Shown here: positions 1 to 64,000 of the stretch, in pieces
How positions within the stretch are numbered: the stretch's first letter is position 1
Layout of the letters: each line of letters opens with the position of its first letter
From: Stenotrophomonas sp. 364
Lineage (GTDB): Bacteria > Pseudomonadota > Gammaproteobacteria > Xanthomonadales > Xanthomonadaceae
Assembly (NCBI RefSeq): GCF_009832905.1
Contig: NZ_CP047135.1
Span: 1,838,001 to 1,902,000 of the forward strand
Direction: 5' to 3'
Length of the DNA stretch: 64,000 nucleotides
Position numbers and translations under genes: made by a program
The notes under the pieces: generated by a model
Database searches by the model: none
Told to the model about the DNA's origin: nothing
The model's input: only the letters and a program-made list of their open reading frames with translations

Positions 1-65
1 GTGATCGCGCTCTGCACGCCGACCTGCCGGTACTGCTCGGTGAATTGACGGTTCGAACCGTACAT
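1..65 (-). CDS. fliS: Flagellar export chaperone FliS (5' end only)
   Basis: Only the first 21 codons lie in the window; the gene runs off the left edge. They read MYGSNRQFTEQYRQVGVQSA, the usual FliS N-terminus. FliS binds the flagellin C-terminus in the cytoplasm and prevents early polymerisation. The ATG at 65 is preferred because a GAAGGAG sequence lies about nine bases upstream; an earlier ATG at 72 is out of frame. It follows fliD on the same strand, the standard fliD-fliS order. Confidence 0.85.
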   Translation of the reverse strand, partial: MYGSNRQFTEQYRQVGVQSAI

Positions 66-153
66 CAATCATGTCTCCTTCGTGCGGGGCCGCGTGCCTC
101 GCGAGGTCTGCGGCACCGGGGGTGGAGCCTGCGTTGTTACTGCGTCGGTACCT

Positions 154-181
154 GTATCGGCAGCGTGCGCGATTAACTTGA
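154..181 (-). promoter_or_regulatory. Probable sigma-28 (FliA) promoter for fliS
   Basis: On the minus strand TCAAG is followed, after 15 bases, by GCCGATAC. The spacer is one base longer than in the three best FliA sites of this window (14). It would start transcription near 147, about 80 bases before fliS. Confidence 0.5.
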
Positions 182-198
182 GCACGCTGCCGTAGGGA

Positions 199-1581
199 TC
201 AACCGGCCAGCTGGCTGAGCTGCGCGCTCAGCGAGGAGGTGGTCTGGCTGAGCTTGCCCATCAACGTATCCAGGGCCAGGAACTGCTTCTTGTAGCGCTC
301 TTCGACACCGGCCATGCGCACGTCCAGGGCCTTGCGGCGCTTGTCGATGTCGGTGAGGGTGGCGTTGATGCTCTTGGTGCGCGAGACGAAGGCGCCTTCC
401 TTGCCCACCGTGGTGCTGGTGTAGCCGTCCACCATGTTGAACAGCTTGGCGGCCGCGCCGTCGTCACCGGTCAGGGCTTCGCGCACGGCACCGGCCTTGT
501 TGACCAGGGCCGCTTCGAACTTGGTGCCATCCAGCACCAGGCTGCCATCGGCATTGGGGTAGGCCCGGGTCTGCAGCCCCAGCGTCTTGGGATCCAGGCC
601 GGCCGCGGCCAGGTCCTTGAGCACGCCGCCCATCATGGCGCGCAGTTGGCTGGACGCGCCACGCATCTGCGCATCGCCGGTCAGCGACGACGGCTCCTTG
701 TTCTCGATGTCGTACTTGGTGGCGGTGTTGATCGCGCTGATGGCGCCGTTGTAGGCGGTCACGAAGTCCTGCATGACCTTGCGTGCGGCGGCCACGTCGG
801 TGCTGACGGTGACGGTGCTCTTGCCCTTGGCCTTCAGGTTCAGGGTCAGGCCGGGAACCACGTCGGTGACGGTGTTCTCGCTGGCCACCACTTCAACACC
901 ATCGATGGTGAGCTTGGCATCGGCCGCCGGGGTGCGTTCGGACATGCTGGCCGCCAGGGCGGTCAGGTCGGCATTGCCGGCGCCGGCGCTGAGCTTGATG
1001 GCATTGGCGGTGCCGGACTTCTCCTGCGAGATCGACAGGAACTGGTTGTCGCCCGAGGCGATCAGGGTGGACTGCACGCCCAGGCTGCGGCCGGCCTTTT
1101 CGATCTTGGTGCGGATCGAAGTCAGGGTGTCATCGGCCTCGACCTGGATTTCCAGCGTCTTTTTCTTGTCGCCCACGCCGACGTCCAGCGTCAGGGTTCC
1201 GGCGCCGAAGGTCTTGGTCTTGGGCACGGAGGTGTCGGCGATCCACTTGTTGGCCGTGGCCAGCTGGGTGACGTCGATCTCGTGGCTGCCGGTTGCCGCG
1301 GCGTTGGTGCTGCTGACCGTCAGGATCTCCACGGTGTCGGCCTTGGTCGCACTGACCAGGCGTGCATCGAACGCGGTGGAGGCCTTGAGCGCTTTGAGCG
1401 AGGTGGTCAGCACGTCGAACGCGGACTTGACCGTGCCCACCGCCGACAGCTGCATCTTGGCCTTGGACTGCTGCAGGTTGAGCGCGTTGTCCGCCGGCTT
1501 GCGGTCGGCCGCGACCAGGCTGGCCACCATGCCGGAAATATCCAGTCCCGAACCGATGCCACCATAACCAAAGTCAGCCAC
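199..1581 (-). CDS. fliD: Flagellar filament cap protein FliD (hook-associated protein 2)
   Basis: The 460-residue protein forms the cap at the filament tip that folds and inserts exported flagellin. The N-terminus (GIGSGLDISGMVASLV, about residues 9-24) is the conserved FliD D0 start. The middle holds repeated beta-rich segments of the D2/D3 domains, and the C-terminus is a long heptad-rich helix ending in LSQLAG. Length is normal for the family. It is followed by fliS and preceded by a sigma-54 promoter at 1681-1696, so it appears to be a middle (RpoN) gene rather than part of the flagellin transcript, which ends at the terminator at 1777-1805. Confidence 0.96.
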   Translation of the reverse strand: MADFGYGGIGSGLDISGMVASLVAADRKPADNALNLQQSKAKMQLSAVGTVKSAFDVLTTSLKALKASTAFDARLVSATKADTVEILTVSSTNAAATGSHEIDVTQLATANKWIADTSVPKTKTFGAGTLTLDVGVGDKKKTLEIQVEADDTLTSIRTKIEKAGRSLGVQSTLIASGDNQFLSISQEKSGTANAIKLSAGAGNADLTALAASMSERTPAADAKLTIDGVEVVASENTVTDVVPGLTLNLKAKGKSTVTVSTDVAAARKVMQDFVTAYNGAISAINTATKYDIENKEPSSLTGDAQMRGASSQLRAMMGGVLKDLAAAGLDPKTLGLQTRAYPNADGSLVLDGTKFEAALVNKAGAVREALTGDDGAAAKLFNMVDGYTSTTVGKEGAFVSRTKSINATLTDIDKRRKALDVRMAGVEERYKKQFLALDTLMGKLSQTTSSLSAQLSQLAG

Positions 1582-1680
1582 GTTGTTTCTCCTGTCTGTG
1601 AGCCGCCGCGGGGGTGCCGCGTGGCCGTGCCGTCAACGAATGTAGCGGCCGTAGCCGCCGGGTCTTTAGAACCACGTTGA

Positions 1681-1696
1681 TGCAGGAGTTGTGCCA
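1681..1696 (-). promoter_or_regulatory. Sigma-54 (RpoN) promoter of fliD
   Basis: Minus-strand TGGCACAACTCCTGCA has GG and GC separated by exactly ten bases and a perfect -24 TGGCAC. The expected start is near 1670, about 90 bases before the fliD ATG at 1581. Confidence 0.75.
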
Positions 1697-1715
1697 CTGG
1701 CTCGGCGCGGAAGAA

Positions 1716-1731
1716 TGGCACGCGCTTTGCA
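1716..1731 (+). promoter_or_regulatory. Orphan sigma-54 (RpoN) promoter pointing right
   Basis: Plus-strand TGGCACGCGCTTTGCA matches the full -24/-12 consensus with GG-N10-GC. It is back to back with the fliD promoter 19 bases to its left. No plus-strand gene lies downstream; a transcript starting near 1742 would cross the flagellin terminator and run antisense to the flagellin 3' ends. Confidence 0.6.
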
Positions 1732-1776
1732 GGGGTATCCGGGCGGGACGCAGTACTGGTCCGGCCAGGGGTCTGT

Positions 1777-1805
1777 AAAAAACCCTCCTCCAATGTAGAG
1801 GAGGG
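1777..1805 (-). terminator. Rho-independent terminator of the flagellin array
   Basis: On the minus strand an 8-bp stem (CCCTCCTC / GAGGAGGG) with a 7-base loop is followed by six T. It lies 230 bases after the last flagellin stop codon and before fliD, so it separates the flagellin transcripts from fliD. The rest of 1582-2032 holds the two sigma-54 promoters and no gene. Confidence 0.85.
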
Positions 1806-1996
1806 CTCAGGCTACTGAAAAAGCGGGGGGAGACGAAGCCACCCGGGATGTTCAGTCAAACTAACAGCGCTGATAACGGTTCTGCCGCAGGGGCGGGCCA
1901 TGGCCACGGGGATGTGGCTGCCGGGAGAGAGAGTCCGGCCCATGGCCATGGCCCGTTCCTGCGTGACGTTTGAACGGATGTTTCGGGGTTTGCCCG

Positions 1997-2020
1997 CGCC
2001 GCCGGCGGTTGCCGGCGGCG
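1997..2020 (-). terminator. GC-rich hairpin after flagellin gene 4 of the array
   Basis: Ten-base arms (CGCCGCCGGC / GCCGGCGGCG) enclose GGTT twelve bases past the stop codon. There is no T run, so it may act as an RNA stabiliser or attenuator rather than a strong terminator. Confidence 0.5.
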
Positions 2021-2032
2021 TGGACGCGTGGA

Positions 2033-3208
2033 TCAGCGCAGCAGGCTGAGCACGTTCTGCGGCACCTGGTTGGCCTGGGCCAGCATGGCCGTACCGGCCT
2101 GCTGCAGGATCTGGGTGCGGGTCAGCTCTGCGGTTTCCTTGGCGAAGTCGGTATCGCGGATGCGGCTACGCGATGCCGAGAGGTTCTCCGTGGAGGTCTG
2201 CAGGTTGGCCACAACCGAGGTGAAGCGGTTCTGGATGGCACCGAGGTCGGCGCGGGTGTTGTTGATCGAGCTCAGGGCCTTGTCGACAACTTCCAGCGCC
2301 TGCTGTGCACCCTTGACCGTGGAGATGTCGATCTTGTCGGCATACACCTTGGTCGGCGCGGCACCCGCGGTGTAGTCCGCGGCGGTGGTGGTGAACGCGG
2401 TGAATGCGCCGCTGCTGTTGACACTGTCCTTCACCGAGCTCAGCGTCACCGCACCGGCGGCGTCAGCTTCGGCATACACACCGGCTTCGCCGATCTTGGC
2501 ATTGATGGCCGTTGCAATGGCCTTGCCGGTAGCGGCCTGGTTGGCCGCCTCATCGCCGACGCTCTTGACCGTCATCGCGTCGAACTTGACCACGGTGCCC
2601 TTGCTGTCGGTGATGGTGAACGCCGCAACGGCGGTGTCGGTGTCATCGGCGGCGGTGGTCGAGGCAGCGATGGTGCCGGTGGCGAACTGCGCGCCACCCA
2701 GTGCATTGGTCTTGGCGTCCACCACCTTGTCGATGGCAATGGCCTGGCCGGCGTTGGCGCCCACCTGGAACAGCTGGCTGGAGAACGAGCCGTCCAGCAG
2801 CTTGGTGCCGTTGAAGTCGGACTGCTTGGCCACGCGGTCGATTTCGCTGACCAGCTGGGTCACTTCGGCCTGCAGGGCCTTGCGGTCACTGGCCGAGTTG
2901 GTGGCGTTGGAGGCCTGCACCGACAGTTCGCGGACGCGCTGCAGGTTGTTGCCGATTTCGGTCAGCGAACCTTCGGCGACCTGGGCCAGCGAAATGCCGT
3001 CGTTGGCATTGCGGATGGCCACGTCGGTGCCGCGGATCTGAGTGCCGAAGCGCTCGGAGATGGCCAGGCCGGCGGCATCGTCCTTGGCGCTGTTGATGCG
3101 CGAACCGGACGACAGACGCTGGATGGTGGTGGCCAGGGAGCTGCCGCTGGTGCTCAGGTTACGCTGAGCATTCAACGACATCGTATTGGTGTTGATGACT
3201 TGTGCCAT
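2033..3208 (-). CDS. fliC: Flagellin (distal copy of four)
   Basis: The 391-residue filament subunit starts MAQVINTNTMSLNAQRNLST and ends VPQNVLSLLR, the conserved D0 ends that pack into the filament core. Residues 1 to about 170 and the last 90 or so are nearly identical to the other three copies. The central, surface-exposed D2 region (about 172-300) is different and rich in Ala, Thr, Asp and Lys. A GAAGGAA ribosome site precedes the ATG. There is no sigma-28 site in the 79-bp gap upstream, so it probably depends on read-through from the promoter at 7062-7088 or on an unseen promoter. Confidence 0.96.
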   Translation of the reverse strand: MAQVINTNTMSLNAQRNLSTSGSSLATTIQRLSSGSRINSAKDDAAGLAISERFGTQIRGTDVAIRNANDGISLAQVAEGSLTEIGNNLQRVRELSVQASNATNSASDRKALQAEVTQLVSEIDRVAKQSDFNGTKLLDGSFSSQLFQVGANAGQAIAIDKVVDAKTNALGGAQFATGTIAASTTAADDTDTAVAAFTITDSKGTVVKFDAMTVKSVGDEAANQAATGKAIATAINAKIGEAGVYAEADAAGAVTLSSVKDSVNSSGAFTAFTTTAADYTAGAAPTKVYADKIDISTVKGAQQALEVVDKALSSINNTRADLGAIQNRFTSVVANLQTSTENLSASRSRIRDTDFAKETAELTRTQILQQAGTAMLAQANQVPQNVLSLLR

Positions 3209-3246
3209 GGTGTTTCCTTCGGGCGTACGTGGAGCGTGGTGCGGTG

Positions 3247-3274
3247 GAAGCGGCGCCGGTTGCCCGGCGCCTTC
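3247..3274 (-). terminator. GC-rich hairpin between flagellin genes
   Basis: GGCGCCGG / CCGGCGCC arms around TTGC, flanked by pairing GAAG/CTTC, lie directly after a flagellin stop codon. There is no T run. Its position matches the hairpins after two other flagellin genes. Confidence 0.45.
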
Positions 3275-3287
3275 GAATCACGCGGGA

Positions 3288-4445
3288 TCAGCGCAGCAGG
3301 CTGAGCACGTTCTGCGGCACCTGGTTGGCCTGGGCCAGCATGGCCGTACCGGCCTGCTGCAGGATCTGGGTGCGGGTCAGCTCTGCGGTTTCCTTGGCGA
3401 AATCGGTATCGCGGATGCGGCTACGCGAGGCCGACAGGTTCTCCGTGGAGGTCTGCAGGTTGGCAACGACCGAGGTGAAGCGGTTCTGCACGGCGCCCAG
3501 GTCGGCGCGGGTGTTGTTGATCGAGCTCAGGGCGTTGTCGACCAGCGACAGTGCCTTCTGCGCACCGGTCACCGTGGACACGTCCAGGTTGGCGACATTG
3601 GCGGTGGTCACAGCGGCATCGGCCGTCTGCGCAAAGCCAGCCGCGCCGGTCAGGGTGATGTCGCCGTCGGCCATGGCCACGCCGTCCTTGACCTGGGTGA
3701 CCACGATCTTGCCCGTGTCATCCAGCTCTGCCAGCACGCCGGTTTCGCCGAGCTTGGAGTTGATGGCGGTGACGGCAGCCTTGTTCTGGTCGGCCACGGT
3801 CGCGCCGCTCTTCAGTTCGATCTTGTCCAGCGTGACGGTGGCCGAACCGACCTTGATGGTGCCGGTCAGGGTGGCATCGGCGGTCAGGGCGGCCGTCGCA
3901 TCAGCCACCTTGCCGGTAGCGAAGGTCGACGTACCCAGCTTGGCGGTCGTGGCATCGACGATCTTGTCGATGGCGATCGCCTGGCCGGCGTTGGCGCCGA
4001 CCTGGAACAGCTGGCTGGAGAACGAGCCGTCCAGCAGCTTGGTGCCGTTGAAGTCGGACTGCTTGGCGACGCGGTCGATTTCGCTGACCAGCTGGGTGAC
4101 TTCGGCCTGCAGGGCCTTGCGGTCACTGGCCGAGTTGGTGGCGTTGGAGGACTGCACGGCCAGTTCGCGGACGCGCTGCAGGTTGTTGCCGATTTCGGTC
4201 AGCGAACCTTCTGCAACCTGGGCCAGCGAGATGCCGTCGTTGGCATTGCGGATGGCCACGTCGGTGCCGCGGATCTGGGTGCCGAAACGCTCGGAGATGG
4301 CCAGGCCAGCCGCGTCGTCCTTGGCGCTGTTGATGCGCGAACCCGACGACAGGCGCTGGATGGTGGTGGCCAGCGAGCTGCCGCTGGTGCTCAGGTTACG
4401 CTGAGCATTCAACGACATCGTGTTGGTGTTGATGACTTGTGCCAT
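3288..4445 (-). CDS. fliC: Flagellin (third copy in transcription order)
   Basis: The 385-residue flagellin has the same N- and C-terminal D0/D1 domains as its neighbours, with small changes such as AVQSSNATN in place of AVQASNATN. Its central region (about 172-295) is the shortest and is unlike those of the other copies, with TLTGTIKVGSATVTLDKIEL-type strands. A GAAGGAA ribosome site is present. It sits 87 bp downstream of the next copy, separated by a strong hairpin at 4491-4519. Intrinsic differences confined to the exposed domain suggest diversification of filament surface with conversion of the core. Confidence 0.96.
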   Translation of the reverse strand: MAQVINTNTMSLNAQRNLSTSGSSLATTIQRLSSGSRINSAKDDAAGLAISERFGTQIRGTDVAIRNANDGISLAQVAEGSLTEIGNNLQRVRELAVQSSNATNSASDRKALQAEVTQLVSEIDRVAKQSDFNGTKLLDGSFSSQLFQVGANAGQAIAIDKIVDATTAKLGTSTFATGKVADATAALTADATLTGTIKVGSATVTLDKIELKSGATVADQNKAAVTAINSKLGETGVLAELDDTGKIVVTQVKDGVAMADGDITLTGAAGFAQTADAAVTTANVANLDVSTVTGAQKALSLVDNALSSINNTRADLGAVQNRFTSVVANLQTSTENLSASRSRIRDTDFAKETAELTRTQILQQAGTAMLAQANQVPQNVLSLLR

Positions 4446-4490
4446 GGAAGTTCCTTCAGGCGTGGGTGGAGCGTTGGACGTCGGTGTCGA

Positions 4491-4519
4491 TGCCGGCGCC
4501 GGTCACGCCGGCGCCGGCA
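4491..4519 (-). terminator. Strong intergenic hairpin between flagellin genes
   Basis: Arms of 12 bases (TGCCGGCGCCGG / CCGGCGCCGGCA) enclose TCACG. Each arm contains its own palindrome, so alternative folds are possible. There is no T run on either strand. Confidence 0.5.
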
Positions 4520-4532
4520 CTGCAGGCGGGGA

Positions 4533-5729
4533 TCAGCGCAGCAGGCTGAGCACGTTCTGCGGCACCTGGTTGGCCTGGGCCAGCATGGCCGTACCGGCCT
4601 GCTGCAGGATCTGGGTGCGGGTCAGCTCTGCGGTTTCCTTGGCGAAGTCGGTATCGCGGATGCGGCTACGCGAGGCCGACAGGTTCTCCGTGGAGGTCTG
4701 CAGGTTGGCCACGACCGAGGTGAAGCGGTTCTGCACGGCGCCGAGGTCGGCACGGGTGCTGTTGATCGAGCCCAGCGCCTTGTCGACGATTTCCAGCGCC
4801 TGCTGTGCACCCTTGACGGTGCTGACATCCAGGTCGCTGGCGAACTTGTTGGCCGGTGCGGCGGCGGCGGCCGTGGCGGTGAAGGTCGGTGCGGCGGCGC
4901 CGCCGGTCCAGGTGCCCGGAGTGGCCGTGATCGCCTTGAAGGTGCCGTCGGTGTTGACGCTGTCCTTGACCGAGGTCAGAGTGACAGCATCGCCTGCGGC
5001 GTTGACCTCGGCGAAGACGCCGGTTTCACCGATCTTGGCGTTGATCGCGCTGACCACCGCTTCGCGGGAGGCCTTGCCGGTAGCGGCCAGGTCGGCACCC
5101 TGCTTGACCTCGACATCGGCGATGTCCACGCCGTTGATCTTCATGCCGGTGATCTTGAAATCGGCATTGGCGGCCGGGTTGGCCAGGGCCAGCGAGTTGC
5201 TGTCGAACTTGGCACCGCCCAGGGCGTTGGCCTTGGCGTCCACCACCTTGTCGATGGCGATCGCCTGGCCGGCGTTGGCACCGACCTGGAACAGCTGGCT
5301 GGAGAACGAGCCGTCCAGCAGCTTGGTGCCGTTGAAGTCGGACTGCTTGGCGACGCGGTCGATTTCGCTGACCAGCTGGGTCACTTCGGCCTGCAGGGCC
5401 TTGCGGTCGCTGGCCGAGTTGGTGGCGTTGGAGGCCTGCACGGCCAGTTCACGGACGCGCTGCAGGTTGTTGCCGATTTCGGTCAGCGAGCCTTCGGCGA
5501 CCTGGGCCAGCGAGATGCCGTCGTTGGCATTGCGGATGGCCACGTCGGTGCCGCGGATCTGGGTGCCGAAGCGCTCGGAGATCGCCAGGCCAGCCGCGTC
5601 GTCCTTGGCGCTGTTGATGCGCGAACCGGACGACAGACGCTGGATGGTGGTGGCCAGGGAGCTGCCGCTGGTGCTCAGGTTACGCTGAGCATTCAACGAC
5701 ATCGTGTTGGTATTGATGACTTGTGCCAT
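4533..5729 (-). CDS. fliC: Flagellin (second copy in transcription order)
   Basis: This 398-residue flagellin is the longest of the four. The conserved core (residues 1-170 and the C-terminal 90) matches the copies at 2033 and 3288. The extra length is in the exposed region, which includes an alanine-rich run ending in AAAAAPANKFASDLDVST. It starts 72 bases after the stop of the promoter-proximal copy. No sigma-28 motif was found in that gap. Export needs FliS, which is encoded beyond fliD at the left edge of the window. Confidence 0.96.
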   Translation of the reverse strand: MAQVINTNTMSLNAQRNLSTSGSSLATTIQRLSSGSRINSAKDDAAGLAISERFGTQIRGTDVAIRNANDGISLAQVAEGSLTEIGNNLQRVRELAVQASNATNSASDRKALQAEVTQLVSEIDRVAKQSDFNGTKLLDGSFSSQLFQVGANAGQAIAIDKVVDAKANALGGAKFDSNSLALANPAANADFKITGMKINGVDIADVEVKQGADLAATGKASREAVVSAINAKIGETGVFAEVNAAGDAVTLTSVKDSVNTDGTFKAITATPGTWTGGAAAPTFTATAAAAAPANKFASDLDVSTVKGAQQALEIVDKALGSINSTRADLGAVQNRFTSVVANLQTSTENLSASRSRIRDTDFAKETAELTRTQILQQAGTAMLAQANQVPQNVLSLLR

Positions 5730-5801
5730 GGGAAGAGGTCCTTGAGCGGTTGCACGTGATTTGGGTTAGACGCTCATGACGTGCTTCAGGAGCGGCTCAT
5801 G

Positions 5802-6968
5802 TCAGCGCTGCAACAGGCTGAGCACGTTCTGCGGCACCTGGTTGGCCTGGGCCAGCATGGCCGTACCGGCCTGCTGCAGGATCTGGGTGCGGGTCAGCTC
5901 TGCGGTTTCCTTGGCGAAGTCGGTATCGCGGATGCGGCTGCGCGAGGCGGACAGGTTTTCCGAGGAGGTCTGCAGGTTTGCGACAACGGAAGTGAAGCGG
6001 TTCTGGATCGCGCCGAGGTCGGCGCGGACGCTGTTTACCGATTCCAGTGCCTTGTCGACAATTTCCAGCGCCTTCTGTGCACCGATGTAGGACGAGACAT
6101 CCAGGTCCTGCACGAAGCTGGAGGTGGCGGTGGCGGCAACCGAGCTGGGCGCGGCGGCGGTGGAATCGGCCAGGCCGAGCTGGGCGGCGCCGTCGATGAC
6201 CAGGTCGCGGTCGGCCTGGACCGAGGTGAGCTTCAGGCGGTGGGTGTCGGGGGTGCCGGCGGTGGTGACCACTTCGGCATAGACACCGGCTTCGCCGATC
6301 TTGCTGTTGATCTGGGCAGCGGCGGAGGCGGCAAACTCGGCGGTGGTCTTGCCGGTGATGGTGCCGATGGCGGCGCCGTTGATGGTGACGCCGGTCAGGT
6401 CGGTGATGGTGGCGACGTCGGCGGTGCTGTCCACGGGGGCGGCGAACTTGGCGTTGCCCAGCGAGCTGGCCTTGGCGTCGACCACGTTGTTGATGGCGAT
6501 GGCCTGGCCGGCGTTGGCGCCGACCTGGAACAGCTGGCTGGTGAAGCTGCCGTCGAGCAGTTTGGTGCCGTTGAAGTCGGACTGCTTGGCCACGCGGTCG
6601 ATTTCGCTGACCAGCTGGGTGACTTCGGCCTGGAGGGCCTTGCGGTCGCTGGCGGAGTTGGTGGCGTTGGAGGCCTGGACGGCCAGTTCGCGGACGCGCT
6701 GCAGGTTGTTGCCGATTTCGCTCAGGGAGCCTTCGGCGACCTGGGCCAGCGAGATGCCGTCGTTGGCATTGCGGATGGCGACGTCGGTGCCGCGGATCTG
6801 GGTGCCGAAGCGCTCGCTGATGGCCAGGCCGGCGGCGTCGTCTTTCGCGCTGTTGATGCGCAGACCAGACGAGAGGCGCTGGATGGTGGTAGCGAGCGAG
6901 CTGCCGCTGGTGCTCAGGTTGCGCTGAGCGTTGAGCGACATCGTATTGGTGTTGATTACCTGTGCCAT
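5802..6968 (-). CDS. fliC: Flagellin (promoter-proximal copy, most divergent)
   Basis: This 388-residue copy lies directly behind the sigma-28 promoter at 7062-7088. It keeps the common flagellin ends but is the outlier: SSGLRINSAKDD instead of SSGSRINSAKDD near residue 36, SLSEIG instead of SLTEIG, SFTSQLF instead of SFSSQLF, and a C-terminus LSLLQR with one extra residue. The exposed middle (about 172-300) is unique. In multi-flagellin filaments the proximal gene often encodes a distinct segment or the main subunit; which applies here is inference. Confidence 0.96.
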   Translation of the reverse strand: MAQVINTNTMSLNAQRNLSTSGSSLATTIQRLSSGLRINSAKDDAAGLAISERFGTQIRGTDVAIRNANDGISLAQVAEGSLSEIGNNLQRVRELAVQASNATNSASDRKALQAEVTQLVSEIDRVAKQSDFNGTKLLDGSFTSQLFQVGANAGQAIAINNVVDAKASSLGNAKFAAPVDSTADVATITDLTGVTINGAAIGTITGKTTAEFAASAAAQINSKIGEAGVYAEVVTTAGTPDTHRLKLTSVQADRDLVIDGAAQLGLADSTAAAPSSVAATATSSFVQDLDVSSYIGAQKALEIVDKALESVNSVRADLGAIQNRFTSVVANLQTSSENLSASRSRIRDTDFAKETAELTRTQILQQAGTAMLAQANQVPQNVLSLLQR

Positions 6969-7061
6969 GGGTCGTCTCCCTTATTGGAATCCCGGTGGTG
7001 AATGGAACGAAGCGCCGCCGTTTTTTTTTGTTTGGCTGTGTGCTTCGCTGTTGCCAAATCA

Positions 7062-7088
7062 ATAACGGCGCTTTGTCAACAACCTTTA
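7062..7088 (-). promoter_or_regulatory. Sigma-28 (FliA) promoter of the flagellin array
   Basis: Minus-strand TAAAG, 14 bases, GCCGTTAT. The same -10 octamer and spacing occur at the flgM promoter. The start is expected near 7055, giving an 85-base leader that contains nine consecutive A (7020-7029 region). Confidence 0.85.
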
Positions 7089-7225
7089 GGCGGAAATTTC
7101 GCTGGGGTTGCCGGTGCTGCCGTCCGGGGCCTTGGCTGTGCACCCCGATAGAAGGGTTAACGGCGCGGGAGGCGGAAATTGAAGGGGTTTTCACGCGTAT
7201 CGCCGGGCGCGGCCGGGCTCGCGCC

Positions 7226-7288
7226 GTAGAGCCGGGCTCTGCCCGGCTTGCATCCACAGCTCGACGTAGAGCCGGGCTCTGCCCGGCT
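7226..7288 (+). repeat. Two direct SMAG/GTAG REP units
   Basis: Two 23-base units beginning GTAGAGCCGGGCTC and ending GCCCGGCT lie at 7226-7248 and 7266-7288, a 40-base period that includes the shared flank TGCATCCACAGC. This is the SMAG family of S. maltophilia. The surrounding 6969-7680 gap (712 bases) has no gene. Confidence 0.85.
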
Positions 7289-7337
7289 TGCATCCACAGC
7301 CACAGCCAAAGCCAAGCGCCGCATCGGCCACGTCCAG

Positions 7338-7536
7338 GGAGGCCCGGCCCGGGTGGGCCGGCGGGACACGCCGTAAACCTCGCTCCGCGGTCCGGCCCAG
7401 CCGCTGGCGGCTGTGCGTTCAGTCGCATGCGAGGCAGTGCCTCGCGAGCAATGCGTCTTCACCCCTGGGGGCTCGTGGGCGCCATCCATGGCGCCCAACG
7501 GTCCCGCCAACCCACTCGGGCCGGGCCGGGCCTTCC
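7338..7536 (+). repeat. Dispersed palindromic element, copy A (interrupted core)
   Basis: Imperfectly complementary arms at about 7338-7367 and 7501-7536 flank a core that begins ACACGCCGTAAAC and ends with GGGCGCCATCCATGGCGCCC AACG. The core is shared with copies at 18444 and 18840, but the arm sequence is specific to this copy. About 80 bases are inserted inside the core here (near 7380-7460), with their own small hairpins. Confidence 0.7.
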
Positions 7537-7614
7537 TGAGTAGGTCGGCGCGCAAGCAAGGGGCGGTAGAGCAGGGCATCGGCTGCGGCGCGGGCGCATT
7601 CGAAGACGCACAAC

Positions 7615-7648
7615 AAAAAAAGGCCGCGATGCTGTTCGCATCGCGGCC
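7615..7648 (-). terminator. Rho-independent terminator after flgL
   Basis: On the minus strand GGCCGCGATGC and GCATCGCGGCC form a perfect 11-bp stem with a 5-base loop followed by seven T. It closes the flgG-flgL transcript 33 bases after the flgL stop. Confidence 0.93.
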
Positions 7649-7680
7649 TTCAGGCCTTCATGGCATTTCGTAACGCGCTG

Positions 7681-8883
7681 TCAGCGCAGCGTGTTGAACA
7701 ACGACATCTGCTGCATCTGCGAGAACAGGGTCTGTGCAGCCTGCAGTGCAGTGCTTTCCAGCTGGTACTGGCTGATGGCGTCGGCGTAGTCCAGGTCGCG
7801 CATCTGCGAGAGCGTGCCCTTGAGGGTGACGGTGTTGGATTCGCGCATGTCCGCGACATTGTCCAGCGCCTTGAGCTGGGCCCCGCCTGCGGCGCGGGAG
7901 TCGATCATGCGTTCGGAGGCGCGGGCGACGTCGCGCAGGCCACTTTGCAGCAGGTTCTGCTGGGCGGCGGACTGGCTGGCGCTGCCGGTGTCCATTTTCA
8001 GCGAGCCGATCAGGCTGTCCAGGGTGCTGAAGATGTCGCGGCTGGTGGCGGGGCTCACGTTGAAGGTGTCGCCGGCGGCCGGCTTGCCGTCCACGTGCAG
8101 GCGCACGCCATTGAGGACCAGGTCGTCGCCGGCCTTCATGGTGCCGGTGGACACCACGGTGCCGGTGTCGTCGAGCAGTTCGTACTGGTCGGCGGCGGTG
8201 AAGCGCACGCTGAAGGCCTTTCCGTCCCAGCTGTTGCTGCCGTCGCGGGTGACGTTGGTCAGCACGCCGGTGCCGGTGTTGCCGGTGGCGGCCGCACCAT
8301 CCACGTGGCCATCGCCGGTGCCGATGCGCAGGAAGATCTCGCTGCCGGGCAGGGCGTCGAGCACGTAGGTGTCCGGGCCCACTTCCACCTGGCGCTGGTT
8401 CTGGTCGCCGTTGTAGACCACCTTGCCGTCGACCTGGCTGAAGGGCGGGCTGCCGTCGGCGGTGCCGCCGAACAGGTAGCGACCGGTGCCGTCGGTGCTG
8501 TTGGCCAGCGCCAGCAGGTTGCTGCGGATCGCCTCGATTTCGGTGACCATCGACTGCTTGTCGGCCGCAGCCAGCGCCGGATTATTGGCGTAGATGGTCA
8601 GTTCGGTGATGCGGCCCATCATGTCACCGACCTGGGCCAGTGCGTTTTCCTGCAGGCCCAGCCGGTTCTGCACGTTGCCGGCGTTGAGCTGCATGCGGTC
8701 CAGCGAGGCCAGCGTGCGGTCCAGGCCCACGGCGGCGCCGGAGGCGACCGGGTCGTCCTTGGCGGTCACCAGGCGGCGACCGGTGGCGATCTGCTGTTCC
8801 AGGTGGCTCATCTTGGCCTGCTTGGCCATCATCAACGAGACCGACTGGCTGAACATCATGCCGGTGGAAATACGGTTGTTCAT
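7681..8883 (-). CDS. flgL: Flagellar hook-filament junction protein FlgL (HAP3)
   Basis: The 400-residue protein joins hook and filament together with FlgK. The N-terminus (RISTGMMFSQSVSLMMAKQA) and the C-terminus (LQAAQTLFSQMQQMSLFNTL) are the flagellin-like D0 helices of the FlgL family; the middle is variable. Its ATG overlaps the flgK TGA (ATGA at 8880-8883), so the two are translationally coupled. A strong terminator follows. It is the last gene of the flgG-flgL transcript. Confidence 0.95.
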   Translation of the reverse strand: MNNRISTGMMFSQSVSLMMAKQAKMSHLEQQIATGRRLVTAKDDPVASGAAVGLDRTLASLDRMQLNAGNVQNRLGLQENALAQVGDMMGRITELTIYANNPALAAADKQSMVTEIEAIRSNLLALANSTDGTGRYLFGGTADGSPPFSQVDGKVVYNGDQNQRQVEVGPDTYVLDALPGSEIFLRIGTGDGHVDGAAATGNTGTGVLTNVTRDGSNSWDGKAFSVRFTAADQYELLDDTGTVVSTGTMKAGDDLVLNGVRLHVDGKPAAGDTFNVSPATSRDIFSTLDSLIGSLKMDTGSASQSAAQQNLLQSGLRDVARASERMIDSRAAGGAQLKALDNVADMRESNTVTLKGTLSQMRDLDYADAISQYQLESTALQAAQTLFSQMQQMSLFNTLR

Positions 8884-10760
8884 CGGCCTACGGCTCCGAG
8901 GATGGTCTGGAACATGGTGTCGGCGGTGGAGATCAGCTGCGAGGCGGCCTGGTAGGCCTGTTGCAGCCGCAGCATGTCGGCGGCCTCCTCATCCAGGTTG
9001 ACCCCCGATATGGAATCGCGCGCGGACTGCGCCTGGTCGGTGATGACCTGCTGGGCCTGCAGGGAGTAGTCGGCCGAGCGTGCGGCGGCGCCCACCTGCG
9101 TGGTCAGCCCGCCGAGGGCGCCGCTCAGGGTAACGGTGCCATCGTTGAATGCCTTGGCCTGTTCCACCTTCGCCAGCAGCAACGCGTTGCTGTTGTCCGA
9201 CGAGCCGGCCGGGGTCGGCCCGATGGTGAAGGTGTCACCGGTCTTGGGCGCGCCGTCGAGCACGAAGCTCCAGCCGTTGGCGCTGATGGTCTGGCCGGCG
9301 GTGTAGGTGAACGGGCCGGCGCCATCCAGCGTGTACTGGGTGCCGCTGGTGAACACGATCGCGGCCGGGTTGCGCAGGCCGGCATTGCCGTGGTCGGTCA
9401 CCTTGACCCCGGTCAGCTTGCCCGTGCCGCTGTTGGACAGGGCGGCGGTGCCTTTGATCGGGGCGGCAGCGGCAATGCGCGAGGTGTCGGTGATGGCCAC
9501 CGACATCGTGCCGGCCACGCCGGCGGTGGGCTGCAGCAGCATGCGGTCGTTCAGCGCCGGGGTGCCGGTCATCACCAGCTCCACGCCATTGAGCACCAGC
9601 GGGTCGGTGGCGGTGCCGGTGCCGGTCATGGCGATCGCCACGCCAGTGTCAGCGCGGCTGGCCTGCCACTGGGTGCCGTCGAACTTCAGCACCACGTTCT
9701 GCCCGTCCAGCTTGGACAGGTCGCCGAAGCTGGCGGTCATGCTGGCGGTACCAGCATTGCCGGCATGGCCGGTGATGCGCGGCGCGCCGATGTTGAAGAA
9801 GTCGCCGCCCAGGTTGCCGTACAGGTCCGCGCCCTGGCGGTGCACGTCGTTGAAGCTGCTGGCCATGCCGATCGCCAGCTTGCCCAGTTCGGCCTGGGTG
9901 GGGGTCAGCACGGTGTCGCGGAACTCCAGCAGCCCGCCGATCTGGCCGCCGAGCGTCTTCGATTCCAGGGTGAGCTTCTGGCCGGCACTTTCCAGCGCCA
10001 GCTGCAGGCGCTCGGGCATGTACGGGTCCGATACGGTGGTGACCTTGGACGCGGTGGTGCCCACCACCAGCGCCTGGCCGCCGGCCGTGTAGACGTTCAT
10101 GATGCCGCCGTCCTGCATCACCGCGTTGCCGCCGGTGTAGCCGACCAGGTTGGCGATCAGTTGGTCGCGACGGTCCAGCAGGTCCGGCGCGGCATTGGCC
10201 GCGTTGCCGCCGATGGCGCCATTGAGCTGCGCGATTTCCTTGGCCAGCCGGTTGATCTCGCTGGCGCCGGCGATCAGGCCGTTGTTGACCTCGCCGTTGA
10301 GTGTGTTGAGCTGTCCGTTGAGCTGCTGGAAGCGGTTGGCCAGGGTCTTGCCCCCGTCCAGCATGTTCTGGCGGTCGGCGGTGCCGGAGGCGTTGGAGGA
10401 CAGGCCGCTGACGGTGTCGAAGAAGCTGGACCAGACCCCGGATACGTTGGTGGCGGTATCGGAGAACATCGCATCGACGCGGTCGGCCATGCTGGACAGC
10501 TGCTTCAGCCGCGCCAGTTCGCCGCTGCCATCGAGCAGCCGCGAGATCGCCAGCTGGTCGGCTACGCGGCGGATGTCGCTGATGCGCGTGCCATTGCCCA
10601 CGTCGCCATACCCGAAGTTCTGCGGGTTGGCGGTGGCGAAGTCGACCTTCTGCCGGCTGTAGCCGGGCGTGTTGATGTTGGCGACGTTATGGCTGGTGGT
10701 CGCCAACGCCCGCTGGAAGGCGAGCAGGGCGCTGGTGCCGGTGGAAAGTACGCTGGACAT
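8880..10760 (-). CDS. flgK: Flagellar hook-associated protein FlgK (HAP1)
   Basis: The 626-residue protein is the hook-side adaptor of the hook-filament junction. The N-terminus carries the rod/hook signature ALATTSHNVANINTPGYSRQ (residues about 18-37), and the C-terminus (SGVNLDEEAADMLRLQQAYQ) is the usual helical end. Length is typical for xanthomonads. It is preceded by flgJ with an 8-base gap and overlaps flgL by four bases. FlgN, encoded at 21111, is its expected export chaperone. Confidence 0.96.
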   Translation of the reverse strand: MSSVLSTGTSALLAFQRALATTSHNVANINTPGYSRQKVDFATANPQNFGYGDVGNGTRISDIRRVADQLAISRLLDGSGELARLKQLSSMADRVDAMFSDTATNVSGVWSSFFDTVSGLSSNASGTADRQNMLDGGKTLANRFQQLNGQLNTLNGEVNNGLIAGASEINRLAKEIAQLNGAIGGNAANAAPDLLDRRDQLIANLVGYTGGNAVMQDGGIMNVYTAGGQALVVGTTASKVTTVSDPYMPERLQLALESAGQKLTLESKTLGGQIGGLLEFRDTVLTPTQAELGKLAIGMASSFNDVHRQGADLYGNLGGDFFNIGAPRITGHAGNAGTASMTASFGDLSKLDGQNVVLKFDGTQWQASRADTGVAIAMTGTGTATDPLVLNGVELVMTGTPALNDRMLLQPTAGVAGTMSVAITDTSRIAAAAPIKGTAALSNSGTGKLTGVKVTDHGNAGLRNPAAIVFTSGTQYTLDGAGPFTYTAGQTISANGWSFVLDGAPKTGDTFTIGPTPAGSSDNSNALLLAKVEQAKAFNDGTVTLSGALGGLTTQVGAAARSADYSLQAQQVITDQAQSARDSISGVNLDEEAADMLRLQQAYQAASQLISTADTMFQTILGAVGR

Positions 10761-10768
10761 GGGTTACC

Positions 10769-11992
10769 TCAACGACGGATGACACCCAGCCCGGTCGGGC
10801 TGGCGGTGCTGGCAAAGGTGCGGCCCAGCTGCTGGCTGGCATCGCCCACGGCGGCGATGGCGCGCTCGATGGTCGGGCCGCCGGCAATCGCGGCGATCTT
10901 GGCCGCGTAACTGGGATCGGTGGCGTAGCCGGCCTTCTGAAGGCCCTGGGCAAAGCCGCGGACGTCGCCGCCAGCCTGCAGCGCGTTCTGGTAACGCGGG
11001 CTGTTCTTGAGCAGTTTCACGTAGTCGGCAAAGCTGTCGCCGACCGAGGTGTAGGCGCGGAAGCTGGCGGTTTCGTTGCGGCGCACGCCGTCCACATATT
11101 CATGCGTGCCGCTGCTGGCGCGCTCGCCGCTCCAGCCGGTGGCCTTGATCCCGAACAGGTTGTGCGAGCTGCCGCCGCCGTTGCGCTGCACCAGCTTGCG
11201 GCCCCAGCCGGTTTCCAGCGCGGCCTGGGCGACCAGCGCCTTGGCGTCCACGCCCAGTTCGCGCGCGGCCTGCTGGGCATGGCCCCAGATGCTGGCCACG
11301 AAGCCTTCCGGGGTGTGCGGGCCGAGCTTGGCGGCGGCGGTGTTGGCCGCCAGCGTGTCGACCGCGCCGGGGCCACGCGCGGTGTCGGTGACGCCGCTCC
11401 AGCGGTCGTTGGCCAGCGCCGCCCAGTTTTCCTGGGTGGGCTCGCTCACGCCCGGCGGCGTGGCATACGGATCGCTCCGACCGATCGCCTCGTGCATCTG
11501 GCTGCTTTCGCGGCCGGCGATCAGGTCCAGGGCGCGCTCCATTGGCTGCAGCACCGCCGACGGATCGGCGCCACGCAGCTGCTGCAGCAGGTCCACTTCG
11601 CTTGGCGCGCTGGCCGGGGCGGTGCCGGCGGGCAGCGCCATCGGCGTGGCGGCGGGCGCGTTGAGCCGGTAGGCACGCAGCGCGGCCGCCGGGTTCAGCG
11701 CGGTGTCGGTCGGTTTGGCCGCGTCGGCCTCGGCGCCGCCCAGCTGGCGGGTGATCATCGCCGACAGTCCCAGGCCGCGGCCCCGGGTCATTGCCTCGGC
11801 GATCTTCTTGTCGTACATCTCGCGGAACATGGTGTTTTCGGCGGGGAACAGCGAATCGCCGAAGCTGGCATCGCGCATGCTCTTGACCAGCATCTGCGCG
11901 AACTGGCCTTCCAGCTGGCGCGCCACCTTGTCGACCTTGGCCGGGCTGTTGGCCTGGGTCGGATTGAGTTCCAGTGCGGGAGTGATGCGCAT
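10769..11992 (-). CDS. flgJ: Flagellar rod-assembly muramidase FlgJ
   Basis: The 407-residue protein has two domains. The N-terminal part (about 15-110, with QLEGQFAQMLVKSMRDASFG) is the rod-capping domain. The C-terminal part (about 235-385) is a beta-N-acetylglucosaminidase domain with AALETGWGRKLVQRNGG and HNLFGIKATGW, which opens the peptidoglycan for the rod. A Pro/Ala-rich linker joins them, making it longer than the 313-residue enterobacterial protein. It lies one base from flgI and eight bases from flgK. Confidence 0.95.
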   Translation of the reverse strand: MRITPALELNPTQANSPAKVDKVARQLEGQFAQMLVKSMRDASFGDSLFPAENTMFREMYDKKIAEAMTRGRGLGLSAMITRQLGGAEADAAKPTDTALNPAAALRAYRLNAPAATPMALPAGTAPASAPSEVDLLQQLRGADPSAVLQPMERALDLIAGRESSQMHEAIGRSDPYATPPGVSEPTQENWAALANDRWSGVTDTARGPGAVDTLAANTAAAKLGPHTPEGFVASIWGHAQQAARELGVDAKALVAQAALETGWGRKLVQRNGGGSSHNLFGIKATGWSGERASSGTHEYVDGVRRNETASFRAYTSVGDSFADYVKLLKNSPRYQNALQAGGDVRGFAQGLQKAGYATDPSYAAKIAAIAGGPTIERAIAAVGDASQQLGRTFASTASPTGLGVIRR

Positions 11993-11993
11993 G

Positions 11994-13178
11994 TCAGATC
12001 ACCTCGAGTTCGGCGCTCAGCGCGCCGGCCTGCTTGAGGGCTTCCAGGATGGCGATCAGGTCGCCGGGGGCCGCGCCCACCGCGTTGACCGCGTGCACGA
12101 TCTCATCCAGCGTGGTCCCGCCAGTGAACTTGAACATGCGGCTGCCATCGTTGGTGGCGGTGATGGTGGACTGCGGCGTGGCCACGGTCTGGCCATTGCC
12201 GAACGCGTTGGGCTGGCTGACGTTGGTGTTTTCGTTGATGGTCACAGTCAGCGAGCCATGCGAAATGGCCGCCGCGCCCACCCGCACCTGCGCGCCGATC
12301 ACCACCGTGCCGGTACGCGCGTTGACCACCACCTTGGCCGGCGCACTGCCGGGGGTGAGTTCCAGGTTCTCGATGCGCGCCAGCAGGCCGATGCGTGCGC
12401 CCGGGTCGCTGGGCGACTGCACCGACACCGTCACGCCGTCGATCGCGCGCGCGGCGCCATCGCCGAAGGCGTTGTTGAGTGCGGCGACCATGCGCGACAC
12501 CGTGGTGAAGTCGTTCTTGTGCAGGTTCAGGGTGATGTCGCCGCCGCCGTTGAACACGTCCGGCAGCGCGCGCTCGACAGTGGCACCGTTGGGGATGCGG
12601 CCCACGCTGGGCACGTTCACCGACACCCGCGACCCGTCCTTGCCCTGCGCGCCGAAGCCGCCGACCACCAGGTTGCCTTGGGCGATCGCGTAGACCTGGC
12701 CGTCGGCACCGCGCAGCGGCGCCATCAGCAGCGAGCCGCCGCGCAGCGACACCGCGTTGCCGATCGACGACACGGTGATGTCGATCGGCTGGCCCGGCTT
12801 GGCGAACGGCGGCAGCTCGGCATGGATGGCCACGGCGGCCACGTTTTTCAGCTGCGGGTTGACGTTGGCCGGCACGTTCACGCCCAGCTCGCCCAGCAGG
12901 TTCTTCAGGCTCTGCACGGTGAAGGGTGCCTGGCTGGTGCGGTCGCCGCTGCCGTCCAGGCCGACCACCAGGCCATAGCCCACCAGCGCATTGGTGCGCA
13001 CGCCGCCCACCTGGGCCAGGTCCTTGATGCGTTCGGCAGACGCCGGGGCAACCACCGCGAACACGGCCAGCAGCGCCAGCACCGCGCGCATCGGGTAGAG
13101 CGTCGCCGCGCGTCGCTGCTGTGCCGCGTAGAGCGACGTCATACGTCGCTGCCCGAACAGGGAAAAGGAAAAGGTCAT
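11994..13178 (-). CDS. flgI: Flagellar P-ring protein FlgI
   Basis: FlgI forms the periplasmic P ring around the distal rod. The mature part ([20 protein letters not shown] onward) is highly typical. The start is uncertain. From 13178 the protein has 394 residues and an unusual 29-residue extension before the hydrophobic signal core ([19 protein letters not shown]). Two GTAG palindromes (13095-13117 and 13128-13150) lie exactly inside that extension and are read in frame. An alternative start is the ATG at 13091. No strong ribosome site precedes either. It follows flgH by seven bases. Confidence 0.9.
13095..13150 (+). repeat. Two GTAG (SMAG-type) palindromes inside the flgI 5' end
   Basis: Units at 13095-13117 (GTAGAGCGTCGCCGCGCG...) and 13128-13150 (GTAGAGCGACGTCATACG...) each end in TCGCT, with a 33-base period. 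The stem sequence is AGCGACG-type rather than the AGCCGGG or AGCCGACC types found elsewhere in the window. Confidence 0.7.
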
Positions 13179-13185
13179 GTCAGGC

Positions 13186-13878
13186 TCAGAACGGCGTCAA
13201 CGCCGAGTTGAAGAAGCGGCTCAGCCAGCCCATTGCATTGGACTGGGCAACCGGGCCGCGGCCGCCGTAGACGATGCGGGCATCGGCAACGCGGCTGGAC
13301 GGAATGGTGTTGTCGGGGAAGATGTCCGCGGCGCGCACGATGCCCTGCACCTGCACCAGCTCGTTGCCCTGGTTCAGGCGCAGGTTCTTGGCACCCTGGA
13401 CCACCAGGTTGCCGTTGGGCAGGCGCTGCACCACCGTGACGGTCACGCTGCCCTGCAGGCGGTTGCTCTGCGCGCTGGTGCCCTTGCCGGTGAAGTCGCG
13501 CGAACCGGCCGCGCTGGCGGCCAGGATGTCCTTGCCGCCCAGGGTCACCGGTGCGCCGAACAGGGTCGGGGTGCCGATGCTCAACTCCGATTCCTTGGCC
13601 GTGGTGGTGTTGGCGGTGGTCTGCGCGGTGGTGCTTTCGGTCAGGGTGATGGTCAGCAGGTCGCCGACATCACGCGCGCGGCGGTCCGAGTACAGCTGCA
13701 GGCCGGGGCCGGCGGCGTAGATCGCACCGGCGGTGGCCTGCGCGGTCGGCGCCACGATCGGGGTGATCGGCGCCATCGCGGGATAGGGCCGGACATCGCC
13801 GGCGATGACGCAGCCGCCGAGCAGGGCGACCACGGAGCTGGCAAGCAGCAGGCGAAGGGTAGGGCGCAGGGGCGACAT
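13186..13878 (-). CDS. flgH: Flagellar L-ring lipoprotein FlgH
   Basis: The 230-residue outer-membrane lipoprotein forms the L ring. The N-terminus is a lipoprotein signal with lipobox LLGGC, putting the acylated cysteine at residue 23. The body has the family segments [20 protein letters not shown] and [18 protein letters not shown], and the C-terminus [18 protein letters not shown] is conserved. It sits between flgG (23 bases) and flgI (7 bases). Confidence 0.95.
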
Positions 13879-13901
13879 GGCAGTGCTTCCGGTTCGGCCG
13901 A

Positions 13902-14687
13902 TCAGACGTTCTGGTTGAGGTAACCGAGCATCGCGTCGGTGGTGGAGATCGCCTTGGCGTTCATTTCGTAGGCGCGCTGGGTTTCGATCATCGACACCAG
14001 CTCTTCGACCACGTTGACGTTGCTGCCTTCCAGCGCACCCTGCACCACGCCGCCCAGGCCGTTCAGGCCGGGGTTGCCGTTCTGTGCGGGGCCCGAGGCG
14101 GTGGTTTCCAGGAACAGGTTTTCACCGCGTGCCTGCAGGCCGGCCGGGTTGACGAAGTCGGTCAGGGTCAGCGCGCCGATCTCCACCGAGGCTGCGTCGT
14201 CGGCCATCTTCACGCTGATGGTGCCGTCGGTGCCGATGGTGAGCGACTGCGCGCCTTCGGGAATCTGGATGCCCGGCTGCACCGGGTAGCCGCTGTTGGT
14301 GACCAGTTCGCCCTGCTGGTTGCGCTGGAACGAGCCGTCACGGGTATAGGCCGAGGAACCGTCGGGCATCTGCACTTCGAAGAAGCCGCGGCCGTTGACC
14401 ATCACGTCCAGCGCGCGACCGGTCTGCTGCTGGCTGCCCTGCTCGAAGTTCTTCGAGGTGGCTACCACGCGCACGCCGGTGCCCAGCTGCAGGCCGGTGG
14501 GCAGCTGGGTCTGCGCCGAGGATGCGCCTCCGGGCTGACGCACCTGCTGGTACAGCAGGTCTTCGAAACTGGCACGGTCCTGCTTGAAGCCGGTGGTGTT
14601 GGTGTTGGCGAGGTTGTTGGAAACCACCGACATGCGCGTCTGCTGCGCATCCAGTCCGGTCTTGGCGATCCACAATGCCTGGTTCAT
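13902..14687 (-). CDS. flgG: Flagellar distal rod protein FlgG
   Basis: The 261-residue protein builds the distal rod. It has the rod signature [19 protein letters not shown] (about residues 21-39) and the conserved C-terminal helix [20 protein letters not shown]. Length is typical (about 260). It is the first gene of a second rod/ring transcript: a sigma-54 promoter lies in the 106-base gap between flgF and flgG. flgH follows. Confidence 0.97.
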
Positions 14688-14746
14688 GGCGATGTTCCTT
14701 TGTCTGTTGCGGGTGGCCGCATGGGGCGGCCGTTACAGGAAGCGAA

Positions 14747-14762
14747 TGCATGGCGCGTGCCA
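14747..14762 (-). promoter_or_regulatory. Internal sigma-54 (RpoN) promoter before flgG
   Basis: Minus-strand TGGCACGCGCCATGCA has GG-N10-GC and a perfect TGGCAC -24 box. Transcription would start near 14736, 50 bases before flgG. This gives flgGHIJKL a promoter separate from flgBCDEF. Confidence 0.65.
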
Positions 14763-14793
14763 GAACCGCGCCGGAAAGCCGTCACCGGGGCGA

Positions 14794-15546
14794 TCAGCCG
14801 CCCAGGCGCAGCAGGCTGTTGGCGCTGCGGGCGTTGTCGTCGCCGTGCTTGATCACCTTCACCTGCATTTCGTACTGGCGCTGCAGCTGGATCATCTGCA
14901 CCAGTGCGCCGGCGGCATCGACGTTGCTGCCTTCCAGCTGGCCGCTTTCCAGGGATTTGCCCTGGGCCTGCACGAACGGCTGCTGCGGATCGGTGTTGCG
15001 CATCAGGCCGTCCAGGCCGCGTTCCAGGCGTTCGTCGGCGGCGGCGACCACGCGGATCCGGCCGATGTTGGCCATGGTCTGCGGGCCTTCGCCGAGCGGA
15101 ATGATCGAGATCGTGCCGTCGTTGCCGATGTCCATCGCCTGGTGTGGCGGGATGGCGATCGGCGCGCCGTTCTCGTCCAGCACCGGATGGCCGCCGGCGG
15201 TCACCAGCTGGCCATTGGGCGTGATCGAGAGCGCGGCACCCCGGGTGTAGGCTTCACCGCCCCCGGCCGGCGCCTGCACCGCCAGCCAGTTGCCCGACTG
15301 CAGCGACAGGTCCAGCGGGTTGCCGGTGATCTGCTGCGCGCCCATGCGCCGGTTGAAGCCGGCGTCGACGTGCAGGGCGTCCACGCGCGAGGCATAGCCG
15401 GTGCCCTTGATCGGGAAGGCCTCGGTATTGGCGAGGGCTTCCTTGAAGCCAGGGGTATCGGTGTTGGCCAGGTTGTGCGAGAGCGTGCCCTGTGCCTGCA
15501 GCGACGCACGCGCACCGGTCATCGCTACGTAGAGCGCCTTGTCCAT
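14794..15546 (-). CDS. flgF: Flagellar proximal rod protein FlgF
   Basis: The 250-residue rod protein starts MDKALYVAMTGARASLQAQG and has the rod signature LSHNLANTDTPGFKEAL (about 23-39). The C-terminus GALVQMIQLQRQYEMQVKVI is the common rod/hook helix. It is last in the flgBCDEF transcript, 32 bases after flgE, and is separated from flgG by 106 bases containing a sigma-54 promoter. Confidence 0.96.
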   Translation of the reverse strand: MDKALYVAMTGARASLQAQGTLSHNLANTDTPGFKEALANTEAFPIKGTGYASRVDALHVDAGFNRRMGAQQITGNPLDLSLQSGNWLAVQAPAGGGEAYTRGAALSITPNGQLVTAGGHPVLDENGAPIAIPPHQAMDIGNDGTISIIPLGEGPQTMANIGRIRVVAAADERLERGLDGLMRNTDPQQPFVQAQGKSLESGQLEGSNVDAAGALVQMIQLQRQYEMQVKVIKHGDDNARSANSLLRLGG

Positions 15547-15578
15547 CGTCTTGTTCCCGTGATGCGATCAGTGGCTCA

Positions 15579-16802
15579 TCAACGGATGTTGATGATGGTC
15601 TGGGTGATCTGGTCCATGGTCGAAACCATCTGCGAATTGGCCTGGAAGTTGCGCTGGGCCGTGATCATGTTGACCAGCTGCTCGGTCAGGTCGACCGTGG
15701 AGGCTTCCAGCGAACCGGCCTGGACCTTGCCCAGGTTGGAGCTGTCCGGCGCGCCGGTGCGCGGGGTGCCCGAGCTGAAGGTTTCCACCCACAGGTTGTT
15801 GCCCTTGGCTTCCAGGCCCTGGGTGTTGTTGAAGGTGGTCAGTGCCACCTGGCCTAGCGCCTTGTCATCGCCGTTGGAATAACGCGCGTAGACCACGCCG
15901 TCTTCGGACACGGTGATCTCGTTGAGCTTGCCGGCCGCGTAGCCATCCTGCTGAGTGTTGCGCAGCGCGAACTTCTCGCCGTACTGGGTGGACCCGGAGA
16001 TGTCCAGGGTCAGCGCCAGCTGGCCGGCACCGGTGCTCGGAGTAAAGGGGGTCAGGGTGATCTGGCCGTTGGCCGGGGACGTCAAGGCGCCGGCGTTGTT
16101 GAAGGTCAGCGTGGTGGCGGCACCGGCAGCCTGGCCGTCGACGTAGTTGTAGACCTGCCATTCGTTGGGATTGGCGGTCTTGACGAAGTACGAGGTCTGG
16201 GTGTGGCTGACGCCCAGCGAGTCGTACACGGTGATGCCGCCGGTGGACTGGCTGTAGCTGTTGGAGTCGGTCGGGCTGAACGGGTTGACCGTGGGTACCT
16301 TGGCGTCGGCCGGCAGGGTGAAGCTGACGTTGACCTTGCTGGTCTGCTTGGGCGGGCTGTCGGTGGTGAGCAGCTGCAGGTCGACCAGGCGGCCGGCATC
16401 GAAGTTGGTGCCATCGGCGTTCGGCGCGAACACCTGCAGGCGCGCACCCTGCGGGTTGGTCACGTACCCGGCCTGGTCGGTCTGGAAGTTGCCGGCGCGC
16501 GAGTACACGCGGGCGCCGTTCATGGACATGGTGAAGAAGCCCTCACCGGAAATGGCCATGTCCAGGCTGCGCCCGGTCTGTTCGTTGTTGCCCTGCGAGA
16601 ACTGCTGGGCCACGTTGGTCAGGCGCACGCCCTGGCCGATGGCATTCTTGGACAGGCCGTAGCTGGTGGCCGAGAACAGGTCGGCGAACTCGGCGCGCGA
16701 CTGCTTGAAGCCGGTGGTGTTGACGTTGGCGATGTTGTTCGCGGTGACGTTCAGATCGGCATTGGCAGCGTTGATGCCGGACAACGAGACATTGAAGCCC
16801 AT
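15579..16802 (-). CDS. flgE: Flagellar hook protein FlgE
   Basis: The 407-residue hook subunit starts MGFNVSLSGINAANADLNVT. The chosen ATG at 16802 gives the normal N-terminus; the reading frame is open further upstream but only through flgD in another frame. The signature NNIANVNTTGFKQSRAEF follows at about 22-39, and the C-terminal helix MITAQRNFQANSQMVSTMDQ is typical. It is preceded by flgD (32-base gap), which encodes the hook cap. Confidence 0.97.
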   Translation of the reverse strand: MGFNVSLSGINAANADLNVTANNIANVNTTGFKQSRAEFADLFSATSYGLSKNAIGQGVRLTNVAQQFSQGNNEQTGRSLDMAISGEGFFTMSMNGARVYSRAGNFQTDQAGYVTNPQGARLQVFAPNADGTNFDAGRLVDLQLLTTDSPPKQTSKVNVSFTLPADAKVPTVNPFSPTDSNSYSQSTGGITVYDSLGVSHTQTSYFVKTANPNEWQVYNYVDGQAAGAATTLTFNNAGALTSPANGQITLTPFTPSTGAGQLALTLDISGSTQYGEKFALRNTQQDGYAAGKLNEITVSEDGVVYARYSNGDDKALGQVALTTFNNTQGLEAKGNNLWVETFSSGTPRTGAPDSSNLGKVQAGSLEASTVDLTEQLVNMITAQRNFQANSQMVSTMDQITQTIINIR

Positions 16803-16834
16803 GGGATTGCTCCTGGTATGCGGGGTGGGGCGGC

Positions 16835-17518
16835 TCAGCTGATGCGGAGCACGTAGTCGATCGGGGCCGTGCCCAGGCCCTTGAGGTTGAGGTACAGCCC
16901 ATCGGAGCCGACGGTGACGCTCTCCACCGGGGCTTCGACGTAGGTGTTGGCCTTGGTCTTGGCGCCGGCGCTGTCGGTGAAGGTGGCGGCGAGGGTGTAG
17001 CTGCCGGCCGGCATGCGGTTGCCGTTGGCGTCCTTGCCGTCCCATTCGAAGGTGACTTCGCCGGCGGCCTTGGCTTCCACGCTGATCGTGTTGACCTTGA
17101 CCCCGTTGGCATCGGTGATGTCCACGTTGACGAAGCCGGCGCCGGGCGCGGCGACCATGCCGTTGGTGGCGCCTTCGGTTTCCAGCGACCACTTGGTCGA
17201 GGGAATCAGCACGTCGTGGCCCACCAGCGCCGCACCGCGCAGGATCTGGTCGCCGGACATCTGGTCCTGGAAGCCCTTCACGGTGGTGTTGAGGTCGGTG
17301 ATGCCCTGCACCTGCGACAGCTGCGCCATCTGCGCGACCATCTGGGTGTTGTCCATCGGCTTGAGCGGGTCCTGGTGCTGCAGCTGCTCGGTCATCAGGC
17401 GCAGGAAGTCGGCCTGGTCCAGGGTGCTTTTCTTCTTGCTGGTGTCGCTGTTGGGTGCGTTGAGGCCGAGCGCGGAATAGATATCGCTGCCCTGGCCGAC
17501 GCCGCTGGTGCTGCTCAT
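16835..17518 (-). CDS. flgD: Hook-cap assembly protein FlgD
   Basis: The 227-residue scaffold caps the growing hook and is absent from the finished flagellum. The N-terminal region has the conserved FLRLMTEQLQHQDPLKPMDN (about 38-57), needed for export and capping. The C-terminus holds the FlgD Ig-like and Tudor-like folds (FEWDGKDANGNRMPAGSYTL). The start at 17518 matches the family N-terminus. It lies 26 bases after flgC. Confidence 0.96.
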   Translation of the reverse strand: MSSTSGVGQGSDIYSALGLNAPNSDTSKKKSTLDQADFLRLMTEQLQHQDPLKPMDNTQMVAQMAQLSQVQGITDLNTTVKGFQDQMSGDQILRGAALVGHDVLIPSTKWSLETEGATNGMVAAPGAGFVNVDITDANGVKVNTISVEAKAAGEVTFEWDGKDANGNRMPAGSYTLAATFTDSAGAKTKANTYVEAPVESVTVGSDGLYLNLKGLGTAPIDYVLRIS

Positions 17519-17544
17519 GACGGTATGTCCTGTGGAATGAAGGG

Positions 17545-17952
17545 TCAGCGACCCATGGTCAAGGTGGCCAGCGCCAGTTCCTTGGCGGTGGTCAGCATTT
17601 CCACGCCGGCCTGGTAATTGCGCGAGGTGGAGATGAGATTGACCATCTGCGCGACCGGGTCGACGTCGGGCTGGTAGATGTAGCCATCGCCATCGGCGAG
17701 GGGGTGGCCGGGCTCGTAGCGCTTGATCGGCGCGGCGTCGCTCTGGCTGATTTCCTTGACCTGGACGGTGGTGATGTTGGGGTCGGTGCGGCTGGTGACC
17801 GACTGGAAGATGGGTTCGAGCGGCTTGTAGACGGTCTCGGCCGAGCCGGTCACGGTGTCGGCGTTGGAGAGGTTGGAGGCGATGGTGCTCATGCGCACGG
17901 ACTGGGCCTGGAGGGCAGAGCCGGCGATGTCGAAAATGGGGAGGTTGCTCAT
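17545..17952 (-). CDS. flgC: Flagellar proximal rod protein FlgC
   Basis: The 135-residue rod protein starts MSNLPIFDIAGSALQAQSVR and carries TIASNLSNADTVTG near residue 22. The C-terminus has VNLISTSRNYQAGVEMLTTA, the usual FlgC helix. Length is normal. It lies three bases after the flgB stop codon, so the pair is probably coupled. Confidence 0.97.
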   Translation of the reverse strand: MSNLPIFDIAGSALQAQSVRMSTIASNLSNADTVTGSAETVYKPLEPIFQSVTSRTDPNITTVQVKEISQSDAAPIKRYEPGHPLADGDGYIYQPDVDPVAQMVNLISTSRNYQAGVEMLTTAKELALATLTMGR

Positions 17953-17955
17953 GGC

Positions 17956-18351
17956 TTATTGGCCTGTGATGGCGGTGAGCATGGAGCGCACCTTGGATTC
18001 GACGAAGCTGAGCGAGGCGCGGTATTCGAGCGCGGCGCGGCCGTAGGCGGCCCGTTCGGCGTCGGGGTCGACGGTGTTGCCGTCGATGCTGGGCTGAACG
18101 CCTTCCTTGGCAATCTGGAAGGGGTTGAGGCCGCCGCCGATGGCGTAATGCTGTTCGTTGGTGGTTTTCATGAGGCCGTTGCTGTCCAGGCCCTGGGCAT
18201 TGCGCAGGGCGGCATCGAAGTCGAGGTCCTGCGCCTTGTACCCGGGGGTGTCGGCATTGCTCAGGTTGCTGGCGATGAGCTTCATCCGCTGCTCGCGCAA
18301 CGGCATGGCCTGGGCATGGACCCCCAGATAGTCGGAAATCAGATTGGGCAT
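17956..18351 (-). CDS. flgB: Flagellar proximal rod protein FlgB
   Basis: The 131-residue rod protein has the rod signature IASNLSNADTPGYKAQDLDF (about 27-46). It is the first gene of the flgBCDEF transcript. A near-perfect sigma-54 promoter lies 33-48 bases upstream (18384-18399), so expression should need RpoN with a flagellar activator such as FleQ, which is not in this window. Confidence 0.96.
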   Translation of the reverse strand: MPNLISDYLGVHAQAMPLREQRMKLIASNLSNADTPGYKAQDLDFDAALRNAQGLDSNGLMKTTNEQHYAIGGGLNPFQIAKEGVQPSIDGNTVDPDAERAAYGRAALEYRASLSFVESKVRSMLTAITGQ

Positions 18352-18383
18352 GGCGCGCTCCCACGGGACGATGGGGGGAGCGG

Positions 18384-18399
18384 TGCAAGGGCTGTGCCA
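18384..18399 (-). promoter_or_regulatory. Sigma-54 (RpoN) promoter of flgBCDEF
   Basis: Minus-strand TGGCACAGCCCTTGCA matches both the -24 and -12 boxes with GG-N10-GC. The start is expected near 18372, about 20 bases before flgB. Confidence 0.88.
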
Positions 18400-18443
18400 G
18401 TGGGTGGGCGGTGACGGAGGCGGCGCTAGTCATTCCCGCGCGC

Positions 18444-18552
18444 GGCGAGAGGCGGTAGACCCTGCCGGGACACGCCGTAAATCCATCCCTGGAGGCTCGT
18501 GGGCGCCATCCATGGCGCCCAACGGTCCCGGCAGGGTCTACCGCCTCTCGCC
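18444..18552 (+). repeat. Dispersed palindromic element, copy B (perfect 28-bp arms)
   Basis: Arms at 18444-18471 and 18525-18552 are perfectly complementary over 28 bases. The 53-base loop between them holds the conserved core, including the inner palindrome GGGCGCCATCCATGGCGCCC. The arms contain GGTAGACCCTGCC and share no sequence with the arms of the other copies beyond the terminal GGGAC/GTCCC. Confidence 0.85.
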
Positions 18553-18649
18553 CGGACAGGTCTGCATCGTCGGACGGAAATGCCACAGCCGGCTTCGGGA
18601 GGAGGGGTTGTGCCGGCCGCTGGCCGGCAACGCCTGCGACGCAGGCGAC

Positions 18650-18672
18650 GTAGAGCCGGGCTCTGCCCGGCT
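18650..18672 (+). repeat. SMAG/GTAG REP unit
   Basis: Single 23-base unit starting GTAGAGCCGGGC and ending CCCGGCT. Confidence 0.8.
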
Positions 18673-18691
18673 GCGGGACCCTGACGCCCAC

Positions 18692-18715
18692 AAAAAAGCC
18701 CAGCAGGGGCTGGGC
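18692..18715 (-). terminator. Rho-independent terminator downstream of cheV
   Basis: On the minus strand GCCCAGC and GCTGGGC form a 7-bp stem with loop CCCT followed by six T. It is the first such signal after the cheV stop at 18996. A transcript reaching it would carry palindrome copy C and a SMAG unit in its 3' UTR. Confidence 0.75.
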
Positions 18716-18770
18716 GTGATGATGAATCGATGCCGCGTTGTGCCGGCGAAGGGAATGCAGCGGCGCCGAG

Positions 18771-18793
18771 GTAGAGCCGAGCGTTGCTCGGCT
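18771..18793 (+). repeat. SMAG/GTAG REP unit, variant stem
   Basis: Unit starts GTAGAGCCGAGC with loop GTT and ends GCTCGGCT; the stem differs from the unit at 18650. Confidence 0.75.
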
Positions 18794-18839
18794 GCTTCAC
18801 CTCAGCCCCAATAGACAAGCGGGCGCCGACCCACCGTAA

Positions 18840-18950
18840 GCAGGCCGGGGCGGATGGGGTTGCGGGACCGTTGGGCGCCATGGATGGCGCTCACGAGCCC
18901 CCAGGGATGGGTTCACGGCGTGTCCCGCAACCCCATCCGCCCCGGCCTGC
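18840..18950 (-). repeat. Dispersed palindromic element, copy C (perfect 29-bp arms)
   Basis: Arms at 18840-18868 and 18922-18950 pair perfectly over 29 bases. The core lies in the opposite orientation to copy B and reads, on the minus strand, ACACGCCGTGAACCCATCCC and then TGGGGGCTCGTG, GCGCCATCCATGGCGCCC and AACGG. Arm sequence (GGCCGGGGCGGATGGGG type) is unique to this copy. The 18352-18995 gap holds copies B and C, two SMAG units, a terminator and the flgB promoter, but no gene. Confidence 0.85.
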
Positions 18951-18995
18951 CCACGGAAACGTGGCCGCCGCTTTTCGGGTGCAACCGCCCCGCGA

Positions 18996-19946
18996 TCAAG
19001 CCGCCATCGCCACCTTGCGCAAACGATCCAGCACGAAATCGGCCAGTTCGTGCGGGGAATACTTGGCCACGAACGCGTTGGCGCCGACCCGCTCGACCAT
19101 TGCGTTGTTGAATACGCCCGACAGCGAGGTGTGCAGCAGCACATACAGCCCGGCCAGGCCGGGGTGGCGACGGATTTCCGTCGTCAGCGTGTAGCCATCC
19201 ATCGCCGGCATCTCGATGTCCGAGATCACCATCGCGTAGCGCTCGGCCGGGTTCTCGCCCGAGGCGTGGATCTGGATCAGGTGGTCCAGCGCCTGCTTGC
19301 CATCGGAGAGCAGCGTCGCGCCTACCCCCAGCTGGTCCAGCACGCTGCGGATCTGCTGGCGCGCCACCCGCGAATCGTCCACCACCAGCACCTGCAACTG
19401 CGGGCCGTGGGAGGGCAGCGACTGCGCCAGCGACGGGTCCAGCACCGCTTCGCCACGCACCTGGGCGATGTCGGCCAGCACGCTTTCCACGTCGATCACC
19501 TGGATCAGCTCGCCCTGGAACCGCGTGACCGCGGTCAGATAGCTCGACTCGGCGCCCAGTTCCGGCGGCGGGTGGATGTCTTCCACCGCGATGTTGACGA
19601 TCCGTTCCACCCCGCTGACCAGGAAGCCCTGGATCGACCGGTTGAACTCGGTCACCACCAGGTAGCCCGGGGCCTTGTCCGCGTCCGGTTCCCGTTCGGG
19701 GTGGCCGATGGCCAGGCCCAGGTCCAGCACCGGTACCGAGCGGCCGCGTACATCGGCCACGCCGGCGAACTGGCTGGGCAGCCCGGGTACCTGGAACAGG
19801 TCCGGACGGCGCAGGACTTCCTGCACCTTGAACACATTCACGCCAAAAAGCTGGCGTCCGCCGAGCCGGAACAGCAGCAGGGCCAGACGATTGTGGCCGG
19901 CCAGGCGCGTACGCTGGTCGATGCGGTTGAGCAGGTCATGTGACAT
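18996..19946 (-). CDS. cheV: Chemotaxis adaptor/response regulator CheV
   Basis: The 316-residue cytoplasmic protein couples receptors to CheA and adjusts signalling through a phosphorylated receiver. The CheW-like domain is about residues 15-165 (LALLLFRLGGRQLFGVNVFK). The receiver is about 185-310, with VLVVDDSR, the phosphoacceptor Asp in MVISDIEMPAMDG and the conserved Lys in FVAKYSP. The ATG at 19946 matches family members. It has no ribosome site and sits only a few bases from the expected start of a sigma-28 promoter, so the mRNA may be leaderless. Confidence 0.95.
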   Translation of the reverse strand: MSHDLLNRIDQRTRLAGHNRLALLLFRLGGRQLFGVNVFKVQEVLRRPDLFQVPGLPSQFAGVADVRGRSVPVLDLGLAIGHPEREPDADKAPGYLVVTEFNRSIQGFLVSGVERIVNIAVEDIHPPPELGAESSYLTAVTRFQGELIQVIDVESVLADIAQVRGEAVLDPSLAQSLPSHGPQLQVLVVDDSRVARQQIRSVLDQLGVGATLLSDGKQALDHLIQIHASGENPAERYAMVISDIEMPAMDGYTLTTEIRRHPGLAGLYVLLHTSLSGVFNNAMVERVGANAFVAKYSPHELADFVLDRLRKVAMAA

Positions 19947-19953
19947 GGAAGGG

Positions 19954-19980
19954 GTATCGGCGCCAGCGCGGTCGACTTGA
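19954..19980 (-). promoter_or_regulatory. Sigma-28 (FliA) promoter of cheV
   Basis: Minus-strand TCAAG, 14 bases, GCCGATAC. The -10 box ends eight bases before the cheV ATG, placing the start site at or next to the start codon. Confidence 0.8.
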
Positions 19981-20000
19981 GGGTTCGGCAAAACCGCGTC

Positions 20001-20016
20001 CGGCACGCCGCTTGCA
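20001..20016 (+). promoter_or_regulatory. Sigma-54 (RpoN) promoter of flgA
   Basis: Plus-strand CGGCACGCCGCTTGCA has GG (20002-20003), ten bases, GC (20014-20015) and a perfect TTGCA -12 box. It fires away from cheV, 36 bases before the flgA ATG. Confidence 0.8.
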
Positions 20017-20051
20017 GGACGCTGCGCATGTGCCTTGCCCCTGGAGCCGCC

Positions 20052-20702
20052 ATGCGTTGGATCATCCTTGCCCTGCTTGCCGTTGCCGGCGCGCCTGCGT
20101 CCGCCGCCGGTGCCTGGCAGCCGGTGGACAGCATCCGCGCCGCCGCGCTGTCGACCCTTCCGGCCGGTAGTGAAGGCGACACCACCCTCGATTCGGCGTT
20201 GCGCCTGCCCGTCTGCGGGCAGGGCCTGCGCGCCCAGCCCACCGGCACCAGCACTGTAGAGGTCAGTTGCCCCGATGCGGGCGGCTGGCGGCTGTTCGTG
20301 CCGGTCAAGATCCGCCGCAACCAGACCGTGCTCATCCTCAACCGCGGTATCGGGGCTGGAGAAACCATCGCCTTGGCCGATATCACCACTGCCCAGCGTG
20401 ACGTGGCCCGGATTGCCGGTGCGGCGCTGGCCGATCCGGCCGCCGCGGTCGGGCGGGTGGCCCGGCGTACCTTGAGTGCCGGCAGCCTGCTCGCCGCCAA
20501 CGACCTGGTCGCCCAGCGCCTGGTGCGCCGGGGCGACAGCGTGGCGCTGGTCTCGCGCTTTGGCGGGGTGGAAGTCCGCGTGGCCGGGAAGGCGCTGGCC
20601 GATGCCGGTGAAAATGAACGTGTTTCGGTGGAGAATCTGTCCTCACGCAAGGTCGTGCAGGGTACGGTGGCCACCAATGGCGACGTTTTTGTGACGCGCT
20701 GA
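20052..20702 (+). CDS. flgA: Flagellar P-ring chaperone FlgA
   Basis: The 216-residue periplasmic protein helps FlgI assemble into the P ring. Residues 1-19 are a signal peptide (MRWIILALLAVAGAPASAA). The SAF-type domain follows, with VPVKIRRNQTVLILNRGIGA and the C-terminal VSVENLSSRKVVQGTV. A GGAG ribosome site lies just before the ATG. It opens the flgA-flgM-flgN group under a sigma-54 promoter; flgM also has its own sigma-28 promoter. Confidence 0.93.
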   Translation: MRWIILALLAVAGAPASAAGAWQPVDSIRAAALSTLPAGSEGDTTLDSALRLPVCGQGLRAQPTGTSTVEVSCPDAGGWRLFVPVKIRRNQTVLILNRGIGAGETIALADITTAQRDVARIAGAALADPAAAVGRVARRTLSAGSLLAANDLVAQRLVRRGDSVALVSRFGGVEVRVAGKALADAGENERVSVENLSSRKVVQGTVATNGDVFVTR

Positions 20703-20753
20703 GCACAATGCTGAACCTGCGGCGGAATTCGTCAAAAAAACCGCAGAACCCCC

Positions 20754-20780
20754 TAAAGATGGCGGTCCCCATGCCGTTAT
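20754..20780 (+). promoter_or_regulatory. Sigma-28 (FliA) promoter of flgM
   Basis: TAAAG, 14 bases, GCCGTTAT, identical in both boxes and spacing to the flagellin promoter. The start is expected near 20787, 25 bases before flgM. With read-through from flgA, flgM would be transcribed both early and late. Confidence 0.88.
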
Positions 20781-20811
20781 CCCTTGTGAACCGCATTCCC
20801 AGGACAACTTC

Positions 20812-21114
20812 ATGAGCCAGAAAATCGACGGCAACCTGCAGGCCACCGCCCATCTGCGCAGCGTCGCGCTTGGCAGCAAGCCGGCAGCCAGCACCGATGC
20901 CCCGACCCGTCCGGTCGAGGCTGCCGACAGCCTGCGCCTGACCGGCGAGGCCACCAGCCTGCAGGCCATGCAGCGCGAACTGAGCACCGCCCCGGCCATC
21001 GATGCCGGCCGCGTGCAGGCCGTGCGCGAGTCGCTGCAGAACGGCACTTACAAGATCAACCCCGATGCCATTGCCTCGCGCATGCTCGAGCTGGACCAGC
21101 AGCTGCAGGGATGA
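20812..21114 (+). CDS. flgM: Anti-sigma-28 factor FlgM
   Basis: The 100-residue protein binds FliA and blocks late gene expression until it is exported through the finished hook. The N-terminus is polar and probably disordered. The C-terminal half (about 55-100, IDAGRVQAVRESLQNGTYKI ... RMLELDQQL) is the FliA-binding region. It overlaps flgN by four bases (ATGA at 21111) and lies behind its own sigma-28 promoter, so FliA feeds back on its inhibitor. Confidence 0.94.
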   Translation: MSQKIDGNLQATAHLRSVALGSKPAASTDAPTRPVEAADSLRLTGEATSLQAMQRELSTAPAIDAGRVQAVRESLQNGTYKINPDAIASRMLELDQQLQG

Positions 21115-21449
21115 ACCTGGCGATGAGCGAGCCATTGCAGCGCCTCAGCGATGCCTTGGACGTCGAACGCCAGGCATTGGTGGAGCATGACGTGCAGGCG
21201 TTGATCCGCGCCACCGGGGCCAAGCTCGACGCGCTGCGTGCGCTGGAGACCACGCTGCCGGTCGGGCAGGGCGAACGCCTGCAGGAACTGGCCGAGCGCA
21301 ACCGCGCCAACGGCGTATTGCTCTCGCGCCGCCGCCGCGAGGTCAACTGGGCGTTGCGCCAGCTGGGCCGCAGCGAAGCCTCCTCGGCATACGACGCCAA
21401 GGGCCAGGCCAACATCCTGCATACGCGGCGGCCGCTGGCCGTCGCCTGA
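21111..21449 (+). CDS. flgN: Flagellar export chaperone FlgN
   Basis: The 112-residue helical protein chaperones FlgK and FlgL to the export gate. It has an extended coiled-coil with EPLQRLSDALDVERQALVEH near the N-terminus and GVLLSRRRREVNWALRQLG near the C-terminus, as in FlgN. Its start overlaps the flgM stop. An in-frame ATG at 21123 is a possible alternative start. It is the last gene of the flgA-flgM-flgN group. Confidence 0.88.
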   Translation: MNLAMSEPLQRLSDALDVERQALVEHDVQALIRATGAKLDALRALETTLPVGQGERLQELAERNRANGVLLSRRRREVNWALRQLGRSEASSAYDAKGQANILHTRRPLAVA

Positions 21450-21537
21450 TCCGGCCCCCACACGGGCCGCTGTGCGTGCACGGGCTGCCGTCACGCGGGT
21501 CAACGCGTATATTGGGCGCCTGTTTAGACTGCCCGAT

Positions 21538-22767
21538 GTGACCGTGACCGCTTCTTCCAACCTTGTCACCGCACCGCTGCCGCCGCAGCCGGTCCTGCTT
21601 GCCCTGTTCGAGCGGGTCAACGAAGGCATGCTGTTGTTCCGCGAGGATGGCAGCGTGGCGCTGGCCAATGCCGCGGTCAGCGAAATGCTCGGCCATGCCG
21701 AAGACGCCGCCGGCCTGGGCGCCGCGCAATGGCTGCGCCAGCTGCTGCCCCCGGACGCGCTGGAGCATGCCCGCCAGCACGGCCACTGGAACGGCAGCCT
21801 GCCGGTGGGCGAGCGCATGGTCATCGCCCACGTTTACCAGCACGAAGATGCGGGTCAGCGCCACTATCTGGCACTGTTCCGCCGCATCGAAGGCCAGGAA
21901 GACTACGAACGCGAACTGCAGCAGCGCCACGCCGAACTGCGCCAGGCCTACCTGCGCCTCAATGGCACCCAGGAAAAGCTGCTGCAGTCGGAGAAGATGG
22001 CCTCCATCGGCCAGCTGGCGGCCGGCGTGGCGCACGAGATCAACAACCCGATCGGTTACGTGCACTCCAACCTGGGCAGCCTGCAGGAATACCTGCGCAG
22101 CCTGTTCACCGTGATCGAAGCCTACGAGCGCGCCCTGCGTGCGCCGGACCCGAAGGCGCTGATCCCGGAAATCGACGACATCCGCACCCGTTTCGATATC
22201 GACTTCATCAGCCGCGACCTGCCGCAGCTGATGGCCGAGTCGCGCGAGGGCATCGAGCGGGTGACCCGGATCGTGCGCGACCTGAAGGATTTCTCGTATT
22301 CCGGCCGCGATGAATCCTGGAAACTGGTCGACCTGCACGCCGGGCTCGAGTCCACCATCAACATCATCTGGAACGAGCTCAAGTACAAGGTGACCCTGCA
22401 GCGCGAATTCGGCCAGTTGCCGCTGGTGGAATGCCTGCCGTCCGAGCTCAACCAGGTATACATGAACCTGCTGCTCAACGCCGGCCATGCGATCGCCGAT
22501 CGCGGCACGATCACCGTGCGCACCGGGGTGGACGGCGACCATGTGTGGGTGGAATTCGAAGACACCGGCGGCGGCATCTCGCCAGACCTGCGCCAGCGCA
22601 TCTTCGACCCGTTCTTCACCACCAAGCCGGTCGGCAGCGGTACCGGACTGGGCCTGTCGATCTCCTACAGCATCGTCAACAAGCACCACGGCCGCATCGA
22701 CCTGGACAGCACCCCCGGCGTCGGCTCCAGGTTCCGCCTGGTCCTGCCGATCAAGCAGCCGCGCTGA
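21538..22767 (+). CDS. Soluble PAS sensor histidine kinase
   Basis: The 409-residue kinase has no membrane segment. A PAS domain (about 22-125) is followed by a coiled coil, the phosphorylation box LAAGVAHEINNPIGYVHSNL (about 158-177), and an HATPase domain with NQVYMNLLLNAGHAI, FEDTGGGI and GTGLGLSI. The GTG at 21538 is chosen because it removes a low-quality upstream extension; GTG 21544 is possible. It follows flgN by 88 bases on the same strand. A role in motility control is inferred from position only; its partner regulator is unknown. Confidence 0.88.
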   Translation: MTVTASSNLVTAPLPPQPVLLALFERVNEGMLLFREDGSVALANAAVSEMLGHAEDAAGLGAAQWLRQLLPPDALEHARQHGHWNGSLPVGERMVIAHVYQHEDAGQRHYLALFRRIEGQEDYERELQQRHAELRQAYLRLNGTQEKLLQSEKMASIGQLAAGVAHEINNPIGYVHSNLGSLQEYLRSLFTVIEAYERALRAPDPKALIPEIDDIRTRFDIDFISRDLPQLMAESREGIERVTRIVRDLKDFSYSGRDESWKLVDLHAGLESTINIIWNELKYKVTLQREFGQLPLVECLPSELNQVYMNLLLNAGHAIADRGTITVRTGVDGDHVWVEFEDTGGGISPDLRQRIFDPFFTTKPVGSGTGLGLSISYSIVNKHHGRIDLDSTPGVGSRFRLVLPIKQPR

Positions 22768-22780
22768 CCCACCCCGCCGC

Positions 22781-22967
22781 GTAGAGCCGGGCTCTGCCCG
22801 GCTGCCGACGCACGAGCCGACCGTTGGTCGGCTACCGACGCACCCCACCGGGGGTAGAGCCGACCGTTGGTCGGCTACCGCCGCACCCCACCGGGGGTAG
22901 AGCCGACCGTTGGTCGGCTGCATCGCGCGGGGGCGTCCTGAAGCAGCCGACCAACGGTCGGCTCTAC
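22781..22967 (+). repeat. Cluster of SMAG/GTAG REP units
   Basis: Units lie at 22781-22803 (CCGGGC stem), 22813-22832 (CCGACC stem, GTA missing), 22854-22876, 22897-22919 (both CCGACC) and, inverted, 22945-22967. The three direct CCGACC units share the flank ACCGNCGCACCCCACCGGGG, so local duplication is likely. The cluster fills the gap between two convergent signalling genes. Confidence 0.85.
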
Positions 22968-23016
22968 CTCGATGAGGGGCGTCCTCGGTCGTCGTCCGGC
23001 GCGATGCTTGGCGCCC

Positions 23017-24774
23017 TCAGTCGTCGTCCGCCGCCGGCAGCGCGACCGGCGGCGCCGTGTTGGCCCGCCGCTGCTCCTCGTGCGTACGGAACGCCTGGTG
23101 GATGTGCTTGCGCAGCTCGTCGTCGTTCCACGGCTTGGTCAGGAACCGGTAGATCGCGCCGCGGTTGATCGCGTCGGTCACTGTGTTCAAGTCGGTGTAG
23201 CCCGACAGCACCAGCCGGATCGTGTCCGGGTACAGCATTTTCACCCGGCCCAGGAACTCGGTGCCGCTCATGTCGCTCATGCGCTGGTCGGACAGGATCA
23301 CCTGCACGTCGTTGATCGCCAGCAGGTCGAACGCATCGCGCACGTTGCCCGCCGCCAGGATGCGGTAGCCATCGCGACGGAACAGCCGCACCAGCGAGCG
23401 CAGCACGTTCTCCTCGTCGTCCAGCAACAGCAGCGTGCGGTCGGGGCGGGTCTCGGCGAACGCTTCCGGGCGCAGGTAGCGGCGGCGCAGGGTCATGCCG
23501 GCCGCATCGGCCGACATCGGCTCGCCGAACAGGTAGCCCTGGAACACGTCGCAGTCGTTGCGGCGCAGGAAGCCCAGCTGTGCTTGCGATTCCACCCCGT
23601 TGGCAATCACCGTCATGCCCAGCTGGTGGCCCATGGCGATGATGGCGCGCGCGATCGCGGCCTCTCGGTTGCCGGCCGGCGCGCTCTTGATGAAGCTGCG
23701 GTCGATCTTCAGCTTGTCCACCGGGTAGCGCACCAGCGCGCTCAGGCTGGAGTCGCCGGTGCCGAAGTTGTCCAGGCTCAGGCTGATCCCTTCGTTGCGC
23801 AGGTTGACCAGGGTTTCGTGCACGAAATTGACGTTGTTGGTCAGCGCGCTTTCGTTGATCTCCAGGGTCAGCATCTGCGCCGGCACGCCAGCGGCCTGCA
23901 TCACCGACATCACCTCGGCGAAGAAATTCGGACGCAGCAGCTGCAGGGTGGAGACGTTGACGGCGATGGTGAAATCATCGAAGCCTTGGTCGCGCCACAG
24001 CTTGGCCTGCTTGAGCGCGCCTTCCAGCACCCACGTGCCGATCTGCACGATGATGCCCAGCCGTTCGGCGGTGCGCATGAAGCGCTCCGGCACCAGCATG
24101 CCCAGCGTGGGCGACTGCCAGCGCAGCAGGGCCTCCATGCCCACCACGTGGCCGTCGCGCGCACTTACCAGCGGCTGGTAGCGCAGCTTCAATTCGCCAT
24201 TGGGGATGGCGTCCACGATCTGGCGCGCGATGATGCTTTCGCTGTGCGCACTGGAGGGCGTGTCCACCGCATGGATGCGCACCGCATTGCCGCCTTCGCG
24301 GGCGGCCTGGTGCAGGGCGTCTTCGGCGTGGTCCAGCAGGCGCGAGGTGCCGGTGGCATGTTCCGGGCACAGGCTGACGCCCAGCTTGCCGGTCATGAAC
24401 AGCGTGTACGGCAGCACCGACAACGGCAGCTCCAGCTGCTGGCGGATTTCCTCGGCCAGGTCTTCAGGCAGCGGTACGCCGGCGCTGCGCGGCACCGCGA
24501 TCAGGAACTCGTCGCTGCCATGCCGCCACAGCTTGCCGCAGCCCCTCAGGTGGTGCTGCAGGCGCTGGGCCACCAATACCAGCGCCTGGTCGCCGACTTC
24601 GGCACTCATGTTCTCGTTGACCGACGCGAAATGGTCGATGTCCACGTGCATCAGCATCAGCGGCGTGCCACCGGAGGCGGCCTCGGTGACCATCGCCTGC
24701 AGCTCGGGGTTGCCCGCGCCCAGGCGCGGTGGCGCGTCCTCGATGCTGACCAGGGGCAGGGAAGGGTTCCACAT
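23017..24774 (-). CDS. GGDEF-EAL-receiver protein with altered catalytic motifs
   Basis: The 585-residue protein has a GGDEF-like domain (about 35-170), an EAL domain (about 180-425) and a C-terminal receiver (about 446-565; Asp496, Lys547). The GGDEF site reads HGSDEF (85-90). The EAL domain keeps EALLRW (214), NVS, ESA, KID and the late Gln, but the usual DDFGTG is DNFGTG (335-340) and the usual AEGVE is ANGVE (391-395). Those two changes hit metal-binding and general-base positions, so it is probably a c-di-GMP sensor or scaffold rather than a phosphodiesterase. It starts two bases after the upstream kinase. Confidence 0.88.
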   Translation of the reverse strand: MWNPSLPLVSIEDAPPRLGAGNPELQAMVTEAASGGTPLMLMHVDIDHFASVNENMSAEVGDQALVLVAQRLQHHLRGCGKLWRHGSDEFLIAVPRSAGVPLPEDLAEEIRQQLELPLSVLPYTLFMTGKLGVSLCPEHATGTSRLLDHAEDALHQAAREGGNAVRIHAVDTPSSAHSESIIARQIVDAIPNGELKLRYQPLVSARDGHVVGMEALLRWQSPTLGMLVPERFMRTAERLGIIVQIGTWVLEGALKQAKLWRDQGFDDFTIAVNVSTLQLLRPNFFAEVMSVMQAAGVPAQMLTLEINESALTNNVNFVHETLVNLRNEGISLSLDNFGTGDSSLSALVRYPVDKLKIDRSFIKSAPAGNREAAIARAIIAMGHQLGMTVIANGVESQAQLGFLRRNDCDVFQGYLFGEPMSADAAGMTLRRRYLRPEAFAETRPDRTLLLLDDEENVLRSLVRLFRRDGYRILAAGNVRDAFDLLAINDVQVILSDQRMSDMSGTEFLGRVKMLYPDTIRLVLSGYTDLNTVTDAINRGAIYRFLTKPWNDDELRKHIHQAFRTHEEQRRANTAPPVALPAADDD

Positions 24775-24776
24775 GT

Positions 24777-26882
24777 TCAGTGTTCCAGAATTTCAGAAGT
24801 GGCCGCAGCGCTGCTGCGATAAGGCAGGTACAGGTCGATCAGGGTGCCGGCGCCGTGTGCCGACTCGATGCGCAGGGTGCCGCCCACGCTCTGCGCGCGC
24901 TCGCGCATCACGATCAGGCCCAACCCGCGCGGGCCTTCCGGGTCGAAGCCCTCGCCGTCGTCGCGCACCTGCAGGTGCAGGCCCTTGTCGCCGACATCGT
25001 GCAGCTGCAGGCTCACCTGGCTGGCGCGCGCATGGCGCAGCACGTTGGTCAGGCTTTCCTGGGCAATGCGGAAACAGGCCTGCTCGATATCGCCCTGCGG
25101 GCGGCGTGGCAGCGCCTGGATGTCGGCCAGCAGTTCGATTGCGGCCGAGCGGAACAGCATGCCGGCCTGCCAGCGCAGCGCGGCTTCCAGTCCCAGGGCA
25201 TCCAGCTGCGGCGGCCGCAGCAGGGTGGAAATGTCGCGCAGCTTGCCAACGGTGGCATCGGCCAGCTGGATGATCTGTTCCAGGTCTTCGCTGCGGCGCG
25301 CGGCGTCGGCCTCGTCCTGGGCTGCATACGCCGACAGCTTCATGGCGGTGATTGCCTGGCCGATGTCGTCATGCAGGTCGCGCGAGATCGCGCGACGCTC
25401 ATCTTCCTGCAGCGAGAACAGCCGCCCGGCCATCGCCTGCAGCTCGCGGTTGCTGGTCTCCAGGGCTTCGCGGATCCGTTCCGGTTCGCTCAGGTCGCGC
25501 ACGATCAACAGCTTGCAGTTGCGTCCGCCATAGCGCACGTCGCCCACGGCCAGCCCGGCCTGGAAGCGCTGCCGGTCCAGCCGGCGCATGCCGATCACTT
25601 CACCGGCGCCGGTGCTCGGCAGCGGGATCGGCGCGAACAGCTGCGCCCGCACCCGCGCCAGATCAGCGGCGTCCACCAGCGCCGACAGCGGCTCGCCCAG
25701 CAGCGTGTGCTGCCCATAGCCGAACTGCGCCGCCGCGCAGGCGTTGGCATACAGCACGTATTCGTCGGACAGGATCACCACGCCATCTGGCAGCACCCGC
25801 ACCAGCTCGCGGAACTGCTCTTCGCGCTCGCGCAGCAGCCGGCGCGACTGTTCGCGCTCGGTGACATCCTGCAGCGTGCCCAGCACGCGCGGCCGGCCGG
25901 CGTCGTCGTGCCCGCTTTCGGCGCGCAGGTGCACCATCAGTGCGCGCCCGTCCATCGCCAGCAGCGGCAGCAGCACGTCGATCTGCACCTGCTCGCCGGT
26001 CATGTCCTGCAGCAGTTGCTCGCTGAGTGCGGCGGTGGCCGGGTCGGCCGGCACCAGCAGTTCCTCGAAGCGGTGCCAGCGGCGTGCTTCCGGCGGGCGG
26101 CGGCCGAGCAGGTGGTAGACCTGGTTGGAATAGCGGCCCAGCCCCGTGGCCGGGTCCACTTCCCAGGCACCGATGCGGGCCATCTCGTGGGCTTCCTCGA
26201 CCCGGGCCAAGGCCAGGTCGCGGCGGCGCAGGGCCTGGGTTTCGCTGGTACGGTCGATGGCGATCAGCAGCCGGGCGGGCCGGCCGGCGTAATCGATGGC
26301 GTTGCTGCGCATCTCCATGCGCCGGCGGCTGCCGTCACGCAGCTGCAGGTCGGCGGTCAGCACGCAGAGCTCGCCGGGCTCCGCGCGGATCTGCGCCAGC
26401 TTCTCGGCCAGCTGGTTCTCCTCGCCCGGCGGCCACAGCGCACTGATCGGCATGGCCATGAACGCCTCGCGGTCCCAGCCGAACAGGCTGCTCGCGGCCG
26501 GATTCACATCCAGGATCGCCAGCGAGTCCAGGTCGTACACCAGGATCGGCCCGGGGTTGCCCTGGAACATCTGCCGATGGCGGGTTTCCGAGCACTCCAG
26601 CCGCGAGTGGGCGTGCAGCACGTGCTGGGCCAGCGGGCGCAGCAGCAGATAGATCAAGCCGGCGCTGGCCACCACGAAAAACGCGCCCTTGGCGGTCTGC
26701 CAGCGGGCGGCGGTGGCCATGTCGGCCGCCAGCACCTGCACCGCGGCATCGCTGCACAGGATCCACACCAGGGCCAGCACCAGGTAACCGACCACCACCC
26801 GCCAGCGGTCGCGGCGCAGGGCCTGGGCGAGCGGGCGATCGGGTGCAGCGGGGTGGGGCAGGCCGGAGGGAGCGACAGGCAT
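24777..26882 (-). CDS. Membrane PAS sensor kinase of the NarX/HisKA_3 type
   Basis: The 701-residue kinase has two membrane segments near the N-terminus (about 27-46 and 62-84) with a short periplasmic loop. Three PAS-like domains follow (about 95-215, 225-345, 350-470). The kinase core has the HisKA_3 box RAISRDLHDDIGQAITAMKL and a C-terminal ATPase with GLGLIVMRERAQSVGG. Kinases of this type usually pair with LuxR-type regulators; here the only adjacent receiver is that of the GGDEF-EAL-REC protein two bases downstream, which is a likely partner. Confidence 0.88.
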   Translation of the reverse strand: MPVAPSGLPHPAAPDRPLAQALRRDRWRVVVGYLVLALVWILCSDAAVQVLAADMATAARWQTAKGAFFVVASAGLIYLLLRPLAQHVLHAHSRLECSETRHRQMFQGNPGPILVYDLDSLAILDVNPAASSLFGWDREAFMAMPISALWPPGEENQLAEKLAQIRAEPGELCVLTADLQLRDGSRRRMEMRSNAIDYAGRPARLLIAIDRTSETQALRRRDLALARVEEAHEMARIGAWEVDPATGLGRYSNQVYHLLGRRPPEARRWHRFEELLVPADPATAALSEQLLQDMTGEQVQIDVLLPLLAMDGRALMVHLRAESGHDDAGRPRVLGTLQDVTEREQSRRLLREREEQFRELVRVLPDGVVILSDEYVLYANACAAAQFGYGQHTLLGEPLSALVDAADLARVRAQLFAPIPLPSTGAGEVIGMRRLDRQRFQAGLAVGDVRYGGRNCKLLIVRDLSEPERIREALETSNRELQAMAGRLFSLQEDERRAISRDLHDDIGQAITAMKLSAYAAQDEADAARRSEDLEQIIQLADATVGKLRDISTLLRPPQLDALGLEAALRWQAGMLFRSAAIELLADIQALPRRPQGDIEQACFRIAQESLTNVLRHARASQVSLQLHDVGDKGLHLQVRDDGEGFDPEGPRGLGLIVMRERAQSVGGTLRIESAHGAGTLIDLYLPYRSSAAATSEILEH

Positions 26883-27035
26883 GGACGGGTCGGGGACCTT
26901 CGGGGCGGGCGAACTGCATCTTAGTGGGTGTCATGCCTTTTGGGGGCGCACGCCGCGCACCGCTCAATAATTGGCGAAATCCGCCGCTAACGATTGCGTT
27001 CCCGGTCGTCGGGTGCGTTATCGGAGTCTTACCGC

Positions 27036-29828
27036 GTGGACCAAGGGATTATCGCGAGTCTGCTGCAGCACCCATTGGCGTCGGCCTTGGTCATCCTCGA
27101 CCGGGCCGGGCGGCCGCTGGCGGCCAACCCGGTCGCGCGCGAGCTTGGAGTGCCGGCAACCGTGGCGGCCTATGGCGAGCTGCTTGAAGACCTGCGTCTG
27201 CTGGCGGCCGACGGTGGCCTGGTGCCCTGCCAGCTGCCGGGCGGGCCACGTGGTCGCCTGGACGGCTGGATGCGTGCGGTGCACGACCCGGACGGCAACC
27301 TGCTGGCATTCACGCTGAGCGTGCCCGAGCCGGTCGCCAGCTACGCCGGCAGCCGCTGGGAGCTTGCCCTGGACCACGCCGGCCACGGGCTGTGGGACTG
27401 GGACCTGCCCAGCGATGCGGTGATCCGGTCGCGGCGCTGGGACGACCAGCCGCGACCGGCCGAAGAGGTCACCCGGGGCGATGTCGCCGCAGCGCTGCTC
27501 GCCCCGGTGCATCCGGAGGACCAGCCGGCGGTGCGCGCCGCGCTGGACGCCCACCTGCGTGGCGACGGTGAGGTTTATACCGCCCAGTACCGGCTGCGCC
27601 ACCCCGACGGTGACTGGCGCTGGGTGCTCGACCGGGGTCGGGTGGTGGCACGTACCGCCGACGGCCAACCCCTGCGCATGGTGGGCACCCACACCGACAT
27701 CCAGGCACAGAAGCAATTGGAGGCGCAGCTGCTGGAGCAGCAGGTGCACCTGCGCGAGGCCCAGCGCATCGCCAGCATGGGCAGCTGGTCGTGGGACCCG
27801 GCCCAGCGCCAGTTCTGGTGGTCGCCCGAGTTCCGCGCCCTGCTGGGCGTGGGCGAAGATCCGCTGAGCGGTCGCCGGCGTTGGCTGCGCCAGCTTGAAC
27901 CGCGCTCGCGCAGCCTGCTTCGCCACGCCTGGCGGCGCATGCTGCGCGACGGCAAGCCGGCCACGCTGGAACTGGAGTTGCCGCGCGAGCGCGACGGCGC
28001 GCTGCACCTGCGCCTGTGGATGCAACCGCTGCTGGGCGCCGATGGCCGCATCCAACGGCTGCTGGGCCAGGTCCAGAACATCACCGAACAGCACCAGACC
28101 GATGCGCTGATCCGGTGGCGCACCGAACTGCTCAACCGCGTGTCGGCGCTGGGCCGCATCGGTGGCTGCGAAATCGAAGTGACCACCCGCCACATGCAGT
28201 GGACCGAGGAGTGCTATCGCATCCACGGCCTGCGCAAGGAGCCGATCAGCCTGGACCAGGCGCTGGCCCTGTACACCCAGGATTCGCGCAACGCCTTCGA
28301 GGCGGCACTGGAGCGCATCGCCGACGGCGGCCTGCCCGAGCAGCTGGACCTGTGCTTCTACCGCCAGTCCGGCCTGCGCATCTGGGTGCAGGTGCTGATC
28401 GAGCTGGACCGCCGCGACGGCCTGCCGACCCGCTTCGTGGTGCTGTTCCGTGACATCACCCGCGAACGCGAAGCCAACGAGCGCATCGAACTGCTGGCGC
28501 ACTACGACCTGCTGACCGGCCTGCCCAACCGCATGCTGCTGCGCGAACAGACCGCCGATGCCATCGAAGAAGCGCGCGACCGCGGTGCACCGCTGGCCAT
28601 GCTGTTCATCGACCTGGACGGCTTCAAGACCATCAACGACACCTTCGGCCACGCCACCGGCGATGCGCTGCTGAAGGCGGCGGCCACCCGCCTGCACCAG
28701 AACCTGCGCAACGCCGACCTGTTCGGTCGTTTCAGCGGCGACGAGTTCATCGTGGTGCTGCGTGACCTGGCCGACCCCGAGGACGCCGGCCACGTCGCCC
28801 GCAAGCTGATTGCCTCGCTGGCCGAACCGCTGCATCGCGGCGAGACCACGCTGAAGGTGGGCGCCAGCGTGGGCATCGCCATGCTCGACCAGAGCCATCA
28901 CGACTTCGAATCCCTGCTGCGCGCGGCCGACGCGGCGATGTACGCGGCCAAGGAAGCGGGGCGCAACACTTACCAGTACTACAGCCAGGACGCGCTGGCC
29001 AAGATCCAGCGCAAGCTGGAGATCGAGCATGCGCTGCTGGGCGCGATCGAGCGCGAAGAGTTCACCCTGGCTTACCAGCCGCTGCTGCACGCCGAGAACG
29101 ATCAGCCGCCGGCCATTGAAGCACTGCTGCGCTGGCATCGGCCCGGTATCGGTTACTGCAGCCCGGCCGAGTTCATTCCGATCGCTGAAAAGTGCGGCGA
29201 GATCGTCCGCATCGGCGACTGGGTCCTGGCCGAGGCCTGCCGCCAGGCGGCCGCCTGGGATGCCGCCGGCCTGGCGTTCGACCGCGTGGCGGTCAACGTA
29301 TCGGCCGTGCAGCTGCGCGACCGCGGCTTCGCCGAGCGCGTCATCGGCATCTGCCACGCCCACGGCTGGCCCCCGCAGCGGCTGGAACTGGAGCTGACCG
29401 AGTCTGCGCTGATCCGGGATACCGATGTACTGCGCCACTGCTTCGACGTGCTCGAACGCCACGGCGTACCGCTGGCGGTGGATGACTTCGGCACCGGTTT
29501 CTCCAACCTGCATTACCTCAACCGCTTCCCGGTGGGCCGCCTGAAGATCGACCGCAGTTTCGTGCAGGGCATGCTGCACGACACCGGCACAGCTGAAGTC
29601 ACCCAGGCCATCGTGCACCTGGGGCACGCGCTGGGCATGAAGGTCGTCGCCGAAGGCGTGGAAACCGAGCAGGAAGAGGCCATGCTGCGCCGCCAGGGCT
29701 GCGACGAGATCCAGGGTTACCTGTATTCGCGCCCGCTCACCCCGCGCGACCTGGCCCAGTGGCTGAGGACCGGCGGCACCCGCATCGCGCCACGCGAGGC
29801 GCTGGTCGCGCTGACCCACGCCATCTGA
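27036..29828 (+). CDS. PAS-GGDEF-EAL c-di-GMP turnover protein
   Basis: The 930-residue cytoplasmic protein has several PAS/PAC modules (about 1-480), then GGDEF (about 490-655) and EAL (about 670-915). The GGDEF site reads FSGDEF, a tolerated variant of GGDEF. The EAL domain is canonical: EALLRW, NVSAVQL, ELTESAL, DDFGTG, KIDR and AEGVET, so phosphodiesterase activity is expected. The GTG at 27036 has a GGAG site ten bases upstream and is preferred over an upstream TTG. It is divergent from the kinase ending the block at 26882, with a 153-base gap between them. Confidence 0.9.
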   Translation: MDQGIIASLLQHPLASALVILDRAGRPLAANPVARELGVPATVAAYGELLEDLRLLAADGGLVPCQLPGGPRGRLDGWMRAVHDPDGNLLAFTLSVPEPVASYAGSRWELALDHAGHGLWDWDLPSDAVIRSRRWDDQPRPAEEVTRGDVAAALLAPVHPEDQPAVRAALDAHLRGDGEVYTAQYRLRHPDGDWRWVLDRGRVVARTADGQPLRMVGTHTDIQAQKQLEAQLLEQQVHLREAQRIASMGSWSWDPAQRQFWWSPEFRALLGVGEDPLSGRRRWLRQLEPRSRSLLRHAWRRMLRDGKPATLELELPRERDGALHLRLWMQPLLGADGRIQRLLGQVQNITEQHQTDALIRWRTELLNRVSALGRIGGCEIEVTTRHMQWTEECYRIHGLRKEPISLDQALALYTQDSRNAFEAALERIADGGLPEQLDLCFYRQSGLRIWVQVLIELDRRDGLPTRFVVLFRDITREREANERIELLAHYDLLTGLPNRMLLREQTADAIEEARDRGAPLAMLFIDLDGFKTINDTFGHATGDALLKAAATRLHQNLRNADLFGRFSGDEFIVVLRDLADPEDAGHVARKLIASLAEPLHRGETTLKVGASVGIAMLDQSHHDFESLLRAADAAMYAAKEAGRNTYQYYSQDALAKIQRKLEIEHALLGAIEREEFTLAYQPLLHAENDQPPAIEALLRWHRPGIGYCSPAEFIPIAEKCGEIVRIGDWVLAEACRQAAAWDAAGLAFDRVAVNVSAVQLRDRGFAERVIGICHAHGWPPQRLELELTESALIRDTDVLRHCFDVLERHGVPLAVDDFGTGFSNLHYLNRFPVGRLKIDRSFVQGMLHDTGTAEVTQAIVHLGHALGMKVVAEGVETEQEEAMLRRQGCDEIQGYLYSRPLTPRDLAQWLRTGGTRIAPREALVALTHAI

Positions 29829-29883
29829 TCGCGCGCGACCGCCCAGCGTGCGCGGCGTTCCGTTGGCCGCGCACCCCTGACGG

Positions 29884-30486
29884 GTAGAGCCGACCGTTGG
29901 TCGGCTGCTCCCGGTGCAGCCGACCAACGGTCGGCTCTACGTTTGTGGGACTTCGCGTGGATGGCCTTGTCCCAGCGGCCCCGGCTGTATTACCGGCTCG
30001 AGAGCTCTGACCGTCCGCGATCCCTCAACGTTCGCGGGGTTTCGTTTGTCGCGCACAATTGGCGGGTAGAGCCGACCGTTGGTCGGCTGCTCCCGGTGCA
30101 GCCGACCAACGGTCGGCTCTACGTTTGTGGGACTTCGCGTGGATGGCCTTGTCCCAGCGGCCCCGGCTGTATTACCGGCTCGAGAGCTCTGACCGTCCGC
30201 GATCCCTCAACGTTCGCGGGGTTTCGTTTGTCGCGCACAATTGGCGGGTAGAGCCGACCGTTGGTCGGCTGCTCCCGGTGCAGCCGACCAACGGTCGGCT
30301 CTACGTTTGTGGGACTTCGCGTGGATGGCCTTATCCCAGCGGCCTCGGCTGTATTACCGGCCCGCGAGATCTGACCGTCCGCGATCCCTCAACGTTTGCG
30401 GGGGTCCGTTTGTCGCGCACGATTGGCGGGTAGAGCCGACCGTTGGTCGGCTGCTCCAAGTGCAGCCGACCAACGGTCGGCTCTAC
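29884..30486 (+). repeat. 182-bp tandem array built on inverted SMAG pairs
   Basis: Units start at 29884, 30066, 30248 and 30430, exactly 182 bases apart. Each starts with a direct 23-base GTAGAGCCGACC unit, an 11-base spacer and an inverted copy, then about 125 bases of flank. The first two full copies are almost identical; the third carries a few substitutions; the fourth has only the SMAG pair with a changed spacer (TGCTCCAAGTG). No credible gene lies in 29829-30506. Confidence 0.9.
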
Positions 30487-30506
30487 CGCGGATCGCGTGG
30501 TTGCGC

Positions 30507-30962
30507 TTACCCCTGCGGACCCGGAATCTCCCCCACCGTATCGCCTTCGCAGGTCTGCACGGAGATGCGGTAGATGTCGGTCCAGCCATCGTCGGGGCCC
30601 GGTCCCAACCGGTGTCGCGCACCGAACATGTAGAGCGTTTCGCCCAGTGACATGTGGCCGATCAGGTGATGCGCGGCAGGGCTGACCTGGAACTGGTGCA
30701 GGAAGACCATCGGCTGCCCCTGGTGGTACAACCAGGCCGGCTCACCCACCCACTTCGGCTTGGCATCCATGCAGGGAAAGGCGTCTGCCAGCCGCGTGGC
30801 CAGCCATTTCTTGCGCGGCTTGGGTGCGCCCTGTTCCAGGTACTCGCGATAGAGCTGCTGGGCGAAAGCGTCGGCACCATCGGCCTGCATCGAAGCGGCA
30901 TGCCGCTCCGCCGCCGCCATCGCTTCGCCCCAGAAAAGATGGAAATCTGTCAGTTCGGCCAT
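30507..30962 (-). CDS. Hypothetical protein, 151 residues
   Basis: I do not recognise the family. The protein is soluble, with no signal or membrane segment, rich in aromatic residues (ELTDFHLFWGEAM at the start; KPKWVGEPAWLYHQGQPMVF in the middle) and with a C-terminal beta-rich part ending GDTVGEIPGPQG. The ATG at 30962 is chosen over an upstream extension that has lower coding character. The size and composition would fit an immunity-type or SMI1-like protein, but this is speculation. It lies between the repeat array and a gene remnant, so it is probably accessory. Confidence 0.6.
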   Translation of the reverse strand: MAELTDFHLFWGEAMAAAERHAASMQADGADAFAQQLYREYLEQGAPKPRKKWLATRLADAFPCMDAKPKWVGEPAWLYHQGQPMVFLHQFQVSPAAHHLIGHMSLGETLYMFGARHRLGPGPDDGWTDIYRISVQTCEGDTVGEIPGPQG

Positions 30963-31171
30963 GCTGTTCCTTGTGGGTACCCACCCTTGCAGGCTGGCGC
31001 AGCAACACAGGATAGCCCGCCAGCGGCGCATCCGGATCGACGGCCGATAGACGGCGGCGCCTCAGACAATGACGGGGCAGGGTGCACCAAACGTCGCCGG
31101 CCAACACCCGGCTGTCGCCGCTTCAGGCCGTGGGCAGGCAGGCAACCGCTACCGCAGCGCCATCCCGTCCA

Positions 31172-31477
31172 CCGCGCGTGCGTTTCGCCCGTCCGTATCG
31201 CCTGCATCCGGCGCAGCGCATGGCGGTAATCGCGCATCGGAAGATAGGCAGCCGCGTGATACCGGTACTGGAAGATCTGCCGCTCGCCGACCAGGCGGTT
31301 CAAGTGCGCCAGGTCGTAATCGGGCACCCGATTCCACAGCACGTGGTGATGCGCGCGCTCCATCACCGACAGCGTATCGATCTGCACATAGCCCAGATGG
31401 GCGATGGCGCGGTGGGTGCCCGCCGGGCCTTGGCCGAACGGCGCCCGAGACGCCAGCCCCTGCGCGTGCAGTACCAA
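31172..31477 (-). pseudogene. Remnant of a YcaQ-like (winged-helix, DUF1006) gene
   Basis: About 100 codons read as the N-terminal part of the YcaQ family: LGYVQIDTLSVMERAHHHVL, then LVGERQIFQYRYHAAAYLPM and a final RTGETHARW. Family members are about 400 residues. After about 31172 the frame continues into unrelated sequence and no catalytic C-terminal part is found in any frame, so the gene is truncated. YcaQ repairs DNA interstrand crosslinks; this copy should be inactive. The 30963-31171 stretch holds nothing else that I recognise. Confidence 0.6.
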
Positions 31478-31494
31478 GCGTCTCTAACCAGAGG

Positions 31495-31818
31495 TCATGG
31501 ACGGTGCGCGGGATGCTTCGGGTCCGGGGACGTGGTCACCACGGCATCGCCGCTCAGGCCGAGGTCCCAGGCCAAGCCGATCAGGGCCGGGTCCATGGCA
31601 GCGGCGCCCAACGACCCGGAAAGCCCGCCCTGTGCCGCCAGCTGCGCCAGTTCCCGCTGCGCCACCTGCTCAAGCTCGGCCAGCAATGCGCGTCCGCGAA
31701 GCGGCTCGGGCATGCGAACAGGCGAGGGCGGGGAGATGCGTTCCTCAGGCGCAGCCACTGCCTCGGGCAGGGGGACGGAAGAGGAGGGGGCGGCATGGGG
31801 GGTGTTCGTCAACAGCAT
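31495..31818 (-). CDS. Possible small protein, 107 residues
   Basis: The frame from ATG 31818 encodes a Pro/Ala-rich N-terminus (MLLTNTPHAAPSSSVPLPEA) and a helical segment with LLAELEQVAQRELAQLAAQG, ending TSPDPKHPAHRP. No family is recognised, no signal peptide is visible and no clear ribosome site precedes it. It starts 38 bases beyond a strong hairpin that closes the chemoreceptor gene. It could be a real orphan or a chance frame in GC-rich DNA. Confidence 0.35.
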   Translation of the reverse strand: MLLTNTPHAAPSSSVPLPEAVAAPEERISPPSPVRMPEPLRGRALLAELEQVAQRELAQLAAQGGLSGSLGAAAMDPALIGLAWDLGLSGDAVVTTSPDPKHPAHRP

Positions 31819-31855
31819 GGGTCGATCATCTGCAGCCAGGACGGATCTTGCAAGC

Positions 31856-31886
31856 ACGACGGCCCCGGGGAAACCGGGGCCGTCGT
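31856..31886 (-). terminator. Hairpin terminator after the chemoreceptor gene
   Basis: Perfect 13-base arms (ACGACGGCCCCGG / CCGGGGCCGTCGT) enclose five bases, 30 bases after the stop at 31917. The stem is strong but the following T content is low. Confidence 0.65.
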
Positions 31887-31916
31887 GGGCGCCGTTGCCG
31901 ACGCGGAACATCTGGG

Positions 31917-33107
31917 TCAGAACAGCTCGACCGCGCCAGCGGCCATGCTCTGCTGGGCAACGGCCTTGTGCGGCGGGCGTTCCCACTCGCTGCGCATTTC
32001 ACGCAGGCGGCTGCCGGTGCGCTGCAGGGCGCTGACGACTTCTTCGTCGAACACGCCGCCATTGCGGTGCAGCAGTTCCTGCAGGGCCACCGCTTCGCGG
32101 TTGATGGCGGTCAGGCGGTCCAGGTGGGTATGCACGCCGCCCAGGGCCTGGGTGGCGATGTCTTCGAACTGCAGCGCGCGGACCGCTTCGGCCACGCTGC
32201 TGTCGATGGCACGGCCGCACTCGGAGATCTCGCGCATGCCGTCGCCAAGCGAGGCGTTGATCTGGGCCACGTTGTCCAGCATCTGCGCTGCTTCGTGACG
32301 CGCTTCGCGGGAACGGTCCATATCGCGCGAGGCCATGTGCGACACCGTCTCGCGGACCTTGGCGATGGCGTCCTTGGAGCTGTGCGCCAGCTTGCGGATC
32401 TGCTCGTTGAACGTGGTGGAGCGCTCGGACAGGTTGCGCACCTCGTCGGCGACCACCGCGAAGCCGCGACCGGCCTCACCGGCACGGGCCGCTTCAATGG
32501 CCGCGTTCAGCGCCAGCAGGTTGGTCTGGTCGGCAATCGACTTGACGTCTTCCAGCAGGGCGAAGATGCCATCCAGGTGCTGCGCCATCTGGTCGATGTG
32601 CTGCACGGTGTTGCTGCTCTGGCCGCTTACCTGCTCCAGCGCCTCCACCAACTGTTCCATGCGGTGGCTGGCATGCTGAGCGAAGCGGGCGACGTCGACA
32701 CCGGCGCCACCGTCTTCACCGGCACGGTCGACGATGCGGGCCAATGCCTGGCTTTGCTGGCGCGATTTGCGGTTCATGGCGTCGAAGCTGCCACCCAGGC
32801 CGCTGACCGCGTGGCGGATCAGGTCGCGGGCACGTTCGACTTCGCCGCGCGAGCCCTCCACTTCGTTGGCAACGAAGCTGCGCAGCTCGGTGAGCAGCTG
32901 GTCCTGCTCACGCAGGATGCGGGCGTGCTCGGGGGATCGCTGGGTCTGGGCCCGGGCGGTCCACCAGGCAAAGCCCAGCCAGCTGAGTGTCATCGTGGTC
33001 AGGATGGCCAAGCTCAGCGCGGCGGGCCATTCGAAACCGATGGCGAAAGGAAGAAGCAGGGTCAGGACCAGGGGGGCGGCCAGACGGATGAAGATGCGTG
33101 AGTACAT
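31917..33107 (-). CDS. Methyl-accepting chemotaxis protein with minimal sensor region
   Basis: The 396-residue receptor starts [20 protein letters not shown], with two membrane helices (about 8-25 and 29-50) and almost no periplasmic loop. The signalling tip [20 protein letters not shown] (about 216-235) and [16 protein letters not shown] follow, with heptads on both sides. Lack of a sensor domain suggests it senses the membrane or cytoplasm. A sigma-28 promoter lies 29-55 bases upstream, so it belongs to the flagellar regulon although it lies 10 kb outside the cluster. The upstream frame to 33209 is not used, as the promoter lies within it. Confidence 0.92.
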
Positions 33108-33135
33108 GGACGTTCTCGGGAAGTGCACGGTTGAT

Positions 33136-33162
33136 GTATCGGCCGTACCCCCATTTGCTTTA
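33136..33162 (-). promoter_or_regulatory. Sigma-28 (FliA) promoter of the chemoreceptor gene
   Basis: Minus-strand TAAAG, 14 bases, GCCGATAC. The start is expected near 33129, about 22 bases before the ATG. Confidence 0.85.
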
Positions 33163-33246
33163 GTGCTGCACTGCACATTCCATCGAAAACCTCCCCAAGG
33201 CAGGGCCACCCCATGGGTAGCTGCGGGATTGGCGACCGCTCAGCCC

Positions 33247-33306
33247 AGCCACCCATGGGGTGGCTCTACCCGCATCCCCGAATGGTAGGGCGATCCCATG
33301 GGGGCT
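33247..33306 (-). repeat. GTAG-type REP units with a CCACCCCATGG stem
   Basis: A minus-strand unit at 33247-33269 starts GTAGAGCCACCCC; its stem also pairs with GGCCACCCCATGGGT at 33214-33228. A degenerate plus-strand unit starts GTAGGGCGATCCC at 33285. Confidence 0.65.
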
Positions 33307-33332
33307 GCGCGCGGGGCTGGGCGCGCCGTGAA

Positions 33333-33947
33333 TCAGCGTAGCTGGCGGTCCACCGCTTCGATCATCGCCTTGCGCGAGAACAGGAAGTCCCAATACTGGC
33401 CGCCGGTCTGGCGCCACAGCACCGCCGAGCGCACCGCCGCCAGCAGCAACGCGCGGATCTCGGCCACCACGCCGGCCTGGCCCAGGTAGTGCGGGTTGCC
33501 CTGCACCATCACCCGCGGCTTGAGATTGCTGATGGTGTCCGCATAGAGCCCGCCCAGGGCGGCCAGCACGTCGGGGTGGGCGCTGTCGCCCAGCTCGGTG
33601 GCCTGGCGCTGCGCGCGCGCGATGCCCTGGCTCACCTTGTCCACCACCGCATGCTCACGCACGAACCGGCGCTCCAGCTGCAGCACGGCCAGCGCCAGAC
33701 GGGGCAGGGCGTCATCCTGGCCCTGATTGCGGAAGTAGTTGTGCAGCAGGCGCAGCCCCGGGGCCACGTTGGCCGGGCTGCCGTAGATGGCCTGCGGGCT
33801 GTCGGCATCAATGCGGAACACGCTGTCCACGGCGGTGCGCACCACGGCCGCTTCGGAGTGGCCGGTTTCGGCGATGCGGCGCACCTGCTGCAGGGCCTGG
33901 GCGATGCCGGCCAGTGCAAGAACGCGGTCGTCGACGGAAAAACTCAT
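33333..33947 (-). CDS. hflD: High-frequency lysogenization protein HflD homologue
   Basis: The 204-residue all-helical protein matches the HflD/YcfC family ([20 protein letters not shown] at the start; [20 protein letters not shown] in the C-terminal half). In E. coli HflD is membrane-associated and binds lambda CII; its cellular role is unclear. It overlaps the mnmA stop by four bases, the same mnmA-hflD order as in other gammaproteobacteria. Confidence 0.92.
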
Positions 33948-35083
33948 GCAGCAGATACCTCGAAAGGGGAAGGGGCAGTCCGCAGCCGCTGTTCCAGCGG
34001 CGCGTCGGTGGCGGCGATCACCGCGCCACCCAGGCAGACCTCATCGTCATACAACACCAGCGATTGACCGGGGGTGACGGCGCGCTGCGGGCGCACGAAC
34101 AGCACCTCCAGGGTGCCGTCGTCGCGCACGGTCACCGTGCAGGGTTCATCGGGTTGGCGGTAACGGGTCTGCGCGGTGCAGTCGAACCGGCGGGCGGGCG
34201 GGGCGCCGGCGATCCAGTGGGCGGGCTCGGAATGGAGCCGGGTCGAGAGCAGCCAGGGGCTGTCACGGTCCTGGTCCACGTAGAGCACGTTGCTGGCCAC
34301 GTCCTTGCCCACCACATACCAGGGCGCGGCCGGGCGGCCACGCACGCCGCCGATGTTCAGGCCCTCGCGCTGGCCCAGGGTGAAATAGAACACGCCGGGG
34401 TGCTCGGCGATCAGTGCGCCGTCCGGGTCGCGGATCTGCCCGGCCTTGGCCGGCAGGTAGCGGCCCAGGAACTCGCGGAAGTCGCGCTCGCCGATGAAGC
34501 AGATCCCGGTGGAATCCTTCTTGGCGTGGGTCGGCAGCCGCGCGTCGCGGGCCATCCGGCGCAGGTCGTTCTTCTGCAGGTCACCGATCGGGAACAGCGT
34601 GGCCGCCAGCTGCTCCTGGCCCAGCTGGTGCAGGAAGTAGCTCTGGTCCTTGCTGCGATCGGCGCCGCGCAGCAGCGCCCAGCGCCCAGCCACCTGCGCC
34701 ACGCGGGCGTAGTGGCCGGTGGCGATGCGCTCGGCGCCCAGTTCGCGGGCCGCGTCCAGGAAGTGCTTGAACTTCACTTCGCGGTTGCACAGCACGTCAG
34801 GGTTCGGGGTGCGGCCGGCGGCGTATTCGGCCAGGAAGTGCGCGAACACGCCCTGCCAATATTCGCTGGAGAAATCGCGGAAGTGGAACGGGATGCCCAG
34901 CAGGCCGCAGACGGCCACCGCGTCGCGGCGGTCGTCCTCGGCCCGGCAGTCGCCGCTGCCGTCATCGGCCCAGTTCTGCATGAACAGCCCGGCCACCGGT
35001 TCGCCCTGCTGGACCAGCCGCCAGGCTGCCACCGAGGAGTCCACGCCGCCGGACACGCCGACCATCACCCGGGGAGTGCTCAT
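33944..35083 (-). CDS. mnmA: tRNA-specific 2-thiouridylase MnmA
   Basis: The 379-residue enzyme puts sulfur on C2 of the wobble uridine in tRNA-Lys, -Glu and -Gln. The PP-loop [10 protein letters not shown] is at 9-18. The two catalytic cysteines are in [10 protein letters not shown] and [12 protein letters not shown]. The ATG at 35083 overlaps the stop of the upstream nudix gene (ATGA), and its own stop overlaps hflD, so the three genes form one tight operon. Confidence 0.96.
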
Positions 35084-35541
35084 GCGGTTTCCTTCAGGAC
35101 CGAGAGGGAGTGGCGTTGGCCGCCCAGGTAGTCGGCGACGACCTCCCAGACCAGCGGGCTGCGCAGGCGTGCCGCGCTGGCCTGCAGCTCGGCCGGGGTC
35201 ATCCACAGCGCGCGCACGATGCCCGCGTCCAGCGGCCGGGCCGGATCGTGCTCCACCGGGTCGGCAGCGAAGGCGAAGCGCAGGAAGGCCGTGCCGTCCG
35301 GCGCGGTCCACTGGTAGACGCCGATGAAGGCGCTCAGGCGCACCGTCCAGCCGGATTCTTCCAGGGTTTCGCGCACCGCTGCCGCGGCCAGGCTTTCGCC
35401 CGCCTCCAGGTGCCCGGCCGGCTGGTTGAGCACGTCGCGGCCGTCGATCCGCTCTTCTACCAGCAACAGGCGCCCGTCACGCACCACAACGGTGGCGACG
35501 GTGACATGGGGCGTCCAGCGCGGGTCCTGCACGGCATTCAC
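35080..35541 (-). CDS. Nudix hydrolase (NudJ-like)
   Basis: The 153-residue enzyme carries a full nudix box, [20 protein letters not shown] then SGW (about residues 43-65), binding the catalytic metal. The protein hydrolyses nucleoside diphosphate derivatives; NudJ of E. coli, also next to mnmA, acts on HMP-PP and related compounds. It overlaps mnmA by four bases. Confidence 0.88.
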
Positions 35542-35542
35542 C

Positions 35543-36007
35543 TCAGTACTCGTCCGTCTCGGTCAGTTCGTTTTCCATGGCATCGGCGGTGCGCATGGCC
35601 GCATCGATGGCATCGCTCAGCGCGGCCGAACTGGCATTGGCATCCACCTTGACCACGAACATGGCCAGCTGGTCCTGCTTGACCCAGGCGCCCAGCTTGG
35701 CGTCCTGCGAGTCTTCCAGCAGGCGGTTGGCCACCGCAGCGGGGAACTGCTTGCCGGGGGAGTTGTAGCCGGGCGACCAGATCTCGCGGATCTTGTGGCT
35801 GCCGAACTCTTCCACCGTCGAGCGCACGAATACCAGCTGGGTGCGGTCATCGCCGGCGTCGAAGACCAGCTTGTAGTCGCCGTCTTCGTCGATCTCGTAG
35901 GGGTAGTCCAGCTGCTTGAGCACGCGGCCGACAGCCTTGTCGGGTTCGGCTGCGTGGGCGCCGAACATCGTGGCGGTCAGCAACAGCGCGGTGACGATCC
36001 TTTTCAT
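35543..36007 (-). CDS. Exported YbjN-like protein
   Basis: The 154-residue protein has a clear signal peptide (MKRIVTALLLTATMFGAHAA). The mature part has the feel of the YbjN/chaperone-like fold: YPYEIDEDGDYKLVFDAGDD followed by QLVFVRSTVEEFGSHKIREI and a C-terminal acidic helix. Function is unknown. It is transcribed away from clpS and its stop is one base from the nudix gene, so it may lead that operon. Confidence 0.6.
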   Translation of the reverse strand: MKRIVTALLLTATMFGAHAAEPDKAVGRVLKQLDYPYEIDEDGDYKLVFDAGDDRTQLVFVRSTVEEFGSHKIREIWSPGYNSPGKQFPAAVANRLLEDSQDAKLGAWVKQDQLAMFVVKVDANASSAALSDAIDAAMRTADAMENELTETDEY

Positions 36008-36077
36008 GAAATCCCTGTGAAAGTGTGGGGTGGATGTGCAGATTGTGAAGGGCGACAGAGGCGGCGTCCAATCCCGC

Positions 36078-36090
36078 TATAATGTGCGGA
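36078..36090 (+). promoter_or_regulatory. TATAAT -10 box directly before clpS
   Basis: A perfect TATAAT at 36078-36083 ends seven bases before the clpS ATG, so transcription should start at or next to the start codon. The -35 region is weak (GACAGA near 36054). There is no ribosome site between. Confidence 0.55.
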
Positions 36091-36422
36091 TGCCCCGCGA
36101 GCCCAACCAAGAACCCCACCACGATCACGGCGTCCTGCTGGAACCGGCCCGGCCGGAGGTGGCGCCGCCGCCGTTCTACCAGGTGATGCTGTTGAACGAC
36201 GACTACACCCCGATGGATTTCGTGGTGACCGTCCTGCAGAGCTTCTTCGCCATGGACCTGGACAAGGCCACCCAGGTGATGCTCCACGTCCACACCCGCG
36301 GTCGCGGCGTGTGCGGAGTCTTCACCCGTGAGGTTGCCGAGTCCAAGGTGGCCCAGGTCAACGAATTCTCGCGCATGAACCAGCACCCGCTGCTGTGCAC
36401 GATGGAGAAGACCAGCGGCTAG
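36090..36422 (+). CDS. clpS: ClpA adaptor protein ClpS
   Basis: The 110-residue adaptor delivers N-degron proteins to ClpAP. The core has [20 protein letters not shown] (about 40-59) with the N-end pocket Asn-Asp, [20 protein letters not shown] and the C-terminal [10 protein letters not shown] polar N-terminal tail precedes it. The ATG at 36090 fits the normal length. clpA lies 957 bases downstream behind an inserted minus-strand gene. It overlaps the stop of that gene by four bases. Confidence 0.94.
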
Positions 36423-37240
36423 CCGCCGGTGCGTGCCAGCCGACGCAGCGCCATGTCCGCCACCGCCAGGTCGACGTCGGCGGCGCTGCCATCTTCCAGG
36501 AACCACGCCGCCGACAGCCCGGCGCCGGCCGCGATCCAGCGCAGCAGCCGCGTGCGCTCCAGACCCGCCAGCGCGCTGACCTGGTCCACCCGGCGGTCAA
36601 AGACCTCCGGGTGGATGGCCACGTGGATGCCCGGCCCGCACAGGTCCGGGTTGCAGAACAGCACGGTGTAGTCGAATGCGCGGTCGCCGAGCAGGCGCTT
36701 GGGGTCGATTGCCAGCCAGCCGCGCGCGCCGCCGTCGACCACGTTGTCGTGGTGCAGGTCGCCATGCAGCGGGCGCACCTCGATCTGGGCGGCCAGCACT
36801 GTCGTCGCCAGCGATCTGCACTGTTCCAGCAATGGCGACAACGCGATCGTGGGCTGCAGCAGCGCGTTGAACCAGTCCTGCAGGTCCATCAGACCCTCGG
36901 GCAGGGCGCCGCGCGGCCGGTGGAGGCGTGCGGCGGTCTGGCACAGCAGCGCCGTGGCCTGCGCATCCTGCCCGGCGATGGACATCGCGCGCAGTGAAAC
37001 GCCCGGTTGGGCCCGTTCCAGCAGGACCGCCTCGTGGTCGTGGGCCAGCAGCCGCACCGCGCCGTCGCCGTCCCACCAGCGCAGCAGTCGGTGGCCGTTG
37101 CGCTCCTCGGTCTCCGTGCTCACCTTCAACATGGCCGCGGAGCCGTCGGGGAGGCGGACCGGCCACAGGCGGGCGTGCGGGGTGCTGATGACGTCGCCAT
37201 CACGGACAAGCTGCCATTTCGTGAGCTGGAGTTCAGGCAT
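36419..37240 (-). CDS. Aminoglycoside-phosphotransferase-like kinase (APH(6)/hydroxyurea type)
   Basis: The 273-residue protein has the APH(6)/StrB pattern: [20 protein letters not shown] near residue 40, [15 protein letters not shown], the Brenner motif [10 protein letters not shown] (about 160-169) and [10 protein letters not shown] for the second metal site. It may phosphorylate streptomycin-like compounds or an unknown natural alcohol; xanthomonads carry such genes in the chromosome. ATG 37243 is an equally possible start. It separates clpS from clpA on the opposite strand, an insertion into the usual clpS-clpA pair. Confidence 0.8.
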
Positions 37241-37379
37241 CATGGAGTTGCTGGGAAGCGCCTTGGGGAAACCGGGTGGGGTTGGACCGCTAACGCCGTC
37301 TGAACGCACCAATCCGCTAGGGTGATGGAAATTGCGCAGCTAGGCCGCATATTGTTCCCACCTGCCGCCGGAGTACAAC

Positions 37380-39659
<2,280 letters not shown>

Positions 39660-39724
39660 GTCACGACCGTCGGTCGTGACGTGTAGCCCGGGTGCCGCCT
39701 GCTGCGGTGACGCCGCAGGCGGTA

Positions 39725-39756
39725 CATGAAAAGGCCCCGCAAGGGGCTTTTTCATG
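39725..39756 (+). terminator. Bidirectional terminator after clpA
   Basis: CATGAAAAGGCCCC and GGGGCTTTTTCATG pair around GCAA with one mismatch, giving T runs on both strands. It serves clpA and the convergent small gene ending at 39772. A weaker hairpin (GTCACGACC / GGTCGTGAC) lies at 39660-39680. Confidence 0.85.
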
Positions 39757-39771
39757 TCCGCCTTCCTGCGG

Positions 39772-40143
39772 TCAGCGACGCGCGCGCGCCCGCGAGGTGA
39801 ATTCCTGGACCGTGATCGTCTCCACCTCACGGACCACGCACTTCTGCGACTTGGTGCGCAGGCTGCTTACGCCGCCACCGCACAGCTGTCCGTCGCGTTC
39901 GGGGGTGACAAAGCGCAGGTCGGAGGTTTGCGCGGCGCTGCTGCAGCTGTCCTTGAAATGCACGATGTAGTGCTGGTCGGCGTTGCGCAGCAGGATGTTG
40001 CGATCGGCGCCTGCGCGCACGATCTGCTGGTCGGCCGACAGGGAGATGCACGCGGCATCGGTTGCGGGCGCCGGTTCGGCGGCCTGGACCGCAGTGGCAA
40101 GGCAGGTGCAGGCCAGCAGGCTGAGCAGGGACAAGGTCTTCAT
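39772..40143 (-). CDS. Small exported protein, possibly DUF6491
   Basis: The 123-residue protein has a signal peptide (MKTLSLLSLLACTCLATAVQ). The mature part has four cysteines spaced as in small xanthomonad secreted proteins (DAACISL, KDSCSSA, GQLCGGG, SQKCVVREV), likely forming two disulfides. The layout resembles DUF6491, but I cannot confirm it. It is convergent with clpA. Confidence 0.55.
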   Translation of the reverse strand: MKTLSLLSLLACTCLATAVQAAEPAPATDAACISLSADQQIVRAGADRNILLRNADQHYIVHFKDSCSSAAQTSDLRFVTPERDGQLCGGGVSSLRTKSQKCVVREVETITVQEFTSRARARR

Positions 40144-40300
40144 GGCAGGGGCCGGGGGATGGCGATCCGGATTGGATCGACAACCAGCGTGCCGCGGGAG
40201 GTGCCAGTGCGAATCTGCGGCAAGGCAGCCTTACCGATGTCAGGGTGCACAGGGTCAGGGTGCCGCTTGGCAGGGTCTGGCCGCTTTATCGCGGCCACGC

Positions 40301-40324
40301 AAAAAGGCCAGCTCCTGGCTGGCC
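40301..40324 (-). terminator. Rho-independent terminator of infA
   Basis: On the minus strand GGCCAGC and GCTGGCC pair around five bases and are followed by five T, 40 bases after the infA stop. Another hairpin (GGCTTC / GAAGCC) lies between. Confidence 0.8.
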
Positions 40325-40363
40325 TTCTGGCGGGGCTTCTGTTGGGAAGCCGCCCCGAACCGC

Positions 40364-40582
40364 TTACTTCATGCGGTACGTGATACGACCCTTGGTCAGG
40401 TCGTAGGGCGTCATTTCGACCTTGACACGGTCGCCCGTCAGGATGCGGATGTAGTTCTTGCGCATGCGGCCGGAGATGTGGGCGATGATTTCATGCCCAT
40501 TTTCCAGTCGTACGCGGAAAGTGGTGTTCGGCAGCGTCTCGCTGACGGTGCCTTCGAACTCGATGGAGTCGTCTTTCGACAT
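40364..40582 (-). CDS. infA: Translation initiation factor IF-1
   Basis: The 72-residue OB-fold protein binds the ribosomal A site during initiation. The sequence [20 protein letters not shown] ... [13 protein letters not shown] matches IF-1 throughout. The ATG at 40582 gives the family length; the frame is open further upstream but that part contains the promoter. Confidence 0.97.
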
Positions 40583-40631
40583 GTAGTCCTGTGCAGTTCT
40601 GTAAACGGCCGAGCTGGCCTTAAGAGCGGGC

Positions 40632-40660
40632 ATTTTACGCGGGTTCGCCCGTTCATGCAA
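40632..40660 (-). promoter_or_regulatory. Sigma-70 promoter of infA
   Basis: Minus-strand TTGCAT, 17 bases, TAAAAT. The start is expected near 40625, about 43 bases before infA. Confidence 0.75.
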
Positions 40661-40772
40661 AGTTTGCGTTAAGCGGCCCGGTTTACCGGCCATTCACCGC
40701 CTCGCCGCAGCCACCGCAACGCGATTTACGGACCGTTAGTGCCGGCCGCTGGCCGCCTCCCCAGGATCTCGG

Positions 40773-41507
40773 CTACGCCAGCGCCGCAGCGGCCATCTCC
40801 CCAAACCGCTCCGTCCAGCTGCCGGCCGGTGCATCCCGGCGCACCTGCTCCCGCACCAGCGCCAGGAAGCGCGCACGCGGCCAATGTTCGGCGCCCATGC
40901 TCAGCAGGTGATCGTTCTCCACTTGAGCATCGATCAACGGCCAGCCCCGCTGTGCCAGATGATGGGCCAAGGCGGCCAACGCCACCTTGGAGCCGCCGCT
41001 GGCCGCACTGAACATGCTCTCCCCGAAGAACATCTGCCCGATCGCCACGCCGTAGATGCCGCCCACCAGCCGCTCGCCCTCGAACACTTCCACCGAATGC
41101 GCGTGCCCCATCCGGTGCAGGGCCACATATGCCTCGCGCATCGCATCGGTGATCCACGTACCGTCCTGGCCCGGGCGAAAGCTGGTCGCACAGGCGGCGA
41201 TCACCTCGGCGAAGCGGGTATCGGCACGTACTACCCAGGGGTTGGCGCGCAGGCTGCGGCGGAACCGCGACGACAGGCGCACGCCGTAGGTGCGGAACAC
41301 CATGCGCGGGTCTGGCGACCACCACAGCAGCGGCTGCCCGTCGGAAAACCACGGGAACACGCCGCCGGCATAGGCGTTGAGCAGGCGTACCGGGGTCAGG
41401 TCGCCGCCGACGGCCAGCAGTCCGTCCGGTTCGCGCAGCGCGGTTTCGGCAGGAGGGAAGGGGGCGTCGGCGCGCGCATCAAGCGCCCAGGGCAGGCGGC
41501 GGGTCAT
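40773..41507 (-). CDS. aat: Leucyl/phenylalanyl-tRNA-protein transferase Aat
   Basis: The 244-residue enzyme adds Leu or Phe to the N-terminus of proteins with basic N-termini and so makes N-degrons read by ClpS, encoded 4 kb away. Family segments are GGDLTPVRLLNAYAGGVFPW, LWWSPDPRMVF, GTWITDAMREAYVALHRMGH and GGIYGVAIGQMFFGESMFS. The ATG at 41507 overlaps the upstream stop by four bases and gives the usual length. Confidence 0.96.
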   Translation of the reverse strand: MTRRLPWALDARADAPFPPAETALREPDGLLAVGGDLTPVRLLNAYAGGVFPWFSDGQPLLWWSPDPRMVFRTYGVRLSSRFRRSLRANPWVVRADTRFAEVIAACATSFRPGQDGTWITDAMREAYVALHRMGHAHSVEVFEGERLVGGIYGVAIGQMFFGESMFSAASGGSKVALAALAHHLAQRGWPLIDAQVENDHLLSMGAEHWPRARFLALVREQVRRDAPAGSWTERFGEMAAAALA

Positions 41508-42634
41508 GCCGGGTCTTCGGACTTGAATGGACTGTGTGCGGACAGTGTCTGCGCATAGCGCGCCACCTCGTCGCGCTCGTGCCCACACCAGTCGGCCAGT
41601 GCTTCGGCAAAGGCGGGCTCGGCGACCCAGTGGCGGCTGCGCACCGTCTGCGGCAGGAAGCCGCGGGCCAGTTTGTGCTCGCCCTGCGCACCGGGCTCGA
41701 AACGGGCCAGGCCTTCGCGCAGGCAGTATTCGATGCCCTGGTAGTAGCAGGTTTCAAAATGCAGCCCGGGCAGGGTGGCCCCGCCCCAGTAACGCCCATA
41801 CAGCGTGTCGGGTCCGCGCAGGCACAGCGCGCCGGCCACGGGCGCATCGTCGATCACGGCCAGGAAGATCACCAGCTGGCGCGGCATCCGGGCAGCCAGG
41901 TGGCGCAGGAACGGCAACGTGAGCGCCGGTGCATTGCCGTACTCGGCAAAGGTCTGCAGGTAGAAGCGGTGCATCGCCAGCAGGTCCTCCTCGCTCGCCT
42001 CGTCGCCATGCACGATCCGGTAGGCCACGCCGGTACGCGCCAGCTTGGCGCGCTCCTGGCGGATGTTCTTGCGGTGCTTGTGGTTCATCGCCGCAAGGAA
42101 TGCGTCGAAGTCCCTCCACTGGCCGGTGTTGTGCCATTGGAACTGGATGTCCTGGCGCAGCATCCAGTCGGGTCCGAACGCGGCGTCCTCATCGGCGGGA
42201 TGGAAGTTGATGTGCGCCGACGACCAGCCCATGCGCGCCACTTCAGTGCGCAGCCGCTCGGCGAGCACGGCACGGTCGGCATCGCCGCGCGCGAGCAGGC
42301 GCGGCCCGGTCACCGGCGAGTACGGCACCGCCCCCAGCCACTTCGGGAAGTAGTCCAGGCCATGACGCGCGTAGGCGTTGGCCCAGGCGTGGTCGAACAC
42401 GAACTCGCCGTGCGAGTTGTCCTTCAGGTAGCCCGGGAGGGCGGCGACCAGCGTGTGGCCGTCCCACAGCGTGAAATGGCGCGGTCGCCAGCCCCATTCC
42501 GGACGCAGGCACCCATGGTCTTCCAGGCCGGACAGGAAGGCATGGCTGACGAACGGGTTGCTGCCGTCGTGGAGGGCATCCCAGGCCGTGGCGGGGACAT
42601 CGGACAGGCGATGCAGGAAACGTGGATCGGGCAT
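41504..42634 (-). CDS. GNAT-fold protein of the DUF482/COG3146 family
   Basis: The 376-residue cytoplasmic protein resembles FemAB-like GNAT proteins: NPFVSHAFLSGLEDHGCLRP at the start, HKHRKNIRQERAKLARTGV in the middle and GRYWGGATLPGLHFETCYYQ toward the end. The biochemical function is not known. It sits directly upstream of aat with a four-base overlap, a conserved pairing in proteobacteria. Confidence 0.82.
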   Translation of the reverse strand: MPDPRFLHRLSDVPATAWDALHDGSNPFVSHAFLSGLEDHGCLRPEWGWRPRHFTLWDGHTLVAALPGYLKDNSHGEFVFDHAWANAYARHGLDYFPKWLGAVPYSPVTGPRLLARGDADRAVLAERLRTEVARMGWSSAHINFHPADEDAAFGPDWMLRQDIQFQWHNTGQWRDFDAFLAAMNHKHRKNIRQERAKLARTGVAYRIVHGDEASEEDLLAMHRFYLQTFAEYGNAPALTLPFLRHLAARMPRQLVIFLAVIDDAPVAGALCLRGPDTLYGRYWGGATLPGLHFETCYYQGIEYCLREGLARFEPGAQGEHKLARGFLPQTVRSRHWVAEPAFAEALADWCGHERDEVARYAQTLSAHSPFKSEDPA

Positions 42635-42687
42635 GTGGGGAGGATAGGGCAGAGTGGTGCGAAGCGGGCGTGCGGCGGTGGCCCATG

Positions 42688-42719
42688 AAAAAGGCCGACG
42701 CTTCCGCGCCGGCCTTTCG
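42688..42719 (-). terminator. Bidirectional terminator after trxB
   Basis: AAAAAGGCCG and CGGCCTTTC pair through GGCCGACG/CGCGCCGGCC around CTTC. T runs occur on the minus strand. Confidence 0.75.
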
Positions 42720-42742
42720 GTGTCATGCGAAGGTGGCCGGGA

Positions 42743-43807
<1,065 letters not shown>

Positions 43808-43981
43808 TCAAGGTGAACGGTGGAACGGCGCAACCCGCAGGGCGTGTGATGGTCCCCGTGCCGGGGTTTTGACATGGCACGCGCCGGATGGGCGCGTCGC
43901 CCCGTGGTCGACACCTACCGGGGTGCCTGCCAGTCGTTTATTATCAAGCACTAACAGTGCATTCCCAAGGTGTGGTCTAAG

Positions 43982-46348
43982 GTGGCGAAGCGGCTCCCGG
44001 AACGATCCAAGTCTCCCGACAGCAAACCGTCGCGCAAAGCGGCAGCCGCGCCTGCGCCTGCCGATAACCCGCGTCGCCAACGGCTGTGGCGCGACCTCGG
44101 CCTGATCGCGATCGCCCCTGCGCTGCTGTATCTGGTGGCCAGTCTGTTCACGTATTCGGCTGCCGATCCCGGCTGGTCGCATACCGGCAGCGTGGTGGCC
44201 CCGGTGCACAACATGGGCGGCCGCGTGGGCGCCTGGATCGCCGATGTGCTGCTGCAGCTGTTCGGTTACATCGCCTTCGTGCTGCCCATCGTGCTCGGCG
44301 CGCTGGCCTGGATCGCGATGTTCGGCCTCAAGCGCGAAAGCAAGGGCGAGCATGACCTGGACCCGGCACTGCGCCTGGTGGGCCTGGTCGGCTTCCTGAT
44401 CGCCGGTACCGGCTTCCTGCACGTGCGGCTGTTCACCGGCGACGTGGCGCATGCCGGTGGCATTCTGGGGCGGCTGGTGGGCAATTCACTCAGTGCCGGT
44501 TTCGGCGCGCTCGGCGCGAACCTGTTCGTGCTGGTGCTGCTGCTGGCCTCGATCACGCTGGCCACCGGCATCTCCTGGTTCGTGGTGATGGAGAAGATCG
44601 GGCGCTGGGTGCTGGCGCTGCCGCCACTGTTCAACAAGAAGAAAGAGCAGGCCACCGAGTGGCAGCAGACCCGCGCCATGCGCGAGGAGCGCCAGGAAGT
44701 GCGCAAGGTCGATGCCGAAGTGCGCGCCAAGCGCGAGCCGGTCAAGATCGAGCCGCGCCCCGAGCCGGTGCTTGAAAAGAGCGACCGCGCCAAGCGCGAA
44801 ACCCAGATTCCGATGTTCCGCGGGGTCAATGGCGATGGCTCGGACCTGCCGCCGTTGGCGCTGCTGGACGATCCCAAGCCGCAGCCCAAGGGCTATGACG
44901 AAGACACCCTGGAAACGCTGTCGCGGCAGATCGAGTTCAAGCTCAAGGACTTCCGCATCGAGGCGCAGGTGGTGGGCGCGTACCCCGGCCCGGTGATCAC
45001 ACGCTTCGAGATCGAGCCGGCGCCGGGCATCAAGGTCAGCCAGATCAGTTCCCTGGACAAGGACATCGCGCGCGGTCTGTCGGTGAAGTCGGTGCGCGTG
45101 GTCGATGTGATTCCGGGCAAGTCGGTGGTGGGTCTGGAAATCCCCAACGTCACCCGCGAGATGATCTACCTGTCCGAACTGCTGCGCTCCAAGGAGTACG
45201 ACAAGTCGGCCAGTCCGCTGACCCTGGCGCTGGGCAAGGACATCGCCGGGCGCCCGACCGTGGCGGACCTGGCGCGTATGCCGCACCTGCTGGTGGCCGG
45301 CACCACCGGTTCGGGCAAGTCGGTGGCAGTCAATGCCATGGTGCTGAGCCTGCTCTACAAGGCTTCGCCGAAAGACCTGCGGATGCTGATGATCGACCCG
45401 AAGATGCTCGAACTGAGCGTCTACCAGGGCATCCCGCACCTGCTGGCGCCGGTGGTGACCGACATGAAGGAAGCCGCCAACGGCCTGCGCTGGTGCGTGG
45501 CAGAAATGGAGCGGCGCTACAAGTTGATGAGCGCGGTGGGCGTGCGCAACCTGGCCGGCTTCAACAAGAAGGTCAAGGACGCCGAGGACGCCGGGCAGCC
45601 GATGATGGACCCGCTGTTCAAGCCGAACCCGGAGCTGGGCGAAGCCCCGCGCCCCTTGGAGACGCTGCCGTTCATCGTGATCTTCATCGACGAATTCGCC
45701 GACATGATGATGATCGTCGGCAAGAAGGTCGAAGAGCTCATCGCACGTTTGGCGCAGAAGGCGCGTGCAGCCGGCATCCACCTGATCCTGGCGACCCAGC
45801 GCCCGTCGGTGGACGTGATCACCGGCCTGATCAAGGCCAACATTCCCACCCGCATCGGCTTCCAGGTCAGTTCCAAGATCGATTCGCGCACCATCCTGGA
45901 CCAGTCCGGCGCCGAAACGCTGCTGGGCCACGGCGACATGCTGTACCTGCCGCCCGGCACCGCGCTGCCGGATCGCGTGCACGGCGCGTTCGTGTCCGAC
46001 GAGGAAGTGCATCGCGTGGTCGAGCACCTCAAGGCCAGCGGCCCGGCCGACTACATCAGCGGTGTGCTGGACGAAGTGCAGATGATGGGCGACGGCGTGG
46101 TGGTGGGGGCTGGTGGCCTGCCCGAAGCCAGCAGCAGTGCCGGCGATGAGTCCGACCCGCTGTACGACGAAGCGCTGCGCATCGTCACCGAGACCCGTCG
46201 TGCGTCGATCTCCGGCGTGCAGCGCCGGCTCAAGATCGGCTACAACCGCGCCGCTCGCCTGATCGAAGCGATGGAGATGGCCGGCGTGGTCAGCCCGCCC
46301 GAACACAACGGCGACCGCAGCGTGCTGGCGCCGCCGCCGCCCAAGTAA
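43982..46348 (+). CDS. ftsK: DNA translocase FtsK
   Basis: The 788-residue septal motor clears and pairs chromosome termini. It has four membrane helices (about 28-190), a short linker, then the motor with Walker [15 protein letters not shown] and Walker [15 protein letters not shown], and a C-terminal gamma winged helix ([20 protein letters not shown]) that reads KOPS sites. GTG 43970 is an alternative start four codons upstream. The linker is much shorter than in E. coli, as usual in xanthomonads. The stop is followed at once by a partial SMAG palindrome (46352-46370). Confidence 0.95.
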
Positions 46349-46493
46349 CGCCGGGCTCTGCCCGGCTGCTCCATCCCCGGGCTGTCCCGGCCGCGTCATC
46401 ACCCGGCTCCGTTCGGGTGCGCGCACCCGGCGACACACCCAACCAAGGCCTCGCCGGGCTCCGTCACCGGCACCCCCGTCCCAAGGAAGCGCA

Positions 46494-48449
46494 ATGAAGC
46501 CGATGCTCTGGTTGATGGTGGGTGGACTGACCCTGGTCGCAGCCGCCGCGCATGCCGGCGTGACGCCGGCAGTGCCTGCCGCATCCCCGGCCGCCGCGGC
46601 ACCTACAGGGCAGGGCGCCGACGCGCAGGCCAGCAACAACTACAGTTTCGTACGCTATCGCGCCGACTATGCCGTGCGGCCCGATGCGGGCAACGTGCAG
46701 ACCGAAGAGTACGAGATCCTGCTCAAGACCAAGGCAGCGGTCGAGCAGTTCAGCCAGGTGCGCCTGAGCTACAGCGAGAAGATGGAAACGCTGGAGGTGC
46801 TGGCGGCCTACACGTTGACCGCCGACGGCCAGCGCCGCGACGTGCCGGCCGATCGCATCTACACACAGGAAAGCTACTCCAGTGCGGCCGCCGCCATGTA
46901 TGCCGACCGCAAGGTGCGGGTGGTGGTGTTCCCCAACCTGGCGCCCGGCACCCGGGTGGTCTACCAGACCCGGCGCACCCAGAACACGCCCTATTTCCCC
47001 GGTTACTTCGGTCTGTGGGAGACCTTCAGCGTGTTCACCCAGTACGACGATGCGCAGGTGACGCTGTCGGCGCCGGCCACCATGCCGATGTTCGTGCAGC
47101 AGCGCGGCGTGCAGGGCAGCGATGTGCCGACGATCCGCAATGGCCAGGCCCGCTGGCAGTGGCGTTACCAGCGTCGCGTGCCGATGCAGACGCAGAACTG
47201 GTCGGCGGCCGCCTGGGAGTTCAGCCCGAACATCATGGCCAGCACGTACCGCGACTGGGCCCAGGTGGCCCGCGCCTACCAGCTCAAGGGCGGCGAGGCG
47301 GCAAAGGTCACGCCGGGCATCCAGGCGCTGGCCGACCAGCTCACCGCCGGCATCGGCGACCGCCGCGAACAGGCGGCGGCGCTGTACCGCTGGGTCTCGC
47401 AGAACATCCGCTATGTGGCGGTGTACCTGGGCAACGGCGGGCTGGAGCCGAACCCGGCGCAGAGCATCCTCGACAACCACTACGGCGACTGCAAGGACCA
47501 CGTCGTGATCCTGGAGGCCCTGCTGGCCGCGCGCGGCATCCAGAGCACGCCGGTGCTGATCGGCGCCGGCGGCGGGCCGACCCTGCCGGCCATTCCCCTG
47601 CTGGGGCGCTTCAACCACGCCATCACCTACATTCCCGAGTTCGACCTGTACCTGGACTCCACCAGCGCCTACGCGCGCTTTGGCCAGTTGCCCGATGGCG
47701 ACCTGGGCGCGCCGGTGCTGCTGACCCGCCAGGGCACCGTGGCGCGCACCCCGGAAAACGATGCCGCGCGCAACGGCAACGGGCTGGAGGTGGACTTCCG
47801 TTTCGATGCGGCCGGCAACCTCGGCGGGCAGACGGTGCAGCAGCCCAGCGAAATCAGTGAGATCGGCATGCGCGCCTCCTTCGCCCGGCTCAATGCTCAG
47901 AACCGCGCCCGCGTGGAGGAGTCGATCATGGCTTCGTCCGGCTTTGACGGCAGTGGTGCGCTGACGTTGCTGGGCGACCCGCAGGACCTGACCCGGCCGT
48001 TCAACTACCGCTACGATTTCCACGCCAGCGACTACGTGGATTTCAGCGTAGTCGGCGGCATGCCGCTGCCCGATGCGCCCGGTGGCGAGTCGTTCCGTGA
48101 CATTTACGCCACCACCTCGGCGCCGGGCAACGACACGCCGTTCTACTGCACCGACAGCCTGCGCGAGGAAAGCTACCGGCTGCGGTTCCCGGCCGGCGTG
48201 CCGATCGTGGCCATCCCGCGCAGCCAGCAGTTCCGCAACGCCGCCGGGGAATACCAGCTCGACTGGACCCGCGACGGCCAGGTGGTCATTGCCCGGCATC
48301 GCCTGCACCAACGGGCGGTGCGCGGTCCGCAGGCGCTATGCCAGCCGCAGGACTACATCGCTTTCCGCGCGCTCTACCAGCAGGTGCGGCGTGGCTTCCG
48401 TGGGCAGGTGGTGTATGGCGACCTGAAGACGGTCCAGGCCGGCCCCTGA
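46494..48449 (+). CDS. Exported DUF3857/transglutaminase-domain protein
   Basis: The 651-residue protein has a signal peptide (MKPMLWLMVGGLTLVAAAAH, cleavage near AHA-G). A DUF3857 domain (about 50-230) is followed by a transglutaminase-like core (about 270-380) with the catalytic Cys in HYGDCKDHVVILEALLA, the His in RFNHAITYIPEFD and the Asp in YLDSTSAYARFG. It is probably a periplasmic cysteine peptidase or related enzyme of unknown substrate. lolA follows on the same strand. Confidence 0.85.
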   Translation: MKPMLWLMVGGLTLVAAAAHAGVTPAVPAASPAAAAPTGQGADAQASNNYSFVRYRADYAVRPDAGNVQTEEYEILLKTKAAVEQFSQVRLSYSEKMETLEVLAAYTLTADGQRRDVPADRIYTQESYSSAAAAMYADRKVRVVVFPNLAPGTRVVYQTRRTQNTPYFPGYFGLWETFSVFTQYDDAQVTLSAPATMPMFVQQRGVQGSDVPTIRNGQARWQWRYQRRVPMQTQNWSAAAWEFSPNIMASTYRDWAQVARAYQLKGGEAAKVTPGIQALADQLTAGIGDRREQAAALYRWVSQNIRYVAVYLGNGGLEPNPAQSILDNHYGDCKDHVVILEALLAARGIQSTPVLIGAGGGPTLPAIPLLGRFNHAITYIPEFDLYLDSTSAYARFGQLPDGDLGAPVLLTRQGTVARTPENDAARNGNGLEVDFRFDAAGNLGGQTVQQPSEISEIGMRASFARLNAQNRARVEESIMASSGFDGSGALTLLGDPQDLTRPFNYRYDFHASDYVDFSVVGGMPLPDAPGGESFRDIYATTSAPGNDTPFYCTDSLREESYRLRFPAGVPIVAIPRSQQFRNAAGEYQLDWTRDGQVVIARHRLHQRAVRGPQALCQPQDYIAFRALYQQVRRGFRGQVVYGDLKTVQAGP

Positions 48450-48562
48450 CGGCGCAGTGGATAGGCGGGCGCGGCGGCGGGGCGCATACTATCCCTGATC
48501 GCCCATTCAGCTTTGGCTGGGCACACTGCTCTCCATCCTTCCCATCTGTTCGGATACCGCGC

Positions 48563-49201
48563 ATGCACACCACTTTCCGTCGCTACCTGGTTGCCGCCAC
48601 CCTGGTCATGGCCAGCGTGGGATCAGCGTCTGCCTGGGCCGGCGCCCGTGATGAGCTCAACCGCTTCACCCAGGGCCTGAAGGGCCTGGACGGGCAGTTC
48701 AGCCAGCAGGTGTTCGACAGCAAGGGCAAGGTCAAGGAAAACACCAGTGGCCGGGTCGCGCTGTCGGCGCCGCGCCTGTTCCGTTGGGAGTACATCAAGC
48801 CGCACGAACAGCTGATCGTGGCCGACGGCAAGAAGGTCTGGGTGTATGAAAAGGACCTGGAACAGGCCACGGTGCGCCCCCAGGGTGCCGAAGAGCAGAA
48901 CAGCCCGCTGACCGCGCTGATCAACCCGGCACTGCTGGACAAGCAGTACGACGTCAGTGAAGAAGCGGCCGCCCGTGACGGCCTGCAGTGGCTGGCGCTG
49001 AGCCCCAAGCGTGAGACCGATACCGCCTTCCAGTACGCCGCGCTTGGCTTCAATGCGCAGGGCCTGGCCCGCATGGAAGTGGTGGATGCCGTGGGTCAGC
49101 GCACGGTGATCACCTTCACCGGCTGGAAGCGCAACCCGTCCTTCGCCGCGGGCACCTTCACCTTCGTGCCGCCCAAGGGCACCGACGTCATCGGCCAGTA
49201 G
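48563..49201 (+). CDS. lolA: Outer-membrane lipoprotein carrier LolA
   Basis: The 212-residue periplasmic chaperone carries lipoproteins from LolCDE to LolB. Residues 1-24 or so are a signal peptide (MHTTFRRYLVAATLVMASVG). The mature part has FTQGLKGLDGQFSQQVFDSK, PRLFRWEYIKPHEQLIVADG and KVWVYEKDLEQATV. The TAG stop is formed by the GTAG of the first SMAG unit of the downstream array (49198). Confidence 0.94.
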   Translation: MHTTFRRYLVAATLVMASVGSASAWAGARDELNRFTQGLKGLDGQFSQQVFDSKGKVKENTSGRVALSAPRLFRWEYIKPHEQLIVADGKKVWVYEKDLEQATVRPQGAEEQNSPLTALINPALLDKQYDVSEEAAARDGLQWLALSPKRETDTAFQYAALGFNAQGLARMEVVDAVGQRTVITFTGWKRNPSFAAGTFTFVPPKGTDVIGQ

Positions 49202-49370
49202 AGCCGGGCTCTGCCCGGCTTGGTAGGAACGCGCGAAAGGCAGAGACGTAGAGCCGGGCTCTGCCTGGCTTGGTAGGTACGCGCGAAAGGCAGCGACGTA
49301 GAGACGGGCTCTGCCCGGCTTGGTAGGTACGTGCGAAAGGCAGCGACGTAGAGCCGGGCTCTGCCCGGCT
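49198..49370 (+). repeat. 50-bp tandem array of four SMAG units after lolA
   Basis: GTAGAG units start at 49198, 49248, 49298 and 49348, exactly 50 bases apart. Each 23-base palindrome is followed by TGGTAGGTACGCGCGAAAGG-like spacer. Single changes occur (GCCTGG at 49264, GAGACGGG at 49301). The first unit overlaps the lolA stop codon. Confidence 0.9.
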
Positions 49371-49454
49371 TCGTGGCCGCGCGCGAACGGCTGCCGGGCA
49401 TATCCCGGCGCTGCGGGCAGGTCGATGCATGGCCGGCCACGGTAGAATAGGCGC

Positions 49455-50816
49455 GTGGCCAGAAACCGAACGACATTCAACGGGCCCGATCTGCTGACCG
49501 TGGATCGGGACAACATGCGTCCGCTCGCCGAGCGGATGCGCCCGCAGACGCTGGACGAGATGGTGGGCCAGAAGCGCCTGCTCGCGCCCGGCAGTGCATT
49601 GCGCCGCGCGGTCGAGTCCGGGCACGTGCACTCGATGATCCTGTGGGGACCGCCAGGCTGCGGCAAGACCACCCTGGCGCTGCTGCTGGCGCACTACGCC
49701 GATGCCGAATTCCGTGCGATCTCGGCGGTGCTGTCCGGGCTGCCCGAGGTGCGCCAAGTGCTGGCCGAGGCGGCGCAGCGGTTCGCCGACGGGCGCCGCA
49801 CGGTGCTGTTCGTGGACGAGGTGCACCGCTTCAACAAGGCCCAGCAGGATGCCTTTCTGCCGCACATCGAGCGCGGCACCATCGTGTTTGTCGGCGCCAC
49901 CACCGAAAACCCGTCCTTCGAACTGAACTCGGCGCTGCTGTCGCGCTGCCGCGTGCATGTGCTGGAAGCGGTGTCCCCGGCCGACATCGTGGAGGCGCTG
50001 GAGCGCGCGCTGGACGATGCCGAGCGCGGGCTGGCGGCCGAGCCGGTGCAGGTGGCGGCCGAGTCGCTGCTGGAAATCGCCACCGCTGCCGATGGCGACG
50101 TGCGCCGCGCACTGACCCTGCTTGAAATTGCCGCGGAACTGGCCGGCGGCGACGGCGGCACGATCACGCCGGACATGCTGCAGCAGGTGCTGGCCGACCG
50201 CACCCGGCGGTTCGACAAGGGCGGCGAGCAGTTCTACGACCAGATTTCGGCGCTGCACAAATCCGTGCGCAGCTCCAACCCCGACGCCGCGCTTTACTGG
50301 CTGACGCGCATGCTGGACGGCGGCTGCGACCCGTCCTACCTGGCCAGGCGCCTGACCCGCATGGCGATCGAGGATATCGGCCTGGCCGACCCGCGCGCGC
50401 AGTCGATGGCGCTGGAAGCCTGGGACATCTACGAGCGGCTGGGCAGCCCGGAGGGTGAGCTGGCCTTCGCCCAGCTGGTGCTGTACCTGGCCAGCACCGC
50501 CAAGTCCAATGCCGGCTATGCCGCCTTCAACCAGGCCAAGGCCGACGTCCGCGACAGCGGCACCGAAGAAGTACCCCTGCACCTGCGCAACGCGCCGACC
50601 AAACTGATGAAGAACCTCGGCTATGGCGCGCACTACCAGTACGACCACGACGTGGAAGGGGGTATCGCGCTGGACCAGACCGGGTTCCCGGATGCGCTGG
50701 GCGAGCGCGTGTACTACCAGCCGGTCGCGCGCGGGCTGGAAATCAAGCTGAAGGAAAAGCTGGACCGGCTGCGCGCCGCGCGTGAACAGGCCCGCGCCGA
50801 CAAGGGCGGGCAATGA
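49455..50816 (+). CDS. rarA: Replication-associated recombination ATPase RarA (MgsA)
   Basis: The 453-residue AAA+ ATPase acts at stalled forks. It has Walker [16 protein letters not shown] (about 64-78), Walker [21 protein letters not shown] and sensor [20 protein letters not shown], followed by the tetramerisation domain with [23 protein letters not shown] is the start. lolA-rarA-crcB is a common proteobacterial order. The stop overlaps the crcB start. Confidence 0.95.
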
Positions 50817-51214
50817 TGGACGGCCTTACCCTCTGGTGGCAGCAACTGGGGCTGGTGATGGCTGGCGGTGCGCTGGGCGCGGCCCTGCGCTTCATGATCG
50901 GTGACGCGATGCTTCGCCAGTTCGGTCACGGGTTTCCGTGGGGCACGTTGACCGCCAACCTGGTCGGCGCGTTCGCCGCGGGCTACCTGATGATGTGGTT
51001 GCAGAGTCGCGGCAGCCAGGCGGCGTACTGGCGCGCGTTCCTGATCGTGGGGCTGCTGGGCGGGCTCACCACGTTCTCGGCCCTGATGATGGAAACGCTG
51101 GTGTTCGCCCGTGCCGGGCGCGGCGCACTGGTGCCGCTGTATCTGGGCGTCACCCTGGTGGGCGGGATGCTGCTGGTATGGCTGGGCGCGCGCCTTGCCG
51201 AAGCGACGCGCTGA
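50813..51214 (+). CDS. crcB: Fluoride channel CrcB (Fluc)
   Basis: The 133-residue membrane protein has four helices. The family motifs [11 protein letters not shown] (about 42-52) and [13 protein letters not shown] (about 83-95) are present, including the Asn and Phe residues of the pore. It works as a dual-topology dimer that exports fluoride. It overlaps rarA by four bases. No fluoride riboswitch is visible upstream, since that region is rarA coding sequence. Confidence 0.95.
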
Positions 51215-51302
51215 AAGCAAAACGCAGAAAACCGCGCAAAAGGCTGGATTAAAGTGATGTCTCACGATATGGTGCGCGCCCCCGTTTGCATCTTCGTCCG
51301 TC

Positions 51303-51575
51303 ATGCGCGATGAACAAGACCCCGGCACCCTGGAGCTGATGCTGCCGCGCAAGCGCGGCCGTCCGCCCACGTTCGGCTATGCGATGACCGATGCACAGCG
51401 CGCGGCACGTTACCGTGCGCGTCGCGCCGGCCAGGCCGATCACGCCGATGTGCGCAGTTGCAGCGACATGGTGCTGCTGGACAAGATCCGCGCGGCGATC
51501 ACCAGCAAGGATCCGGAACTGACCGGGTTTCTGGTGCACGTGCTGTGGCAGCGGTATCCGTTGCAGCTCAAGTAG
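51303..51575 (+). CDS. Small basic protein with an AT-hook-like motif
   Basis: The 90-residue protein has PRKRGRPPTFGYAMTDAQRA near residues 15-34: KRGRPP is the AT-hook core, followed by an Arg-rich helix AARYRARRAGQ. The C-terminal half is helical (MVLLDKIRAAITSKDPELTG). It may bind DNA, but no known family is recognised. Its last eight bases overlap the 3' end of the convergent hybrid kinase. Confidence 0.6.
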   Translation: MRDEQDPGTLELMLPRKRGRPPTFGYAMTDAQRAARYRARRAGQADHADVRSCSDMVLLDKIRAAITSKDPELTGFLVHVLWQRYPLQLK

Positions 51576-53862
51576 GATGCTCACGCTGCAGGGCGTGGGC
51601 GTGGGCGTGCGCACGCAGGTGGGCCAGCAGCCGGTCCGCTTCGTCCCAGTCGCTGGGCGCATCCAGCGGTAGTTCGTGCAGGTCTGCCGCGGTATCGGCC
51701 AGCGTCTCGCGTCCCAGCATGCGCAGCACCCCGGCCAGCCGATGGGCATGGCGGCGCAGCGCGGCGATCTGTCGCTGGTCGCGCGCCTGCTGCAACGCAC
51801 ACACCTCCTCCTGCAGAGATTGCACATACGACGCCCACATCGGGTCGTCGTTGTCCACGGCGTGGCTGCCGCCCGACCCCGGCGCGATCTCCACATCCAG
51901 CACTGCCAGCAATTGCGCCGGGTCCAGCGGTTTGTACAGCACCGCGTCCATGCCACTGCTACGGCAACGCTGCACATGCGCAGGCGAGCTGGAGCCGGAG
52001 AACGCCAACAGACATGCCGGCGGACCGGGCTGCAGGGCTTCGGCATCGCGCAGCCGGGTCGCCAGCTCATAGCCGCTCATGTCCTTCAGGTCGCAGTCGA
52101 TCAACACCACGGCACTGGGCGCGGCACGCTGCGCGCGCAGGGCGCTGGCAGCATCGCCGCACGTCTGGACCGTGGCGCCGAGCGCGCGCAACTGCCGCGC
52201 GACGAAGGTCCGGTTCAGTCGGTGGTCTTCGATCAGCAGCAGGGTGCGGCCTGCAAGCGGGGCGGGAGGTGCAGCCGGCAGCGGCGGCCGGACCGCGGTG
52301 GGCAGGCAGACGTCGAAACGACTGCCCTGACCGGGCGCACTGTGCAGTGTGATCCGACCCTGCAGGGCGGCCACCAGATCGTGGCAGATCGACAGCCCCA
52401 GCCCGGTGCCACCCGCATCCGGCGCGTGGTCGGCATGGGACTGCGCAAAGGGTTTGAACACGCTGGCCTGGTGTTCGGCGGGAATGCCGATGCCGGTGTC
52501 GCGGATGGTCAGCTGCAGCTCGGCGCCACCGGCGCGCCGCTGCACCGACACCGCGACATCGATACGGCCCTGCGCGGTGAATTTCAGTGCATTGCCGAGC
52601 AGATTGTTCAGGATCTGGCGAAGGGCGGCGGCATCGATCCAGAGCGGTGGCAGCGGGTCCGGGCTTAGTGTCAGGTCCAGGTGCAGGCCCTTGGCGTGGA
52701 CGCTCGGGCGCACCGCGGCGAGGCAGTCATTGGCCAGTTGCTGCACGTCGTGCCAGTCCGGCGCCGGTTGGAACTGCCCGGCGGCCATCCGCGAATAATC
52801 CAGTGCGTGGCCCAGCAGGTGGCGCAGGCCGGTACCGGCGGCGCGCGCCGCGTTGACCAACTGGCGTTGGCCGGCATCCAGGCCGGACTGGCTCAGCAGA
52901 TCCACCGACGCCACCAGCGCCTGGGCGGCATTGCGCACCTCGTGGCTCATCACGCCAATGAAGCGCGCCTGGCGGCGCTCGTTGCGCTGGGCGGACTGCT
53001 GGGTCCGCAACAACCAGAAGGTGGCGGCCAACAGCAATGACAGCAGCGCGCCAGCCCCCAGCACCTGCCACTGGTAGTGCCGGACCAAGGTGCCCAGTGG
53101 CGGAATGCTGAGATAGGTGTTTCGGGCCAGCTGCTGCAGTATCTGGGCATGCTGCTGCGGGGTGATGGCCTGCATCGCCGCATCGATCTCAGCGATCATG
53201 CCGTCATCTGCGCCGCGCGCCACCAGGTGGATCGTTGCGGGCAGGTCGTCGGGGGCGCGTTGCAGCAGCAGGCTGCCGAACTCCCGGCGCGCCAATGGCC
53301 GCATCAGTACGTCCAGCCCCACCGCGGCGTCGGTGACGCCGTTCTCCACCGCCGACAACGCATCGGGCAGGTCGGTCACCGCGATCACCTGCAGTTGTGG
53401 GTAGTGCCGGCGAAGCCAGCTGCCATAGCGGCTGCCACGGACCACGGCGATGCGATGGGGCGCGCCGTCGCCCAGCACCACCTGCGCCCGCTGCGCGTGC
53501 CGGCTGGCAAGCAGCGCCTCGCCGCGGTAGTAGGCGGGCGAGGCGGCCAGCGCGCACGGCGGCTGCTCGGGCAGGCCGACCATCAGCATCAGGTCGGCGC
53601 GCTCATCGCACAACGCCTGCACCGCTGCCCGGCTGGAGGGCTCCATGTGCTCGTCGAAGTGCAGCCCGGTGTGCGCCGTCACCAGTGCGGCGTAGCCGTG
53701 CGCCAGGCTGGCGTGGCGGCCCGGCATGGCCTCGCGTGAGAGCGTGCGGTACTGCCCCGGGTCGAGCGCTACCCGCACCGTGCGGGGTGCAGGGGCCGCA
53801 CCAGCGGGCAACGGTGCGGCCAACAGGGCGATCACCAGCAGGACGTGCCAGTGCCCGTTCAC
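51568..53862 (-). CDS. BvgS/EvgS-like hybrid sensor kinase with receiver and HPt domains
   Basis: The 764-residue kinase starts at a GTG that overlaps the upstream regulator stop (GTGA). It has a signal segment (to about 25), one periplasmic SBP_bac_3 domain (about 30-265), a membrane helix (about 275-297), a kinase core with FIGVMSHEVRNAAQALVASV and GTGLGLSICHDLV, a receiver (LLLIEDHRLN; Asp in VVLIDCDLKDMSG) and an HPt helix with RRHAHRLAGVLRML. This is the full phosphorelay layout of BvgS and EvgS. The ligand is unknown. Confidence 0.9.
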   Translation of the reverse strand: MNGHWHVLLVIALLAAPLPAGAAPAPRTVRVALDPGQYRTLSREAMPGRHASLAHGYAALVTAHTGLHFDEHMEPSSRAAVQALCDERADLMLMVGLPEQPPCALAASPAYYRGEALLASRHAQRAQVVLGDGAPHRIAVVRGSRYGSWLRRHYPQLQVIAVTDLPDALSAVENGVTDAAVGLDVLMRPLARREFGSLLLQRAPDDLPATIHLVARGADDGMIAEIDAAMQAITPQQHAQILQQLARNTYLSIPPLGTLVRHYQWQVLGAGALLSLLLAATFWLLRTQQSAQRNERRQARFIGVMSHEVRNAAQALVASVDLLSQSGLDAGQRQLVNAARAAGTGLRHLLGHALDYSRMAAGQFQPAPDWHDVQQLANDCLAAVRPSVHAKGLHLDLTLSPDPLPPLWIDAAALRQILNNLLGNALKFTAQGRIDVAVSVQRRAGGAELQLTIRDTGIGIPAEHQASVFKPFAQSHADHAPDAGGTGLGLSICHDLVAALQGRITLHSAPGQGSRFDVCLPTAVRPPLPAAPPAPLAGRTLLLIEDHRLNRTFVARQLRALGATVQTCGDAASALRAQRAAPSAVVLIDCDLKDMSGYELATRLRDAEALQPGPPACLLAFSGSSSPAHVQRCRSSGMDAVLYKPLDPAQLLAVLDVEIAPGSGGSHAVDNDDPMWASYVQSLQEEVCALQQARDQRQIAALRRHAHRLAGVLRMLGRETLADTAADLHELPLDAPSDWDEADRLLAHLRAHAHAHALQREHPT

Positions 53863-54485
53863 AGCGGTGCCAGTTGCGGGCGCAGGGTGAACAGGTCGCG
53901 ATCGCTGCGCAGGCCCAGCTTGCGGAACGCGGCGTGCTTCTGGGTGCTGATGGTCTTGATGCTGCGATGGCGGTGCAGGGCGATCTCGCTCACGGTCAGG
54001 CCGGACAGGCACAGCCGCAGTACATCGCGTTCGCTGCGTGACAGGGTGACGTCGGGACCTGCCTCGCCGAACTCGGCCGGCACCCTGCAGTGGCCATTGG
54101 CCACCTCGGCGACGGCGTCGGACAGGGCATCCAGGCGCTCGGTCTTGGTCACCATGCCGGCCGCGCCGACGCGCAGCACCGACGACAGCAGCACGCGGCT
54201 GGCGTGGGCGGTGAACAGCAGCACACGCACGGCGGGAAAGCGGTCCCGCAGCAATGCCAGCAGGTCGTTGCCGGTCAGGTCATCGCTACCCAGCGTGTAG
54301 TCGACCACCGCCACGTCCACGGGCGTGCGTTGCAGTGTTTTGATCAGCTCGTCGCTGCGCGCGTGGCTGCCGACGACGTCGAACCGGGGGTCGGAGGAAA
54401 GGTGGACGAAGCTGCCGTGCCGGACAACATCGTGGTCGTCGAGCAGGGCGATCTTCAGGGTGCAGGGGGTGGCCTGTCCGCTCAT
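53859..54485 (-). CDS. LuxR-type response regulator (EvgA/BvgA-like)
   Basis: The 208-residue regulator has a receiver (about 10-130) with LLDDHD, the phosphoacceptor Asp in VAVVDYTLGSDDLTG and Lys in GMVTKTER, then a LuxR helix-turn-helix (about 145-205, VTLSRSERDVLRLCLSGLTV). ATG 54485 is chosen; GTG 54518 is possible but gives an atypical N-terminus. It is the expected partner of the hybrid kinase that overlaps it. Targets are unknown. Confidence 0.9.
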   Translation of the reverse strand: MSGQATPCTLKIALLDDHDVVRHGSFVHLSSDPRFDVVGSHARSDELIKTLQRTPVDVAVVDYTLGSDDLTGNDLLALLRDRFPAVRVLLFTAHASRVLLSSVLRVGAAGMVTKTERLDALSDAVAEVANGHCRVPAEFGEAGPDVTLSRSERDVLRLCLSGLTVSEIALHRHRSIKTISTQKHAAFRKLGLRSDRDLFTLRPQLAPL

Positions 54486-54667
54486 GGGATCTGTTTGCTG
54501 TTGGACAAAGGAAAGCACGCTAGCGACAGTGTTTCGGAATTCTCCTCGCTTGGCTGTGCGGCAATGCCGCTTCCTTGCGTAATTGCGACGATTCCTATGG
54601 CCAGATCGCGAGCGCCGTCACTATCCAGTCGGATCGCTGTCACTCAACCCCGTGCCGCGCGCAGTGC

Positions 54668-55588
54668 TCAGCGACGTTCGCGATCGAGCAGCCGTGCGAA
54701 GCGTGCGGCCAGTTCACCCACCAGCGGATCGGCGTTGGGCCGATGCAGCAGGGCGATTTCCATGCTTTCCACCGGCGGCAGGCCCTGTCGCCGGGTGAGC
54801 ACGCGATGGTCGCTGATGGTCGCGCGCGCGGGCAGCAGGCTGATGCCCATGCCGTCGGCAACCGCGCCCTGGATGCCGCTGAGGCTGGAACTGGTGAAGC
54901 TGATGCGCCAGCGTCGGCCCATGGCCTCGACGGCGGCGATCAGATCGTCGCGGTACAACCCGAGCGGCGGGAAGGTTACCAGTGGGATCGGGTCCAGGCC
55001 GATGCAGGGGCTGCGGGCGCTGTCGATCCAGCGCATCGGCTCGGGCCAGCAGGCCACGGCCTGCCGGCTGTTACGGCGTTGCTTGATGAGCACCAGGTCC
55101 AGTTCGCCGTGGTCGTAGCCATTGGCCAGGTCCCGGCTCAATCCGCTGGTGACCTCCAGTTTCACCTGCGGGTGGCGGCGATTGAAGCTGGCCAGCAGGC
55201 GGGTGGTGCGGGCATTGACGAAATCCTCCGGCACCCCAAGGCGCACGATGATCGCCACGGTCGCCCCGGCCAGCGCCTGCAGCATCTGCTCATTGAGGGC
55301 CAGCATCTGCCGCGCGATGCCCAGCAGGGTCTGCCCGGCATCGGTGGGGTGCACTTCGCGATTGCCGCGCACCAACAGCGGATGTCCGGCCATGTCTTCC
55401 AGGCGGCGGATCTTCTGGCTGATCGTCGACTGGGTGGAATGCAGGCGCGCGGCCGCCGTGGTGAAGCTGCCGCAGTCGGCGACGGTGACGATGGCGCGCA
55501 GCAGGTCCAGGTCGAACAGGCTGCGATTGGATGTGGCGGGGGAAGTCACGGTGCCATCCGCATCTGGCAGGGGCTGGAGTTCTAGCAT
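54668..55588 (-). CDS. LysR-family transcriptional regulator
   Basis: The 306-residue regulator has the winged helix LDLLRAIVTVADCGSFTTAA ... STISQKIRRLEDMAGHPLLV and a LysR substrate domain. The start may instead be GTG 55549 (VTSPATSNRS). It lies 32 bases after the WYL regulator on the same strand and has no divergent partner, so its target cannot be read from context. Confidence 0.88.
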   Translation of the reverse strand: MLELQPLPDADGTVTSPATSNRSLFDLDLLRAIVTVADCGSFTTAAARLHSTQSTISQKIRRLEDMAGHPLLVRGNREVHPTDAGQTLLGIARQMLALNEQMLQALAGATVAIIVRLGVPEDFVNARTTRLLASFNRRHPQVKLEVTSGLSRDLANGYDHGELDLVLIKQRRNSRQAVACWPEPMRWIDSARSPCIGLDPIPLVTFPPLGLYRDDLIAAVEAMGRRWRISFTSSSLSGIQGAVADGMGISLLPARATISDHRVLTRRQGLPPVESMEIALLHRPNADPLVGELAARFARLLDRERR

Positions 55589-55619
55589 GGCGCCGTGGGG
55601 GCGGCAAACGCGGCGCGTC

Positions 55620-56588
55620 TCAGCCGCCGCTGCGTGCCAGGCTGCGGGCCACCCGTTGCCCGGCATCGCGCAGCTTGTCCTGCAGTTCCGGCGGACCCAG
55701 CACCTCGAATTCCAGATCCATTGCCATCAGCCAGTACACGATGGCGCCCACCGGGTTGGCGCTACAGCGCAGCAGGCAGCGCTGCGCGTCGACGTGTTCC
55801 AGTTGTCCGGCCGTGTCGGGGATCTGTCGGCGCATCGCGGCCAACGGCGCGTGCAGGATGATCCGCGCCGGTTCGCTGGATTGGGCAAGCGACAGCGACT
55901 GGGCCACCCAGGTGCGCAAGTCACCATCGCCCGGGCCCGCACGCGGGCTGAAGTGCGCCCCGACCACCGGTGCGGCGGTGATGCGGTCGATGCGGAAGGT
56001 GCGCCAGTCTTGCCGGGTGGTGCACCAGGCCACCAGATACCAGCGCCGATCGGTATGCACCACGCCTTGCGGTTCCACCCGGCGCTGGCTCGCCTGATCG
56101 TTGCGGTCGGCGTAGGCCAGGTGCAGCTGCAACTGGTCGCGGCAGGCGCCCGCCAGCACGGCCAGCAGTCCGGCATCCACCACCGGGCCGGAAGGACCCA
56201 GCGGCAGGATCGCCGACCCAAGTGCATCCAGCCGCCGGCGCAGACGCGGTGGCATGACCTGTTCCAGCTTGACCAGCGCGGTGATCGCGGTCTGCTCGAT
56301 GCCGCTGACGGTGCCGGTCACGGCGGTGCGCAGGGCCACGGCCGTGGCGAGGGCTTCGTCGTCGTCCAGCAGCAGTGGGGGCAGGGCGCGCCCCGCACGG
56401 AACGCATACCCGCCGGCCACGCCGCTGCTGGCCTGGATCGGGTAGCCCAGCTGGCGCAGGCGGTCGATGTCGCGGCGCAGGGTGCGCGGATGCACCCCGG
56501 TTCGCTCTGCCAAGGCGGTGCCGGGCCAGTGTGGCCGCGATTGCAGCAGGGACAGCAGGCTGAGCAGGCGGGTCGAGGCGGTGAGCAT
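55620..56588 (-). CDS. WYL-domain transcriptional regulator (YafY family)
   Basis: The 322-residue protein has an N-terminal HTH (RLLSLLSLLQSRPHWPGTAL ... VHPRTLRRDIDRLRQLGYPI) and a WYL domain with RRWYLVAWCTTRQDWRTFRI. Such regulators sense small ligands or nucleic acid through the WYL domain. It is divergent from a glutathione transferase gene with a 120-base gap, the common layout when it controls that neighbour. Confidence 0.9.
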   Translation of the reverse strand: MLTASTRLLSLLSLLQSRPHWPGTALAERTGVHPRTLRRDIDRLRQLGYPIQASSGVAGGYAFRAGRALPPLLLDDDEALATAVALRTAVTGTVSGIEQTAITALVKLEQVMPPRLRRRLDALGSAILPLGPSGPVVDAGLLAVLAGACRDQLQLHLAYADRNDQASQRRVEPQGVVHTDRRWYLVAWCTTRQDWRTFRIDRITAAPVVGAHFSPRAGPGDGDLRTWVAQSLSLAQSSEPARIILHAPLAAMRRQIPDTAGQLEHVDAQRCLLRCSANPVGAIVYWLMAMDLEFEVLGPPELQDKLRDAGQRVARSLARSGG

Positions 56589-56708
56589 GGCGGCAGTGTG
56601 CGCGACGATCGCGGACAGAAGGTGTCCTCAATGGTGGCTAGCCTGTGGGTGTGGTGCAAGGCCCGCGCGGCAGCACCGTCCATCCAGTCCAACCACACGG
56701 AGTTCCGC

Positions 56709-57314
56709 ATGTCCCTCGTCTTCTATTGGCACCCCATGTCCAGCGCCACCCCGGTCGCCTGCGCCCTCGCCGAACTGGCCGTGCCCCATGAACGCGTCCG
56801 GATCGACATCCGCACCGGCGAACAGCGCACGGCGCAGTACCTGGCCATCAACCCCAATGGCAAGGTGCCGTGCCTGGTGGTCGATGGCACGCCGTTGTTC
56901 GAGGGCCTGGCCATCCTGCAGTGGCTGGGCGCGCAGCATGGCGTAGCGCAGGGGCTGTGGCCGCAGGACGGTACGCCCGAACGCCTGGAGGCGCTGTCGT
57001 GGACCACTTGGGCCTACGTGACCTATGCCGCGTTGTTGAACCGGCTGTGGCTGGCCACCCGCGACGAGGCGTTGCGCAGCCATGAGCACGCCGCTGCGGC
57101 ACTGGCCGGGGTCAACGAGCTGCTGGATCTGTTGGAGGCGCGGCTGTCAGGGCGTGAATGGATGCTGGGCGAGGCGTACTCGCTGGTCGATCTGGTGGTG
57201 GGGTCGGTGGTGGGCTACGGCGTTTACTTCGGGGCCGACGTCGAGGCGCATCCGCAGGTCAAGCAGTGGTTGGGCCAGCTGCAGGCCCGTCCGGCGATGC
57301 AGGGCGAGGTTTAA
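56709..57314 (+). CDS. Glutathione S-transferase family protein
   Basis: The 201-residue protein has the thioredoxin-fold N-domain (MSLVFYWHPMSSATPVACAL; NPNGKVPCLVVDGTPLFEGL, with the conserved cis-Pro and glutathione Ser/Glu positions) and a helical C-domain ending in AHPQVKQWLGQLQARPAMQ. ATG 56709 matches family N-termini. It is probably controlled by the divergent WYL regulator and is closed by a 36-bp palindrome. Confidence 0.88.
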   Translation: MSLVFYWHPMSSATPVACALAELAVPHERVRIDIRTGEQRTAQYLAINPNGKVPCLVVDGTPLFEGLAILQWLGAQHGVAQGLWPQDGTPERLEALSWTTWAYVTYAALLNRLWLATRDEALRSHEHAAAALAGVNELLDLLEARLSGREWMLGEAYSLVDLVVGSVVGYGVYFGADVEAHPQVKQWLGQLQARPAMQGEV

Positions 57315-57321
57315 GGTTGCC

Positions 57322-57357
57322 GGCACTGCCCGGCCGCGTACGCGGCCGGGCAGTGCC
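57322..57357 (+). terminator. Perfect 36-bp palindrome after the glutathione transferase gene
   Basis: Arms of 17 bases (GGCACTGCCCGGCCGCG and its complement) enclose TA, seven bases after the stop codon. There is no long T run (TTGCATTCG follows), so it may also be a protein site or an mRNA stabiliser. Confidence 0.6.
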
Positions 57358-57458
57358 TTGCATTCGATTGCTGCATGTCGAACATGCTGAGATTTAACTG
57401 GTGCATGTCATCGCCAGCGCCGTATGGTGGCGCTGACTTCCCTGATCGTGCCCCGCCA

Positions 57459-58904
57459 ATGAAACCCTCGCTGTGCGCCTTGCTTCCGACCCTGTTGATG
57501 CTGGCTGCGCCGGCCTTCTCCGCCGAGCAGGCCGACCTGATCATCCGCCAGGCCACGGTGGTCGATGTGGAGCATGCCCGCACGCAGTCCAACCAGAGCG
57601 TGGTGGTGCGCGGCGCCGACATTATCGCTGTTGGCGAGGACAAGACAATCGCGCGGCAGTGGCGGGCGCCGCGCCAGGTCAATGCCAAAGGCCGCTACCT
57701 GATTCCCGGTCTGTGGGACATGCACGTGCATTTCGGCGGCGGCCCGGAGCTGATTGAAGAGAACAAGGCGCTGCTGCCGCTGTACATCGCCCATGGCATC
57801 ACCACCATCCGGGATGCCTCCGGCGATCTCCCCGCGCAGGTGCTGCAATGGCGGGGGCAGATCCGCGACGGCAGCCTGATGGGGCCGCAACTGTTCACCT
57901 CCGGCGCCAAGATCGAAGGAGTGAAGCCGGTCTGGAAGGGCACCATCGAGGTCGGCAACCAGGCTGACCTGGATGCGGCCTTCGTGCGGTTGAAGGAAGA
58001 CAAGGTCGATTTCGTCAAGATCACCGACAGCACGCTGAGCCCGGACCTGTTCCTGGCGGCGGTGCGCGGTGCGCGTGCCAACGGGCTGCGTGCCTCGGGC
58101 CACATTCCGATGGCATTGACCGTGCAGCAGGCAGTGGACGCCGGCATCAGCTCCATCGAGCACCTGGACTATGCGTACAAGGCCGGGGTCAAGAACGAAG
58201 CGGAGATTGCAGCAGCCTTCGCGGACAAGCGCATTGATCGCGCCGAAGCCAATCGGCAGCTGGACGCCGGCTTCGACCGGGACACGGCGATGGCGGCCTA
58301 CCGCGGCTTCGCGGCCAAGGGCGTATACGTCACGCCCACGCTAAATGGCGGGCGCATCCTGGATTTCCTCGACCAGGACGACCATGCCAACGATCCCTAC
58401 CTTGCCTACATCGGGCCGAAGCTGCAGGCGACCTACGCCTGGCGCGTCGAGCGCGCCGCCAAGGCGACGCCGGCGCAGATCGAGGCGCGTCATCGCGAGT
58501 ATCACCAGGTAGCCGCGGTGCTGCCGATGCTGCAGCAGGCCGGGGTCACGATCATGGCCGGCACCGATGCCGGCTTCCTCAACTCGTTCAACTATCCCGG
58601 TATCGGCCTGCACGACGAACTGAGCCTGTTCGTCAAGGAAGGCCTGACCCCTGCGCAGGCACTGTCGGCGGCAACGCGGGCAGGGCCGTCGTGGTTCGGG
58701 GCGCTGGATCGCTATGGCGGCATCGCGGCGGGCAAGGCCGCCGACATGGTCCTGCTGGACGCCAACCCGCTGCAGGACATCACCGCCACCCGGCGCATCG
58801 ACACCGTGCTGCTGCGTGGCCAGGTGTACGACCGCAAGGCACTGGATGGGCTGCTGGAACAGACCCGTGCCAAGGTGGCGGCGTGGCAGGCCGCAGCGAA
58901 GTGA
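57459..58904 (+). CDS. Exported amidohydrolase-family enzyme
   Basis: The 481-residue protein has a signal peptide (MKPSLCALLPTLLMLAAPAF) and a two-metal amidohydrolase core: WDMHVHFGGG, the bridging Lys in DFVKITDS, metal His in RASGHIP and SIEHLDY, and the catalytic Asp in MAGTDAGF. This matches imidazolonepropionase- or prolidase-like periplasmic amidohydrolases; the substrate is not evident. ATG 57459 is chosen because the signal peptide begins there. Confidence 0.88.
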   Translation: MKPSLCALLPTLLMLAAPAFSAEQADLIIRQATVVDVEHARTQSNQSVVVRGADIIAVGEDKTIARQWRAPRQVNAKGRYLIPGLWDMHVHFGGGPELIEENKALLPLYIAHGITTIRDASGDLPAQVLQWRGQIRDGSLMGPQLFTSGAKIEGVKPVWKGTIEVGNQADLDAAFVRLKEDKVDFVKITDSTLSPDLFLAAVRGARANGLRASGHIPMALTVQQAVDAGISSIEHLDYAYKAGVKNEAEIAAAFADKRIDRAEANRQLDAGFDRDTAMAAYRGFAAKGVYVTPTLNGGRILDFLDQDDHANDPYLAYIGPKLQATYAWRVERAAKATPAQIEARHREYHQVAAVLPMLQQAGVTIMAGTDAGFLNSFNYPGIGLHDELSLFVKEGLTPAQALSAATRAGPSWFGALDRYGGIAAGKAADMVLLDANPLQDITATRRIDTVLLRGQVYDRKALDGLLEQTRAKVAAWQAAAK

Positions 58905-58961
58905 GTGCGTCGTTCCGGCAGTGAGCGGCCGGGGCGGCGTGACGTTGCAGCGCGCCGTGCA

Positions 58962-59549
58962 TCAGCGCGCGGCGATGGCGCGGCCCAGTGCCGCGCTGGC
59001 CTCCAGGTGCGCGTCCGGCGCGGAGGTGTCAACTTCCAGCAGCAACGTGGACGACACCACCGGTGCGCCGCAGTAGTCGAAGATGCCGGTGTCGATCTGG
59101 GTCTTCATGGCGGTCTCGTACCCGCGTTTGGTCCACGTGCGCTGGTCTGCGCCGCCGAGGCCGACCAGATGCACCTGCAGGCGTGAGAGCTTCTTCTGCA
59201 CGCGGCCGCTGCTGTCGTCGTAGGCCCAGCCGTTGGAAAAGACCCGGTCGATCCAGCCCTTGAGCTGGGCAGGCATCGCCCACCAATACACCGGAAACAC
59301 CAACACCAGCGTGTCGGCACGGTCCAGTCGGGCCTGCTCGGCCAACACGTCGGTGGGGAACGGCTGCCGCCGCTGGTGGCCGTCCAGGTCGGCCCGGGTG
59401 AAGCGCGGGTCGAAGCCTTCGCTGGCCAGGTCGGCCATTTCGACGGTCGCGGTGGGGTGGGCGCTGGTGATCCCGTCGCGGATGTGAGCGGCCACGGCGT
59501 GGGTGAGGGAATCCGGGCTGGGATGCGACGTGACGATCAGGGTGTGCAT
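58962..59549 (-). CDS. NAD(P)H:quinone oxidoreductase, flavodoxin fold (MdaB/NQO1 type)
   Basis: The 195-residue FMN/FAD enzyme starts MHTLIVTSHPSPDSLTHAVA, the flavin phosphate loop of this family, and has LVLVFPVYWWAMPAQLKGWI (about 79-98). It reduces quinones by two electrons. It is divergent from a TetR gene, and a shared control region with two GTAAGTTAC sites lies between, so induction by a quinone or drug is likely. Confidence 0.9.
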   Translation of the reverse strand: MHTLIVTSHPSPDSLTHAVAAHIRDGITSAHPTATVEMADLASEGFDPRFTRADLDGHQRRQPFPTDVLAEQARLDRADTLVLVFPVYWWAMPAQLKGWIDRVFSNGWAYDDSSGRVQKKLSRLQVHLVGLGGADQRTWTKRGYETAMKTQIDTGIFDYCGAPVVSSTLLLEVDTSAPDAHLEASAALGRAIAAR

Positions 59550-59569
59550 GGGGGAATCCTGCTGACGGG

Positions 59570-59620
59570 GGAGGGTGTATACTTTTGGTAAGTTACATCC
59601 AGTAAGTTACGATTGGTATA
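59570..59620. promoter_or_regulatory. Divergent control region with two GTAAGTTAC operator sites
   Basis: GTAAGTTAC, a palindrome with a central G, occurs at 59588-59596 and 59602-59610. On the minus strand TTACTG, 17 bases and GTATAC form a promoter for the oxidoreductase, with both sites inside it. Toward the TetR gene, TATATA lies just before the ATG. Confidence 0.65.
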
Positions 59621-59625
59621 TAGTC

Positions 59626-60234
59626 ATGTCAAGCCGCCTGCCTGAACCTCCGGATGCCGCACCCCGCCGTCGGCTGAGCCGCGCCGACCGCCAGCAGCAA
59701 CTGCTGACCGAGGCGTGGCGACTGGTGCGCGAGGAGGGCACCGATGCGCTGACGCTGGGGCGGCTGGCCGAGCGCGCCGGCGTGACCAAGCCGGTGGTGT
59801 ACGACCATTTCGGCACCCGCGCCGGATTGCTCGCCGCCCTGTACCGCGATTTCGACGCGCGCCAGGACGTGGTGCTGCAGACGGCACTGGCTGCCGCCGG
59901 CCCGACCCTGCAGGAAAAAGCCAAGGTGATCGCGCAGGCCTACGTGGCGTGCGTGCAGACCCAGGGACGCGAAATTCCCGATGTGGTGGCGGCGTTGGCG
60001 GGCTCGCCGGAGCTGGCGCGCGTCAAGCGCGAGTACGAGACGGTGTTCCTCGAGCAGTGCCGCGCGCTGCTCGCGCCGTTCGCGCGTGATCAGTCGCTGC
60101 CGTCGGTTGGGTTGTGGGGAATGCTGGGCGCGGCGGAAGGGTTGTCGTATGCCGCCGTGAACGGCGACATCACCGCGGCGCAGGCGCAGCGTGAGTTGGC
60201 CGAGACGATCGTGTGGATGGTGACGCGCGCCTGA
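59626..60234 (+). CDS. TetR-family repressor
   Basis: The 202-residue protein has an N-terminal HTH (about 18-65, LTEAWRLVREEGTDALTLGR ... GVTKPVVYDHFGTRAGLLAA) and a helical ligand domain. ATG 59626 avoids an extension that would cover the operator. It is divergent from the quinone reductase and probably represses both genes through the GTAAGTTAC sites. Confidence 0.9.
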   Translation: MSSRLPEPPDAAPRRRLSRADRQQQLLTEAWRLVREEGTDALTLGRLAERAGVTKPVVYDHFGTRAGLLAALYRDFDARQDVVLQTALAAAGPTLQEKAKVIAQAYVACVQTQGREIPDVVAALAGSPELARVKREYETVFLEQCRALLAPFARDQSLPSVGLWGMLGAAEGLSYAAVNGDITAAQAQRELAETIVWMVTRA

Positions 60235-60509
60235 GCGCAGGGTTGCGACAAGGCGTGGCAGCGCGCGTTGCTTATGACGAATGCGTGTCTGCATATGCCA
60301 CGCGGCGCAGCGGCGACACCGAAAAGGCGTGCGTAGTTCCCTGCTGCCTGTGTCATCGCGATGTCAGTCCCAGGCGACGTCATGAATTGTTTAGTGACAT
60401 GCGGGCGGCGTCTACGCGCCATGCCCAACTTCGCACGCGTTGCTAACCCGCGCACGCCTACGGTGCAGTCACCGGCATCATTTCGTTGCCGAACACCGGA
60501 GATGCACAG

Positions 60510-60698
60510 ATGGGTACCAACCAGAACCCGCAGCAGAACCAACAGAACCAGCAGGACAAGAACCAGCCGGGTCAGCAGGGCCAGCAACAGCAGCAGCGTG
60601 ATCCGCAGCGCCAGGGCCAGCAGCAACAGCAGGACCAGGATCAGGACCAGAAGCGCGAGCGCGCCGGTCAGCAGGGCGGGCAGGACGAAGAAGAATAA
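60510..60698 (+). CDS. Glutamine-rich low-complexity protein, 62 residues
   Basis: The protein is 28/62 Gln, the rest mostly Asn, Asp, Gly, Arg, Lys and Glu, with no aromatic and almost no hydrophobic residues. It must be disordered and very soluble. A CCGGAG site lies eight bases before the ATG, and a strong hairpin follows, so it looks like a real single-gene unit. No family is recognised. The 60235-60509 gap upstream shows no other gene. Confidence 0.6.
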   Translation: MGTNQNPQQNQQNQQDKNQPGQQGQQQQQRDPQRQGQQQQQDQDQDQKRERAGQQGGQDEEE

Positions 60699-60721
60699 GT
60701 CGGCTGCCGGTTGAACACTGC

Positions 60722-60757
60722 GCAGCGGCCCGGCCGGTTGGTCGGGCCGCTGCATTT
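60722..60757 (+). terminator. Terminator after the Gln-rich gene
   Basis: GCAGCGGCCCG and CGGGCCGCTGC form an 11-bp stem with a 10-base loop followed by ATTTTC. Confidence 0.75.
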
Positions 60758-60800
60758 TCAGAAGACGGAAACGGATACAGACCGTCACATTGATCTATGT

Positions 60801-60819
60801 GATAAGCATTCGCATTTGG
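60801..60819. promoter_or_regulatory. Fur-box-like site before the esterase gene
   Basis: GATAAGCATTCGCATTTGG matches 11 of 19 bases of the Fur consensus, in the GATAA...CATT form often seen at siderophore genes of this group. A weak -10 (TAGACT) follows at 60822. Confidence 0.5.
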
Positions 60820-60883
60820 GGTAGACTGCGTTGTCTCCATGTGAAGAGGGCGGCGTAGCCAAGGCTGCCGCCCCTGAGTGCCC

Positions 60884-61888
60884 ATGACGTTGTCTTTTGC
60901 GGCCCGCCGCTTCTACGCCTTGCTGCCCGTTGCCGGTCTGATGGTGGGCATGGCCTGCACGCTGCCCAGCGCATCGGCACAGCAGCGCAACCCGCAGCAG
61001 CGGGTGAGCAACACCATCTTCGAGCAGAAGGCCGAAAGCTATCGCTTCGAGCGCTTCACCCTGGACAGCCCGGATGGCCAGCGCCGCTGGCAGGTCAACG
61101 TAGGCATCCCGCTGCGCGCCGGCAACGCGCCTGCACCGGTGCTGTACATGCTCGACGGCAACGCCGCCGCCATGGTGATGGACCAGCCGCTGCTGGCCGA
61201 GCTGGCCGCGCGCACGGCCGCGCCGGTGCTGGTGTTCATCGGCTACGACAACGACCTGCGCATCGATTCGCCCGCGCGCACCACCGACTACACCGCCTGG
61301 ATCGACCGCGCCGACGATGAAGGTGGGCAGCCGACCGTAGTGGGCGGCGGTGCGTTTGCATTCCAGGACCTGATCGAACGGCGGATCAAGCCGGAAGTGG
61401 AGAAGCGCGCCACCATCGACCGCCAGCAGCAGGCGCTGTGGGGCCACTCGCTGGGCGGCCTGTTCGTGCTGAGCACGCTCTACACCCGGCCGGCGGCATT
61501 CCAGTACTACCTGGCCGCCAGCCCCTCGTTGTGGTGGAGCCAGGGTGCGCCGCTGGGCGACATGGAGCGCCAGTTCCTGGACAACCAGCATGGCCAGAAG
61601 GCCCGCGTGTGGCTGATGCTCGGGGGTGCCGAACGCGTTGGTGACCGCGGCAAGCGCGACATGAGCAATCCGCGCGTGGTCGCGCATCTGCGGCGCATCG
61701 GTGGTGCCACCCCGGACGCGGCGATGCAGCTCTCCCGGCGCCTGGCCAACGTGCCCGGCCTGGAGGTGCAGTACCGCGAATTCGATGGTCTGGGCCACGG
61801 CCCGATGCTGCCGGCCTCGCTGCAGGCGGCGCTCAGTGTGCTGTACGGCGTTGAAGACCGCAGCCGCACCGCGCCGACGCAACCCTGA
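60884..61888 (+). CDS. Exported alpha/beta hydrolase, siderophore-esterase-like
   Basis: The 334-residue protein has a signal peptide (MTLSFAARRFYALLPVAGLM, cleavage near ASA-Q). It matches the IroE/BesA-like esterase group: VLYMLDGNAAAMV for the oxyanion region, nucleophile Ser in LWGHSLGGLFVLS, and the catalytic His in FDGLGHGPMLP. IroE-type enzymes cut ferric enterobactin-like siderophores. ATG 60884 is preferred over GTG 60878. The Fur-like site and the haem/iron genes downstream support an iron role. Confidence 0.82.
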   Translation: MTLSFAARRFYALLPVAGLMVGMACTLPSASAQQRNPQQRVSNTIFEQKAESYRFERFTLDSPDGQRRWQVNVGIPLRAGNAPAPVLYMLDGNAAAMVMDQPLLAELAARTAAPVLVFIGYDNDLRIDSPARTTDYTAWIDRADDEGGQPTVVGGGAFAFQDLIERRIKPEVEKRATIDRQQQALWGHSLGGLFVLSTLYTRPAAFQYYLAASPSLWWSQGAPLGDMERQFLDNQHGQKARVWLMLGGAERVGDRGKRDMSNPRVVAHLRRIGGATPDAAMQLSRRLANVPGLEVQYREFDGLGHGPMLPASLQAALSVLYGVEDRSRTAPTQP

Positions 61889-62016
61889 CCTTTTCCGTGA
61901 CCTGCACGGCTTGGCCGTGCACCCCCGCTACCCAGGCTTTCCGTGCGCCTTTGCACCGGCCCAGGCAACCAATGAACCGCCGCGCGCTGCGCGGCACCCC
62001 GTGCAAGGAGCCTGTC

Positions 62017-63393
62017 ATGTCATTCCGTTCTTCCCTCCGTCTCACCACCCTGGCCGCCGGCCTGCTGCTGGCCGTCGTCGGCAACGCGCAGCCCGTGTTC
62101 GACCAGCCCGCCAGTGTGTTCAAGGGCGAGGTTGTCTCGCGCGGTGAGAACGTCGTGCCGGGCAGCAGTGCCGAAGTGATCGGCCGCGGCTTCGTGCCGG
62201 GCCAGCAGGTCAGCCTGCTGCGCGGCGACACCGTGCTCAACGGGCAGCCGCTGACCGTGGATGCCGAAGGCAGCTTCAAGACCCAGCTGCAGATTCCCGC
62301 CGACGCAGTGCCGGGTACCCACCCGGTAGTGGTGCGCGCCAGCCAGCCGGCTGCAGCGACCGTGCTCAAGCTGCGCGTGTCGCCGCAGCTGCCGCTGTCC
62401 GGGCAGGAGCAGTTCACCACCCAATCCAACAAGCTGGTGCAGGGGCTGTACCAGTCGGCGTACAGCCCGGCCAGCAACGCGGTCTTCGTGACCTCGGCCG
62501 TGGGGCGCCCGCCGGTGACCCAGTCGCAGCTGCTGAAGGTGGACCCGAAGACGCTCAACGTGGTCAAGGCGATCACCCCGGCCCAGGTGCCCGACGCCAA
62601 GGGCGGCAGCGTGTTTGCCGTGTACGGCGTGGGCGTGGACGACGCCAATGGCACCGTGTGGGTGACCAACACCCGCCAGGACAGCGTTGCGGTCTACCGC
62701 CAGTCGGATCTCTCGCTGGTGCATCAGTTCCCGGTCGGCACGGTGCCGCACGCGCGCGACGTGGTGGTGGATGCCAAGCACGGCAAGGTGTTCGCGTCGG
62801 CGACCGGTGAAGACCATCTGTCGGTGTTCGATGCAAAGACCTTCAAGGCGCTGGCGCCGATCACCCTGGCGTCGGGTGTGGACGATGAGAAGTTCGTTCC
62901 GATGAGCCTGGTGCTGGACGAAGCCAGCGGCAAGCTGTTCACCGTCAGCATCGGCACGCCCGAAGCGGCGGTGATCGACGTGGCCAGCGGCAAGGTCGAC
63001 AAGGTGATCGACCTGGGCAATTCGATCAGCGCCTCCGGCGTGGCCTACGACGCGCAGCAGAACCGGCTGTACGTGGCCTCGCAGGGCACCGACAACCTGC
63101 TGATCGTGGATGTCGCCAGCGGCAAGGTGCTGCACGACGTCGCGGTGGGTGCCGGCGCGCTGAACGTTGCCTTCGATCCGAAGGCGGGCCTGGCCTACGT
63201 GACCAACCGCGGTGCCGGTACCGTGACTGTGGTGGACCGCAGTGGCAGGGTGGTCGGCAACCTGGACGGCGGCACCTTCCCCAACCACGTGCGTGCCGAC
63301 GGCAAGGGCAACGTGTTCGCGGTGAACAAGTCGCGCGGCACCGACGATGCCAAGGGCGACCGCATCACCCGCATCGCGCTGCGCCAGCGTTGA
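62017..63393 (+). CDS. YncE-like exported beta-propeller protein
   Basis: The 458-residue protein has a signal peptide (about residues 1-23), an N-terminal Ig-like domain (about 24-115, with VIGRGFVPGQQVSLLRGDTV) and a seven-bladed propeller of the YncE/surface-antigen type with repeated blades such as NRLYVASQGTDNLLIVDVAS. AAGGAG lies seven bases before ATG 62017. E. coli YncE is repressed by Fur, and here it lies between an esterase and a haem-binding gene. Its function is unknown. Confidence 0.8.
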   Translation: MSFRSSLRLTTLAAGLLLAVVGNAQPVFDQPASVFKGEVVSRGENVVPGSSAEVIGRGFVPGQQVSLLRGDTVLNGQPLTVDAEGSFKTQLQIPADAVPGTHPVVVRASQPAAATVLKLRVSPQLPLSGQEQFTTQSNKLVQGLYQSAYSPASNAVFVTSAVGRPPVTQSQLLKVDPKTLNVVKAITPAQVPDAKGGSVFAVYGVGVDDANGTVWVTNTRQDSVAVYRQSDLSLVHQFPVGTVPHARDVVVDAKHGKVFASATGEDHLSVFDAKTFKALAPITLASGVDDEKFVPMSLVLDEASGKLFTVSIGTPEAAVIDVASGKVDKVIDLGNSISASGVAYDAQQNRLYVASQGTDNLLIVDVASGKVLHDVAVGAGALNVAFDPKAGLAYVTNRGAGTVTVVDRSGRVVGNLDGGTFPNHVRADGKGNVFAVNKSRGTDDAKGDRITRIALRQR

Positions 63394-63439
63394 GTCAACG
63401 GGCAGGGCGGTCATCGGCCGCCCTGTCGAAGGAGTCATG

Positions 63440-64000
63440 ATGAAATCCAGTACTTCCCTGCGGTTGTTGCCGCTCGCCATGGCCGTGGCACTGGCCGCGT
63501 GCAGTGGCCCGGCCACCCCGCCGGCCGCCGACGCGCCAGCGGCCACCACCGCGCCCGCTGCCGAAAGCGCTGCGGCCGACGCATTGCCTGCCGGCTGGAC
63601 GCGGCTGGACGGCGGCGCATTGCCGAGCCTGGTTGGCCAGGCCGCCGTGCTGCCGGCCAAGGTGCGGTCCGATGACGGTGCCGAGGTCGAGGTGGATGAC
63701 ACCCGCCGGATCATCGTCGGCGGCGATGACGTGATTGCGGTGATCGATGCGCTGGGCCTGGGCAAGCAGGTGTTTGCCGCCCCGAAGAACACCACGACCG
63801 CGTCCGGCCGCGCTGCGCCGCACCAGTTCCTGTTCAACCGCACCACCGGCGTGGAAGGCGTGCTGAGCCTGCAGGGCTCGCTGTTCCTGGGCAACAGCCT
63901 GCGCCGCCACACCGAACTGGCGCAGAAGCTGCGCGCGGTGGGCGAACCGGCGGTGGTGGTGGACGACCTGCAGCCGGCCCCGGACAAGGTGCGCAAGATC
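63440..64000 (+). CDS. Haem/iron ABC transporter substrate-binding lipoprotein (3' end cut)
   Basis: The first 187 codons are present. The N-terminus is a lipoprotein signal with ALAACSG (Cys at residue 21), then a Pro/Ala linker and a periplasmic-binding fold: RIIVGGDDVIAVIDALGLGK, TGVEGVLSLQGSLFL and VGEPAVVVDDLQPAPDKVRK, the pattern of HmuT/HutB haem-binding proteins. ATG 63440 has AAGGAG five bases upstream; ATG 63437 is also possible. It follows yncE by 46 bases, so the permease and ATPase probably lie beyond the window. Confidence 0.85.
   Translation, partial: MKSSTSLRLLPLAMAVALAACSGPATPPAADAPAATTAPAAESAAADALPAGWTRLDGGALPSLVGQAAVLPAKVRSDDGAEVEVDDTRRIIVGGDDVIAVIDALGLGKQVFAAPKNTTTASGRAAPHQFLFNRTTGVEGVLSLQGSLFLGNSLRRHTELAQKLRAVGEPAVVVDDLQPAPDKVRKI

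Follow-up and report, generated by a model that had tools for sequence, protein, structure and literature searches.

REP, BIME, and REPIN sequences, which include the SMAG GTAG repeats and are associated with RAYT, are short intergenic hairpins that occur in dozens of copies, form inverted pairs and arrays, and have a lineage-specific spread. Y1 transposases recognize REP hairpins. MITEs are also noncoding and mobile. The Csr/Rsm sponge RNAs (CsrB, CsrC, RsmX, RsmY, RsmZ, and RsmU) are the products of one or a few genes and carry GGA in hairpin loops as docking sites; CsrA recognition follows a hexaloop rule. In Xanthomonas, RsmU is described as such a sponge (PMC7694677). For TwoAYGGAY (RF01731) and Bacillaceae-1, another report (PMC4333381) predicts CsrA binding from the presence of two GGA hairpins in one RNA.

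The window analyzed here is a stretch of 64,000 nucleotides from Stenotrophomonas sp. 364 (NZ_CP047135.1, positions 1,838,001 to 1,902,000). A preliminary description had noted three elements with pairing arms. All three palindromes were present, and with their ends refined the features are as follows.

7341-7527, minus (GGA) strand: copy A, with arms 7341-7367 and 7501-7527
7483-7490, minus strand: CAUGGAUG loop of the copy A P3 hairpin, as read on the minus strand
18444-18552, minus (GGA) strand: copy B, with arms 18444-18471 and 18525-18552 and apical domain 18472-18524
18484-18491, minus strand: CAGGGAUG loop of the copy B P2 hairpin
18507-18514, minus strand: CAUGGAUG loop of the copy B P3 hairpin
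18553-18840, no strand: spacer between copies B and C, with two GTAG (SMAG-type) repeats, assigned by eye
near 18690-18716, minus strand: terminator-like hairpin in the B-C spacer, assigned by eye
18841-18949, plus (GGA) strand: copy C, with arms 18841-18868 and 18922-18949
18879-18886, plus strand: CAUGGAUG loop of the copy C P3 hairpin
18902-18909, plus strand: CAGGGAUG loop of the copy C P2 hairpin

The arms of copy B paired perfectly (28/28), as did those of copy C once positions 18840 and 18950 were counted (29/29), and the 27-bp arms of copy A paired nearly so, with two G·U and one A·C. Copy A carries an insert of about 80 bases in the hairpin that normally bears the second CsrA-like loop, and one canonical loop is lost in such long-insert variants. 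Copies B and C constitute one divergent pair, and each gave RNA folding z scores between -10.2 and -12.3 on either strand. The 12-mer reported earlier occurred three times in a search allowing up to one mismatch, each time exactly, against a chance expectation of 0.45; at least three occurrences were found in 1 of 100 shuffles. The earlier statement that arms are unrelated between copies held for A, B, and C but not across the genome, where many copies share arm families. The core was first written as the complement of the informative (GGA) strand.

The palindromes belong to a widespread family of unnamed chromosomal repeats. The genome of Stenotrophomonas sp. 364 itself holds about 108 copies (113 hits at E≤1, less 7 same-place opposite-strand echoes, giving 106, plus 2 long-insert copies), 79 of them at E≤0.001 (85 hits less 6 echoes). 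Of the approximately 108 copies, 78 form 39 pairs, every one divergent (39/39), so that with 30 singles the element occupies 69 units, or about 70 places. When the search for further copies was carried beyond the window, as had been proposed, the covariance model had matches in 49 of the 274 genomes of a class-wide sample (the class being Gammaproteobacteria, judging from the named hits), and 44 of the 221 genera sampled carried the element. Opposite-strand neighbors were divergent in 9 of 9 cases in the named genomes, a sample of 65 stretches from the 80 listed of 120 reported; orientation counts there used 77 of 84 matches, leaving out one echo, one long-insert copy, and five matches near a locus end, with a few other near-end matches kept. 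Plasmids, phages, and E. coli gave no match to one 58-base consensus, and one viral contig was matched by exact pattern. The breadth of the family, its fixed divergent pairing, and the CANGGANG loops of the other strand had escaped the preliminary description.

Each element comprises a rod of about 28 bp and nearly free sequence, leading through a three-way junction to two hairpins. Both-sided changes were observed in 35 of 42 pairs among the 56 training copies. A set of 46 copies drawn from six distant genomes had 96.8% of arm cells paired, and all 27 arm pairs varied on both sides. Over the whole element, 96.2% of cells were paired in these copies (57.8% when shuffled and 34 to 44% when slid), and covariation was 0.941 versus 0.192; one of the five measures, further pair types, was no higher than in the shuffles, 488 of 500 of which scored at least as high. 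The stems of both hairpins also covaried while the loop motif was kept. The arm covariation suspected from the window was thus found here, with neither noncomplementary nor fixed arms in the 46 copies. The earlier view of a dispersed noncoding element in which the tip is fixed and pairing of the stem is enforced is supported.

Two 8-base loops were present in 264 of 275 distinct sense copies (alignments A3 to A6). The motif CANGGANG, which we take to be the CsrA/RsmA consensus hairpin, occupied P3 in 255 of these 264 copies, P2 in 258, and both in 250. Each GGA letter was kept in 263 to 264 of the 264, while the N positions vary (at P2: T, 87; G, 111; A, 41; C, 25). An exact CATGGATG in P3 was the criterion for choosing the 56 training copies, so part of the P3 conservation is built in; P2 played no part in the choice. 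Many distant copies have CAGGGATG at P3, and the distant loop form CTACAGGGAYGTA matches the reported CsrA SELEX ligand. CsrA (PF02599) was found in 14 of 14 genomes tested and also in 5 of 5 tested genomes lacking an element match.

The two strands of the rod are not equivalent. On the GGA strand, G·U outnumbered A·C by 326 to 39 (321 copies, alignments A3 to A7), which marks it as the strand kept folded, as RNA or as one single DNA strand, and supports selection on a folded strand, which had been raised as a cruciform or long RNA stem. The corresponding arm counts were 60:3 in the Stenotrophomonas sp. 364 genome and 43:15 in the most distant genomes, and those of the apical stems, with the hexaloop position omitted, just 22:11 (A3 and A5 to A7). 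Identical sequences were counted once in these and the loop tallies. A3 contributed the best 75 of 135 rows and A6 the best 34 of 45, a choice that drops echoes and some weak sense copies (e.g., in L119, L133, L114, and L125), and A5 consisted of 150 of 168 matches from 94 hand-picked loci. At one fixed locus, GTATCC..GGCTA stood in place of GTGTCC..GGCCA, alone or within a tip swap.

When the element was compared with Rfam, no family matched it at the gathering threshold, the only match being a tRNA beside one copy. Relaxed searches, of 4 loci with E values up to 10 and of 7 loci with E values up to 5, gave subthreshold matches such as microRNA-type families and Ysr224, which were rejected; TwoAYGGAY was not among these covariance-model matches. 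The element shares two GGA-loop hairpins in a small RNA with TwoAYGGAY and Bacillaceae-1 but differs in its long free-sequence rod and its paired, dispersed copies. It likewise shares GGA loops with the Csr/Rsm sponges but differs from them in occupying about 70 places with two sites per copy and in having no promoter or terminator signal and no Rfam hit. An integron attC identity is unlikely because the copies are dispersed as divergent pairs. No description of this repeat was found among the titles listed, and searches with fragments of its sequence gave no paper; an older catalogue entry may exist. Among the papers listed for Stenotrophomonas, judged by titles and the starts of abstracts, none concerned a Csr sponge RNA in Stenotrophomonas.

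On the basis of these sequence features, we somewhat favor reading the copies as mobile RNA modules that lack a promoter and dock CsrA/RsmA. The GGA strand would be transcribed by read-through or pervasive transcription, and its RNA would fold into the rod of about 28 bp, isolating a three-way junction with the two consensus hairpins so that a CsrA/RsmA dimer could dock on both loops of one module. The scattered copies may form a distributed CsrA/RsmA sink and also serve their carrier RNAs as local tags for stability or processing, and RNase III may cut the rod, freeing the tip. A promoter and terminator belonging to the element were rejected, as there was no signal upstream or downstream of 60 copies: a simple consensus scan, itself weak, gave no excess of promoter score (P = 0.49 and 0.33), and the longest T-run in the 15 bases downstream of the rod averaged just 1.5. 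An intrinsic terminator, a GC-rich hairpin with a U-tract, was likewise rejected for want of the U-tract. Among the singles of the Stenotrophomonas sp. 364 genome, the arrangement relative to genes was mixed (>E>, 10; <E<, 9; >E<, 7; <E>, 4), so that 13 of 30 have no gene upstream whose transcription would enter the GGA sense; the same applies to 18 of 51 in the named genomes. Sense bias relative to genes was weak and inconsistent. The nearest-ORF rule for orientation is crude and unreliable in GC-rich flanks and was not relied on.

A second, less probable reading is that the folded strand is single-stranded GGA-strand DNA, with a putative recombinase or transposase recognizing the two-loop tip, the diverging pair being the mobile unit and the CsrA-like loops a coincidence. 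The high copy number, the invariable divergence of the pairs, and the lack of a promoter signal would suit such a unit, as would the alternating arrays of tandem pair-plus-spacer units in genome G207 and the difference in copy number between relatives (16 in G234 versus 79 in Stenotrophomonas sp. 364 at E≤0.001). The inverted hairpin pairs are also a REPIN/BIME trait. The element departs from REP/RAYT systems, however, in its nonconserved stem sequence, its strand-specific tolerance of G·U, its two-loop tip, and its position away from the Y1 transposase genes examined. As judged by eye there is no GTAG tag at its foot, the 5' foot being CTGTC or near it in many copies from the genus and other letters in distant genomes; with the nonconserved stems, this bears out the earlier exclusion from the SMAG/GTAG family. 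Within 1.5 kb of the 10 Y1 transposase (PF01797) loci examined in 7 genomes, the only matches were two weak fragments (E values of 0.026 and 0.33), and mobilization by RAYT was rejected for the loci examined. In genome G516 the element is the cargo of an ordinary inverted-repeat element, or MITE, with unrelated ends and 9- to 10-base target duplications in 4 of 5 carrier copies, which argues against the repeat being only a transposase end. In Stenotrophomonas no target duplications were seen; the repeat differs from MITEs there in showing, by eye, no terminal repeat outside the rods and in having rods that are not conserved. Single-stranded DNA recognition would moreover make the match of two loops to an RNA-protein consensus accidental, and a diverging pair gives each DNA strand only one GGA hairpin.

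The idea of a target-site-capturing palindrome was not supported, because arms are homologous between copies in one distant genome and the G516 element is cargo. No clean empty site was found. The flgB-cheV interval lacks the element in relatives (none at E 0.01 in 29 fetched of 37 other genus genomes matched). At this single site G234 may hold a remnant of one arm, for which loss and gain are ambiguous.

It is improbable that the family is a neutral repeat whose palindromes are corrected by replication slippage or template switching, with recent spread conserving the tip. The manner in which the arms change would fit: among nearest copies, transversions outnumbered transitions 1.4- to 2.1-fold in the both-sided rod changes of three alignments (a fourth, of one locus, had few events), whole hairpin tips swap and fuse at one fixed locus, and distant arms are often perfect, with 26 of 75 copies fully Watson-Crick and stems reaching 46 bp. 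Correction gives no reason for G·U over A·C on the element's strand, however, and leaves fixed loop letters beside covarying stems across the class unexplained. The predominance of transversions among both-sided changes and the tip swaps at a fixed locus make it probable that copying or exchange affects both arms at once, beyond stepwise repair alone, in keeping with the copying between arms proposed earlier. Under the RNA-module reading, the arms could be kept complementary by two routes, the removal of A·C and further mismatches from the strand that folds, in line with the observed asymmetry, and the joint copying or exchange of both arms suggested by the transversional doubles and tip swaps. 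A bidirectional mRNA 3'-end structure, acting as a read-through or exonuclease barrier in convergent gaps with loops that only cap hairpins, would accord with the excess of convergent over divergent positions (16 versus 5 among named-genome singles; in raw counts 17 versus 8 among Stenotrophomonas sp. 364 units, the background being 6 versus 11 among 48 gaps) but is also quite doubtful. Both strands of the element fold about equally well, so a purely structural function would predict neither the strand asymmetry nor the conservation of individual loop letters. In addition, the rod has no T-run after it, and most units (44 of 69) lie in tandem gaps.

More tentatively, the family may be a class-wide mobile RNA family that moves ready CsrA/RsmA docking pairs, up to about 200 sites per genome, with a rod selected only for double-strandedness and rewritten on both sides at once by tip exchange or arm-to-arm copying. 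If so, the CsrA/RsmA regulon and its titration state in many Gammaproteobacteria would be set partly by a mobile repeat, and the target set of a global posttranscriptional regulator would be built and remodeled by a transposable RNA element. The helix of free letters with tied partner letters and transversional doubles offers a natural experiment for distinguishing compensatory mutation from templated copying in long palindromes. Should the ligand prove to be something other than CsrA, the occurrence of a structured repeat in this many sampled genera without an Rfam match would still be a gap worth filling.

The preliminary description had reported three dispersed palindromes in the window whose outer arms differ between copies yet pair. 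All three were present, and their ends were refined as follows, with the strand being the one that bears the GGA loops (GGA strand).

7341-7527, minus strand: copy A, a long-insert variant
18444-18552, minus strand: copy B
18841-18949, plus strand: copy C

Copies B and C, with folding z scores of -10.2 to -12.3 on either strand, formed a diverging pair, as elsewhere in the strain's own genome. In copy A, as in L046, L123, L230 and L255 from other loci, about 80 bases stood in place of the loop of hairpin P2 (GGGTGA...GCGGAGCG) or hairpin P3. The insert stems were unlike between copies, yet paired, and by eye the P3-loop inserts added hairpins with AGGA in the loop. GTAG (SMAG-type) repeats were found near all three copies (7223-7300, 18650-18673 and 18770-18793), and three tandem genes with near-identical starts, presumably flagellin-like, adjoined copy A (3288-6968).

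A DNA search of this 4.84-Mb, single-contig genome, in which 40 of 90 first-look candidates were scored, gave at least 47 matches, of which 41 exceeded 71 bits. A covariance model (R1) trained on 56 copies produced 113 matches at E≤1, which became 106 after removal of 7 opposite-strand echoes and 108 upon addition of two long-insert copies; 79 copies had E≤0.001. None of the 108 lay within a gene predicted by our own gene finder, while overlap with a predicted gene was seen for 7 of the 59 unpaired copies in the named genomes. The 108 copies occupied 69 places as 39 pairs and 30 singles, and every pair was arranged minus then plus, i.e., with diverging GGA strands. One pair was an overlapping double, 27 bases apart. 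Inspection by hand showed both members at E≤0.001 in 17 of the 39 pairs, the others having a weaker, mostly long-insert partner. In the named genomes, all nine cases of opposite-strand neighbors less than 900 bases apart diverged, and one neighboring pair (L365) was on the same strand, 846 bases apart. In several own-genome copies (e.g., L019, L025 and L028), tracts of a repeated hexanucleotide, (GTTGCT)n or (GGCTCT/C)n, lay downstream of the 3' arm. At L272 in genome G472, two copies flanked one aroA-like gene in narrow gaps, and one began no more than 3 bases from the stop codon of that gene.

On the GGA strand, the complement of the core as given in the preliminary description, the element comprises a rod of about 28 bp formed by the outer arms, a short CG/CG step, P3, P2 (closed by GCC/GGC and carrying a five-base bulge) and the rod again. 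Changes on both sides were observed at 35 of 42 pairs in the 56 training copies. In an alignment of 46 copies from six distant genomes, standard pairs filled 96.2% of cells (57.8% when shuffled), with a covariation score of 0.941 versus 0.192 in shuffles. The arm covariation proposed in the preliminary description was borne out there, with both-sided changes at 27 of 27 arm pairs and all four Watson-Crick types at 22 of them. Of five measures applied to these copies, that of further pair types showed no excess over shuffles (112 versus 118.7). The alignment was fitted to the covariance model and is biased toward structure, but sliding the partners by 1 to 3 columns reduced standard pairs to 34 to 44%, indicating that model fitting alone is insufficient to produce the pairing.

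The pair of loops is the nearly invariant part of the element. Two 8-base loops were present in 264 of 275 distinct sense copies, with CANGGANG at P3 in 255, at P2 in 258 and at both in 250. The third base of P2 was free (T87, G111, A41, C25), and the stems beside the loops varied (GGCGCC, CCGCGGC, GTCAAAAAC, TGAAA). Part of the P3 conservation among close relatives stems from how the training copies were chosen, namely by an exact CATGGATG in P3; P2 played no part in that choice. In distant genomes, P3 was often CAGGGATG. We take CANGGANG with its closing C-G to be the hexaloop bound by CsrA/RsmA, and TACAGGGATGTA is presumably a match to an in vitro-selected CsrA ligand. CsrA (PF02599) was encoded by 14 of 14 genomes tested, including 5 without an element match.

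A transition in a perfect stem is equally likely to give G·U or A·C, and reading the opposite strand swaps the two. On the GGA strand, the arms of the own genome contained 60 G·U to 3 A·C pairs. The corresponding ratios were 45:6 for other congeneric species, 30:5 for a single locus, 127:10 for the family's other genera, 21:0 for family f7 and 43:15 for the remainder of the class. The direction was the same in every group, giving 326:39 when pooled over 321 copies, which are kin, so that p-values overstate the significance. The apical stems, with the hexaloop position omitted, gave 22:11. This excess indicates that the GGA strand is the molecule whose folding counts. It is possible that this molecule is single-stranded DNA of that one strand; the simplest reading is that it is RNA.

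Compensation proceeding stepwise via G·U is expected to yield mostly transitions. We compared each copy with its closest relative at an arm identity of ≥0.7, and the both-sided Watson-Crick changes gave transversion:transition ratios of 88:43 in the own genome, 61:29 in the genus, family and f7, and 28:20 in the class. Because unrelated letters also give 2:1, part of the excess reflects block replacement rather than point change. A single fixed locus gave 2:2 (7:3 at identity 0.5), and seven homologous arms from genome G506 gave 11:9. In G506 the arms of several copies were clearly homologous and unlike at several positions with pairing kept; one member of the set, L354, paired poorly as we anchored it. 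The fixed locus was fetched from the best 30 of 79 matching genus genomes, 22 of which had one or more copies at E 1e-9; the remaining eight, by eye, comprised two long-insert copies, two contig edges, three fused remnants and one without any. One outer arm occurred there with either of two tips, the inner arms matching each, and GTATCC..GGCTA occupied the position of GTGTCC..GGCCA, alone or with a tip swap. At one locus, L232, L242, L246, L254 and L257 appeared by eye to be fused remnants joining a copy's left part to its partner's right part, as would result from a deletion between the two palindromes. The preliminary description had offered arm-to-arm copying or selection for the fold; given the transversional double changes, tip swaps and matched homologous arms, the arms probably change together as one unit, by exchange or by copying, and the mismatches left are those that RNA tolerates.

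The DNA query matched 31 of 61 genomes. The covariance model (E≤0.001, stricter filters) matched 57 of 200 genomes in 22 of 69 genera of the order, and 49 of 274 genomes in 44 of 221 genera of the class, the own genome included in all three counts; no match was found in the 5 listed genomes of one genus (g27). Among the matches listed, the exact tip pattern occurred in Marinobacter, Rheinheimera, Microbulbifer, Halopseudomonas, Sedimenticola, Pectobacterium, Luteimonas and others, and it matched one viral contig. Searches of plasmids, phages and E. coli with one 58-base consensus were negative. Copy number changes fast: at one and the same cutoff, genome G234, 92% identical at flgB, had 16 copies and the own genome 79, and the window's own pair was absent from the flgB-cheV site in the 29 other genus genomes fetched. 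Five copies in G516 (L277 to L281) were cargo of a small inverted-repeat element whose ends read AGCAATTCCCA/TGGGAATTGCT, four of them with target duplications of 9 to 10 bases, and G207 (L217 and L218) carried tandem arrays of a diverging pair plus a conserved spacer. None of 10 Y1 transposase loci was flanked by the element.

The element lacked certain tested features of REP/RAYT elements, Csr sRNA genes and TwoAYGGAY and matched no Rfam family; it may have an entry in older catalogues of S. maltophilia repeats. It is best accounted for, judging from sequence, as a putative RNA module presenting two CsrA/RsmA sites on a rod. The weak points of this account are that no promoter signal was found for the element and that its orientation relative to genes is mixed. 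The fold, its strand, the loops, the dispersal and the pairing are shown by the sequence data; as such a module, the element would further be transcribed and may bind CsrA/RsmA with some consequence for the cell. We speculate that, with a diverging pair, a transcript from either side would include one sense copy.
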